Assembly: GCA_032622095.1 (NCBI GenBank)
Contig: CP136063.1
Coordinates: 215,777,982-215,841,981 of the forward strand
Direction of reading: 5' to 3'
From: Siphonodentalium dalli
Lineage: Eukaryota > Mollusca > Scaphopoda > Gadilida > Siphonodentaliidae
Length of the DNA stretch: 64,000 nt
Numbering within the stretch: position 1 is the stretch's first letter; every line of letters begins with the position of its first letter. A program made the position numbers and the translations under genes. This document shows, piece by piece, positions 1 to 64,000 of the stretch. Below the pieces are notes generated by a model. The model worked only from the letters and a program-made list of their open reading frames with translations, did not search any database and had not been told where the DNA came from.

Positions 1-332
1 AAAATAATAACGACAGTCAACCAGTACAAAATTGCCAAAAACGTGTTATTTATCAACATGTTGTTCGACGAAATTTTGCCTTATTATCAACACAAAGCCT
101 TTTGTTTTTAGAGTTATCCATCTTCATCCACAATTTAGTCCAAGACCATCGGCTCATTTTACTTTTTACTGGTCCACTAATATGTCTCAATGGTGAAAAA
201 TAATAGATTTCAAAAATCGATATCTAATAAATCTGAGATTTGATAGGTGGGTTCCTCGACTCGAATCAAATATTGTTTACCCCCGAGACCAAATAAATAG
301 TAATTGAGGGGTGCTTAATCAGATTATGCATC
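1..332. mobile_element. Diverged family D TTAA element, left part outside the window
   Basis: Shares the 'gggttcctcgactcgaatc' block and the ending 'gcatctttaa' with family D; TTAA at 333-336. It is truncated by the window start. Confidence 0.55.
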
Positions 333-783
333 TTTAATTGCTCAGTAATTTTCCCCTCCAACCTTACATTTTCTATACAAGTTTGTTAAGTTTGCCATAT
401 ATTTTCAGCCAAAAACTTTGCATCGGACAACCTGCACCCGATTCAACCAAACATGTTGTTCCTAAGTGAAGCAGTGTTCAGAAGGGCGTGTTGCCTCCTA
501 ATTTGCATTGATCCATTGCGATGGCATCATTCATTGTCTGAATTTAACTGTTTAAATGGATGTGTTTATATTATAACGCTCCTTGAAGCCGAACCTTCGT
601 TTCAACCAAGGCTTAATACCTCTCACATCATCCATTAATTTTGTATATAATACCAAAATCAATCCAGTAGCTGCTATATTTTATAAATTGCTTATAATGA
701 ACGTGTTGGACTTTTAAATGTGAGCCTGGCGTAAATCATATGAGAGGATAAGTTACCATATTAAATTTGTTAGGTCATAAACA

Positions 784-1038
784 CAAGCCTTGAAATAGTG
801 TGTCTTGTCATTTGCAGAATGAGGTCCCCAGAGGGTTAATTTAGTGATGCTACCCCGCATAGCGGGCTAGCATCACCAAATTCACCTTCTGGGGGCCTCA
901 TTCTGCTTAAAACTCAGCAGAATGAGGTTCCCAGAGGGTGAATTTGGTGATGCTAGCCCATTATGCGAGGTAGCATCACTAAATTCATCCTCTGGGGACC
1001 TCATTCTGCAAATGACAGACACACTATTTCAAGGCTTG
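784..1038. mobile_element. Family A foldback MITE (hAT-like), complete
   Basis: Ends CAAGCCTTGAAATAG and its inverse. The two halves are inverted copies of each other, and each half is itself a hairpin around the block GAGGTCCCCAGAGGGTGAAT. Flanks cataaaca (776-783) and catgaaca (1039-1046) are an 8-bp target duplication with one mismatch, as expected of hAT insertion. Confidence 0.85.
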
Positions 1039-1412
1039 CATGAACACTCTTTGTTAATGAACCAAATGATACATGATATAGGCTTGTTTGTATTCTTGAT
1101 AAAAAGCACAATTGCCTTTTGAACGCCTAATTTCTTGAAATTGAAAAAAAAAAATTGCAGTGATTCTAGAAATTTTCAGAATGCGTTTTCTATGTTGTGT
1201 TCCGTACATTTGAATGCAATACATTCAGAATCTAGCAACTACATGTAAATACAACCTTCAACATTTTGGTATAACAAGAAATGGTGAATAACTCGGCTTC
1301 TGTTCACAAATGTTTTTAATTTGGAATCGCTACGTAACACTGCTTTATACTGGCTCAGTCTGAAATTCCCACACCATCAAAATCTGATTCACTTCACAAT
1401 TGTTTTATTTAA

Positions 1413-1669
1413 CCCTTTCATGACGGGAGCTTTGCTGGTGCAGCATTAAAGACCCTGTGCCAGTGCATTCTCTTATATATGCTAGTCTCCCATATGGAGC
1501 CTCACATAGCTAAGAGAATGCACTGGCTTGCACTGTCAATGTAAATATTGTAAGGCCAATGTGTTCTCTTATATATGCAAGGCTCCCTATAGGAGACTCG
1601 CATATATAAGAGAATGCATTGACAGTGTTTTCGCAAAATTTCAGGAATTAAGCTCCAGTCATTGAAGGG
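1413..1669. mobile_element. Family B TTAA MITE, complete
   Basis: TTAA at 1409-1412 and 1670-1673; ends ccctttcatgac and cattgaaggg. It contains two tandem hairpins with stems of the 'ctcttatatatgc' type. The TTAA target and CCCTTT ends suggest a piggyBac-type source. Confidence 0.8.
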
Positions 1670-1673
1670 TTAA

Positions 1674-2451
1674 TTGATTTTAATATCTATATGCTTAATG
1701 TTTTATCTTAGTGTCCTGCAATTGAGTGATATAAATTGTTTTAACTCGCTTGTTCTTGGAGAAATTTCTGAGTAAAGTGTCCAATGACAAAAGTTTATTT
1801 TATGTGTCACTTTACTCTTTTAGCCCCAGAGATCATTGTGGTGGAACGTAGGAAAAATTATATTTATGAGAAATCTAGAATAATTCATATCTTATTATTT
1901 GGCAATTACCATATTTTGGAGGAGAGCCAGTGCCATCCACACAAATGTGTTACCACCACCTACCCCACCCCCCCCCCCCCCCCCAACTCACGAAAAGTCC
2001 ATGATGCAGTGATGATCTGGACTGGGTCTACATGCAAATGTCCCTCGTCATTCGCCAGCCACCCAGGGACATGGCTAGTCCGTCTCCATTGGAATCTCCA
2101 ACTGCCCCCTCCCCCCTGAATGAGACCATGCAGACAGACAGAAATTCCATTTGCACCACATTCCACTTCATTCTTTCCCCACCGTAGTGATGTTTCGTGG
2201 AAGTTTCCAGCTGGAAATTAATAGATTCTATGGTTTATGGTTGGAAAGTTTCCAGTCCAAATATTGATCAAAAGTAGAAAAGTAGTTGTAAAATCAAATG
2301 TAAGATCAACCTAATACTCTGTCGGCTTCCAAAAGGACGTATACTCGGTTTTTGCATAATCATATTCTCTGTGTCAAATTACGCAATATATTTAGAGTGT
2401 GTGCCCCTCAATCATCTGGAAAATAATTTTTCCCTCATTGAGTTATTTCCA
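1674..2451. other. No gene seen; poly-C tract
   Basis: Anonymous AT-rich DNA with a C run at about 1970-1983. The short open frames here are explained by the C-rich tract. Confidence 0.5.
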
Positions 2452-2525
2452 AGCCTTGAAATAGGGTGTCTATCATTTGCAGAATGAGGTCCCCAGAGGG
2501 TGAATTTAGTGATGCTACCCCGCAT
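2452..2525. mobile_element. Family A MITE fragment
   Basis: Left arm only: aagccttgaaatag followed by the gaggtccccagagggtgaat block. It breaks off at cgcattgc. Confidence 0.75.
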
Positions 2526-3301
2526 TGCATATTTCTAAAACATCGTATAATCACATTTTGGCTATGTACAACTCAGTGTACAACTACTTTAATTGTTTGA
2601 AGACATATCCTTTGTGGTCAGAGCACAGGGACTTTGTAGAAAAAATATTTATAAAATATACATAAATACGACAAGGGGAGACACCTGTCAGCACCCAAAA
2701 ACCACTGTAGCGTTGAATTCGGACTCACAACACCGATTTTGGTCGTGTGAACAGCAATTTCGCGTATATTTCGACTAACAAATGTGATAGAAGCTCTCCT
2801 TACCTTGTTAGATCATCCGTTTAAACGCGTTTTACAACTTTGAGGTGGGATCAAATCACCTTGCTTGACCATCAACATGCAGGGGAAATAACTCTATCTA
2901 TCATACCACAATTGGTCTCTCAGAATAGGTCCCTCTATAAGGCGGTGTATAAAAGAAATGGTAACCTCGCGGATTAAGACTATCTTATATCATGTTCAAC
3001 AACAATTTTAACAGAGTACTGAGTATTGGATATCGAATAAACAACAAATGGAAAGCGCGGGAACCTCAGACCCGTTCTAATACATGCAACGGAAGCAAGA
3101 TAATCCAACTTTAATGTTTAGCATAACATTTTCAAAAATTTCCCCCGCCACTGTATTCCAAAACCTCGTTCTAAAACTCTTATTTCATGTCTCTAACCAT
3201 AGTGGGAATATTCCCTATTGTGTGAACTTATTATATATACATCCTCGTATCTCGTTGTGTTCTCTGTCGCCTCCGCCATTATCTCTCGTGTTACTATACT
3301 A

Positions 3302-3484
3302 CAGTAATGCCCTAAGTAATCGACTCCTTAACCACAGCAGAATTATGGGTAACTTTTCAGGATTTAGTTGGAAATATGGCTTGTTGCCATTCATCGGAAA
3401 GCTCTTATTTTTTTCCAACTAAATCCTGAAAACTTACCCATAATTCTGCTGTGGTTAAGGAGTCGATTACTTAGGGCATTAGTA
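3302..3484. mobile_element. Family C foldback MITE, loop-shortened
   Basis: Left end cagtaatgccctaa after TA (3300-3301); the inverse end is ttagggcattagta. The arms pair over about 75 nt, but the loop side of the right arm is missing. Confidence 0.8.
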
Positions 3485-3771
3485 TACGTCCTTTTGGATG
3501 CCCACCGATATGTCCGGTCTGTAATTTCCAACTAATTCTGTGTCCGTCCTGGTACGTCAGTCATAAATTTTCAATTGTTGAAATTTTTTGACAAATTTAG
3601 CAGATGAGACCCTGTTGCCACATGTTAATACTGTATCTCGCACATAATCGCTACACATTGGTTGTGAATTTGTGACAGATGACGGCATTCGGAGATTTGG
3701 GATGACTTCTCTGCTCGAGGGGTCCAGATCTTTTGGTCACAGTTGTTAGATGCTTTGTCTGATCACCGAAG

Positions 3772-4400
3772 TTAAAGGTACTCAATCCGATTCCATGGTC
3801 CCCATATCAGATTACAAATTCTGGAATAGCATTCTATATATGGAGTTTTGAATATTCATGAATTCCATATATGGAGTTTTGAATATTCATGAATTCCATT
3901 TATGGACTCGGAATTCATGAATATTCAAAAGCTCCATATATGGAATACTATTCCAGAACTTTTACCTGTAGCATTGAATGCACGGAACGGGGCTGGATGG
4001 ATCCAATATGTTAGTGACTCAGTGATCCCACTTATTTTGAGAACTTCACCTGAAATCACTGCTGAAATGAGAAAAACTTGGAACAAAACATGAGTAACCC
4101 TTATAGTATATCTTTAATGGGAAACTTGAAACGTTTCTGTTTTTTTCTTAAGCATTTACATAATGACACAATCATGATCCCAGTATCACAGCTACTGATG
4201 CACAACTCTCGTTTCCGAAGTGCGATCACTGAGTCGTCGTGGCCATAATGGATCCATCCAACCCCCGTTCCGCGTGTTACATGATACTGATACAGGTCAA
4301 AGTTTTGGAGGTGCATTCCATATATATATTGAATTCATGAATTCCATATATGGAACTCATGAATATTCAAAACTCCATATATGGAATGCACTTCGATAAC
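3772..4400. repeat. Compound foldback around 'ccatatatggagttttgaat'
   Basis: Starts with a family D end fragment (ttaaaggtactcaatccg). After it, the ccatatatgg/gaattcatgaatattc motif occurs in both orientations at about 3830-3960 and 4315-4392. Two inverted 'cggaac(g)gggctggatggatcc' blocks lie inside. Confidence 0.6.
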
Positions 4401-5431
4401 ATTGACCCGTAGCACTTAAACCGTGGAATTGATGCTCCAAATGGATCCAATATGGCCGCGACTCTGATCTCGCTTATACGCATGGGCCATGCAAGATCAG
4501 CGTACATGCTGCTAACGGTGATTCATTCTGCAGATTATATTAGTGAGTTGGACGTCGATTGGAGTCATGATGCATGTAACATTTAACAATAGTTATAATA
4601 TAGATCAAACTGAACAGCTGAACATTGCATTTATAATTCAAGGAATGGCCCCTATATATACATGTAGATGCTCTTTATTGGTCCTTGTTAAAGAAAGATC
4701 GCAGGACCCGACTTTTTTTTATAAACTCCTATGATATAATGGCCCATTTAATTTTCGAGTCACCGATTATCTTTTTATAGTGCCTTGATATACGGTTTTA
4801 ATACTATAATTCATCACCATTTGGAACGTCTTGGTATCAGAAGGTGCCCATAGAGTAATGGGAAATATACGAAATCATAGAAATATTTTGCAGTATACAG
4901 TCCAGATGAAACATTGGAGCTTCCTCTTTACCATAAATTTATCGACCTTGGTTACCCCCCATAACACCCGGAACCATTTGGAACGCGCTAACCCCCCCCC
5001 CCCCCCCCCACAAAAACAAAAACATTATTGCGCCCTCTTCGGTATATTGCGTAGTTGTTTTTATTGTAGGGCTATAGTTAAGATCACTCTCATCGCACGA
5101 CCGAGGGAATATTTGCATACGGTATCGGTTATCATAGTATCGATTATATATAGCTCCGGCCATTGATAAGGCTTCCCATTCGATTTGTCTATCTTACTCG
5201 TATAGTATTTAAATTCGCGCAGTACTATGTACCCGTTTGTGCGCGAATTTAAATTTAAACTGAGCGAAAAATAATACGACTCATCAGTTTAAACTAATTA
5301 ACCGCAGCGAAAACAAGATCGACTGATATGTTGATGAGTTACACAATGTCGTGCACATTACGAAAGTTTGGACATTTTAATAGACAATTTCGCATATGTG
5401 TGTTGACCTATATTTACATTCGGTCAACCAA
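4401..5431. other. No gene seen; poly-C tract and old inverted-repeat arm
   Basis: C run at about 4990-5008. The segment 5190-5275 (cttactcgta...aaattcgcgc...aaactgagcg) is matched in inverted form at about 9197-9255, so it bounds the Mutator-like element from outside and may be an older element's arm. Confidence 0.45.
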
Positions 5432-5825
5432 CGGACCTCCTATTTACCGAGAACAAGTCCAAAATTAATAAATAAGTCATAATAATGTCCAAGTATAGTG
5501 TATATATCACTCTTAAGTAGATATTGTACCATATTTGACCATTTAAATGACATATATGTAGTTATTTTACGTATACCGAGAACTTGAAACGTCGCCGCCA
5601 TGTTCTCGACTGGCGGTAACACAAAGGCATGAGTCGTGCCTAAGTGTTAATTAACGGGACCTGGGTCTGTTTGGTGATTAGAATTGAAATTGAGTTGTGT
5701 ACACTAATATGTGTTACTGTTAGTAATCACTGCGATGTGTGAGTGCATAACATTGTAGGTGAGAAATATATTAAAGAAATAATTACAACTGATGCAAAAA
5801 AACACCTTCTGTAATCTGTCACTTG

Positions 5826-7290
5826 GAAGAACAAATCCTACTTCTCAAATCAGCAATTGAAACTGGATCTATAATTGGTATCGACGGAACATTTAATCTT
5901 GCATCTTGTTATGTAACAACTATTATTTTAAAAAACCCTAATATTATAAGGAAATCAACTTCAGATCCACCAATACTTTTAGGACCTTTATTGTTGCATT
6001 GGGATGGTACTTTTTAATCTTACCATCGGTTTTTATCTTATTTATCAAGTAAATTAGCAGGCATTTCACAAGATAAAGTAACATTTGGAACTCATGGTGA
6101 TGAATTGTAACTTGTGAATGCCATAACATCTTGTTTTCCAAACAGCACGCATACACTATGCACACGCCATCTTAAAGGTACTCAATCCGATAAAACTCCT
6201 CTCAATTACTATTTCAATGGCTTCGGGGGTCAAAAATATTTGATTCGAGTCGAGGAAGTCACCCATCAAAGCTCAGATTTGTTAGATATCGATTTTAGAA
6301 ATCTATTATTTTTCATTATCGGGAATTCTTTCTGGCCCAGAAGACAGTCAAAATTTTGTTATTATTACCACTTGATTATAGAGTTATCCATCCTTGTCTG
6401 TTTGAATAGAGTTTTGGCGTAAAATCTCGAGCAGGTTACCAAATTGACGGCAGTTATTAGTACTCATCTCGAGCAATTAACAAATTTCAAAAATCAATAT
6501 CTAATAACTCTGAGCTTTGTTTGATGGGTTCCTCGACTCGAATCAAATATTTACCCCCCAAAGCCAACGAAATAGTAATATAGGACCCTCTGATCGGATT
6601 GTTGTTGTTGGAATATGTTGAGATGGGGACCCTCTTTACGGATTGAGTACCTTTAAGGACAATCTTCTCCATATTATAAAAAGACCGACAATGACGAGAC
6701 TGTGCAAAAAGTAATCAATAAGTTTTTCAATACAAAGACTGGACTTCTGACGACAATTGACAATGGCAGACATACGATGAGACAGAATCTGACATACTTA
6801 CGCAAAACAGACGATATTTGACAAATTCATTCATGCCGAGATTACGAACTAAAATATTTGACGCTCGAACGCAAAATAAAAACATTCCTAAATTTTGGAC
6901 TAATAACAATTGTGAATCAATGAATAATATTATAAAATTATCAACCGATTGGAAAATATTAGAACTCCCAGACTTAACAGACAGACTTTATGAAATTGTA
7001 AATGATCAACTCGGGGATATTAGAAGTGCGCTGCACTCAACTGGTGACTTTCAGTTAGCGGAAAAAATTCAAAGTAAGACATCAAATTTGGGTAAACTTG
7101 CCACCGGAACGAAGAGATAGACGTCTAAAACAAATTCTACAATTCGTATCAGCTCCTTCGACTGTTTTGCTATCAACAGACGAAAAAAAAAAGTCGCAAA
7201 GGGCAATGTCACACACTCCCCTTAGATGGGGTAAATGGGAGCATCTCACTTTGCCGACGGCTATTGTTTCCGGGGGTACCTGCACGAGGT
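5826..7290 (+). pseudogene. MULE transposase, broken by frameshifts and a family D insertion
   Basis: Recognisable DDE-transposase pieces in order: GIDGTFNLASCYVTT, then PILLGPLLLHWDG (5823-6017), then NAITSCFPNSTHTLCTRHLK (to 6175), then, beyond a 481-bp TTAA insertion, FWTNNNCESMNNIIKLSTDW (about 6890-6955) and a C-terminal part with LYEIVNDQLGDIRSALHSTG. Stops and frame changes separate the blocks, so it is not functional as read. Removing one TTAA and the inserted element rejoins the frame through the lysine of RHLK, which proves the insertion landed in the coding sequence. Family assignment rests on MULE-type motifs recalled from invertebrate elements. Confidence 0.8.
6176..6652. mobile_element. 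Family D TTAA element inserted in the MULE transposase
   Basis: TTAA at 6172-6175 and 6653-6656; ends aggtactcaatccg and cggattgagtacct. About 477 bp. It is a complete copy, younger than the MULE coding sequence it interrupts. Confidence 0.85.
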
Positions 7291-7560
7291 GTCAATAATC
7301 CCTTACTTCAATCATTTGCCGCTTATAGTCTATTCCTCTTTTCTTTTGGTGTTTTAATGGTTTGTCCTCTCTTTTTGTAGGTTTTTAATGATTTGTCAAT
7401 TTGGGAACGAGGGTTTTGGAACCTTTGGTGCTGATTCAATGTTGTCAGGAAATAATCTATGTCATGTTTTATTTATTTATTGATGCAAAATAATTAATAA
7501 AATACATACAAGGAGATAACAAACATATAACAAATACACGACAATAATTTAACAAAAAGC

Positions 7561-7797
7561 TCAATGGCGAACTAATTTAGCGATGGAATCTAAGTATTCT
7601 ACAACGTCGATCTCATTTTCCCTGAATATTCTCTTGAAATGTCTAAGAGACGCGTTGACCGCCCGATTGTTTCCATATATTCTTCCCATTCTTCTAGTAC
7701 ATTGAGTCAAGCATCGCTCAACTGGTCGACGCAGAACCAGGTGTCGGCGTCTTGAAGAAATTGTAGATTGCTGACTGTCGCCAATATCAACCATAAC
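7561..7797 (-). CDS. FLYWCH-type protein of the MULE, exon 2
   Basis: Second exon of a two-exon minus-strand gene. The acceptor reads tctttttaacag on the minus strand; the frame begins VMVDIGDSQQ and ends IAKLVRH before TGA at 7563-7561. It joins exon 1 in phase 0. It encodes 78 residues, basic, with RRHLVLRRPVERC; no known domain recognised in this part. Confidence 0.7.
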   Translation of the reverse strand, partial: VMVDIGDSQQSTISSRRRHLVLRRPVERCLTQCTRRMGRIYGNNRAVNASLRHFKRIFRENEIDVVEYLDSIAKLVRH

Positions 7798-7962
7798 CTG
7801 TTAAAAAGAAATAAAATTAGATTTGATGTCTATTTTTTGTATAGAGATATATCAGTTAAATATTATTATTAATTAGAACGCTCTTTATTGTCTGGCGTTT
7901 TGTTTAGAGAAGAATGGATGCTCTTTATAAGAATTTGAAATAAGAAAATGCATGTGTCTTAC

Positions 7963-8178
7963 CTGGTCAGAATCGGCTAGATGGTTGTGTTGACCCATTG
8001 AAGAACTAACTATCTCGTTCTTTGTGTTGATGGTGATAACACAGCCATTCTGACAACACACCCAGTGGACATTCTCGGATCGACGTGATTTGATGCGGAA
8101 TTTGAAGTCGTTGAAGACCAGGTGTTTGCCTCCTCGATCGTTGGCGATGAAGAATACATTTACTTGAGAACTTGCCAT
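7963..8178 (-). CDS. FLYWCH zinc-finger protein of the MULE, exon 1
   Basis: Starts ATG at 8178 (minus). It encodes a FLYWCH-like zinc finger: KHLVFNDFKFRIK, then W-V-C-C-x4-C and a closing GQHNH, the C2H2 arrangement of the fold. A clean donor gtaaga follows CAG. Joined to exon 2 it gives 150 residues. FLYWCH domains often accompany MULE transposases, usually fused to them; here the gene is separate and convergent with the transposase, so it may be a DNA-binding accessory protein. Its open frame contrasts with the broken transposase. Confidence 0.72.
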
Positions 8179-8800
8179 GATGAAGATAGAACATTGAACA
8201 TTTTTTTTTTTGGCATGGGTTATTTTGGGGGGCTAACCCCGGGATGGTCAAAAGGGCCGATAGGCCCTTTCCTTCACCCCTCATATTTATGCCTTTAATA
8301 TAATGAAAATCGCTCATCTGAAGACGACTCGTGTGAAACTCGTTTAGCGGCATGCTAAAACAACATTGCAGACGAGAGCCGGGAAAACTGTTATTTAATT
8401 AATACAGACTATAGGCGCGACGACCACACCTTGCCGGCGATATTTTTGCAGGCTCGTCGGCAAAGTGAGAATAAGCCGGGGTAAATGTGTCAAACCGAGA
8501 AGACACTACAAACCGAGAACAAGCTTAATTATCAAACCGAGAAGACACTACAACCCGAGAACAAGCTTAATTAATTAAGCCGGTACGCTGTGTGTTAAAC
8601 GAGATCGTCGCTCGGTGGCGCTTACAATTTGTTAACAATATGTCGGTTAAATGCATAAAAGTAAACATTTTAATGAAAATATTGATGTCTACTGTAGATA
8701 TTTCAAATAAAACACTATATTTAATGTATATAAGGCATTTTAAACCTTGTTCTCGGTTGTTCTCGGTTGTTCTCGGTAAATAGGGTGACCCGTCAACCAA

Positions 8801-9922
8801 TATAAAAAATTAGAAACCATTACTCAATGCCAAGCGACGTACCAATCATGGGAAATACCCATATTCTAGAGTGCATGTGCACGAAAGCACGTCCCCGCAT
8901 TCGCCACAATATCACTCTGGTGTGACACCGTGGTCATATATACAGTTTGAATTATAGTTATATCACCACAACCCGTAGCCAAGTAGTGTTTATTTTTTCT
9001 CAAGTCAGCTGCCTTCTTTGTGGTAGTTTTTTCTTTCTGAGTTCAATTAATTGATATCCATAACTATTTCAATATCAGAATAATTATTTAGAGCATATAA
9101 GCACCCATCATCGCAACAAAATGGTGATGTAGTTGTGGTCTACAGGATGTAAATCTGCTGTGGTTGTGTTTAATATACACATGTATCTTCAGATAGGTGC
9201 GCGAATTCAAAACTGAGTGAAAAATAGTACTGTGCGAATTTAAATACGAGTAAGGTATGTTGGGTATAGTTATAATCATTGTTATTCGCGGTGTCATCAG
9301 CTTTTTGTCAACGACATTGGTGTATCAATGCAATTGGCGTGTTCAAGTTTAAGTTCAATAAATTTTATTAGATAATAAGTGACAATGTTATACATATACA
9401 CACAACAGGACCCTATTGAAGCAGAGCTTGTTAATGTGCATGTTTACCGATTGACCTTTCAACGTGCACACATATCATAACATTAGTTTGGCACGTCCGA
9501 TTTTAAAGTCATCGATTTTTGTTGTATGCCTTGATATATGGTTATAATAAAATTTAATACCAATCTATGCCATCAAATATGATTATCGTACTATAATTCA
9601 CCATCATTTGGAACGTCTGTGTCTCAGAAGGTGCCCATATATAGAGTAATAGAAAATAGCTGAAATCATAAAATCATTTCCCCGCTATGGCTTCCAGAAT
9701 GTAACAGAATTCAATAGTTTATTTTCAATGGAAGGAGAATAACTCTATATATAAATATATACAGTTATTCCCCTTCCATTGAAAATAAAAAGACTTTGTG
9801 TAGAAGCTTCATCACAGAACAAACGTCGGTTTCTCAACAAGAACAACATGTTCACAGTTTGTTATACATCGAATAAGTTGAAAATACAATGTTTTGGAGC
9901 TTCCTCTTTCAAATGGTATACT
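8801..9922. other. No gene seen
   Basis: Anonymous DNA between the MULE and a minisatellite. It holds the outer inverted arm at about 9197-9255 (partner near 5190-5275) and a short palindrome near 9700-9790 (caatggaaggagaat / attccccttccattg). Confidence 0.4.
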
Positions 9923-10066
9923 AATATGGCATATATTTTATATAATGTGATCTGGGGGTTCATGGTATATAATATGGCATATATTTTATATAATGTGATC
10001 TGGGGGTTCATGGTATATAATATGGCATATATTTTATATAATGTGATCTGGGAGTTCGAAAATTAG
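9923..10066. repeat. 48-bp minisatellite, three units
   Basis: Unit starting aatatggcatatatttta at 9923, 9971 and 10019. The first two are identical; the last carries a small change (ctgggagttc). Because 48 is a multiple of three, one open frame runs through all units (repeat NMAYILYNVIWGFMVY); no other sign of coding. Confidence 0.9.
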
Positions 10067-10078
10067 GTGGGCCTTTAA

Positions 10079-10912
10079 AGACATGTTATGGACTTGTTCG
10101 AGTGCGTGGAACCGATCAGTTAAAGGTACTCAACCCGATAAAACTCCTCTCAATTACTATTTCAATGGCTTCGGGGGTCAAAAATATTTGATTCGAGTCG
10201 AGGAAGTCACCCATCAAAGCTCAGATTTGTTAGATATCGATTTTATAAATCTATTATTTTTCATTATCGGGAATACTATCTGGCCCAGAACTCAGTCAAA
10301 ATTGCGTTAAAATTACCACTTGATTTTAGAGTTATTCATCCTTGTCTGTTTGAATAGATTTGAGGTACACATCCTGAGCAGATTACGGCAGTTATTGGTA
10401 CTCATCTCGAGAACATAACAAATTTGAAAAATCAATATCTAATAACTCTGAGCTTTGTTTGATGGGTTCCTCGACTCGAATCAAATATTTTTTACCCCCA
10501 AAGCCAAAGAAATAGTAGTATAGGACCCTCTGATCGGATTGTTGTTGTTGGAATCTGTTGAGATGGGGACCCTCTTTACGGGTTGAGTACCTTTAACTAT
10601 AGTGTTCAGGCGCTCAAGAAAATCGACCGTACCATTCCATGAAAAAAACATTGTCTGAAATATATATATATAGGGACCTACGCTCAATTCAAAAATATTT
10701 ACCTCTCGATTCGGGATGGAGCCATCGGTGATAAACTAACGAAAACGATTTCGCTACCCAGAGTCTCTGCATTTGACTAATATATAAGAATGATGGCGTG
10801 TGTTGTAAATTTTGGATATAATATTTGTAAAATAATGACTTTGAGCAATATTATTATTCTTCATTTCTGTTTGATCACCCTATCTGAGACCATCTGAATG
10901 TTTCACATCACT
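10079..10912. mobile_element. Family H TTAA element split by a family D insertion
   Basis: TTAA at 10075-10078 and 10913-10916. The left part 10079-10119 (agacatgttatggac...) and right part 10597-10912 match the uninterrupted copy at 48285-48654. The gap is filled by a family D element that used an internal TTAA. Confidence 0.8.
10124..10592. mobile_element. Family D element nested in family H
   Basis: TTAA at 10120-10123 and 10593-10596; ends aggtactcaacccg and cgggttgagtacct. Same orientation and nearly the same sequence as the copy at 6176. Confidence 0.85.
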
Positions 10913-10916
10913 TTAA

Positions 10917-11396
10917 AGGTACTCAACCCGTAAAGAGGGTCCCCATCTCAACAGATTCCAACAACAACAATCCGATCAGAGGGTCCTATATTACTATTTA
11001 TTTGGCTTTGGGGGTGAAAAATATTTGATTCGAGTCGAGGAACCCATCAAACAAAGCTCAGAGTTATTAGATATTGATTTTTGAAAATTCGTATGTTCTC
11101 GAGATGAGTACTTATAACTGCCGTCAATTTGGTAACCTGCTCGAGATATTACGCCAAAATTCTATTCAAACAGACAAGGATGGATAACTCTATAATCAAG
11201 TGGGTAATAATAACGAATTTTTGACTATCTTCTGGGCCAGGAAGAATTCCCGATAATGAAAAATAATAGATTTCTAAAATCGATATCTAACAAATCTGAG
11301 CTTTGATGGGTGACTTCCTCGACTCGAATCAAATATTTTTGACCCCCGAAGCCATTGAAATAGTATTTGAGAGGAGTTTTATCGGGTTGAGTACCT
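10917..11396. mobile_element. Family D element, opposite orientation, in the right TTAA of family H
   Basis: Its left TTAA (10913-10916) is the right TTAA of the family H element; its right TTAA is at 11397-11400. Inverted relative to the copies at 6176 and 10124. Confidence 0.85.
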
Positions 11397-11625
11397 TTAA
11401 GAAATGTTTCCACATGCTTCACCACCAAGCAAACGAAATAAAACAAAAAACATATATTAAACCTCCAATATGTTTTATATAATGTTATATAATAATTATA
11501 TATAATACCACCTTGAGTGCGTTACCATAATATCTGACTACTAGTTTTCGTGTGCATGCATGCATGTGTGCATGCTGTGTGCGCCGGCCGTCTCTACATA
11601 TAATTAAGCATACGCGCGCATGCTT

Positions 11626-11960
11626 TATTGATTGATTGATTGATTTATTTTTGATATAAAGACATACACGTATATTGTTTTAACAGGTTACAAATATAAT
11701 AAATTACAAGCAAATAAAAAGGAGTTTTTAACATAATTTCAGTTGTTAGGCTATATAAGAAATCGCAAATTTTGAAACAAAAATGAGTCTGTAAAGAAGT
11801 CAAAGTGAATACCAATGGTATGATGGCTGAAATTTAGAAAAAAAATCGTAGAGTACATGTACGGCTAGATATCGGGGATGGCACAAAAAGCACTCGAAGG
11901 CTTAATTCCATTGTGGTCCCCTGATATACTACCGGCCACGAGGCAGACAATATAGTTACC
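11626..11960 (-). mobile_element. Probable LINE 3' end with (TCAA)n tail
   Basis: Read on the minus strand the segment ends in aaataaatcaatcaatcaat, a short-repeat tail typical of CR1-like non-LTR elements. No protein motif is preserved. Confidence 0.45.
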
Positions 11961-12477
11961 ACAAAATTCTCCATTTTGATACTAAAAAATAATGGTAATG
12001 ACATCAATGTTAATATATTGATATTTTACATTGATAAAGCCATCATCAATGTGGATAAAATAATTTATCATCATAAGTGCTACATTTACAAGTAATCTTA
12101 TGATTGTGAATATGTTTATTTTAAAAGAAATGATCATTTCACCGACCAGGTGGATGAGACGCCTGGCAGATCCATTTAACACAACAAGTCTGACACTCGT
12201 CTCATTCACCGGGTCTATGAATACTGACCGATATATATATATTATATTAATATTAGTGCTGCTGCAAGAGGTGCCTGTGGGATCTGTGTCAGTTCGGTGA
12301 CTTTGTAAATGATGGATACGCACCACTGCATATACGCACCACTGCCATGTATGGCCGGTTTTGGACTGGTCTGTCCATGACCGAAAGATGGAAACCCGAA
12401 ATACAGGCAGCAGTAACAATATATGCAGAGATGAGTAATTGATTGGCAAAATTTTGGTCACAGTTTCAATTCAGTAG
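11961..12477. other. No gene seen
   Basis: AT-rich DNA. A 159-residue open frame on the minus strand has no recognisable motif and unremarkable composition, and I do not call it. Confidence 0.4.
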
Positions 12478-13190
12478 TACAGAAAGGGATCTTCCTCTCT
12501 GTCCTTCAGTTTAGATAAGAGATGTTTTTTTTATGCAAAATTTCCGGTACTTGATGTCAATGGGTAGATGTACAGTTTTGTCAAGTCTATTCCAGAGTCT
12601 TATTCCTGCGTAGAAAAAAGACTTTTTCCCATAACAACTTACATGAGGGAGGATGAATTTCAGTTTACCTGACCGGGTTTCAGATTGATCAGCCTCATTG
12701 TCCGAAACATTTATATCCCCTTCTTTATTTGATCGTTTGAAATGTTCATTAAAATATACTGGGGCTTTGCTTATCTGAGATCTTCATAACCATTGTCAAT
12801 TTCCTAAAGTTAACAGCCAATCTACTTTTAGAAATTCCGAATAGCCAATATGTGTCCTACAATTTAGATCTAAAATGTATCTTACTAGCCTATTCTGGGT
12901 TGCTTGTAATCGGATCTTTGTTCTCTGCGTTAGACTAGTGTACCAAAAGCTTGAACTATGGTCAAAATGACATTGAATAAGGGCCAAGGATAGAGTTCTT
13001 TTGCAGTATTGGTTCAGGTAAGATGCCTTTCTGTACAAGAATTTCAACTTAGAGTTTGCCTTCTGCAACATGTGTGCTGCCATTAGCTCACCATTAAGAT
13101 GGTGGTATAAAATGGCCCCGAGATATGTTACGGAGTCACTGGGTCTGATGCTCACGCCATCACAGAAAACACTCAGCTTACGTTATTGTC
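12478..13190 (-). pseudogene. 5'-truncated LINE reverse-transcriptase C-terminal region
   Basis: On the minus strand the frame reads KLSVFCDGVSIRPSDSVTYLG, AHMLQKANSKLKFLYRK and QNRLVRYIL, typical of the region after the RT catalytic core of jockey/CR1-like non-LTR elements. It breaks at about 12796 (internal deletion), resumes with APVYFNEHFKRSNKEG, and needs one more frame change before ending KFCIKKTSLI. The 5' part with the RT active site is missing. Confidence 0.75.
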
Positions 13191-13789
13191 TCTTCTATAT
13201 ACATGTATACTCAGTAGAAAACTACAAAGCACAGCACGCACGCGCGCGTGTATATAGTACACGTCAGAAGTTAAGCGGAATCTCTCTAATAATTTGATTG
13301 AGAGGGAGTTTGTGTCTATTTACAGTATAATGTTTGTTTTTGTTTCTTGTTGTTTTAAACTTATTATATACATGTGATCTAATTGTATGTTTATACATGT
13401 ATGTTAGATCTGATTTTGGCTTAATCCGGAAAACATAGCTTAATTACAAAGGAGGACACGATACCTTCGGGTACGGTACGTAGTATCTCAAGTACGAAAA
13501 CAAAATAGTTAAAAACTTCCGTGTTTTTTTTGGAAGTTAAAATCCTATCAAAAGTCACATTATTGCCTCTCATCTCCTTTGTAAGTATAACACAGTCTCT
13601 AAGCTTATTTATTTCATTATTAATCTTTCAAAAATAACAATGTCATTATCCGAAGCTGAGTGTAAGCCCTAAATTTGTTGATGACATTCCCTATATTCGT
13701 TAGTTTCGGTCTTGTCTGGTTCACTGGTATTGGAAACAACATGTATTTATCTAGCGGTTCCGTTTGGTAAATTATAAAATTTTGCAATA
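13191..13789. other. No gene seen
   Basis: Anonymous DNA; nothing recognised beyond AT-rich low complexity. Confidence 0.4.
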
Positions 13790-14102
13790 AACTTATTTTT
13801 GAGAATTGTTTTCTGCAATTACATCACTTGACCTACATTTGAAAAAATCAATATAAAATTCTAAAATAAATACACCAACTTTATAATGGAACAAGTGTCA
13901 AGCGGACCCGCCAGATAAATACCTGTTGTTTCCAATAGCACATCAAGTCACACTCAGAAGTATGTGCAACTCTGTAACTTTTGCTCCTCAGATTTTCATG
14001 AAAATTTCCATTCAAAAGTCCCATAACTATCGCGTAATAAATAAGCCGAGAAATAAATAAATAATACCTCCACTGGTTGTTGGCTATCTCCATCGCAAAT
14101 CT
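13790..14102. repeat. Dispersed repeat pair (with 16855-17090 and 33340-33426)
   Basis: 13790-14020 matches 16855-17090 (acttgaccta...gccagataaat...gtcacactcagaa). 14024-14102 matches 33340-33426 (cgcgtaataaataagccgag and gatttgcg ends). Source element not identified. Confidence 0.6.
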
Positions 14103-14448
14103 TCATATGACGTCATTATGAGTAGACAAATTAATAACACGGAGTCAATAGTGTCTACCTATATGACGCCATCTGAGTGGCGATGCAAATTGCGGAATCG
14201 ACATGCGCGTGAGTCAAATGGAATTACTGCGGGCATGTCAATAACATTGTGTATACGTGGTGAATTGTCATCGCCCGGTGAGTTATCGTCGCATGGTGAT
14301 TTGTCATAAGTACTGTTTGGCAAGTTATTATTTTGACAAAAATATAGAATTATTTATTTCTATAACTCCGTTTCTAGAGAAGGTTATTTAAAACATTTGG
14401 GATGTCCTGTGTATTCACTATAATTATTCGTTCATCCATTAGTGACAA

Positions 14449-14848
14449 TGATAAATAAATGCAGTGTTTTCGGCTGTGGCCGGATTAGTGACTCTCAATT
14501 AGGTATAATATTCTACATTCATTTCCAAACGATGTTCGTTTACGTGACATTTGGCGGGTTTTGTGTGGAAACCCTTTGCGCAAAATCAAATTATTAAAGT
14601 GGTTGCCGACGAAATGGTCCAGAATTTGTTCCATCCACTTCGAAAAAAGGTGTTTTGAGCACAGCGTGAATATACTTGGCCCCAACGACGGCTACCGACG
14701 ACAACTCAGTACTAAGAGAACCTACACCGACACTAAACAAACCGACCACCGACGAGAATGCCATGCCAAAAAAACGTCAACTCCCATAAAGAATATAAAT
14801 TTTCCCGAGCGTCCAGTCATGGGTATATCCAATCGAACCTATCGCTAA
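14449..14848 (+). pseudogene. THAP zinc-finger domain fragment with a 1-nt frameshift
   Basis: Starts MINKCSVFGCGR, the first zinc ligands of a THAP (C2CH) finger. After a single-base loss at about 14523 the frame shifts to FPNDVRLRDIWRVLCG, then WLPTKWSRICSIHFEK with the closing C and H, and CFE. The tail to 14848 is basic and unrecognised. THAP domains occur in P-element-like transposases and host proteins; with no transposase core nearby this is probably a transposon relic. Confidence 0.7.
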
Positions 14849-14992
14849 AAGGCGAATGCATATACCAAATAAAGAGCATTTAATTTTACGAGTCGGGCCT
14901 GGTTACGAATACATACCATTGCAGTTAAAGTGGGGAGTATATTGATGTAGTTAGTATATATTCATGATGACAACTATTCTAATACGAGTCCC

Positions 14993-15355
14993 CACTTTTC
15001 TTCACAATGACAATAAAGAGCGTTCCCTGTCAAGCGTATTCATAATATGGCGCGAATAAAGAGCCTTTGATAAACCGGAAATTACTATGACTTTGATTGG
15101 TAATAATATATAAAGCATTTATATCGAAAGTTCATGTATATGTATTTATAAGTATTGGTGTAATAAATAAGTCGTGTCACCACTTTCCTTCACCATGACT
15201 CAATGAAGAGCGTTCACTGTTAAACGTATTCTTCATATGGTGCGAATGAAGAGCGTTTTTATATGTGATTTCTTTTTTAAACCAGAAATTGCTATGACTT
15301 AGGCTGGTATATAAAGCATATATATCGAAAGTTAGTGTGTATGTATTTAAACATA
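14993..15355. repeat. Two diverged tandem units of about 180 bp with 'aataaagagcg' motifs
   Basis: 14993-15172 and 15178-15355 align throughout (ccactttnctt...gagcgttcnctgt...taaagcat...tatatcgaaagtt). Each unit has two copies of the (a/g)a(t/a)(a/g)aagagcg motif. Related motifs occur at 14870 and near 62173-62222. Confidence 0.7.
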
Positions 15356-16854
15356 TACATTGGATGTTCAAACGAACCACGCCAATGTTTATATCGACGT
15401 AAGCACACGCTTTTATATAAATGCTATATTGTCATCCGTAATTGACACAAAGTGGTCGATAATATATGCACAAAGCCATATATACATAGATACACTGGAA
15501 AATGGCAGTGACAAATTGGTTAGTTATCCAATAAGGATGCCGCTTTGTTATGATATTACAGGAAGTTCCCCTATCGCTATGTCATTGTCACATGTTAAAT
15601 CATGTGGCGCACTGACCGCTGATCATGTGACTTCAATCACGTGACTTAGTCTACATCATAAGATATTCGGCATTTTGCAGAATTTTTTTTTATTGATCAA
15701 ACACAAGATTATTTGGGCAAAATGGACATTTTAATTATATAATATTGGTATATTGAAAGAAAGACTTAGAAAGTACTAATTTTTTAAAATATTTTTTTAA
15801 GGTTTAACCACACCAGTCCAATATGGCCTCCGGGGATATGTTTATCAAATTTTAAAAATCTTAGAAAAGTATCAAAAACGTCACAAAATTCAAAGAAAAC
15901 AGCAATCAATTTATCATATGTAGTTAACAACACTATACTGGTAGCAGATTAAAAAATATATAGCACATAGTTACCAACCACACTCTTGACTTTGTGCACA
16001 CGTACAGACAAAACAGTCAGCTAATTCCATAAAAGAAAGTACATCAGGATTCAGGAGAACTCCATAAGAAACACTTTGTTGAGAAATCCACATTTTATAG
16101 TAACAAAACGTATATAATTTAAATTATCCAAAGCCAAGATATGTGTTGTAGCTCAACTTCACCAGAAAGCAAAAAGCTGGATTTGACTGTAATTGTGCAA
16201 GGCCAGCTTATATTTTAACATGGCCAACCTGGTCCAAATCCCAATCAAGAGATTACTCAATGAATTCCCACCAGCAATGGATACAGTCATTGCCAAATTC
16301 TGCTGTGTGATATATGGTAAATTCTGGTTGTGTCATTTCAAAATTTGATCACTCGCTTCAAAAACATGAGAATTAAATCATGTTTTGTGTTGTAATTAAT
16401 ATATGGATTTCTAAACAAAGCATTCTTGACAGAGAACTCCCCAACCAGGATTCAGTTTTTGGAAATTTCTCAACAACAGACCCTGTACGTGTGCACAAAG
16501 TCAGATTTCAGTTCGGAAGAAAGTGTCACATATTTCCAATTTCTGTCATATGTAAAGTGTTATTTACTATATATAATATATAGTTGTTTTTAGCTTCTCA
16601 TGTGAAGTTTGTGCCATTTTGTTCTCTATTTAAAAAATTACCCAAATTTGAACCAGAGTCCATATTGGAGTGCTTTGGTTAAGTCTTAAGAGGAGGTCAA
16701 GTGACCAACTTTGAATGGGGATTTCCAATCAAATCTCCCCAGCAAAAGTTATATATGAAGCAATTGTCTGGGAACTAAAGGAGCCATATCGTGAAACAGA
16801 CATAACATTTAACTGGTGGCTGGGCTTGGTAAATAGACAATTTTTGCTATAAAT
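15356..16854. other. No gene seen
   Basis: AT-rich DNA with short open frames only and no motif that I can support. Confidence 0.4.
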
Positions 16855-17090
16855 ATATTTTTGCGATTTTTGTTTTCTGGAATTACAACACTTGACCTAG
16901 TTTTGAAAAACCAATAAACAATTAAAAAATAAGTACATCAACATTCTAATGGAACAGGTTCCAAGCCGACCGCCAGATAAATGTTTATTGTATTCAATAC
17001 TGCACGAAGTCACACTCAGAAATATTTGCAACTCTGTTAATTTTTCTGAGGAGATTTGCATGGAAATGCCCATTCAAAATTTGTCACTTG
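16855..17090. repeat. Second copy of the 13790-14020 repeat
   Basis: Roughly 75-80 percent similar by eye to 13790-14020 over its whole length. Confidence 0.6.
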
Positions 17091-17096
17091 ACCTCC

Positions 17097-17945
17097 TCCT
17101 TAAGCATAGTGAAGCATAATAGTGTAATGCCATATTATGCTTAAGCATAATGCTATTACGCTTAAGCATAATTCCATTTCGCTTAAGCGTAATTGCCTCA
17201 CTCACAACTCCATTATGCTTAAGTGTAATGCCTTTAGCTCTTAAGGGTAATAGGTTCTCATAGCCTTGCTAACTTACATATAATGGTATCATCTTAGGTA
17301 AATATATGTCAAAAGTTACTAGCATCAGTAATTGGCTGCATCCATTTCAGCTCCAGGGGAGTTTTGAGATGGAAATGGAATTATGCTTAACCCTTTGGAG
17401 AGTATCTGTAACGTCATATACATGACGTCATGAGTAAATTTAATGTCAACGTCATAGCAATAATTATTAACAAGTTCGGGTCAAAAAGGTCCAATAATTT
17501 GTTTTAATTTATGTGCATTTTTTGTTTTGTGTGTTATCATAATCGATTGCACTTATACATTTGGGACATTATATTAATCAAAATAACTCCTATACAAATC
17601 ATTTATAAATCAGATGATTTATTGAAGTTATGTTTACGTAAAATAACATTTCCTGAAACGACATATATGTCGTTCTACTCGCCAAAGGGTTAAGCGTAAT
17701 GGAATTCCACTTTAGCATCAGTAATTGGCTGCTTCCATTTCAGCTCCAGGGGAGTTTTGAGATATGGAATTTGAATTATGCTTAAGCAGAATAGCCTTTA
17801 GCTTAAGTTTAATGGCATTACTCTTAAGCGTAATGGCATTATTTTTAAGCGTAATGGAAATCTGAATAATGCTTTAGTGTAATGGCATTTATGCTTAAGC
17901 ATAATGCGATTAGCCTTAAGTGTAATGCATTACTCTTCAGCATTT
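17097..17945. repeat. Degenerate 'gcttaagcgtaatggcatta' array, split by a TTAA element
   Basis: Irregular copies of ttaagc(a/g)taat with short spacers at 17097-17260 and 17690-17945. A second, longer repeat (catcagtaattggctgc...ggggagttttgagat) occurs at about 17325-17370 and 17707-17763. A family G element sits between them. Confidence 0.75.
17391..17689. mobile_element. Family G TTAA element inserted in the ttaagc array
   Basis: TTAA at 17387-17390 and 17690-17693; ends ccctttggagagta and tactcgccaaaggg. The right flank continues gcgtaatgg, so the target was an array unit gcTTAAgcgtaatgg. Confidence 0.8.
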
Positions 17946-18272
17946 TGGCTATTAAATATGAATTTGGACTCCCATGCAGCACAGGCCTTTTAAACTGATT
18001 ATTGAGTGATAATACCGGTATATACATTTTAAATTTAATTAGTCCACTTAAACTAAGGTATGGGAAAGGTATATAATATAAATTACCAGGGTGTTTACAG
18101 AACAGGTTCCTCTATTTTTGAAGAAACATATACCTTTGACAGAATCAATGTATCTCATCTGTATCATGTCTTTTATTCAACAAATATTACCTATTCAGCC
18201 ACTAACAGCTCCTGTCTACCAGAATATAGTCAAGTGAAAAATGAAATGTAAATTGAAAACGGGTCGCTTTAA

Positions 18273-18452
18273 CCCTTTGAGTGCCAGGGGCCGATCTCAT
18301 CGGCCCTAAACCTACAAAATAAGTCTGTTAAAGAATATAAGAATAAATTATTAAAATTGTAAAAAAAAAAAAAAAAATTGTTAGGCCAATGCATTCTCTT
18401 ATATATGCGAGGCGACCTATGGTCGACTCGCATATATAAGAGAATGCATTGG
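18273..18452. mobile_element. Family B element, one end missing
   Basis: TTAA at 18269-18272, end ccctttgagtgccagg followed by a ccgatctcatcgg palindrome, an A17 run, and a hairpin of ctcttatatatgcgag type. It breaks off after gcattgg. Confidence 0.75.
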
Positions 18453-18890
18453 ATCATATATTTAATATCTCCACTTTTCGAAGAAAAACGGGGGGTATAT
18501 TGAATTGACTTTGTCCGTGTCTGTCCATCCAGGCATATACATGTATCTCAGCCATGGGTGATCGGATATGAATGAAATTTGGTAAGAAGGTTCGAAAAGT
18601 TTCAAAAGTGGTGGAAACTTATGTTGTTCACTTTTTTCCGTTTTAGAGTTATACTTTGTTCATCTGGAAATAGTATTTTTTTTTATACATCCAGCAGATA
18701 TCTCAGTCATGTGTTATCGGATCAGCCAATCTGGATGAGATTTGGTCTGGGGGCCGCCTTCATGGCTGCTTTCAAAGAAGTGCACAATGGCATTGTTTGC
18801 ATTTTCAATTCTAGAGTTATCCTCCTTTGTTTATTTTAAATTTTGTTACAGTCCTGCCCATGTTTTAATTTGACACATTGGGGTTATGCC
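18453..18890. other. Intronic boilerplate repeat, no gene
   Basis: Diverged tandem pieces containing 'atctcagccatgggtgatcgg' and 'gaaatttggt'. Similar text recurs at 22840-22976 and 24110-24330. Confidence 0.45.
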
Positions 18891-18891
18891 A

Positions 18892-19104
18892 GAGTAATGC
18901 CCTAATTAATCGACTCCATAACCACAGCAGAATTATGGGTCATTTTTCAGGATTTAGTCGGAAATATGGCTTGTTGCCATTCATCGGAAAGCTCTCGGGG
19001 AGAGCGTTCCGATGAATGGCAACAAGCCATATTTCCGACTAAATCCTTAAAAATTACCCATAATTCTGCTGTGGTTATGGAGTCGATTAATTAGGGCATT
19101 ACTG
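18892..19104. mobile_element. Family C foldback MITE just before IKK exon 1
   Basis: Arms agagtaatgccctaa ... ttagggcattactg with TA after 19104. Near-perfect foldback of about 213 bp. It ends 39 nt before the inferred exon start. Confidence 0.85.
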
Positions 19105-19143
19105 TAGCACCCGAGGTGAAACTACTTTTTTTTGTCATTGTAG

Positions 19144-19260
19144 TACTCTGGTGTCATGGATTCCAAAAAAGGTGAGAGAGTAGAGAAGAAAGTAGAATGG
19201 GTGAAGATAAAGATTCTAGGCAGTGGAGGATTTGGTTCAGTTCATCTCTGGAGACATGAA
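19144..19260 (+). CDS. IKK: IKK coding exon 1 (12 nt 5' UTR plus residues 1-35)
   Basis: The coding part starts at the ATG at 19156 and ends in GAA before a gtaagc donor. It encodes the kinase N-terminus with the glycine loop GSGGFG. A T-rich tract ending in attgtag lies just before 19144, so the ATG exon probably begins there and an untranslated exon lies upstream. The first ATG after this acceptor opens the kinase frame, which supports the start. Confidence 0.9.
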
Positions 19261-22200
19261 GTAAGCCAAAATGCATGGAGCTGTGATTAAAGATGCCCCA
19301 TTATGCAGCACAATATTGACTCAAGTTATACTGACTACGCTATCAAAACATATATCGTGATATGACTAAATACCATGGATCATTTTATTTGTCAAAAATC
19401 TTCTCAATAATTTCACATTCGGTGGAAAGATTATTATTCTTCATTATTTGAAGAAATGTGTTCAGTCATTTTTTAACCAAGGCAAATTTCAGAGCTTGCC
19501 AATGTTTTTGTGTAAAATTGAAACAAATTGCTGAAGACATTGTCTTAATGTCATGTTGTGGAAGTCTGTAGACAGCAACAATTCATTGTTGCATGCCAAG
19601 GAATACTGAGGTAAAATGTATTATCTTGATAATCGGCAATTTTAATCCAGACCTAACCAAAGTCTGCCATGTTAAATTTGATAATCGACCAAGTTCCAAT
19701 TGTAAAGTGAAGTTATATGTGTAGAACTATGCGCATCCTATGTTTTTTTAGCTGAGGAAAAAATTCTGGCCTAGGAAATTGTTTAGCCTTGCCAAATTTC
19801 TGTTATTTCTATAACTCCTACCCATGAGCCCATCAATAGAAGGTTTTGGTGGTCAGATATTGAGGAAGATATAATGGGCTCGTAAAAATTGCAATGATCA
19901 TCTCTGATAAAATGCATCCACGTTTTCTATTTCCAAAAGTTGTAAATAATAATGAGCCTTCTCAAATATGATCTTTTATATTGATTGATTGGTTGGGGTT
20001 TAATGTTGCTTTCAGCAACTAGTTTATTGCCACTTTTAGTGGTGGAGGAAATCCGCACACTTATGGCTAATCTAACAGAGATTTCAATGGCTGATAAACT
20101 CATCGACCATGTGTGGCAAACGACCGGCCAATGGCCAGTAACTGGCAACTCCACCAGATAATGATTTTGAGGTAAAAAGTCCACGATTGATGAACCCTTA
20201 TCGCCAGCGCTGGAAGGCGAAACAACTTGGAGTTGTACCCCTAACCGATTGACCACCGAGGCCCCCATTTTAAACATAAAACTGATGGATGATCTTGTGG
20301 ACTTTTGTGTTGCCTGTGCCATACAAATAATTCTGATTGCAAAGTTCTTGTCAAATCAGACCGTGCATCTTTAAAATGGATATGGCACTTACACCATAAC
20401 TAAGCATCTACTATATGTTCAAAACTGTTGAAGTAGTCATATGTTAAAAGCCTGTCACTGAAAAATACCCAGATGCCATGTTCCCGAGGGCTTGAAGCTT
20501 TTCTGCACATGTGTGCCTGTTGAATGGAAAGATGTTGGTGGCACATGGAGTAAATGGTGTTTTTACTTGCCATCGCAACTAAACAAATTAAACAGAATCA
20601 TCTTCATACATAAACTGTAAACTAGATAAATAGATAGATAGTTAGTTTATTGTCATAAATTCAACATGAAAAATTGACAAATTTGGACAATTACAATTTT
20701 TCATTTATAACAAACAAAAAACACAAGCAGATTGTTGTATATAATTTGACAATATGTCATGATGACAGCGATATCCAATAGAGTGATGCTCCTGGGTGAT
20801 GCAATATACTGGAATTATGAAGGAGGGCATGTGCCTGCAAGTTTTAACTGCCGCTTTGCAAATGCAGAGTCAATAAATGTCACTATTTTCAGTGAAGTCA
20901 TTATCAAATTGTGACAGGAAAGCCAATTATAACATGAAGTCGGTTAAAGTGGCGCAATTTTGGCAAGATACATAGTTAATGTGAAGAAAAATTCTCGATT
21001 GCAATTCGGAATAGGAAGGACCATTAAATAGAAAGTGGATTTCATCTTCAACGCCATTTGCACATGCTGGGCATATACGTATATCCCTATATGAGTACAT
21101 AACATGTATATAACTTCAGATTACATGAAAATGCCTGCTCAGACCAAGCCTGCAAATAGGGTGTCTGTTGTTTACAGAAAGAGGTCCCCAGAGGGTGAAT
21201 TTAGTGATGCTATCCCTCAATTATTATTCAAACATGTATTTACAGTAATGCCCTAAATAATTGACTCCTTAACCACAGCAGAATTATGGGTAATTTTTCA
21301 GGATTTAGTCGGAAATATGGTTTGTTGCCATTCATAGGAAAGCTCTCACTAATATGGCTTTTTGCCATTCATTGGAAAGCTCTCAGTGAGAGCTTTCCTA
21401 TGAATGGCAACAAACCATATTTCCGACTAAATCCTGAAAAATTACCCATAATTCTGCTGTGGTTAAGGAGTCGATTATTTATGGCATTACTGTACATTAT
21501 TTATTCCATAGTTTTCCGGAGAGCAGATTGCTCTAAAGAAATGTCGAGTCCAGAGTGAAATGACGGAGAAGCACAAACATCGTTGGCAGATGGAGGTTGA
21601 TATCATGAAGCGACTTACTCACAACAATGTAGTGTCAGCCAGGGAAGTACCTGATGCATTAGATGTCGACTCCAATCAATTACCATTACTCGCTATGGAA
21701 TATTGTAACTTGGGTGATATGCGTAAGGTGAGATATTTTATTGCATACTCATTCGATTATTTTTTTGCAAAGTACAGCAAAATCAAGAATATTTCATAAC
21801 GTTCAAAAAAATGTTTAAAAAAATGTTGTATTGTCCTTGAACAATAGAACCAATCATGTCAACAACGTTATTGTAACAGAAAATGTTTTCAATAAATTAT
21901 GAGGTATAGTATACATAAAGCAGACGTTTGTTCAATTGAATAAAACAATATCGACCTAATTTTCTGTACATTACAAGCTACAGTCTTCAGAGTGTGCAAT
22001 AAACATAGAACAACACAGTTGTGTGAACATATTAATGTTATTGCACTCGTTGTTATGCCACTAGGTAAAGCTCAAACCAATGGTTCTCGTTTTACCATCT
22101 CATCACAACAAACTCGTGCAATAACGTTAACCAGTTCACACACTTGTGTTGTCATATCTATATATTGCAGACTTTAAAAAAACCTGCCAATTAAAAAACA

Positions 22201-25200
22201 TATTGGCCACTTACCAGTTAGGACCAGCGGTGTACTTTATCTATTGAATTATAAAATAGTCGCACAAGGAATGACCTTTTTGGGAACTTTATGTTTGTAA
22301 AAGTTATTGTATATGACAAAAAATTAGAGTTCTGAAAATGTCTCCCATATAATTCTGATCCTTCCTCAAAATAATAACTCTTTAGGCATGCTAACTGTGT
22401 TGCCTAATTACAACTGATAAGAATAACTAACAAGTCATAATGGAAAGGAATATAGAACTATTATAATCCAACATGACTTGCCTGACATTGGAGATAACAA
22501 AAACTACCGTACATAAAAAATAATTAGGGGGAAAAAATATAAAATCAACTTTTACCTGCCTTCGACCCTAATTTTCTTCAGCCTTTTAGGGGGAACAAAG
22601 TTCTTTTTTTGTTTTAGCCAAAGCGCAACGAGTATGATGACAAATTTTATTCAACTCCAGATTAGTGCGGATTTGTGACAACTTCATATGTATTAGCTGC
22701 TATAATTAACATGAACCCCATTAAACCAACTCAGCTTAAGTTAGTTCTACGACATATTTCACAGAATTCATTGGTCTTTTTTCTTAAGAGTTATTAGTGA
22801 CAATCTTTGCCAAATTATTTTTGTTTTAATTATAGTTTATATATTGATTTTTATGTCCGTCTACCTGGGTGTGTCAGCCGTGGGTTATATGATCTTGATG
22901 AGATTTGGTATATATGGATGTTCGTCATTGTAAGGGCTTTAAACAAAGTGTCAAACAGTGTTGTTAGCATTCTCTGCAGGGTTGTCAAAGTACCGACGGT
23001 ACCACAACTTTCGGTACCGGTTCCGTACTGATGTTCAGTACCGCAAACGGGTCGGTATCGGTACTCATTGAGTGGACTTTTATACGGCAAATAACTTTTG
23101 TTTCGTGGGGTTCCATCATCAATTATTCGTTAAGTTCGAGGTTTAGTCAAAACAACGAAAATAAAAATCGCAATGACATTTACGATTAAGTTGTTGTCAG
23201 CGGCGGTTTTCGGCAAGTCGCAAACGGAGGATTTTTTAAAAGACGGAATACCGAGTGGAACGAATGTAGACATGTATGTTTGACTACTGGGTCGGCTAAC
23301 ATTGTAGACTTAAATGGATACACGGTACACCATTTTATTTGCGTGGTAATTAATTAGAGAACTCAGTCAACTCACTAATCGGCCATATTACTCGCATGTT
23401 GTAATTTCATAAATGATGTCACCCAATGAAACCAAAGTCGTAGCGTAGTTGTAGTTGGCTAGTTCGAAAATTTGAAATAGATTTAGAGAGAAAATTGTCA
23501 AATACACTCTGTGTCTGTGACATTAACTTTATATCACAATAAAAGTTAAAACAAGGGAAAATAAAACTCATAAGAATCATTACGTCATAATACTCTGGTA
23601 ACTCTGCCCTCGTTGTCCATGCCTCCATGTCACGACTCACAACTCACAAATATCCTGTCATTCTAGTTATACAGTGTCAACATCCATGTCATCATATATA
23701 TATCCATCGATGGTAATTTGGGTGTATGGCACTTTTGCACCTTGAGACCTTGTCGGTGCCCAACAGACTCCTCTCAAATGATGCATGTGTCATAAATTGA
23801 TACCGCGAAACAGCACATGTAGAATTGCATCCGGCCGCATCCAATAAATACAGTTATCACAAGTGCCTACACAATGGTGCATTCTGTCAATTTAGTGACA
23901 AGTTGTCATAGTGCGGCATACTGTGCCTTTGACATTTGAATGTGCTAACGATATCACGATGACCAATCACAGTTTTGTTTGGCGCGATGTTGAGCTGCTT
24001 TATATTTGTTAAGATGTATATTAATAGAAATCAACAATCAGTACCGAGAACCGTCGGTACTCGACATCAGAACCGGTGTGCTACAACCCTGATTCTCTGT
24101 TGTAGACTTATTCATCTTTTTTATTTGGAAATTTAGATTTTTTGCCCGTCCGCCTGAGAATCTTATCCATGGGTTGTAGGATCTTAATGAAATTTGCATG
24201 TATGTTCATTATCACAACTTCACAAGAGCTCTCAACGAAGTGTCAACGGGTGCATTTTCCATTCTAGAGTTATTCTCCTTCCTTTTTCTAGACATGTTGA
24301 TTTTATTTTCCTTCTGTACAAATATCCCAGTCATAGGTTTGCTTACCCTAGGCGGTAAGCTACATGGGGGTATGTACCAGGTGACAGCCCAGCTATTGCT
24401 ATTGCTGTATTTTCCAGCATGTTATTTATACAACATTTATAGTGAAGTTTATACTTCACTTGTTAATAACTTGTCATTTTTGTCCTCCCTACTTTTTCAA
24501 AGTTTGGTGGACTATAGAAATGATCTTCGTCCATCCTTCCATCTGTCTCCATCCTCCCGTCGTGGCGTTGTATCGTCCTTCCATCCGTCTCTGTGCGCTT
24601 GGGTACCTTAACTGGGAAATCAACTCATCCTACAGCTCTTATCCTTGTTACTGACACATTGAAGTTGTGCAACAGGTATTGCATTGATGGAAAATGTTTT
24701 TTATTTTAAGAGTTATTGACCTTTTAATGTCTTCGAAAATTTTGAGTGAATATGCACATGGGTGCCTTAACTGTGAAATCAACTTATCCTACAGTTCGTA
24801 TCCTGTGTACCTAACACTTCAGGACATTGTTGCTGATACATTGAAGATGTGCAACATATTTAGTGAATATGCATTTTGTATCATATTGGTGTAATCAACC
24901 AGGCCTCAGCCTAGGGGTTCAGAACAGGGAGACTTGAAGTCTCCCTCCAGGAAATTTAGAGAGACTTCAGGAAATTTAGGGAGACTTCAGGGAGAAGTGG
25001 GGAGACTACCAAAAATTGACAATTTTCAAATATCGCTTTATTTTATAACATCAATAAAAAATTTAAAAAGATAAAATAAGAAATAAAACTAAACAATTTG
25101 GACTTTATCTGAAATTAGCCTAATTAATTGTTATTATACATTTAAAATTTTTGGAAATGTTTTGTGTAGCTATCATTTAAGCAAGACAATTATCAAGTTA

Positions 25201-28200
25201 CAGTAGTAGTTAATTTTTTAACTAAATGGAAGTAGTATTATTTCCTAGACTGCAGCTTGGAAGATACATTTGTACAGTCTGAATCATGATGCATGTAACT
25301 TCGTAAGTTTAATTTGGTCACGGCTGTAATGTGGTTGTCCGCTAAAATAAACAATAAGGGCTAACTAACAAAGGAGTTGCAAAAGTTTTTAGTTTTATTG
25401 CTAAAGCTTTTATTAATTAATGGCCTCCCTTAATGCCAACATCACTGGTATAATCCGATTAAAGCAATAAACTTGACATTTATTTACGGAAGCGGTTTCT
25501 TCAAAAAGTGCGACGCGGTCTCTTCAAAAAGTGCGACGCATTACCGAAACGAACTTCCGAAGCACCTGGTACATACTCTGATAATGTCGTAATTGTTGTA
25601 TATCTGAAAAGCAGGACGGCGGTCTTTTAAGTTAATTAAAACATTTATTTGTGACACTCACGATGGTCAATAACAACACAGATGCGAACATCTCATCGTG
25701 TTTTCAGCGTGTCAAAACATTCATGATTAACATTCATTACCGCAAAGGGAACAAAGGCGACTGAATAACAACACAAAACAATAGGTCATATTTTATTTTT
25801 TATTTTAAACACTTGGGTCTTTGTCTCTGCATCGTCTGTTTCTTTTTGGGATGGCCGCCACAATTCATCTATATACGGACATGTGTGGAAATAAAACTAG
25901 AAAAAAAATTAAGAAAAAAAAAAAAAGTCCCCCTAAAATTGAAGGCGACTTCGATTTCGCCTTAGAGCGACAATAGGGCGAAGTCAGCGACAGTAAGGCG
26001 ACAATATCGCCCGAGTCGCCTTGTGAACTGAGGCCTGTAATCAACTGCTCCCTGTCACCTTCATGGGGTGGGGGGGACATTTTGGTCATCAAACTTTTAT
26101 TATATTTGAAAACCATCATAGTACAATATATGAGTTCAGTATGGCTGGTATTGTTTACATATTAAATCGTTGTTGGATTATTGTTTTGAAATTCAGGTTT
26201 TGAATCAGCCAGATAATTGCTGTGGATTGAGCGAGTACAGAGTGCGCATGTTGGTGAAGCAGATTGCATCCGCTATAGAATATCTGCACAGTAAGAAGAT
26301 TATACACCGCGATTTGAAACCAGAAAATATTGTACTTCATCAAGAGGAGGATAGTGTATGAATATTACTATATTTAATTACTATATTTATATGATTTAAT
26401 TTGATACTACATGTAGCACCACATGGATTTATATTTCACTCGGAAACAGATCGTGAAAGTATATTATTCGGCATCTGAACATAGGTTTTGGATACTGTTA
26501 GTATCTGTATTCTTGCCAATGCCATTCATATGGATTTCAATTTTTCCGCCTTGTTTGAACATTTCCATTGAACAAAATATTATTGAAGTTATTGAAAATT
26601 TAGGTAAGCGATTAAATTATTTTTATCATTTCTGACATAGTGTTAAAGTGATGTGAAACACCTCACTAAGGTGTTCTGAACGGAATAACCAAGAATCATG
26701 CCAAAATAAGTGATTTTCATAAATTTAATATCTAAATAGGCATTGTTGGATAGCCTTTTGTTAAAGGTACACAATCCGATTTGATCGTTCCCTTATCAGA
26801 TATCAACAATAACAACATATCTTCAAAAGATGCTTCAGTTATCAGAATGGATTAATTACCAAAAAATAATGCTAACCACTGTCAACTCTAGTATAAAATT
26901 TTCCAAAATAATTTATATATCAACATTTTATTCACCACAATATGGTATCGAGAGTATATCGGTCAGCTCGTATAACAGATGTAAAATAAAATATCTGATA
27001 ACTTTGATCGGTGGGTTCCTCGACTCGAATACAAATTATTTTTTACTCCCCGAAGCTTTAATTCGAATTATGTATCTTTAATCAGCTAGCACATTAATAG
27101 CGGTTTATTCCTTTTTAGGTAATCTATAAAATCATAGATCTGGGTTATGCCAAAGAACTGGAGCAAGGGAGTGTGTGCACATCTTTTGTAGGCACACTAC
27201 AATATCTGGTAGGGTCTGCATCTTTATTAATCAAGTCTGCAAATATGGTTTTTGACATTTGCAGAATGAAGTCCCAGAGGGTGAATTTAGTAACACAATC
27301 CTGCATGGTGGGCTAGCTTCACCAAATTCACCCTCTGGGAACCTCATTCTACTTAGGCCTCAACTGCTATGGGAGACCTATGATCAGATTGAAGTTCCCC
27401 AGTTGAAGTTGGTGATGTTCACCCATTAGTCTCCTCGATTATGCATTTTATCTTCTGCAAATTAGGGGATATAGAAACTGAAAAGAAGAGACAAAAATAA
27501 CTAAAAACAATGTTAATTTGAGACAAATGACACTTCCCAGAAGATGAGGCCTAAGCAGAATGAGGTTCCCAGAGCGTGAATTTTTGTGATGATAGCCAGC
27601 TGTGCGGTGTGGCAACACTAAATTCAGCCTTTGGGGACCTCATTCTGCAATTGTCAGACACTATATTCAGACTGTAATTTTGTCGGAGCTTGTATTACTT
27701 CATTTATTGGTCAATGATTTTGAAACTTTTGCACAAATATTGACCATCACTGGAACCTGGCGATATCTTGTGTATTTATCAACCTTATAATAACCCTTTC
27801 ATGACGGGAGCTGTGCTGGTGCAACATTAAATTCCATGCGCCAATAAATTCTCTTATATATGCGAGTCGACCATAGGTCGCCTCGAATATATAAGAGAAT
27901 GCAATGGCCTAACAATTTGTTATAATTTTTTCTTAAATTCTATAACAATTATTATCATTTTCATGTGTACCCATACCATGTATGGTACACATAATGCCGA
28001 CGTCCGGATCAACCATCCGTCGTTCGTCCGTCCGTCCGTCCGCCTGTCCGTCCGTCCGTCTGTCCGTCTGTCCGTAGACACTTGCTTTCCGATTCAATTA
28101 CTTGAATATTTTTTATCGGATCGTGTTAAAATTTTATGTGCATGTTTATGATAACACACTCCTCACCTGTATAGTTTTTGGTATCGATCAGTTGATCGGT

Positions 28201-31200
28201 TTAGAAATTATTAACACTTTGCATCCGCACATAGGCATGAGCCATCCGATGCTGTAACCAAAGTACTTTTTGTCCGATTGTTTTCATATTTGATATGTAG
28301 GTTTATAATGACACACCCCTCACCTGTATAGTTTTTGGTATCGATCGGTTGATCGGTTTGGAAAAAATTAACCCTGCACACAAATGCTATCTGATGCATC
28401 TAAGTCAAACAATTTTCTTCTGATATGCCTCATATTTCTTACCTAGGTTTTTCTTAGCACGTTCTTTATCTGTATGGTTTTTGGTATCGTTTAGTTAACC
28501 CTTTCTGCTCTTGTTTTTAAATAGACTTAATCCAAGCTGTGTTAACTTAAATATTTTTCTTCTGATCAGCACCAAATTTGGTATATATGGTCCTCACCCC
28601 AAAATACAGATCAGGTTCAAATTTGAGTTTGATCTGGTATATTTTAACAGAGTTATGGCCATTTAAAATTCAAGTAGCTTATAATCTAATTAATGCCTGC
28701 AGGCAGTCAGCTTAGCAGATGAGATCTTATTACACAGCCAGTGTCTTATTGGAAATGAGTTTCTCTTTAGCTTCACATTAGATAAATACCATGGCTCACA
28801 GAGTGTTTAGGGGTTCTCCTTAGCCAATGCTAGTTGGAGACAGACAAATAACACTAAGTGAATAATTGAGCTCATCTCTGGAGAAGCTTGTCACAGCATC
28901 TGGGCTGTGTGCAGTGTTTGTTTATTTAAGTCTCACATTCCTATAATCTGATCTCAAGCCTCACTCTACTGCATAAATAAAATGAATATGACAGTGATGG
29001 CCAGAGGTCATTAACTTCCACATACATGTAGGTGTCTGCTGTCTATATAGTCTTCATGACATTAGGGACTGGCTTGTTGTGTGGGTTTTGCTAAATCCAA
29101 TGACATGCTTTTTATAGACTTTTTTGTGTTTATCAGTTCATTAGTTTGGATAAGATTAACCCTATTCTATCCGATTTCATAACTCAAATATTTCCATTTA
29201 TTTTATTTATAGTTCTTGGCATAGTTTATGATAACACACCCCTAACCTGCATATTGAGAGTCATATGGTTGATTTGCTTAAAAATATTAACATCTCCACC
29301 AATCCTGTTGACACAATGTGATACTAGTAACTAGATATACTTTACATGATCACTATATATAATTGCATCCATGTTGATGCATTCTTCACTTGTTTAGATT
29401 TTGGGATCGATTGGTTTGATAAAATTAACCATAAATTATATTTCCGCTGTTACATAAATTACATCTTTCCAATGTTCAGCTTAGAAGAAAATTAACCCTA
29501 CCCATTCCAATCCATGGTCATACAGTATGCTATCCAATGTAATGAATCTTATTTTCAATCTGACCAATCTCATACTAGTACATATACCTCTAGCTATCTA
29601 AAAATTCAGCATTAAAATATTTTTATATCCAATCATTATCAATAATTTTATATCCAAGTCTATACATCCCTCACTTGTACAGTGGTTCATGTATTGATTT
29701 TTTAAATGGGAAATATTAACCCTTTTCTCCCATCTAAATGATCCCATGAATTTTTAATATGCAACTAACAAAAAACATAATAAAAACAGCTATGGTGCAT
29801 CTTTCTGACTATGGATTTAGCTTAATTAGCTTTATCACTCTATAAGACATATCTGGTTGAAATTGATTGCCATATCCATGTTCCTATTGTGCATATGTGA
29901 GCAAGGTGCCCAGTAAGTCTGATTCCACTTGTGACCTCAATAGTAAGGTGTGAATTGTTGATTTTTTTGCACTCATGAAAAGGTTGGTGTAAGAATCTAT
30001 TAAAATAGCTAATCAGTATCGCCAAGGTATGGGTTAAACATCTGCCGATCGTGATCGGCCTCTCGTTTCTTAAATTCTTTAACATTTTTATTATTTTTTA
30101 TCGTTTTTTCTTACATTCTTTAACAATTTTTATCATTTCTTTTATATTTCTTTAACAAGTTTACTATTTTTTATCATTATTTCTTTAAGAATTTTTTATC
30201 ATTTTTTTCCATTTTTTCAATTATAAAAAATAATATAAAATTTGTTAGGCCAATGCATTCTCTTATATATGCGAGGCAACCTATGGTCGACTCGCATATA
30301 TATAAGAGAATTCAGAAAGCTCCTGTCATGAAAAGGTTATTGTACCTGCTACCAAATTACATATACATATAATATTATTTAATTGGCTAAAAGTAAAATA
30401 GCTTTCAGCCCAAGGGCCTTCCTCATTTTTATAAATAAATTGCTTAAAATGTCTACGTTTCCAGTAACAAATATCAACAGCAAATGCTGTTCCATTGTCC
30501 CAACCATCAACCACTATTGTCATGACATTGGTGACCGTTCACATGACAGCAACAGTCCCACAACCATTTAAACTGGTATTGAATCCACTGCCATCTTTCG
30601 TATTGAGGCAGATTATTCATTTCCTTTTCTTTAATTCCACCATTTACTTGCTCCACTACACACATATGCTACGAGTTGCTTCCATACATAATTATTGGTG
30701 TTAAAAGTATATTTACTTATATCACATGATACCCCTATGATATCATTAAAAAAGTCATTACATATTTCCTTATATGTCCCTATTGATGAATAGGCGCGTT
30801 CTTCCCAGGATACTTGGCATCGTGCAAACAAAATGACTGCACAGATTAATACTAATTCGAAAAGCCATGCTTGTCAACAACTCCAGACATTGCAAAATGA
30901 TTGATTTGTTCATTAAAGTTTAATTCTTGTCCAACTTCGCAGCACTAACTGTAATAGACACAAACAAAGAGGCAAATAGGAAGACTATATTTTTCGTCGC
31001 TTGCCAGAGCACGCATTACTGTCATATACTAGTCTCGGCCAACGCCGTAAATGTATGCATACATTTTCAGCTTCTTTTAAGGATTTTGATTTGTTAATAA
31101 GGCATAAAGCTCTAGTTTTTTTCATGTGATATACAAGATCTTCAACTTGTTATGTTGGGATATAAGATTTTACGTAACTCGGTTTATAAATTTGATTCAC

Positions 31201-34200
31201 AACTTGTCTATGACTCGTTGTGAATCAAATTATTCCAACTTGTTTCATAAAATCTTATATCCCAACATAACTCGTTTGATAAATATGATTGTCCCCACAT
31301 CCGGTTGTAACTAGCAATCTGATTGGCTACAACGCCACGTTTAAATCACCATGTCCCCCGTCACCCTTGACAGCAGGGTATAAGAGAACGTGCGCGAAAC
31401 ATCAGGGGTATATGAATGACCCTTGAACTGACAGTTTCCACCAATCGTGACGTTGCTCTCGCCTGCCAAGTTTGATGTCACCTGATGCCAGATCCTTAGG
31501 TTGGCTACTGAATTATTCTTATTGGTGTGAATTATTCGGAGAACCTATGAAAAACACACTTAAATTAAGGAGAAATGACTATTATTGTGGGGACAAAATC
31601 GTTATCTCCGGCAACATCGTGGGGTACATGGAGATTTAATACCTGGATGTCTCTTTTTGAAAATCGACATCCAGGTATTAAATCTCCATGTACCCCCGAT
31701 GTTGCCGAAGATAACTAATATTCACAACTCGTCTATGACTCGATGTGAATCAAATTTATCTAACTCATTACATAAAATCTTATATCCCAACATAACTCGT
31801 TGGAGATCCTCTATATATATTACAGGCTCCAGAGTTGTTTACAAACCAGAAATACAGTCGAACAGTGGACTATTGGTCATTTGGCACTTTGATGTTCGAA
31901 TGCATCTGTGGCTTCCGTCCATTCTTGCCACAGCTACCTCCTGTTCAATGGTACGTCATATAGTGTTTTATAAGTTACCTGTTCTTGTATCTTTATTAAC
32001 CCTTTCATGACAGGAGCTATGCTGGTACAGCATTAAAGAGCATGTGCCAGTGTATACTCTTATATATGCGAGTCTCCCATTGGCTGGTCCCAGGATCTGA
32101 TTCAATTCAGAATTGTTTGAATATTCAATTTGATTCGTACCAAAATCAGAGATTTGCAGGACCTAACATGTGGGGCTCTGTGGGTTATCTCCATGTTTGG
32201 GATAGGATTCAGAAATAGATATAAGAAACATTCCAGCTAATTATATGAGAAAAGTTATGAAAAAGCAATATGCCCAATTTGGTTATTTAAATGAAAGCAG
32301 TCAGGGCACATCCTTTTTGATAATCCATCCATCGTTAACTTGTTTTACCTATTCTGTTCACCCTGGCCCATCTTGGTTGACATATTCTTTCTAGGCCAAA
32401 GGAAAAAATATTTATTGATTATAATAATGTGATACATTGATGGAAAGAGCTCAAAGAGCTCTTTCCATCAATGTATCACATTATTATAATCAATAAATTT
32501 GAAAAATGATCAAGGAAATATGGGTTGATACAAAAATCGGACTTGGCACTGAAAGGGTTAACAACAAGCATGGTCGTTCACCTATTTCATTTCTAGGTGT
32601 GGGGAGATCAGTGTGGGGCTATATCAGATTCCATTTACGCTTAAGTATTTTGGCTAACCTATTTATTGTTCACGCGTTTTTGATTTATGGTAATCTTCAG
32701 GTGAACCGTTTCCATTCACCCAATATTTCTTGCCCTGGCAGTACGACTACATTTATTTCTTGATATAAAACAGCCAGTTTTGTCTTGTTATAGGCATAAA
32801 GAGGTGCTAAGAAAATCCCCAGATGATATCTGGGCTGAAATGGATGGCAAAGGTTATGTCAAGTTTTCCAAGAAGCTTCCTGCTGTCAACCGTCTTTGTC
32901 GGTGAGTTACAGATTCATACTTGATAATTTCCATCAAGGAAATATATTAAAAGTTTAACGCTTTGGCTGGTGAGTATGTCATATATGATGTCATATCCAT
33001 GAGTGAATATATTTTTGCAAATAATCAAGTAAAATTGTAACATTGACCTATTGTAAAAATTTATTAATTCAAACGAATCAATGTAAATAATAAAAATAAT
33101 ATCCATCCGCTTGATATACCGGTACATGAAAATTTCCCATTTGGAAGGCGATTTTATGAAGTTATTTGCACAGTAACATATTACCCTAGAACTACTGTAA
33201 ATGACATAAATGTTGTTCTACCCTCCATCCATATGGCGACATAAATGTCGCTCTACCCGCCAAAGTGTTAAAGGATTGCTATCCTGATGAATACAACAAA
33301 ACAATATCAGAAAGCCACTCCTATTATGATCACAATGAGCCAAGTCCCAAACAATCGCGTAATAAATAAGCCGAGAAATAAATAAATAATACCCCCACCG
33401 GTTGTCGGCTATCTCCGTCGCAAATCCAGAGTTAATATAATTATGTCTTTGAGAATTGCATGTGTATTTATTAATCGACATAAAGTTTTTTAACTTTTGA
33501 AAACAAAAATAACATGGGTTTTTCCTGGGTGGCGATTGGAACTCAATAAAATATGCGCATCATTGACGAATAATGAGTCGATTGGAAATTTAAATACTGT
33601 CGCATACAGTACATCTGAAAATTTTACAGGCACCATTTTGAAATGACCAACACCATCCATTTGGTGCCTGTCATTTTGACAGTCAGTTAAAAAAATAAAT
33701 TATTTTTAGCCTTGCTTATTAGACGCTTGTGTCTCGGGCATGAGTTGGATTAAATCATCGACATATAGACACGGGTCCATTGTCTCCTACCTTGACCAAT
33801 CAGAATGAATTACGCTGAGACAAAGGAATCAGCTCGATGATATTCAATATTCCCAAAATATAGGATAATTTTCTCTTCCAGACCAAGAATGTAAACATCT
33901 CTCTCATGATCTCCTTTGAATTTTTGCATTCCATTTGTATATTTCAACTGCTAGAATAAAATAAATATTGTTTGTCTTAGAATTGGCATCTCGTGTGAGA
34001 GAACCAGGGATTAACCGAGTTTGTTATAGCATACTGTATGATTTCAGAACGCTTGAGGATTACTTTGTGCAGTGGCTTCAACTAATGTTACGCTGGGATC
34101 CAAATGCTCGAGGGGGTGGCCATATCAAAGAGAGGCCGAAATGTTTCTCTGTCTTAGATGCGATGTTAGATATGAAAGTGAGTAAATTATTACATTGAAT

Positions 34201-37200
34201 AGGATTTCTTTAGTGAACTTCTAAAATGTATATGCCGTTTTGGTGCAAAGACCTATTTACATATTATCAATCTACAGGTTCAATTACATACAGTAATGCC
34301 CTAAATAATCGACTCCTTAACCACAGCAGAATTATGGTGTAATTTTTCAGGATTTAGTCGGAAATAAGGCTTGTTGCCATTCATCGGAAAGCACTCAATG
34401 AGAGCTTTCCGATAAATGGCAACAAGCGATATTTCCGACTAAATCCTGAAAAATTACCCATAATTCTGCTGTGGTTAAGGAGTCGATTATTTAGGGCATT
34501 ACTGTAAGATTATTCAATTAGTCAATTATTCAAGTATAATTGCCAATTTAACCCTTTCATGACGGGAGCTGCACTGGTGCAGCATTAAAGTTTCTGTGCC
34601 AGTACATTCTCTTATATATGCAAAAGTCTCCCATAGGGAGCCTCTCATATATAAGAGAATGCACTGGCTTACAAGGTCAAGATAATTATTGCTAGGCTAA
34701 GTATTCTATTATATATGTTAGGCTCTCTATGGGAGACTTGCAAATATAAGAGAATGCATTGGCACAGGGGTTCCACAAAATTTCAGGAAGCTCCATTCAT
34801 GAAAGGGTTAAATGAGACTCATAATTGTCTTCTGTGGGTTGGTCTGAATCTGATGAGGTGTCATTAATGAAGTCTCTGTCCGAATTTTCACTGATGGAAG
34901 AAACTGCATCATAATTATATCAGTTATATCTGTAAACAGAAGGGAAAATAGATAACAATTAAATCATTGTGAAAGGAGCAGATTCTGAGCAATATATTGT
35001 TAACCCTTTCATGAAGGGAGCTGCGCTGGTGCTTCATTAAAGATCCTGCAATGGCACATGGTTTTTGCTAAATTTGAGGAATCTCCAGTCATGGGAGGGT
35101 TAATGTGGAAAAAAATCTTGTTCTAAAATGTTGTGTCAGGACCTCCCGTTAAATAATGATTGTTAATTTTAAAATAATGTTTGTCAATTTTCAAAGCCAT
35201 TGCTTATAGAATAATTCTGATTAGATTATTTTGAAGTGACATGACTGGTTGGCATTTTCTCATCATCCTGAGTATCAAGGACTAAGTTAAATCAGGAAAG
35301 ACATCAAAACCTAAATGTTGTACTCGCTCATTTATTTCTTCTAATATGTCATATAATACCATAAAATAAATTGTAGATGTTGTTTTATTCACACAATAAT
35401 TAAATTACAGAAAAGCATCAATAATAATTCAAAAGTCTGGTGCAATTATTGTGAGGGAGTGGCATAACCAGGATTGGCTATCTTCCTGAAAAACCCCGGT
35501 GTCAATATAATAAATCATTCAACAATGGCACAATATTGAGGTGTTAATAGCGAAACTCTAGAATTTATAATGTCAAAATATTGGCTTCTGTACATATACA
35601 CGTATAATTATATATATGGTTATGCATGTATGCATGTGCACCACAGTTACAGAACACTGTTTAATATTGAGGTGGACTCTGCTTAAGTAACAATGACTAG
35701 GCATGTGATATTATAGAGACCGTGTAAGCAGGGTCTGTTTGGGCGTTTCAGAGTAGTTAGCACTCACAACAGGGGTTGGGTGGCTTCTGAATTATTACAC
35801 ATTGTTCTCATCAATCTGGAGAAATATCAATATGAAATTTTCTCTTGCATAACAGTTGTGATATAAAGACTTACATCCCAAGTTATTAGTAGTTTTCCAG
35901 AGAAAAATAAAAAAAAAAATTCCCCTGTAAAATTTTATTTTCAAATATACTAATGCTTGGATACATAGGTATGAATCAGGGGCGCCGGAAGCATCCAAGG
36001 GCAGGGGGGGGGGCAGAGTGTACAAAAATGGCACTTTTCCGCAAAAAAAGGGCATTTTCTCCGCAAACTCGGGAAAATAACCATAAATTCATTGTGGTAA
36101 AAACCCCTATTTTAATGGTATTTGTTGGTTTTTATGGCCGTTTTGTGATAAAATTGACAAAAAATTAATATTCCTTGTGAAATTGGTGGTATTTGGACCA
36201 AAAAAATCACATTTTGCTATAAAAACACGAGATTAAACACACAAAAAGCATTTTCTGTCTCCAGAAAATGGGCAAGTCCTGCCCCCGCTCGCCCCCCTTG
36301 GTCAAGGGCAGGGGGGGGGGGTGTCAGCTGCCCCCTCTGCCCCCCCCCCCCCCTCTACCGGCGCCCCTGGTATGAATCTTGGACCAAAAGTAAAGAGTTC
36401 CCATGTTCACATTCCTGTTTTCAGCTAATTCATGTTTATGATGTGAATGCCAATGATCTGAAATCCTATCCAATCCATAAACATCTTATGCGACATCTTC
36501 AAGCAATCATCGAGAAAGAGACCAATATCAAAATAGATGAACAGGATCTGCTCTTGGCAACAGGTGCGACTCCCAATCCTGATCAGCTTGCTTCCACGTG
36601 CTGCGAGGAACTAGTGAGTACATTGTTGCAGAATGAGGTCTCCAGAGGGTGAATTTAGTGACGCTATCCCGCATAGCAGGCTTGCATCACTAAATTCACC
36701 CTCTGGGGACCTCATTCTGATTATGTCTGGAAAGTTTCTTTATCATTAAATTTCTATAGAAACTTCTTCACATAGAATTCTATTTCTTTTTTAGTTTAGT
36801 TTCTCTGTATCCCCACATTTGCAGATGACACATTTGCATAATCAAGGTTCCCAATGGGTGTACATCACAATATTCACAATTTGGGAACTTCAATCTGAGT
36901 CTTATGTCTCCCATAGCAGTTGAGGCCATGCAGAATGAGGTTCCCAGAGGGTAAATTTAGTGATGCTAGTCCGCTATGTGGGATACTGGATACTAAATTC
37001 ACCCTCTGGTGACCTCATTCTGCAAATGACAGGCACACTAAACTCAGGGTTGATTTCTGCATGTCACCTTTAAAATCATCAAGTATTTTGTCTCTGACTT
37101 ACTTCATACATAACTAGTGTCCAATGAATCAGACATTGCCTAGAATCAGATCTCAACATCAAATTGAATCTGAAATCCAGTCCTTCCCATGAGGAAAACA

Positions 37201-40200
37201 CAGTGAGAGCACTATATGCTCCTGCATTTCAGAGGACGGGTGCACCTGTAATTTAATCACAAGTTGAGGTTGTCTCAAACAAAATGTCATTGTGGTATAG
37301 ACATGTGTCCAGTTGAACTTTCACATTCCCATAATTTAGTGGAAAAGGACAGATCTAAATATAAATAAACGACCAAGCCTTGAAATAGCATGTCTGTCAT
37401 TTGCAGAATGAGGTCCCCAGAGGGTGAATTTAGTGACGCTACCCCGCATAGTGGGCTAGCATCACTAAATTCACCCTCTGGGAACCTCATTCTGCTGAGG
37501 CCTAAGCAGAATGAGGTTCCCAGAGGGTGAATTTAGTGCTGCTAGCCCGCTATGTGGGGTAGCATCACTAAATTCACCCTCTGGGGACCTCATTTTGCAA
37601 ATGACAGACATACTATTTCAAGGCTTGTAAACGACATTCTACAGTCACCATAAGAAAGAGGGATAATCCAGAATACCATGTTTAAAGTGGTACTGTACTC
37701 AAATGTTGTTGTTGGTTTCTATATTCTCTGCTTCATAGCATAAGGTAAACAGTATAACAGATAAGCTGGAATGCAAAAATAGAATGCTTGTCATCGAGAT
37801 ATCTTTGTTAAGTTTTCAGGCAAATGTATTAAATAAATGTTATATTATATGCATAATAGACCCAGATACTCATTACTTTTATTATATAGTTAGTGAGTGG
37901 CTTGAGTTAAACGCCCCGTGTCAACATAACATTTTACACAATATGTGCCATGTGTTGCCCAATGTGTTGCCCAATGTGTTGCCCAACATGTTATCCTAAA
38001 TTTTTTCAAGTGCATTTCAATTGTTCTGGAGTTACAACAAATACACCAGACTATGAGGATCAGTTAATCATTTTCTAGTCACCTACTTAATATTCTATGT
38101 CACTATGTGTATACATGATAGTCAATCTATCAATCACAGAGAAATGTTAAGAGTTCATGTTTTTTTGCAATTAATGCTCAATATGTATGGATATGTTGAT
38201 AAAAACATACCAAAATAATTTTGAAAAAAAATATTGAATTTTTTTGGTCTTAACCCTTTGAACCCGTAACACCGATATTTAGGTGCAAACGAACCGTGAC
38301 TATATCCCGTAACACCGATATTTCGGTGCAGCGACGACATGATTCGGTAGCAAATTTAGATATAGTATAACGAGCGTCAGACCCACTGATTTATATTTAA
38401 ATTGCCCCCACATATGTCAGCGGCGCCCATGGTGCGTATGGAATGGTTGACCGCTAGTATCGGGTAGAAATATATGCGCATGCGCATAGCATATAATCTA
38501 CAAAAAATACAATATTTTAAGCGAACTGTGCCGCTATATTTACAGCATATAATTTCGTGTTCCCCGTGTGTGTACAGAACAGACATAATTTAGACACACA
38601 ATTTCAGTTTAAATTACCCTCGCGTATATTAACCAGTGTTCTGCTACATATGGGGAAGGGTCTATCGCATATGAAGTTGATTTATTCGCGCATGCGCAGA
38701 CTAGCGCAATGACAAATAAACGGTTTATAACGTAATTATACACGACATACCCACTAATATATATATTTAAATTGGCCTATTGAAGTCAGCGCTGGCAAAG
38801 GTGTCTATATGGATTGGCTGCCCGCTAGAAACGGCTAGGAAAATATGGGCGCAGGCTATAATTCATTTTAAAAAATGCGTTTAAGTGAAATGTGGCGCTA
38901 TATATGACATTACGTCTTGTAAATATTTAATGAGTATCTGGGTCTATTATGCATATAAATTTATATTAAATTGATTTTAAGATAACCTGTTAACCTGAAC
39001 GTTTACAGAAGACATCTTCGACTCAAATTAATTATTTTTCTATATATTATCGATATTAGATAGTTTTTATTACTGGGAATTTATTGAAAATGCTCCCTTT
39101 AAGCTGTTACTGTTATGTTTGAATCTGCATTAATATATTGGCCATAAGTTGGTTTAAAGAACATTTTACTTATACACGACATACCCACTAATATATATAT
39201 TTAAATTGGCCTATTGAAGTCAGCGCTGGCAAAGGTGTCTATATGGATTGGCTGCCCGCTAGAAACGGCTAGGAAAATATGGGCGCAGGCTATAATTCAT
39301 TTTAAAAAATGCGTTTAAGTGAAATGTGGCGCTATATATGACATTACGTCTTGTAAATATTTAATGAGTATCTGGGTCTATTATGCATATAAATTTATAT
39401 TAAATTGATTTTAAGATAACCTGTTAACCTGAACGTTTACAGAAGACATCTTCGACTCAAATTAATTATTTTTCTATATATTATCGATATTAGATAGTTT
39501 TTATTACTGGGAATTTATTGAAAATGCTCCCTTTAAGCTGTTACTGTTATGTTTGAATCTGCATTAATATATTGGCCATAAGTTGGTTTAAAGAACATTT
39601 TACTTAGTGGCTAACTATTCATTGGTTAACTCTGCACCCAGACTGTGTACTGCCTGCATAATACCGTCCAAAAACCACATGGAGTAGTTACAAATCTGTC
39701 AAAATTTTGTTGATGAACATATTTCGAGGTGATCTTGAAGTCGAGAACCACGAAAATTTTACCACCACGAAAAATGTGCTTTTACACTATTTAGGTGACT
39801 CGCTTAGGCCAAATAAAAAGTAATATTTGAGTCTCAGACAAGCCTTGAAATAGGGTGTCTGTCATTTGCAGAATGAGGTCCCCAGAGGGTGAATTTAGTG
39901 ATGCTACCCCGCATAGCGGGCTAGCATCACCAAATTCACCCTCTGGGGACCTCATTCTGCTTAAACCTCAGCAGAATGAGGTTCCCAGAGGGTGAATTTG
40001 GTGATGCTAGCCTGCTGTGCGGGATAGCATCACTAAATTCACCCTCTGGGAACCTCATTCTGCAAATGACAGGCTCACTATTTCAAGGCTTGGTCTCAGA
40101 CACCGCTGCATTGAAATAAATGTCCCCCATTGGATATCTATTTTTTATATTAAGACCAAAAAAATTCAATATTTTTTTTCAAAATTAATTTGGTATGTTT

Positions 40201-43200
40201 TTATCAACATATCCATACATATTGAGCATTAATTGCAAAAAAACATGAACTCTTAACATTTCTCTGTGATTGATAGATTGACTATCATGTATACACATAG
40301 TGACATAGAATATTAAGTAGGTGACTACGTTGAAGAAAATGATTAGCTGATCCTCATAGTCTGGTGTATTTGTTGTAACTCCAGAACAATTGAAATGCAC
40401 TTGAAAAAATTTAGGATCACATGTTATAATGGAGAGGTGTCAATTTATAGACAACAATAACAATGGTGAATATAGTCAGGGGCATTATAACATAGGTAAT
40501 CCCTATGCCATATACTAGTAGCACAATGTAATTTTTATATCAGATTAAATGAGTGTATATGTATAACAATATTCCCTCTACATTTTGTGACTATTACTAG
40601 ACAAGGGAAAAATATCATAATCCATGATTACGATGTGCACAAAAAAATAAAAAATAAAAATAAAGTCCTCCATCCCTCATTGATTCGTGAAAATAATTGT
40701 CTGAGGCTCACTGTGAGACTCAAATAATAATTTTCTTTTTTGGCCATAATGTTTTAAAACCCTTTCAGTGTGGTTGGTGGGTGGAACGACATATATGTCA
40801 TTTACAGTAGTTCTAGGGTAATATGTTGCTGTGCAAATAACTTCGAAAAATCGTCTCCTGAATGGGAACTTTCCATATATACCATGCGGATGGATATTAT
40901 TTATATTATTTACATTGATTAGTGCTTTTAATAAATTTTTTTGTATCATTTATTTTTTACAATAGGCCAATGTTACAATATTACTCAGATTATTTGCAAA
41001 AATATTTTCTCCCATGGATAAGACGTCATATATGACATACTCATCCACCAAAGAGTTAAACTTGAATATATTTCCTTGATGGCAATTATCAATTATGAAT
41101 CTGTAACTCACCGACAAAGACGGTTGACAGCAGGAAGCTTTTTGGAAAACTTGACATAACCTTTGCCGTCCATTTCAGCCCAGATATCATCAGGGGATTT
41201 TCTTAGCACCTCTTTATGCCTATAACAAGACAACAAAACTGGCTGTTTTATATCAAGAAATAAATGTAGTCATACTGCTAGGGCATGAAATTTTGGGTGA
41301 ATGGAAACAGTTCACCTGAAGGTTACCACAAATCAAAAACGGGTGAATGATAAATAGGTTAGCCAAAATACTTAACCGTAAATGGAATCTGATATAGCCC
41401 CACACTGATCTTCCCACACCTAGAAATGAAATAGGTGAACGACCATGCTGGTTGTTAACCCTTTCAGAAGAGCTCTTTCCATCAATGTATCACATTATTA
41501 TAATCAATAAATTTGAAAAATGATGAAGGAAATATGGGTTGATACAAAAATTGGACTTGGCACTGAAAGGGTTAAAATATGTGTTTGTTGTTACTGTCTC
41601 CAATGTTCTGGGTGCCATTGATTTCTACATTTAATATTTCAGGTTGATAAAGAGGAATTTCTCCTCTACTTGTTCAGAAAGAAAGAGTTTCCAGCAAATC
41701 GAAAGTTTGATGGAATGCCGGCACTTGTGCAGAATATCATCAAAGAACCAGAAACCATTCTAGCAACAATGGTTAGCATTGTCATATCTGTCCCTCATTC
41801 TTTGTCTCGTCATAGTGACGACCATGTATGTCCTTGGTACTGGAAAACAGTGAAATTTTACATATTTTTTTAATGCCATAAGAGTGTTGTAAATAGGATT
41901 ATAATTTCCAACTAGTTGACGGTTATTATACTTCCATATTTTAATATGGAAGTATATTGTTATTCAATTTTTTATTTTTCACTATTATTATTTATTATTC
42001 TTAACATATTTTGTAACCCTTATATATCAGAAAGTTTAAAAGATAAAGCATTGAAATTTGGTAGATATATATACCATGCCAAGTTACATGGTAATGAAGC
42101 ATTTAGGTTTGTGTCCTAACGTGCTTACCAGAGTTATGGCCCTTAAACGAAAAATTTGGAAAAAGATTGGGCGCAGATCTTCTCCTATAAGAAGACAAGC
42201 AGCTGAATTCGGTTCTCGTAATCGTGTTAACTAATGACAGTCTACGAATCGGGGAAAATTTCACCAAGGTCCGAAAACTATTTGTTGACCTGGGGAGGGG
42301 TGCAAAATTTGTCAATTTTTTTCTTGTCACCGATTCCAACCATTTTTACTGTCGTGTATCTATACGACATACTGATGCTACTCGTGAAAGAATTTTGTAA
42401 ATCGGTTGAGAAATGACCAAGTTATAACACACATCGAAAAATGTACTAATAAAGTCCATGTGTGGAAAGTGCTTGTCCCCAGATCTTCTCCTAGACGAAG
42501 CGCAACAGCTGGATTTGCTCTATGTGAACGTCTTAAACATAGACAGAAGACGAAACCAGGAAATTGTGACTAACCCGTCTCAAACCTAACCACGTTAACC
42601 AACTGTTAACAAAGAAATTGTCATTTCAACATGTAATACACGAAATATGGACGAATATTGTACATGCTCACATCTCATTCAACAAACTAGCCGTATCAAA
42701 GACGCGGCTGTACCTTTCATCACGTCTTATTCAAATACTGATTCATAAATTTCCCGTTATGCTACACACGAAACAGAGTCGACTTTTGGGGAAACAAGAG
42801 TCCAAACGGGTCCAAATCAACCTGTTCCAGAAAAGTCGTTCATTTTGTTTTCACTTTTTGAAAAAGGCTCCATTATTTCAACCTAAACTTTTGGACTTAG
42901 AAAATTTCCGCTCATATATATAATATATTTATATGTACCCCTCCTTCATTCGGCTACTCGATCTCCCTGCGGATGGAACCTTGTTCCGATTCCAACAATC
43001 ATTACCAGAGTCGGATATCGGTATGACTACACATGGCTTGCAGTTCTCAATTAATTGAAACCATTTTGCATCCGTTTACGTATTCCCGTTAACCATTTTA
43101 ATGTATTATATATTTAAATTGAATGAATGGGAGTCAGCGTAACCCATCCGACACCCCAACCTTGCCACCCCTAAGTCACTAACTTTGGTATCATAATTTC

Positions 43201-46200
43201 GGAGCGGAACTATCTACGGTGTTGTATTGTGTTTCCCATTTAGTATATAGCTTAAGTTCGTTTCTAGTATGTTCTATTCAGATATCACCATATAAAACTG
43301 TCTCCTTATCATCTGTATGTGTCCAAGTGAAAATGTATGAGTTTATTGTCCGATTGTTAACATCACATATTGTTTATTTGGCATTAATTGGGTGACACGT
43401 AATGTAAAGTGTTATATATTGCGAAGATCCAAGAACGTCATTACACGTTCGTGGGCTAATCGGAAAATATACACAAATATGTGTTATAAAGTGCAGACTG
43501 ATTCACCATCTTCGTGTATTCAAGAATATGAATCACACCAAAATTAAGCAAATTGTATATGGAATGTGTAGGTATAAGCTGCCATGTATATATCATTCCC
43601 AGAATACTACCATATCATGACAATCTATTAGTTAAAATAAAACACCTTAAACTGTTGGGAACATCGCGATATAGGCAAGCGAGCAAAGAGAGTTTAATGT
43701 CATCATACCATATGCTATTTCGCTGTTGCGAAATGGGTGGTCGTTCAATGTAGCATAATTACATTGAACGACATATATAAGTATGTTTGTGCGTGAATAA
43801 CGATTGGTAACTTGGTATTATGAACTTATGCATGACTGTGAAGACTTACAATAACATATTACATGGTAAAATACGCGCATTCATATCCGTATATTTCCAA
43901 GAATATCCATCTATTTTACAAGCTCGACATGCTATATTTGTTTATGGTATACTACCGTTTCAACACATCGGCTATTTATCATTTTGCTGGTGAGAAGGCG
44001 TATGTTCAGTTTGGTGCTATATATGTCCACAGAAAAGGTAACATTACTCGGGAAAGCAACATACTGAAATGCATATAGATGTACGCGAATCATGTTACGT
44101 TCTCACACAATGTAATTATCCCAAATCCGCGCTCTTTAAAATAGAATTGGCTGCATGGCTGGCCTACTTCTAATGGCACAGTGTGTTACAAACCTATCCG
44201 ACTATTAAAGTCACTTTAAACCCAAAATGTATACAAAATTCATACAAGCTGTGGAAAGGTTCGCGATCTTGGACAGTCAGTACAATCGGTATAAACGTTT
44301 GTAATGACATAACGTGTCTTGACAGCATAACTGTTTATGCTATATTGATATGTTTCTGAATTATATTTAATGCTCGATTTCTGATACACATACATGTATA
44401 TAGTGACATTTCAGTGATCTTTCTAGAACGTTGCCGAGCATGATAGAACTTCAAATAAAACATATTCGCCTTTGTCCCATTCTGGTGATTTGGGCTCGTT
44501 TTTAGTATGTTACTAATTTTATAATAAGACGTAATCAAGACATGTGTTATCAGTTGTGTGAGTGATTGTCATTCGCGCATAATTATTTCATAGATAAATA
44601 TATCCGCTGCACGTAGATATAACCGTCACTGATATTACTGGCCGTTGAAATTACTGACCCGACAAACTGATAAACCAACACTTAGCAAATTACAGATCGG
44701 CATTGAATCAAAACTTCGCACTTCAGTGTTGGACAGACTATAACTATCCGTATCTTTCACGAGAATATAACATTCAATTGCAGATATACTTTTTAACATC
44801 TCAAGTCTTTTAGTTGGAATATAGGTACAAGAGATAGACACATGCGTGTATGGGGAACCCGCGCATGTTCTTTATTTCCGTTGCCAATTAAATATATATA
44901 CATGTGTGTATTCATACTAATAAAACCAATTGGGTGTGTTCATTTGTTTGTCGGTCTGACCTGCTATTGGCGACCAACCGGTTGGATCATGACAAACGAA
45001 AATTGGTACACATGGTAGATTGTCACGTGGAGTGTCATCGGACAGGTACAACTGACGTCATGTGATTTAAATTGAAATTCATGAATTATTTAATAACATC
45101 TTTACATCTATATCTATATTTGCGAATGTCTGTCTGTCTGCCTGTCTGCCTGGGTTTATAAAAAAATGACAGGGGACCATCTAGTAGGGGTCTACTAGGG
45201 GTATTTTTGTACGAGAAATATAATGGTGGGGGTTAGAATTTTCTAAAGTGACGCCGTTGCTGTCAGGGCAGGAAATATGGAGGGGCTGATATTTTGTCGC
45301 CGACTACCACGAAACTTACATATAATCACCTCCATAATATGAAGAATCTAATCTAATATGTCAAAAGTGTCATCGTTCGAGTCAGGGATGCACGGAAGGG
45401 GGAGGGGCACCAACATTGATAAACTAATTTTAGCGCCGATTTCCACCAAATTGATATACTAGTACATGTATATTCTTCTTCGTGAAATCTAGTTGTGCGA
45501 TTAGAAGAGCCTAACTTAGTGTCGTTTGGATGAGAAATTGGGGGTGGGCACCAAATTTGAGAAAAATGGTCGTAGATTGCCACCACATTTATACAAACTC
45601 ATCCCCATAGTATGAGGAGTCTAATTGTGCGGCTTAATTTTGTTTCAAAAGTTGCCTCATTTGCGACAGTGTGCACTGAAAGGGAGAGGGGCACCAAAAT
45701 TGATACACAATATTTTCAGCCCCAGTTTCTACCAAATTGATACACGTTCTTATCCATGATATGATAAATCTAATAGTGTGCTTTAAAGACATCATATTGG
45801 TGAGAGATTGTGGGGAGGGGTCGAAACCAAATTTGATAATTTGTTTAGACGCCGGTTAGCACCAAACTTATAAATAATCATCTGCATAATATCAGGAATG
45901 TAATTGTGCCGTTTAAGAATGTCACAAGTGGGTCATTCGACTCAGTGGTGTCTAGAGGTGATAGGGACACACACAAATGGTGTGTATTATTTTATTCAAA
46001 AGTAGCCTCATTCGTGGTTTTTTATTTTTTGTGAAATAATGTGTTTATGATATTTATGTATCATAATATAAGGTCTGATGAATATATGGTGGTAACTAAA
46101 TAAATACTTCAATAGTTGTGGAACGGAACAATCGTTATAAAAAAAATTACAATCGAAAAGGTGAGCCACTGTTTATATTCCATGAATTTTTAAAGTTATA

Positions 46201-49200
46201 GATAGAGTTAGAATTATGGTAGTTATGGTTACGGCTAGAGCAAGGTTATGGTTGTAGAAAACATTTAGCCTTGAAACATGGTACGGGTTGATGATAGGTA
46301 TGGTTATGGTTAAAGTTTGGGTTATGGGAAGGATAATGATTGAGGGGTTTGGATTGGAATATATATGATAATTATATGGAAGTATCAAACATCAAACTTC
46401 CAATTGGAAGTTTAAAAATTCTAGTTAAATATTGTTTTTCAACAGACAGATTTTGAGAAAATCCATTTTGAAATATCAGAATATTATTATAAAAATGTGC
46501 TGCCGACCCTTAACCCTTTACCCAACAGAACGGCCCTGTGCCAATGCATTCTCTTATATATGTGAGTCGACCATAGGTCGCCTCGCATATATAAGAGAAT
46601 GCATTGGCTTAACATATTAAAAATGATAAAATTGTCAAAGAATGTAGAAAAATATTATAAAAATTGTAAAAAAATGTAAGAAAAAATTATAAAATTGTAA
46701 AAGAATGTATGAAAAAATGGTAAAAAGTGTTTAGGCCAATGCATTCTCTTATATATGCGAGGCGACCTATGGACGACTCGCATATATAAGAGAATGCATT
46801 GGCACAGGGCATAACTGTAACTATCACATTGTGGTCAATGAGCCGGTTCCAATGATATCCATATTTGTATGGTTCTATTGAGACAGACCGAAGATATTTT
46901 AGGCTGTTGAAGCTTTATTTGGGCGTTTTTGGCCGCTTTGTTGGGTAAAGGGTTAATGGCCCTACAGCATCTCTTTACAATTATTTACAGGAGCAGAGGA
47001 AATCATGGGCTCAAGCTGTTTATTTCTGTAATTGTCAAGTCAAAAATTATAAACGAATTATACAGAGTCAGAGAGCAATCATGTGAGTAGTAAGTCATGT
47101 GCATTATTATTTTGGTTTGTTTGTTTGTCTGTCTAACCATCAGGGTTCTCATTGTCGGTGGCCAAATTGACCAAAAAGTTTCTTACCCCAAAATGGGGAT
47201 GGAAATCTAATTCAACAAGTGCTTAATCGATCGAAATCCCAAATTGATTTTATGATTTTTTTTTTTATATGCAGTTTGTTAACACTGACTATGTAAACAT
47301 CTTTGCTTTGAAATGATAGTCGGTGCGAGGAAGTTATTGAACAGATGGATGAACCTGATGAAGCCTTACTGAATATGATGAGACTGAAATACATTAGTTT
47401 ACTAATGTTAAAAAGCTTTAATCTTTGCACTGGTTATGACTGTTTTTGTTGATTGGGTGGTCTGTAAGATAAAATATGTGAATGCATTATCCCATAATTG
47501 GGTGGTGCAAAGAAATACCGAGTACCACTACTTAATGGCATGTCAGTAATGTAACGTGATGTGTTATGTATAGGGTTATTATTATTACCACTTGATTTTA
47601 GAGTTATCCATCTTCATCCGCAAGACCGTCGATTTGACCACATGTTTCTGGTCCACTTATTATTAAACATTTCGAGAAATAACAAACTTCAACAATCAAT
47701 ATATGATCACTCTGAGCTTTGAAGGGTGGGTTCCTCGACTCTAATCAAATATTTTTTACCCCCCGAAGCCAAAGAAATTGTAATTGAGGAGTGTCTGATT
47801 GGATTGAGTAGCTTTAAGGAGTCGATTATTTAGGGTATTACTGTAGTATATATTCCTTCATGTGGTGTACTAGCTTAACAATTAAGTAGTTTTCTGTGTA
47901 GGTTCATCTAAACTTTCCACTTAGCTCAGCCTTGGAAACCCCAACTCACAATAAAGGTAGACATAGCATCAAGAAATGTTACATTCATGGATTGAACTTA
48001 TCTGACACAATGGTGTAAACAAAATACAGAACATAATATAGAAAGCCACTTTGTTGCAGGTTGAGTTTACTGAGAGCCAACACTGAATTCATCAGACTCA
48101 AGACAACTATGTGCAGCGAAATGGGGCAACTCGAAGCAGTTGGTGGATACTTTAGAATGAGGTGACTACATATTCTTCCTAGGAGGGTGGTTGTAGTTAT
48201 TACTTTATTAATTAAAGGGACGAAAGTCCTTCGAAGTGGTTTCATGCGAAATAATGAAAAAGTCTGTAAAACAACTATCATTAAAGACATATTATGGACT
48301 TATTCGGGTGCGTGAAACTGATAAGTTATTATTGAGGTGTTATATCAACCTGGGGAATGTAGCATTCTACTAACATCGTCAAAATTTCAAAGATCTCGAC
48401 CATACCGCTCCATGGAAAACATCGTCTGAACTACACTCAATTGTAAATATTTACATCTCGATTCGGGATGCAACTTACGGCGACAAACAAATACCAATTA
48501 CTTTGCCATCGAGAGCTCATTGCATTTAATTAAATATCAGAATGGTGGTGTGTGTGTGTTGTCAATTTGGATTAATATTCGTAAAAATAACTACTTTGAG
48601 CAAGATTATTCTCCATTTCTATTTGATCACTCTACCAGAGTGTATCACATCACCTTAACAAGTACATGAATAAATCGAATGATTTTGTTCTTACTTTTGT
48701 TATTAACAACTGAGATTCCACATGTCTAACCATTTTTATGAATAATCATTACTAGCTGTTATGTTGAATCCCATAAAAGTGCTACTTTTAGTAAAAACTT
48801 GATGGTAAACATTGAAAAAGTCAAAGCATTGAAAAATAATCTGAAGATCATATTCAAACTTAAATATGTGAACTTACTACACAATATCTGAACTGTTTTT
48901 TGACAAATCACTGTAACAATTTTGTTATCCACGCCAGCTGTCCACGCCAAATTTTTGGGCAGGGGATATAGGAATGGGTTCCATCTGTCTGTCTAGCCAT
49001 CTGTCCTAAAAGTTGTCTGGGGGTTATTTAGAACAATTATCAATGGATTTCAAAGGTGTTCGGTATATGAGTTCACAAGGGCAATATCTGAAAAAGTTTT
49101 ACAAACTAGGCCCAGTTGGACATTTTCATCAGAGTTAAGGTCCTTTGAATATAATTTTTTGGCACCCATGAAAAGTTGTCCGGGAGCTATTTCAAACAAT

Positions 49201-52200
49201 TATATACGAATTTTGAAAAAAAATTCTATGTGAGTTCTCAAAAGGAGTATCTGAAAAGAGTTCACAAACCAGGCCCGGCCATACATTTTTACCAGAATTA
49301 CTGTCCTTAGTTTGTCATTATTTGGCATTTAGCACCCACGAAAAGTTGTCTGGGGGTTATTTCAAACAATTATCAGCAGATTTGAAAGATTTTTGGTGTG
49401 TGAGTTCTTAAAAGGAGTATATGAAATGAGTACGACCATATGTATATTTGATTTCCAGAGTATAAAATCCACATATTCGGTTGCTTATGGACTCAAAATG
49501 CTGTTCAGTGGAAAAGTTTACAGAACCGATTTGTTCAGTTTGGAGATTGAATTGTGTCTATAGAGGGTCCGGTTTGGAGATGTTTTTCTGTACCATATAT
49601 GAAATTGTTCACATCTACAGTAATGCCCTAAATAATCGACTCCTTAACCACAGCCGAATTATTGGTAACTTTTCAGGATTTAGTCGGAAATATGGCTTGT
49701 TGCCATTAATCGGAAAGCTCTCACTGAGAGCTTTCCAATGAATGGCAACAAGCCATATCTCCGTCAAAGGTATCTTGCCCACTGAACTATATGGTATATT
49801 ATCCCAAGTAGGAGGGGTTAACTCTCCGAGTTGAAAAAATGGTACGAAATTCTATGGTACATATCCTGTCATGTTCATGACCCGTGTAATCACGTGATTT
49901 CTGACACGTAGTGAAGTAATCGCCATATTTTTTTCCCTCCTCACCAGGGACGGGTGCAAAAAGAATCTCTCACAAGAATACGAAGCTAAGTTGCAGTTTG
50001 TATAGCAAAAACAGTTTTGTTTTTGTTTTATACAAACAACATTATTTCTTTGCTTATAGTTGAAAATTATGTAACAATTCACATAAAGATTACACGGTTT
50101 TGTTCCGAATATAAGATCGGAAATGGATGACTCGTTTCGTTTTAACGGACTTTGTCTTCCATAATTTTAATCGGTCAATGAAGTGATATCCGTTGTTTAT
50201 GCCGACAATATCAGAGTTTCTGGCCTATTAACGACAGAACATTCGAGGCACCATTTGATATGACTAAAGACGCTGATCGTTTTCTTTATAACAAATCTAT
50301 GACATACAGGTGACGTATAATTTAAGTTACCACGTGCGTTGACGGTGGTTAAAGGTATCACGAAATTAGGTGACTTACTTTCGAGTTCATTTTTTCGTTT
50401 TACGGCTTTATTTAGACGTTGACAATCATCGTCTGGTGTAAAACTGAAGACAAAAGCACTGTTTTAACGCTGGTGAAATACGCTGATAGGATTGTAAAAT
50501 CCTGAATGTCAATTTGAACCTTTTTAACCAACAATGGAGCTGTTACTGCCTTGGTTGGCACAGGCATGGTAACATAACACAACAGGTGTATTTGTGATTG
50601 TTCGTAATCACATTAATTACTTTCACAGGACTGCTCATCGAGGTAAGAACAGGTTCATGAATCGCCTTCCCCGTAGCTCCCCTTGACGTCGCTTCCCTCG
50701 TTTCGAGGTCCCAAGAATAGAGAACGAAAGTCGATATATAGGGTTCCTCTAATTGGCGTAATTAGCACTCAGAGCGATAGTCACACCACACAGGACGCGG
50801 GTTTGGGCTACCCATCGAACCCGTAGCTCACACGAGTTGCTTCCCCTAGGACACGGACAAACTCGCGGGGAAGGATCCAGAGAGTTTTTGTTTGGGGACA
50901 CCTGTTCTGTATTTGAGTATGTGCCCATATAAATTTGGATGTTAAAATATTCAGTACTGGATACTTGATTGTGCAAATAAAGGCTCCATATTATAGACTA
51001 TATATCATCTGCGGGCTGATGATTTGCATTACTAGGATATTTTGTTGAATTGTAGAAAAATTCCTTGAAAATATGGAAGATCCAACTGGAATAAATACTA
51101 TCTACATGGAATTTGGAGACATTTGGTTCTCTATAGTTTGGGCACCCAAACCTGTAACAGGTATCAAAACATCCCTGTATCCTTCTCTGACTTGCCGATA
51201 TATCGTGTTCCTCTAATTGGCGTAATTAGCACTCGGGGCGATAGTCACACCAAACAGGGCGCGTGATGGGGCTACCCATTTAACCCATTAGTCACATTGG
51301 TGCGCTCCCTGGACTATCGAACGGGACGTCAATCTGCTTCTGCGGGTCGACCGTTGGCTGTTGATGTGCCCCGGACGGCTGTGACCACTGAGCTCTACTA
51401 AAACACTCGACACACACCGTCCATCGCTACAAGTCGTCATCTCGAGGTCAGCGTGGCTGGGGGATACACCCTCAGTGGTCCCTGACCATGCTCTCCGGTG
51501 CCTTATGATCATAGTGTGTGGAAATTTGGGCTAAAATTACTAGTCGAATGGCCATTTTACTTTGTCTCAATTCAAATTAGGAGACTTTTTCTCAAATTAT
51601 TACATTTACGCAATTATTTGGCACCTGAAAGTTTATCCTCCATGCCTTCTGCCCCAGCTGGGCTTGGAATGGGATCACAGTTCGCAGGCTTGTTTCCTCC
51701 TTATTATAAGTCACCACTTCCGGGGGCTTGGCAGACAGGTTACTGGCCGCATTCTGGCCAACAGCTGCCAGTAACTTCGGGTTTGATTTTAAATGAAAAC
51801 AAAAGATCTTATTCCCTGACGCCATTATAGCAGGAAGCTTGCTTGGGAACTGGTACCTACTAACCTCCCATCGCCAGTTCGGTCGGTTGGATATCGGGAT
51901 CGGTCGAGCTGCTGCTCCACCCCGAGATGTACAGGCTCTGGACATTCCTCCGGGGTCCCCAATGACCAGACCTCACATGCAATTAGAAATGAAGCTTGTC
52001 GTGGTGTATTGTGCTGTTAACACCCCATCGACGGATGGAGATCAGGATCAGATCGAGCAGTCGCTCCAGCACGAGGTGAAAGGGCTTTCGACATTCCTTT
52101 CGGGTCACCTTTACATGCGCTTACGAGGGAGCTCAGTTAGTTGTTCAGTGTTCTCTGATGCAGCCAAGCGCAGGAAGAAAATTAATGTCCAAATTTGATT

Positions 52201-55200
52201 AGCAAATAACCTCAGATTGACATGATTTTATAGCATTGTTCTACAATCATTTACAATTTAACAGAACATCAGAGTGCTTTCCCTTGTTTCGAGGGTTCCA
52301 AGGAAGAGATAGAAACCTTTACGACCAGGACACTGTCACTTGTCGATGTATAGTGTTCCCTTCATTGGGTAATTAGCACTCAGGATGATAGTCCCACCAA
52401 ACGGGTCGCGGGTTGGGGCTACCCATCGAACCCATTGGCCGCATTTGGTGGGCTTTCTGGACTATCGACAGGGACTCCAAGTCGGATACTACGGGACGAC
52501 TGTTGGCATACCCTGGGACAGTCAAATGAGGAAATAGGATCCAAGTTGCATGGCTTTTGTTAGCATTTGGGTAGCAACTTGCCCTGTGATGTCGGTCAAT
52601 TTGTACCCTGCCTAACGTCGTCAGAGCTGAGTGGTTATGCCATCGGACTGCACACTTGGCGACCTGGGTTCGACCATCCTGAGAGGTATTCAACCATTTT
52701 ACTGTTCTCGGGTTGGGATGTGTTCAACTTCTTGCTTTATAAGTTGTTGCTTCTTTCCATGTTCCATCCAGCTCTTTCATGGTCACGGGCTTTGCTGGAG
52801 AATGTCTATAGTCATTCATATCACTAGATTAGTATATGACTCTCGCCCTTTCATTTTCCTGACTTTTAAGGCGTGTTCTGGACTGGTTCGGGTGCTCGAT
52901 AGGGTAAATATTTACATCTCGATTTGGGACGCAAGAATCAGAGATAAACAAGCATACATGCTTTATCTCCGACCTCGCTGTGTTTCCGTAATAGATACGA
53001 ATGACATATATTTTGTCTTCAGGTTGCTTTCAGTGCTAACTCAACATAGATTTCACTTTGGTTGTCCAGTCATACATAGATGAGTCCATTATCCATGGTT
53101 CGACATATGCTCAATTTCAGAACACTGTTGACATGAAGTCTAGTTCAGCACCCCACTCGGGCTTAATGGGCAACACGGCGTATTAGCAGCGTGGAAAAGA
53201 AGAACGAAATGGCTTCTGTGATATCGGCCTTTGCGTCTAATACGTCATTCTTCTTATGGGCTCGGTTGTCGGTACATAATGGTTTTGTTTTCCCTGATAG
53301 TGCTTGATTCGCCTAGTGCTCATTTAACATACTAAGCCAGGTCCTTTGCTGACCTCAGCGATTGCCAATGCAGGATAATGTTGCACCTGTGGGGCAGCAT
53401 ATGAATCGTGTTGGGCACACTTCATAAAGCCGGATGAAAATTCTTGCGATTCATTAGCATTGGGTGTCGGATGCCAGATCATATGATCCGCCCTCTCGAT
53501 TCGCACTTCGGGCGATGGTTGTCTCCGGAACAGGGTCCCATTGGAGGGGCACCCCATCCTTACCAGAAGGGATATCTTGCGCCATCGACTCGTCGGGGAC
53601 CAGTCAGCAGAGCTCGAACAGCTGGGGCACGGTGGCCCTTGGTCTGCTTTTCATTACATACCTGCCGTCGGTTTCTGCTGGTTTTGTGCCACAATCCTGA
53701 TGCATCGTTAGTCCAATTTTTTTTTTGTGGATTTCCACCTTAACGACATTGGAATTTCGGTTCCTGGCTGCCTTTCTGTCATGGATTCAGTAGCCTGTGA
53801 TTGGTCAGTTGGGTTTAACTGTGTTGGTGGGCATTTCCACATTTGGGAACGTCATCAGGGAAAAATGACATGGCTTATTGCATCTTAGTCGGTCATATCT
53901 CGAACTCCAGGCTTCAAACTAAGTTATCTGCTGTGAAACTCCAATTCTGAGTCCTGTTCTTCATACGGCCTGAGCCTTGCAACGTATGTCTGTGTAATAC
54001 CCATTCGCTTCCCGGTCAGACTATTGGTCAATGATACCTCCTCCTTATCGACAATGGCATGTCTCCAAGTAGTTGGTGTCGGGCCCTTTCTTGGTAGCTT
54101 GCAGCTGGTTTTTGCATCAGGCTCTCATCGTGTACTGGGACACGGCCCAACCCACTCAAGATTTGGTTCGGGGTTGGTTCTATTGTTTTTAAGGGGGGTC
54201 TTCGTTATAACTTGCGGCTTTTGCTGCCTGGGTTAGCCTGTTAGGTGCGGTATTAGTATTTAGCCATCCCTGGGTTTATAATACCCGGCTGGGGATTTCT
54301 TGCCAACGGGTATTTTTCTATTTCCATTTCCTTAGAACATGGATGCTTCTCCCCTTTCAGGGGGGGGGGGGGGGGGGGGGTGTTACCCGTACCTTTCCCG
54401 GCAAGTACTCGGCTGATACATTATTAGCCCTAAGTCCCGATGCGAATGTCGTATCCATCTCCATGTCTTCTGAAGCTATTTACTTTACTTGCAGGGGTCT
54501 TAAACTCTTAAGTGGCCACTTTTTGTTCGTTTGAGCTTGCTGACAGGTATTAGTTTTAGGATGGAATATTACATTGGCTTATGGTCCTATTGTGCATGTG
54601 TGTATATATATATATATGTATATACATATATATCTATATGTCTGTGCATGTATATGTATATATTGTGGGTTATCAGGTCAATCCAGTTATTTGATTCAGA
54701 TGCATAGCGGTGTTTTTGTTTCCTTGTGGCCTCCACCTGTTAGAAAATTCTATGCTTTACCATATAGTTCAGTGGGCAAGATACCTTTGACGGAGATACA
54801 ATATTTTCCTAAATAAGTAAAATATATATCTCCTAGAAGTATCTTGCCCACTGAACGCTGAGCTCCCTCCCAGGGTTTCGCACCCACCCCGCTCATGAGG
54901 AATGTCCTACTGGGGATACAAAATATGGCGATTACTTCACTACGTGTCAGAAATCACGTGATTACACGGGTCATGAACATGACAGAGGATATGTACCATA
55001 GAATTTCGTACCATTTTTTCAACTCGGAGAGTTAACCCCTCCTACTTGGGATAATATACCATATAGTTCAGTGGGCAAGATACTTCTAGGAGATATATAT
55101 TTTACTTATTTAGGAAAATATTGTATTTCCGACATATGGCTTGTTGCTCTTACTGAGAGCTTTCCGATGAATGGCAACAAGCCATATTTCCGACTAAATC

Positions 55201-58200
55201 CTGAAAAGTTACCCATAATTCTGCTGTGGTTAATGAGTCGATTATTTAGGACATTACTGTATTTGGTTTCTGTTGCAGCCTTCATCATGATATACAGATG
55301 TACCAACAACAGGAGACTAATGGAATCTGTGAGTTCTTTTGATTTTGCAAATTGGGCTGCAGTGTTGCATTTATTCCAATATCAAACATCTTTGCTACAA
55401 TCAGATGCTCTACATGTATGTGAAACGTAAAATGCCGAAATACGAATACAATGCGCTGGAACAAAATAAGGACTTAACATGACTGTCTGAACACTGCTTA
55501 ACCCTTTCTTTACTAAATGGATGATCAGCCAGTTATATATAAAGTATACATTGGAATGTTCTATTATTCATCTGGAGGGATCTTGAGGAAATACAAGCAG
55601 ATAACAGATAATAAAATGTGGAGAATTAATACTATTCACTGCCAGGAAATATGGCCGTTTGTTGAACTTTGTCTGAACATTTCCTAAGGATAACTACTAA
55701 TCAATGAGTATTCAGTAAACAAGCCTTGAAATAGTGTATCTGTAATTTGCAGAACTTGAAATAGTGTGTCTGTCATTTGCAGAACAAGGTCCCCAGAGGG
55801 TGAATTTAGTGATGCTATACTGCATAGCTTGCTAGCATCCCCAAATTACCCTCTGGGGACCTCATTCTGTTTTCAAATGTGTGCTTCTGGACACTGGCAG
55901 TACACATATTGCTGCATCTGAATACAACTTAACTCTTCCACGACTGGAGCTTCCTGACATTATGCAAAAAAAAACGGTCATTCTCTCTCACATATATAAG
56001 AGTATACATTGGCCTAACAATATTTATCTTGCCTTTGTAAGCCAGTGCATTCTCTTATATATGTGAGGCTCCCTATGTGAGACTCACATTTATAAGAGAA
56101 TGCAATGGCACAGGATCTTAAATGCTGAACAAGTGCAGCTCCCATCATGGACCCCTGTCATGAAAGAGTTAATGTTCTAATTCTAATGCTGCTACTTCTG
56201 AACTAATTTGGCTACTCCCATCTTTCACAATGAGGATATCGCCAATAGTGACCAATGGTGCCAATGCCATGACGATTTACATCATGCTTTCAATGCTAAT
56301 TTGAATATGTAATCTAAGCCTGATACTTACAGTTATTTCTTGATAGCGTCTGGTGAGATGTTCCAGGAATGGAGTCAGATGTCTAGTGATATGAGTCACC
56401 TAGATAGCTTGGTGAGTGATTCACATGCAAGAGCCTCATTTTGATATGAATTAATTATAAAGCTACATGGTGATTTGTGCTCCAAAATACACCAAATAAT
56501 ATTCCACTTTTGAATTTTTCCGAGTATCGAAATAGGTCGATAAATACCTACATTTCTACAAGCATTATATGTTCACCAGTCGATTGATCTAGTCTATTAA
56601 CATATCCATGCGGATCCGCTATTCGAGTGATCTAGCATATTAACATATCCATGCTGATCAACTAGTCGAGTGATCTAGTCTATTAACGTATCCAAGCGGA
56701 TCCACTAGTTGAGTGATCTAGTCTATTAACGTATCCGCGAGGATCCACTAGTCGAGTGATCTAGCATATCAACATATACACGCGGAACCACCAGTCGAGT
56801 GCTCTAGTCTATTAACAAATCCACGAGGATCCACTAGTCGAGTGATCTAGTCTAATAACATATCCACACATTGAGGTCATACAAAAATACAACTTTGAAC
56901 AAAAAAATCGGTCCATGTGCCATTCTTATTCATTGAAATTCTGGAACTGGAAACGGAACAGCTCTCCAGAAAAGGTGTATTGCATTTTATTGAGATGAAA
57001 CTATATCAGATATTTCACATGCTTTCTCTTTATTTAAATCGTAAAAGTTATGCAGTAGCATAAATGTTTCAGAGGGACAACAGTTCTAGATTTTCTTCTC
57101 ATGGTCTTACATGTGCAATTTCAGGCCATTATTCAGATTTACTGTTTGGTAGCCACCTTTTTAGGGAGATTTTTGGCCAAGCAACATTTTATTATCCAAT
57201 ATTGTTCTATTATAGAAACAAACTGTGACTGAGCTAACTGAGCATTCAGCCATCATTCAAACAAAGCTGCTCGAGTTACAGAGAAGTCCATTATGTCGAG
57301 GTGTGAACACACCTGAACCCTTAGAAAAAATGTAAGTAAACCCTTTGATGACTTGAGCCTGAAATTTTGTGAAAAACATGTGCCAACGCATTCTCATATA
57401 TATGCGAGTCAAGGGAGCCTTGCATATATAAGAGAATGTTTTGGTCTAACAATATTTACCTTGACCTTGTAAGCTAGTGCATTCTATTATGTATGCGAGG
57501 CTCCCTATGGCAGACTCACATATATATAAGAGAACATAATGCACTGGCACAGGATCTTTAATGCTGCACCAGCACAACTCCCATCATGTGGGTTAATCAT
57601 CTGGTGTATAGGAGATATTGTTTATGTTGGAATACGAAACGTATCTCAATACGAATATATATCTTAAAATGTGTTTCAGGTCATTTGCTGAAATTCTAAA
57701 AGAAATATTTGATATGAGTCGAGGAACACAGTCCTGGAAATTCCATTTGCATTCCCTCCCTTGAGTTGGAATTTCCACCTGGTACCTCAATCTTTCCTCT
57801 GGTTGGACATTTCTAAGCTTACACCCGCCCCCTATGATTGGAAATCTTCCAACTGATGGGCAATTCAGTCCTAAATTCCAACCAAGCATGCGGGTGTCTA
57901 GAGATGGCAACAATTTGTACAAATATCAACTGATTTTGTTGAAATGGTATCTGAGACTTTATCAACAAAGTTTTGATTGAGTTCCAACTCGCATATTTTG
58001 GACAGGGTTATGTCCCTTAATTAATTAATTTTATCGAGATGGCACAATAGCTTTGACGAAGTCAGTTCATGGGTGAATATTTGGTATGTCAGACTTCCAG
58101 TATCATGTATGATAGCCAGTTACAATTAATGCATTTTCAATTGAAGCCCACCACAAGTCCACAACTCGACCCTCATCTCTGATGCAATTGTTGTTATTTA

Positions 58201-61010
58201 TTTGGACTTATTATGATCACTTGTGTTTGGTAGTATAGTCTGAAAATCACATGCATCTTAATTTAAACATGCCCTGAACTTTCTACTTCAGTGCCCAGAA
58301 TGCCCAGGAACTATACAGTGAATTGAGGCAAACTTCAAAACGTGAGTTTTAACTTTTGCGTCCGTATATATTTTGTTTAATTTAAAATATAGTGCTCCTA
58401 TTTTGCTAAGCATGATGTATAGTCATATTTCTTGTACTATTTTAAGAAACGGTGAAGATGAAATGATTTTATATCAGTTGTTCATGTTAACCTCTTCGCT
58501 GCTATGACGTGAATGTCGTGATAAGACTCTTGATACCTACTGACCCACTTCAACGCACTAGCAGCTGGCCATCATTCATAAACACTCAAAAACAGTGCAT
58601 TCTGATGTTTTAAACAGTGTATGATGTTCCAGGATTATGTATAATCCCTTTGCTTGGAGATAACTTTCACTCATATGATAAAATATTCATGATTTATTTT
58701 CTTGTTATTAAGGTTTATTATAATTGCAGCTGCTAGGCCATATCATGACCTCAGTTATGGGCGTAGGCAAGACTGGGAAATCACTCTACTGCACATAGAA
58801 ACCAAGTTGTTTGAGTTTAGTGTGCCTGTCATTTGCAGAATGAGGTCCGCAGAGGGTGAATTTAGTGACACTATCCCGCATAGTTGGCTAGCATCACTAA
58901 ATTCACCCTCTGGTAACCTCATTCTGCTTAGGCCTTATCTTCTCTCAAAAGTTTCTTTATTATCAAATTTCTATATAAATTTTTTCACATAGATTCTATT
59001 TCTTTTTTAGTTTAGTTTCTCTATATCCCCAAATTGGCAGGCGACAAATTGCATAATCAAGGTTCCCAATGGGTGTTCGTCACAATATTCATCATTTGGG
59101 AACTTCAATCTGAGTCTATGTTTCCCATAGCAGATGAGGACATGCAGAATGAAGTTCTCAGAGGGTGAATTTAGTGATGCTGGCCCACTATGCAGGATAG
59201 CATCACTAAATTCACCCTCTGGGGACCTCATTCTGCAAATGACAGGCACACTAAACTCAGGCTTGGTAGAAACCACCAACCTCTGGAAAGCAAGTGACAA
59301 ACTTGCCCAGATGCACGAATCAGGTTACCATCCCCATCGCTGGACAAATTATGCACCTAACCAACTGAGTACATTTTCTTCTGTCTTTGTATCCATTGTA
59401 TATTTTGTTGCAGAGAAGAGAGCTGGTATGACCGATCAGAAGAAGATCGTCCATGTTATCGCTGCTTTCCTCATGACCAGAGATGAGATGTTTAAGGAAT
59501 TTTCTATCCACTTACAGTATGTGTTTCAATTTCCTTTAACCCTATCATGACGGGGAGCCATGCTGGTGCAGCATTAAAGATCCTGTGCCAGTGCATTCTC
59601 TTAAATATGCGAGTCTCCCATAGAGAGGCCTCGCATGCATAAGAGAATGCAAGGTCAAGGCTTACAAGGTCAAGGTAAATATTGTTAGGCCAATGTATTC
59701 TCTTATATAAGCGAGGCACACTGTGAGTTCCTTAAATATCTCAACTTTTATGTATCTCATTGTCTAAAAGTTAACCAGTTTTTTTTAAATAATTTATTTT
59801 CATATAAAATCTTATTTCTTTTTTTTTACAGAAAAATCGTTGGATGCAAGTCAGAGTTAATGGAGATGATACCAAAGCTAGATAATTGCCTTAAAATGAT
59901 ACAAGAGGCTAACCAGACACTGCTATACTATCAGCGAGATAGGCAACAACATATATGGAAACTTGTGTCACTTGGGGTGAGATAATAGAGATAGTTTAGA
60001 TTGTAAACTTCTAATTTTGCCTGTCAAGATATATCAGACTATAGTAATGCCCGAAATAATTGACTCCTTAACCACAGCAGAATTATGGGTAATTTTTCAG
60101 GATTTAGTCAGAAATATGTCTCACTGAGAGCTTTCCGATGAATGGTAACAAGCCATATTTCCAACTAAATCCTGAAAAATTACCCATAATTATACTGTGG
60201 TTCAGGAGTCGATTAATTAGGGCATTACTGTAGCCAATCATAGAAAAACTATAGTCTGTTGATAAATTCCACATAACACTGAGTGTGAGATATTTACGCA
60301 TGAGTAGCTGCTTAATAATGCTGATTCTGTATGGCACGTTTTGTTGTCTCTTTGACGACTATTACACAAATTTGTTGTGTTATGTTGCATGAACTTTGTT
60401 TGGAAATAGAACACTGTTTTCTGATTACTGGATATCTTCCTGCCTAGGGCACTATTAAATAAACTACCTGGTTTATAATATAAACTCATTTGGCAAATAC
60501 GGGCCCTGATGTTTATCTTGTGTTTTATGTGCCCGCCCGTTTAAAAAAACGGGACTATTATGTTATTGGTCGATCCGTCTGTCCGCCCGTTTGCTTTCTG
60601 TTTCCAGATGATATTTAGATAGTCTCAATTGAATGGAATGAAATTGGGTGTGTGGGTTTACTAGCATAAAATGCAGGTCAAGTTCAAATTTGGGTTCAGC
60701 CTGCCAATTTTTACCTCCAGTTTAATTTCCTTATTCTTTATCATTGTTCATTGTTCAGCAAAAAATTAATTCCTTCCCAAGTTGAACTACAGTGTCATTG
60801 ACACTTTCATTACATTTTCAGCTTAAAATTGGTATCTGCCAAGCAGAAGAGTCAAGACAAGAGTCAATGTTGTGTTCTAACCTTATGACATCACTGCCTA
60901 CCCACTGTTCTGACGACCCGATGTCAGTTATGAACTATTCACAGAGAATTTCATCAGGTCTACAAGAAGTCGTCAAAGAGTTATCTGACACAGATTCTTC
61001 CTTCAGCTGA
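19156..61010 (+). CDS. IKK: IKK-alpha/beta-type I-kappa-B kinase, 18 coding exons, 720 residues
   Basis: The joined exons encode a serine/threonine kinase of the IKK-alpha/beta family, which phosphorylates I-kappa-B in the cytoplasm and so releases NF-kappa-B. Seen in the sequence: glycine loop GSGGFG (residues 22-27), ATP-binding lysine K44, catalytic loop HRDLKPEN (144-151), DLG magnesium motif (167-169), activation loop with S178 and S182 matching the two serines phosphorylated in canonical IKKs, then GTLQYLAPE. A ubiquitin-like domain follows (about 312-405) and a long helical scaffold/dimerisation domain (about 410-660). Eighteen exons join with all phases compatible: 19156-19260, 21512-21727, 26197-26355, 27119-27208, 31826-31950, 32794-32901, 34048-34177, 36425-36613, 41643-41771, 46991-47082, 48060-48161, 55279-55328, 56347-56411, 57216-57331, 58292-58341, 59414-59516, 59832-59976, 60822-61010. 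The length is close to vertebrate IKKs (about 745-756), but the C-terminal NEMO-binding peptide is absent. TBK1/IKK-epsilon is unlikely given the activation loop. Confidence 0.95.
19261..19976. other. IKK intron 1, proximal part; nothing recognised
   Basis: Unique-looking intronic DNA. Confidence 0.4.
19977..20273 (-). mobile_element. tRNA-derived SINE
   Basis: On the minus strand it begins ggggcctcggtggtcaatcg, a good pol III A-box context (compare tRNA GTGGTCTAGTGGTTAGG), with a B-box-like gggttcatcaatc about 50 nt later. A body follows, then a 3' segment with ttgctgaaagcaac and a caatcaatcaat tail. The tail segment resembles domains shared by molluscan SINEs (inference). Confidence 0.75.
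20620..21095 (-). pseudogene. LINE C-terminal fragment (Cys-rich RT tail)
   Basis: Minus-strand frame [20 protein letters not shown], the C-x2-C ... EDE-x-HFL motif found at the C-terminus of many non-LTR retrotransposon proteins. Stops follow within 50 codons. A gataaatagatagatag tail marks the 3' end near 20630. Confidence 0.7.
21149..21224. mobile_element. Family A MITE fragment
   Basis: Left-arm remnant aagcctgcaaatag ... gaggtccccagagggtgaat ending ctatccctc. Confidence 0.7.
21243..21492. mobile_element. Family C foldback MITE abutting IKK exon 2
   Basis: TA (21241-21242) cagtaatgccctaa ... atggcattactg TA (21493-21494). A short duplication of the apex (ttgccattcat...gaaagctctca) makes it longer than usual. 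It ends 19 nt before exon 2. Confidence 0.88.
21512..21727 (+). CDS. IKK: IKK coding exon 2 (residues 36-107)
   Basis: Phase 0 at both ends; acceptor ttccatag, donor gtgaga. It carries the ATP-binding lysine (IALKKC, K44), the alpha-C region with RLTH, and the hinge segment [16 protein letters not shown], very close to the IKK-beta hinge. A family C MITE ends 19 nt before the exon. Confidence 0.95.
21728..22976. other. IKK intron 2, no element recognised
   Basis: AT-rich intron. Inverted caatggttctcgttttac-type patches around 21840-22090 suggest an old foldback but were not resolved. Confidence 0.4.
22977..24091. mobile_element. Non-autonomous hAT element, 1.1 kb
   Basis: Perfect 8-bp target duplication attctctg (22969-22976 and 24092-24099); ends cagggttgt and acaaccctg. 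Sub-terminal ggtacc/cggtaccg motifs are scattered near both ends. No transposase frame inside. Confidence 0.88.
24100..24899. other. IKK intron 2, diverged boilerplate repeats
   Basis: Two related segments (cttaactgggaaatcaactcatcctacag at 24608 and 24768) indicate a local duplication of about 160 bp. No gene. Confidence 0.45.
24900..26037. mobile_element. Non-autonomous hAT element, 1.14 kb
   Basis: Perfect 8-bp duplication taatcaac (24892-24899 and 26038-26045); ends caggcctcag and ctgaggcctg. The inner parts have short g-a-g-a-c-t-t repeats at the left and g-c-g-a-c repeats at the right. No transposase. Confidence 0.9.
26197..26355 (+). CDS. IKK: IKK coding exon 3 (residues 108-160)
   Basis: Acceptor gaaattcag, donor gtatga, phase 0 at both ends. 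It encodes NCCGLSE, a hallmark of IKK kinases, followed by the catalytic loop [11 protein letters not shown] with catalytic D146. The donor is a weak match to consensus, but the join to exon 4 restores the family sequence without a gap. Confidence 0.95.
26356..26760. other. IKK intron 3, no gene; small family H remnant
   Basis: ttaaagtgatgtga at about 26642 is a family H end; the rest is anonymous. Confidence 0.4.
26765..27077. mobile_element. Diverged family D element, 37 nt before exon 4
   Basis: TTAA at 26761-26764 and 27078-27081; ends aggtacacaatccg and tatgtatct. It shares gggttcctcgactcgaat with family D. Confidence 0.7.
27119..27208 (+). CDS. IKK: IKK coding exon 4 (residues 161-190, activation loop)
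   Basis: Acceptor cctttttag, donor gtaggg, phase 0 at both ends. It encodes [11 protein letters not shown] and the activation loop [15 protein letters not shown]178 and S182 match the two serines whose phosphorylation switches on canonical IKKs, so this should be a regulated kinase and not a pseudokinase. Confidence 0.95.
27232..27677. mobile_element. Family A long-form element
   Basis: Two family A hairpins separated by about 200 nt of middle sequence (containing cttcccag / agaagatgaggcc). Starts 23 nt after the exon 4 donor. Ends diverged, target duplication not clear. Confidence 0.7.
27790..27912. mobile_element. Family B element, right end eroded
   Basis: ccctttcatgacgggag end followed by a ctcttatatatgcgag hairpin. 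The right TTAA end is not found. Confidence 0.7.
27960..28080. repeat. gtccgtccgtc simple repeat with caccatgtatggtac palindrome
   Basis: Imperfect (cgtc)n tract 28015-28076 preceded by gtacccataccatgtatggtac. This combination is common boilerplate in mollusc introns (inference). Confidence 0.6.
28081..29730. repeat. Highly diverged tandem array, unit about 160 bp
   Basis: The block 'aacacaccc(c)t(c)acctgtatag' followed by 'tttttggtatcgatcggtt' recurs near 28155, 28320, 28460, 29235, 29390 and 29680. The 28500-29130 stretch is less clear. Confidence 0.6.
30037..30343. mobile_element. Family B element with an extended ttttatc-rich arm
   Basis: TTAA at 30033-30036, then a ccgatcgtgatcgg palindrome, T-rich repeats (ttttttatcattt), the ctcttatatatgcgag hairpin, and the end cctgtcatgaaaagg. 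The left part resembles the copy at 61225. Confidence 0.65.
30344..31125. other. IKK intron 4, no element assigned
   Basis: Contains ctttcagcccaagggccttcc at 30402, which looks like part of a dispersed repeat, but no second copy is in the window. Confidence 0.35.
31140..31801. repeat. Large foldback with a nested foldback, ending at exon 5
   Basis: The arm ttatgttgggatataagatt (about 31150) is inverted at about 31235-31270 and again at 31775-31797. A tgattcacaac(t)(t)gtctatgactcg block accompanies it. A second perfect hairpin (31590-31705, tacatggagatttaatacct) is nested inside. Ends about 25 nt before exon 5. Confidence 0.7.
31826..31950 (+). CDS. IKK: IKK coding exon 5 (residues 191-231)
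   Basis: Acceptor tattacag, donor gtacgt; leaves two bases (TG) that complete a tryptophan codon with exon 6. It encodes [13 protein letters not shown] (subdomain IX) and GFRPFLP. A foldback repeat ends about 25 nt upstream. Confidence 0.95.
31998..32085. mobile_element. Family B left-end fragment
   Basis: ttaaccctttcatgacagg then ctcttatatatgcgagtctc, cut off at attggctgg. A matching gaaagggttaa end lies at 32550-32562 after a foldback. Confidence 0.65.
32417..32562. repeat. Perfect palindrome plus TTAA end, repeated at 41465-41574
   Basis: gattataataatgtgatac pairs with its inverse around agctcaaagagct (32417-32491). The downstream tail through gaaagggttaa recurs in direct orientation at 41465-41574. 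Confidence 0.8.
32566..33242. repeat. Inverted duplication, copy 1 (contains IKK exon 6)
   Basis: Matches 40770-41455 in inverted orientation: 3' half of intron 5, exon 6, 5' half of intron 6, and most of a family G element. By eye about 94 percent over the 230 nt upstream of the exon, 97 percent in the exon, lower in the downstream MITE. Confidence 0.85.
32794..32901 (+). CDS. IKK: IKK coding exon 6 (residues 232-267)
   Basis: Acceptor ttgttatag, donor gtgagt. The first base completes W232 and the last two (CG) pass to exon 7. It encodes the kinase C-lobe segment with [15 protein letters not shown] second, inverted copy of this exon lies in intron 8 (41112-41219). Confidence 0.92.
32959..33267. 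mobile_element. Family G TTAA element in IKK intron 6
   Basis: TTAA at 32955-32958 and 33268-33271; ends cgctttggctggtgag and ctacccgccaaagtg, with gtcatatatgatgtcat and cgacataaatgtcg palindromes. Also carried in the inverted copy (40758-41055). Confidence 0.75.
33272..34047. other. IKK intron 6, rest
   Basis: 33340-33426 is the repeat shared with 14024-14102. The remainder is anonymous. Confidence 0.4.
34048..34177 (+). CDS. IKK: IKK coding exon 7 (residues 268-311)
   Basis: Acceptor tgatttcag, donor gtgagt, ends in phase 0. It encodes [16 protein letters not shown], the conserved end of the IKK kinase domain. The open frame continues upstream, but an alternative acceptor at 33980 would read into a stop in the required phase, so 34048 is preferred. 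Confidence 0.9.
34291..34504. mobile_element. Family C foldback MITE, complete
   Basis: TA at 34289-34290 and 34505-34506; ends cagtaatgccctaa and ttagggcattactg; near-perfect arms of about 100 nt. Confidence 0.9.
34552..34807. mobile_element. Family B TTAA element, complete, two hairpins
   Basis: TTAA at 34548-34551 and 34808-34811; ends ccctttcatgacgggag and cattcatgaaaggg. Confidence 0.85.
35004..35099. mobile_element. Family B element, internally deleted
   Basis: TTAA at 35000-35003 and 35100-35103; both ends kept, both hairpins lost, only about 96 bp. Confidence 0.8.
35104..35976. other. IKK intron 7, no gene
   Basis: AT-rich intron; nothing recognised. Confidence 0.4.
35977..36369. 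mobile_element. Non-autonomous hAT element, 393 bp
   Basis: Perfect 8-bp duplication gtatgaat (35969-35976 and 36370-36377); ends caggggcgccgg and ccggcgcccctg. Sub-terminal G and C runs can pair. It lies 47 nt before exon 8. Confidence 0.9.
36425..36613 (+). CDS. IKK: IKK coding exon 8 (residues 312-374, ubiquitin-like domain)
   Basis: Acceptor gttttcag, donor gtgagt, phase 0 at both ends. It starts LIHVY, as vertebrate IKKs start the ubiquitin-like domain with LVHI, and continues through EQDLLLATG and the PDQLAS turn. A hAT element lies 47 nt upstream and a family A element starts 14 nt downstream. Confidence 0.93.
36628..37045. mobile_element. Family A long-form element, left end lost
   Basis: Two family A hairpins around a middle piece with gtttctttatcattaaatt and caaggttcccaatgggtg, as in 58803-59265. 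Ends caggcacactaaactcagg. Begins 14 nt after the exon 8 donor. Confidence 0.75.
37374..37627. mobile_element. Family A foldback MITE, complete, 254 bp
   Basis: Perfect 8-bp duplication taaacgac (37366-37373 and 37628-37635). Double-hairpin architecture with aggcctaagc at the centre of the dyad. Confidence 0.92.
37993..38252. repeat. Long inverted repeat, left arm (partner 40151-40417)
   Basis: About 260 nt, nearly identical to the inverse of 40151-40417. The only differences seen are one 9-nt indel and a few substitutions. Arms enclose 1.9 kb. Confidence 0.88.
38254..38735. repeat. Diverged relative of the 434-bp duplication unit
   Basis: Begins ccctttgaacccgtaac after TTAA, with two ccgatatttcggtg-type copies. 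From about 38367 it can be aligned loosely with the unit at 38750 (cccactgatttatatttaaa, gttgaccgctag). Confidence 0.55.
38736..39603. repeat. Perfect 434-bp tandem duplication
   Basis: 38736-39169 and 39170-39603 appear identical base for base on reading through both. Unit begins ttatacacgacatacc and ends aagaacattttac. No open frame. Confidence 0.92.
39839..40092. mobile_element. Family A foldback MITE, complete, 254 bp
   Basis: Perfect 8-bp duplication gtctcaga (39831-39838 and 40093-40100). Same length as the copy at 37374. Confidence 0.92.
40151..40417. repeat. Long inverted repeat, right arm (partner 37993-38252)
   Basis: Inverse of the left arm; contains the 9-nt segment absent there (about 40330). 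Confidence 0.88.
40770..41455. repeat. Inverted duplication, copy 2, in IKK intron 8
   Basis: Inverse of 32566-33242, including a family G element (40758-41055) and a full copy of exon 6 (41112-41219). Confidence 0.85.
41112..41219 (-). pseudogene. Antisense second copy of IKK exon 6, splice sites intact
   Basis: Read on the minus strand it is 108 nt with acceptor ttgttatag and donor gtgagt, as in the true exon. Three substitutions separate the two and all are synonymous (CCA/CCT, GAT/GAC, AAG/AAA). It cannot be spliced into the sense IKK mRNA in this orientation. It may be a relic, a source of double-stranded RNA, or part of an unknown antisense transcript. Confidence 0.85.
41465..41574. 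repeat. Direct copy of 32453-32562
   Basis: aagagctctttccatcaatg through gaaagggttaa, direct orientation, next to the inverted exon block. Confidence 0.8.
41643..41771 (+). CDS. IKK: IKK coding exon 9 (residues 375-417)
   Basis: Acceptor tatttcag, donor gttagc (weak), phase 0 at both ends. It encodes the last strand of the ubiquitin-like domain (FLLYLF) and the linker into the scaffold domain ([13 protein letters not shown]). Confidence 0.88.
41900..45100. other. IKK intron 9, no gene assigned
   Basis: Short open frames, the longest 101 codons at 42618-42923, without recognisable motifs. Related cagatcttctcctan(a)gaagac/cgaagc pieces at 42172 and 42480 suggest an old local duplication. Confidence 0.4.
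45240..45990. repeat. Diverged tandem array, unit about 140 bp, five or more units
   Basis: Recurring order: ggggaggggcaccaaaattga, then gccg(a/g)(t)t(t)nccaccaaa, then catc(t)ccataatatgaggaat(c/g)taat(t)gtgc. Seen from about 45240, 45360, 45500, 45640 and 45785. Confidence 0.65.
46514..46952. mobile_element. Family B element, long form, 34 nt before exon 10
   Basis: TTAA at 46510-46513 and 46953-46956; ends ccctttacccaacag and ttgggtaaaggg. Two near-identical hairpins (46546-46605 and 46738-46800) are separated by gtaaaaaaatgtaagaaa-like repeats. Confidence 0.85.
46991..47082 (+). CDS. IKK: IKK coding exon 10 (residues 418-447)
   Basis: Acceptor tatttacag, donor gtgagt. It encodes the first helix of the scaffold/dimerisation domain (SWAQAVYFC ... 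IIQSQRAI), matching the vertebrate WGQVWHSI ... QGQRAAM region. Two bases (AT) pass to exon 11 to make a methionine. A family B element ends 34 nt upstream. Confidence 0.92.
47580..47845. mobile_element. Family D right end inserted in a family C remnant
   Basis: D-type block gggttcctcgactctaatc and end tgagtagct, TTAA at 47814-47817, directly followed by ggagtcgattatttagggt and attactgta, the outer end of a family C MITE. Confidence 0.7.
48060..48161 (+). CDS. IKK: IKK coding exon 11 (residues 448-481)
   Basis: Acceptor ttgttgcag, donor gtgact. It continues the scaffold helix with [17 protein letters not shown], corresponding to the NLLRNNSCLSKMKNSM helix of IKK-beta. Two bases (AG) pass on to exon 12. 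Confidence 0.92.
48285..48654. mobile_element. Family H TTAA element, complete, about 370 bp
   Basis: TTAA at 48281-48284 and 48655-48658; ends agacatattatggac and gtatcacatcacc. Reference copy for the family. Starts 119 nt after the exon 11 donor. Confidence 0.85.
48955..49480. repeat. Diverged tandem array, about three units of 160-175 bp
   Basis: aaaagttgtc(t/c)gggggttattt followed by aacaattatc(a)... and tgagttcncaaaaggagtatc recurs near 49010, 49175 and 49340. Confidence 0.65.
49618..49757. mobile_element. Family C MITE, right end replaced
   Basis: TA then cagtaatgccctaaataatc; the right arm stops after gcaacaagccata, where the large 5-kb element begins. Confidence 0.8.
50749..52450. 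repeat. Three dispersed copies of a 'gtaattagcactc' repeat
   Basis: Copies begin near 50757, 51220 and 52368, each running gtaattagcactc, then gatagtc(a/c)caccaaac, then ggctaccca(t) and aaccc. Spacing is irregular (about 460 and 1150 nt). Confidence 0.65.
52612..52690 (+). mobile_element. tRNA-like segment, probable SINE head
   Basis: gagctgagtggttatgcc gives a good A-box and gggttcgaccatcc a good B-box, spaced as in Ser/Leu-type tRNAs. The acceptor-stem pairing is poor, so this is a SINE head or tRNA pseudogene, not a functional tRNA. Confidence 0.65.
54360..54380. repeat. G homopolymer, about 20 nt
   Basis: Uninterrupted G run after ccctttca. Confidence 0.9.
54787..55127. repeat. Inverted-repeat unit at the right edge of the 5-kb element
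   Basis: gagatacaatattttcctaa ... ctcctagaa at 54796-54836 is inverted at 55083-55124. Between them lies a unit bounded by gtatcttgcccactgaac and its inverse (54837-55082). Confidence 0.75.
55125..55259. mobile_element. Family C MITE, left end lost, abutting exon 12
   Basis: Starts tatttccgacatatggcttg and runs through the apex to ttaggacattactg; TA at 55260-55261. Ends 19 nt before exon 12. Confidence 0.85.
55279..55328 (+). CDS. IKK: IKK coding exon 12 (residues 482-498), 50-nt microexon-like
   Basis: Acceptor tctgttgcag, donor gtgagt. It encodes [16 protein letters not shown], matching the vertebrate IQIDLEKYSEQTEFGI block. A family C MITE ends 19 nt upstream, exactly as at exon 2. Confidence 0.9.
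55718..55870. mobile_element. Family A MITE, half copy with duplicated end
   Basis: cttgaaatagtgt(g)(t/a)ctgt-aatttgcagaa occurs twice in a row, then one hairpin. Confidence 0.75.
55931..56169. mobile_element. Family B element, diverged
   Basis: TTAA near 55927-55931 and at 56168-56171; ends ctcttccacgactgg and ctgtcatgaaagag; one full hairpin and one eroded. Confidence 0.7.
56347..56411 (+). CDS. IKK: IKK coding exon 13 (residues 499-520)
   Basis: Acceptor cttgatag, donor gtgagt, ends phase 0. It encodes [13 protein letters not shown], matching the vertebrate KLLLAWREMEQAV helix of the scaffold domain. Confidence 0.9.
56575..56870. repeat. 43-bp tandem array, about seven units, in IKK intron 13
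   Basis: Unit actagtcgagtgatctagtc ... ttaacatatccacgcggatcc with scattered substitutions and regular 43-nt spacing. Confidence 0.88.
57216..57331 (+). CDS. IKK: IKK coding exon 14 (residues 521-558)
   Basis: Acceptor tctattatag, donor gtaagt. It encodes [10 protein letters not shown], aligning with the vertebrate DLQRSPMGRK motif. A family B element begins about 10 nt into the following intron. Confidence 0.92.
57341..57592. mobile_element. Family B element starting 10 nt into intron 14
   Basis: Ends ccctttgatgacttgag and caactcccatcatgtgg; right TTAA at 57593-57596, left site mutated to gtaa/taaa inside the donor neighbourhood. Two hairpins. Confidence 0.75.
57597..58291. other. IKK intron 14, no element assigned
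   Basis: The gaattccaac/ggaaattcca-type patches at 57735-57885 are weakly repetitive; nothing else. Confidence 0.35.
58292..58341 (+). CDS. IKK: IKK coding exon 15 (residues 559-575), 50-nt microexon-like
   Basis: Acceptor ctacttcag, donor gtgagt. It encodes [16 protein letters not shown], matching the vertebrate EEQARELYRRLREK segment. One base passes on to exon 16. Confidence 0.9.
58803..59265. mobile_element. Family A long-form element, complete, 463 bp
   Basis: Flanks atagaaac (58795-58802) and gtagaaac (59266-59273) are an 8-bp duplication with one mismatch. Two hairpins around a middle piece with its own caaggttcccaatggg/caatttgggaactt inverted pair. Confidence 0.82.
59414..59516 (+). 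CDS. IKK: IKK coding exon 16 (residues 576-609)
   Basis: Acceptor tttgttgcag, donor gtatgt. It encodes [18 protein letters not shown] and FKEFSIHL, matching the QEMVRLLLQAIQSFE helix of the scaffold domain. Confidence 0.9.
59540..59720. mobile_element. Family B element, right end lost
   Basis: TTAA at 59536-59539, 20 nt after the exon 16 donor; end ccctatcatgacgggg; first hairpin complete, second cut at gcgaggcacac. Confidence 0.75.
59832..59976 (+). CDS. IKK: IKK coding exon 17 (residues 610-658)
   Basis: Acceptor after a long T run (tttttacag), donor gtgaga, ends phase 0. It encodes [19 protein letters not shown] and the closing helix with [13 protein letters not shown], matching RQKELWNLLKIA of IKK-beta. 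Confidence 0.92.
60043..60230. mobile_element. Family C foldback MITE, shortened apex
   Basis: tagtaatgcccgaaataatt ... attagggcattactg with TA at 60231-60232. Confidence 0.82.
60235..60821. other. IKK intron 17, boilerplate repeat
   Basis: gcccgcccgttt...aaacgggac and ccgtctgtccgcccg at 60530-60595 resemble intronic boilerplate common in molluscs. No gene. Confidence 0.45.
60822..61010 (+). CDS. IKK: IKK terminal coding exon 18 (residues 659-720 and stop)
   Basis: Acceptor acattttcag; open to a TGA at 61008-61010. The tail is polar and ends [18 protein letters not shown]. It aligns with the vertebrate stretch that runs up to the NEMO-binding peptide, but stops there, and none of the three frames just after the stop encodes an LDWSWL-like motif. 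A splice from the internal caggtctac to a further exon cannot be excluded; I found no candidate before 64000. Confidence 0.85.
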   Translation, partial: LKIGICQAEESRQESMLCSNLMTSLPTHCSDDPMSVMNYSQRISSGLQEVVKELSDTDSSFS

Positions 61011-61075
61011 TGAGTGTTCATCAGTAGAACTGCTGAATTCATGTGATACTTTAATTGTGTTTATCATTAATCATC

Positions 61076-61215
61076 AAATCATCATCATTATGATGATGAT
61101 CATCATCATCAGTATTATCATCATCATCCTCATCCTCATCATTGTGATCATTTTCGTCATCAACATCATCATTTTCACTATCGTCATCATCATCGCTGTC
61201 ATTGTCCTCCATGAT
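61076..61215. repeat. Imperfect ATC/CAT microsatellite
   Basis: About 140 nt of interrupted trinucleotides. An Asp-rich open frame on the minus strand (61051-61275) is its by-product. Confidence 0.9.
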
Positions 61216-61224
61216 CATCATTAA

Positions 61225-61463
61225 CCCTTTGAGTGCCAGGTCGATTTTTGTATCAACCCATACACCCTGTGCCAATGCATTCTCTTATATATGCGAGTCG
61301 ACCATAGGTCGCCTCGCATATATAAGAGAATGCATTGGCCTAACAATTTTTTATAATTTTTTTTTACTATTTTTTACAATTTTAATAATTTATTCTTATA
61401 TTCTTTAACAGACTTATTTTGTAGGTTTAGGGCCGATGAGATCGGCCCCTGGCACTCAAAGGG
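61225..61463. mobile_element. Family B TTAA element, complete, in the likely IKK 3' UTR
   Basis: TTAA at 61221-61224 and 61464-61467; ends ccctttgagtgccagg and cctggcactcaaaggg; one perfect hairpin and a T-rich arm ending in the ccgatgagatcgg palindrome. Confidence 0.88.
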
Positions 61464-61467
61464 TTAA

Positions 61468-62937
61468 TTGTCATTCATCATCATTTTACTTTGCAGAATG
61501 TATTGAGGGAAATTGATATATGTGTTACATGTTTGTATGTTGTAAAAGGCATTTGGAGTGTAAATTAAACTTCAGTCATTGCTACTTCTCCCTGATAAAG
61601 TTCACTTCTCCCTAATAACCAAGCAACCAATTTGAAACCACTTACATATAGGCTTGTCGCTGAATGGTATATGATTTAATTTGATATTAGCTATATGCAT
61701 CATTTACAACAACATCTTGATCGAGCTATAACATAAGGGTGGTATGACTTTTCTTAGTAGAGTTGTACAATTAATCTGTTACACAGATTTCTTTCTGGTT
61801 GGTGTGATAACTGACACAGTATCAACTAATTTTATTGTTCTTATGTACGTTTATATTTTGTAAAAATATCTTAATAACAGTATCTAGTTAAAACTCTAGT
61901 GATATTAAAAGTGCTCTAAAATATTTTAGTGGAGTGATAACCCTTAAAGATACAGCAGCGTTGGCGGTGGTATGCTGTTAAAATATTCTCCTCCATCAAA
62001 AACCGCCATAAACAGAAAGAATAGTAAAATATAGACAGACATTGTTCTTATACCAATCAGAAATATGGCATAAACAGTATGTTATTGGCAAATATTTTTC
62101 CTTTGTTATGTAAACAAAAGCAAAAAAATTTACAGAACCTGGTTTTTGTTTTGATCCACATATGGTAAACATAAAGAGCGTTATTTGTTTCTGTTTTCCT
62201 GATATGGAAATAATAAAGAGCGTTTATATCATTTGTGTGTGATTAACCAATAGAATTGAGCTGTGTTATGTAAACAGAAGCACAACTTCTGTAACACGAG
62301 CAGGCTCTTGTTTACGTACACCATTGTATGTCTTGACGACAATATATACTATTATTATGTTTGGCATATGAACAAAACTATATATATTTTAATATTCGTT
62401 CTGTTGATGGCAATTTGAACAAATATGAATATTTCTGCAACGAACGCCGCCCGTGTCTTTAAGGATAGCATATGTCTTCCAAGCCAGTTTATATAAATTC
62501 CCTGGTACAAAATAACATATGATTTGAGGACATCTGTCCAGAATCTTCTATCAATTAATATAAATTTTATATAGACTTGTTCTCGGAATAGTGGCTAATT
62601 TTAAAACAGTTATCTCGCGGAATCGTTTGGAGCATACCAAGAGGGAGAACTCTATCTACCTCAATCAAGGCAACTAAGAGATTTCACCGCAAATTACACT
62701 CGGCTGCATCAGAAATAACCACTTCATTCTTTTGTAGACAAATAGTACATCGAATCTTCAGTTTTATCTGTACTGTACACGCCCATCAGTAAGCCTGGTG
62801 GGGGGGGGGGGGGGCATGATTGGTTTGACACAAAAACTTGTGACTGGGCTTACCTTCAAGGACCCCCCACATACAAAATCTCAGTTTGTATTCATAGTGC
62901 TAATCTAATGTAGTATTTTATATGAATGATGTATATA
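61468..62937. other. Downstream DNA, no gene; aataaagagcg motifs and poly-G
   Basis: cataaagagcgtt and aataaagagcgtt at about 62172 and 62209 echo the 14870-15260 repeats. G run at about 62800-62814. Nothing coding. Confidence 0.45.
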
Positions 62938-63098
62938 GAGGATATCCACACTTTTTCAGTGGATATGGGTTATATCTCATGAGTGATGACAAAAAATTGA
63001 ATTTCCACGAGTGGCTTTAGCCACGAGTGGAAATTCAAATGTTTTGTCATCACAAATGAGATTTAACCCATATCCACTGAAAAAGTGTGGATATTCTG
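62938..63098. repeat. Near-perfect foldback, about 160 bp
   Basis: gatatccacactttttcagt ... its inverse, with arms running through gatgacaaaa and gaatttccacgagtgg to a short apex. No TTAA or TA termini evident. Confidence 0.85.
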
Positions 63099-63426
63099 TT
63101 TGTTATATACTTTAGTTACTTGCCTATGGCCCCCAATGAATGTCAATACATCAGAAATTTCAAGCTGATATCACTCACTAGTGGGATATCACTTATATCT
63201 CACTGCTAAAACCTTATAACTCATGGGCAAGTATATAATAAATTGTTTTATTTAATGAAAACAATTTCTTTTATGTGTTATTAAAATATAAAACAAAGAT
63301 CATCTTATAATGTAATACAGCACTTTGTGAAACACAATGGGGCAGGTTGTATTAAACAGTTTGCAATGGAAATTAGGTGGAGTAATACTATATTTGTTGA
63401 TGAATTTTTGTCATCTTCATTGATAG
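63099..63426. other. No gene seen
   Basis: AT-rich DNA with two gggatatcactta/agctgatatcactcac copies around 63170-63200. Confidence 0.35.
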
Positions 63427-63430
63427 TTAA

Positions 63431-63796
63431 AGTGATGTGAATCAATCTGGCAGGGTGATCAAATATAAATGGAGAATATTCTTGTTCAAAGTAGTAATTT
63501 TTACAAATATTATATCCATATTGACAACACACCGTCATTCTTATATATTAATTAAATGCAGTCACTCTCGATGGCGAAATCATTTTCGTTAATTTATCGC
63601 AGACAGATGCGTCCAGAATCGAGTAGTAAATATTTGCAATTGAGTGTAGTTCTGACGATGTTTTCTATGGAATGGTACGGTCCATTTGCTTCAGATTTTC
63701 GGCAATGTTAGTAAAATGCTACATTCCTCCAGTTGGCATAGAGCCTGGTTACTAACTGATCAGTTTCGTGCACCCGAACAAGTACATAATATGTCT
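63431..63796. mobile_element. Family H TTAA element, inverted, complete
   Basis: TTAA at 63427-63430 and 63797-63800; ends agtgatgtgaatcaatc and gtacataatatgtct; inverse of the copy at 48285. Confidence 0.82.
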
Positions 63797-64000
63797 TTAA
63801 CCTGAAATCAATGTATACTTGCCTTCCAAGTTCTAAAAAATGGGGGTGTGCTTATCTTCGAGGACCACCCCGTGATTATTGTGGGAGCAAAAACATAGGC
63901 TGGGCTTATCCTCTGGGATGGGCTTACTGACAAGTGTATACATTATTTTATTCACACAAAAAAAGCTTTTTGTTGTCATGAAATTGAGTTTTATAAAAAT

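Follow-up and report, generated by a model that had tools for sequence, protein, structure and literature searches.

An antisense copy of exon 6 in intron 8 of a molluscan IKK-family gene, probably placed there through TTAA-type MITEs

How does a gene come to harbour, in one of its own introns and in antisense orientation, a copy of one of its exons with the splice sites still in place, and does such a copy matter to the gene? The question is raised by a 64,000-nt stretch of the genome of the scaphopod Siphonodentalium dalli, hereafter the window, whose forward strand carries an IKK-family kinase gene, encoding an animal immune-signalling kinase. The joined exons 5–9 (Table 1) are translated into 227 amino acids that match IKK-alpha (PDB 5ebz, E 1e-47) and IKK-beta (PDB 4e3c and 4kik, E 1.9e-45), and the Pfam kinase model scores this partial piece at 28.1 bits, just under its cut-off of 31.7. 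Exons 1–4 and 10 were placed by eye only, and the gene span of 19156–60998 is assumed. A preliminary description of the locus had put the exon copy in intron 8; this location stands, and rests on the by-eye exons 1–4 together with the framed exons 5–9. Directly 5′ of exon 7, at 34004–34047, an in-frame PGINRVC resembles the end of exon 6, PAVNRLC, possibly by chance.

Table 1. Positions in the window of the framed exons, of the duplicated block and of the MITEs that adjoin it
Feature	Position	Strand	Remarks
IKK exon 5	31826–31950	+	exons 5–9 joined form one open frame
MITE M1 at A	32410–32561	+	palindromic centre; proximal end ..CACTGAAAGGG followed by TTAA, intact; distal end decayed
Intron 5, 3′ part (host)	32562–32793	+	within duplicated block
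IKK exon 6, copy A	32794–32901	+	108 nt, divisible by 3; splice sites and frame of exons 5–9; IKK match in PDB
Exon difference	32821		A/T; CCA/CCT, Pro, synonymous
Exon difference	32845		T/C; GAT/GAC, Asp, synonymous
Exon difference	32872		G/A; AAG/AAA, Lys, synonymous
Intron 6, 5′ part (host)	32902–32954	+	within block; 3/53 substitutions and one 1-nt indel against copy B
MITE M2 at A	32955–33271	+	TTAACGCTTTGG...CCAAAGTGTTAA, TTAA at both ends
IKK exon 7	34048–34177	+	joint open frame of exons 5–9
IKK exon 8	36425–36613	+	joint open frame of exons 5–9
Whole unit at B, 812 bp	40760–41571	.	perfect 11-bp terminal inverted repeats CCCTTTCAGTG / CACTGAAAGGG; TTAAAA on each side; MITE sequence at both ends
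MITE M2′ at B	40771–41059	−	inner end TTAACTCTTTGG kept; outer end replaced by M1-type terminus (alignment of three M2 copies)
Inverted exon 6, copy B	41219–41112	−	splice sites and frame; AG and GT kept
MITE M1′ at B	41455–41575	+	TTAACCCTTTCAG...CTGAAAGGGTTAA; TTAA at both ends; one palindrome arm present, most of the other missing
IKK exon 9	41643–41771	+	joint open frame of exons 5–9
TTAA-type ends of the block			TTAA/CCCTTTCAG

The inverted copies that had been claimed at 32566–33242 and 40770–41455 are real, and span 32562–33242 (+) and 40761–41455 (−). BLASTN within the window aligns 32549–33231 with 41467–40771 in inverted orientation, at 88.9% identity over 705 columns (843 bits), and this is the top-scoring non-trivial self-match among the matches listed. 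As previously described, the two exons differ at three of 108 sites, all of them third positions and all synonymous, and both splice sites are retained: the acceptor AG, the 14 nt 5′ of the exon and the donor CG/GTGAGT are identical in the two copies. The intron-5 part, for which about 14 upstream differences had been estimated, holds 13 substitutions in 232 nt and one 3-nt indel, which lies ∼14 nt upstream of the exon, and the greater divergence reported for the downstream MITE is borne out by 35/274 substitutions and six indel events in M2. A search of both strands of the 64-kb window with 24-mers and up to four mismatches revealed no third exon-6 copy. To see whether intron 8 contains more of an antisense IKK gene, exons 5–9 were run in tblastn (E up to 1), which returned only exon 6 on the minus strand. 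Tandem duplicated or mutually exclusive exons are duplicate exons with splice sites in the same gene. Copy B differs from these in lying on the minus strand instead of sharing the orientation of the original, and is unusable in the sense transcript; being antisense to the gene, it cannot be spliced into the mRNA, and a role as an alternative exon is thereby ruled out.

The preliminary description overlooked the edges of copy B, which end in TTAA and inverted termini. The 11-mer CCCTTTCAGTG occupies 40760–40770 and its complement 41561–41571, and the TTAAAA flanks occupy 40754–40759 and 41572–41577, so that TTAA starts at 40754 and 41572. The left TTAA is two bases off CCCTTT and the target duplication is thus not a textbook one. 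The 11-mer has four matches in the window against 0.04 expected. Three of these are the two outer ends of B and the M1 end at A, the only matches in the window to adjoin TTAA; the fourth, at 45674, is without an adjoining TTAA and is probably due to chance. At A, the distal terminus of M1 is a weak remnant, no better than expected by chance (128 of 1000 shuffles score as high), and part of the distal palindrome arm is lacking. M2 is present in both copies, and a third member of its family, with TTAA at both ends, lies at 17387–17693. As the block at B starts with the M1 terminus of A, CTGAAAGGGTTAAC, M1 at A must predate the duplication; as for M1′, its body may derive from the same copying event or may have been in place already. 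Just past M1, both copies share a 7-bp match, ACATATT.

The termini allow the elements to be classified. CCCTT is the most conserved terminus motif of piggyBac elements and TTAA their usual target site (PMC10813416); Kolobok elements are also TTAA-specific, but carry 5′-RR termini (PMC9587614). The unit at B has TTAA at both ends (offset by 2 nt on the left) and CCCTT termini, inverted at the other end. Taken together, the CCCTT-type termini and TTAA, set against the 5′-RR of Kolobok, suggest that M1 and M2 are piggyBac-like by their ends. Judged by its sequence, the unit at B has the structure of a non-autonomous, piggyBac-like (TTAA) element with host DNA inside, namely 232 nt of intron 5, exon 6 and ∼53 nt of intron 6.

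Other repeats populate the window. A further MITE family, often palindromic and with a AGTAATGCCC-type end in most copies inspected, is represented at 3299–3490, 18893–19109, 21241–21497, 34289–34506, 49613–49763, 55146–55261 and 60037–60233, and a tandem array at 56574–56867 comprises ∼6.8 copies of a 43-bp unit. Intron 8 contains a tandem duplication at 38733–39606 with a 434-bp period and a single mismatch over 440 columns (99.8%); it may have arisen recently or during assembly. The same intron has, near the exon copy, an inverted pair, 37985–38253 / 40150–40425, of 96% identity, in which the matching ends of the two members carry TTAA (38250–38253 and 40150–40153). Two open reading frames are perhaps transposon-derived, one at 7885–8232 (−) with a FLYWCH domain (E 9e-08) and one at 14492–14848 (+) with a THAP domain (E 9.4e-06); three further ORFs gave no matches in the same domain search. 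Rfam at its gathering threshold and ARAGORN yielded zero matches each in the window.

From the block, the MITE ends, the TTAA flanks and the orientation, all directly established, we infer that copy B, host DNA lying in reverse between two TTAA-type, piggyBac-like MITEs, was probably put into intron 8 through them, most likely as a passenger. Two routes can be envisaged. In the first, a transposase would pair the outer ends of M1 and M2, and a composite 'macrotransposon' that includes the exon would move. In the second, an M1-type MITE already present in intron 8 would suffer a break that is repaired by copying the block M1–exon 6–M2, and the matching TTAAAA flanks would then be those of the resident MITE. 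The outer M2 end of B is unlike the M2 end of A, hence simple joint transposition does not account for that end; the repair route explains its M1-type terminus better. With B as a passenger, the synonymous-only pattern would follow from selection acting on copy A, from there being so few changes and, possibly, from the transfer of a diverged allele of the gene.

Two features count against both MITE routes and could point to template switching: the left TTAA is displaced by 2 nt, and the 7-bp match past M1 could mean that the duplication extends beyond the MITE end. The locus would then be an inverted segmental duplication produced by replication template switching or break repair with no transposase involved, the MITE palindromes having provided breakage and microhomology only. 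The chimeric outer M2 end also fits such an event, as do the 96% inverted pair and the 434-bp tandem duplication in the same intron. Yet at each of its outer ends B has a perfect 11-bp inverted terminus adjoining TTAA, where 0.04 such 11-mers are expected in the whole window, and we consider template switching unlikely, although it deserves to be taken seriously.

The same junctions bear on the concern, voiced in the preliminary description, that the copy could be an assembly artefact. Part of the other haplotype might have been put into intron 8 by mistake and in reverse. An exon with synonymous changes only, set in more diverged introns, is indeed an allele-like pattern, and the near-identical 434-bp tandem repeat sits in the same intron. 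However, both junctions coincide with TTAA and inverted termini, the right one lies ∼65–70 nt before exon 9, the host introns diverge by 5.6% with indels, and both MITEs differ structurally between the copies. An artefact therefore appears improbable.

The earlier suggestion that the copy may be under constraint is not borne out by divergence by segment, by the conditional probability of synonymous change or by a permutation scan. Divergence in the exon is not significantly lower than in the host introns (3/108 versus 16/285, p=0.30), whereas the MITE differs both from the exon (p=0.002) and from intron 5 (p=0.006); the MITE thus stands apart from the remainder of the block to a greater degree than the exon does from the introns. 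A random substitution in exon 6 is synonymous with a probability of 0.24, so that three synonymous changes out of three have P=0.014 if both copies drift, and a site-count test (three changes, all on ∼22 synonymous of 108 sites) gives P=0.0075; both values disregard that copy A is a real exon. Because it is one, only B need be neutral, and the relevant figure is P=0.058, in keeping with the earlier caution that three changes prove nothing. Taking the host-intron divergence of 5.6%, B would have zero nonsynonymous changes with a probability of 0.10; pooling in the higher divergence of the MITE lowers this to 0.024. The divergence observed can be explained without constraint on B, which it neither establishes nor refutes.

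Gene conversion from exon 6, put forward earlier as another means of keeping copy B similar, fares little better. The least diverged stretch, 32745–32919, has 3/175 substitutions as opposed to 35/274 in the MITE, and is reached by 23 of 1000 permutations (stretches of at least 80 columns, MITE included), a weak hint in favour of conversion. With the MITE left out (at least 60 columns), however, the best stretch is reached by 354 of 1000 permutations and the pattern is gone; moreover, the higher divergence of the MITE may have a cause of its own. We regard conversion as doubtful, with a small chance of being correct. As it is compatible with any origin of the copy, the confidences attached to the alternatives need not sum to one.

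Whatever its origin, the copy is complementary to its source within one transcript. The long duplex envisaged in the preliminary description is supported in so far as the complementarity, ∼690 nt, is real and pairing is energetically plausible: RNAduplex predicts −997 kcal/mol for A:B, against −145 and −152 for the single arms, and −204 for exon with exon, energies that ignore the 7.5-kb loop and competing folds. Among the 54 inverted pairs listed (E up to 1e-20) in the assumed gene span, A:B is the strongest and the only one to overlap any of exons 1–10. A possible side effect, going by these predictions, is that the pre-mRNA forms a ∼690-nt duplex joining intron 8 to the exon-6 region; roles for it in siRNA production, RNA editing, exon masking or circular RNA formation are hypothetical. 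A further step would be to propose that the antisense copy is kept by selection, its duplex with exon 6 leading to in-frame skipping, ADAR editing, siRNA or a circular RNA of exons 7–8. The predicted energy and its rank among the 54 pairs would suit this proposal, as would the 108-nt length of exon 6, whose skipping preserves the frame, and the zero nonsynonymous changes in B at the values computed for drift in both copies, for the pooled MITE and for the site count. Against it stand the value with only B neutral and that at host-intron divergence, an exon divergence not below that of the host introns, and the layout of the gene. Exon 6 is transcribed ∼8 kb before B, and the introns on either side of it may already have been removed by then. 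At ADAR-regulated human circular RNAs, complementary matches are over-represented within 500 nt (PMC8938519); here the intron-6 arm lies ∼0.8 kb before exon 7, and the intron-8 arm, copy B, ∼4.1 kb after the exon-8 donor, outside that zone, although such closeness is usual and not obligatory. Maintenance by selection is in our view very unlikely. It is highly improbable, too, that the MITE unit gave the IKK gene an antisense exon copy that was retained because pairing of exon 6 with intron 8 regulates the kinase, be it through skipping of 36 in-frame codons of the kinase region, editing or small RNAs. Copy B is probably without function.

Pack-TYPE transposons (PMC8903248) are non-autonomous DNA elements that hold fragments of host genes. 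In them, too, inverted termini and a direct repeat resembling a target-site duplication enclose a host fragment with exon and intron, and one such arrangement, a host gene fragment within inverted termini and a target-site duplication, was found in the 64-kb window. The differences are that the ends are here of the TTAA, piggyBac-like type, the gene is an animal one, the MITEs are visible on both sides and the fragment lies antisense in its own gene. In maize, Ac macrotransposons arise when neighbouring elements bracket the intervening DNA with their outer ends and carry it along (PMC9910405). The outer end of M1 bounds the unit at B, but the superfamily is another, two different MITE families are involved, the outer M2 end is chimeric (M1-type) and mobility of the unit is putative. 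An origin from their target genes has been proposed for Drosophila hpRNAs (PMC10317233), and copy B parallels such siRNA loci, without belonging to them, in being inverted, target-derived sequence that could make double-stranded RNA; its arms, however, are ∼7.5 kb apart, with exons 7–8 between them, inside the target gene itself. PMC8903248 and PMC13317346, which deal with gene capture by transposons, both concern plants, and none of the open-access titles and abstract openings listed describes TTAA MITEs bearing an inverted copy of an exon inside the gene it came from.

A clear TTAA-type case, antisense within its own animal immune-kinase gene, would offer a compact test of exon shuffling by MITEs, and the same copy of exon 6 would serve to test whether intramolecular exon duplexes have consequences.
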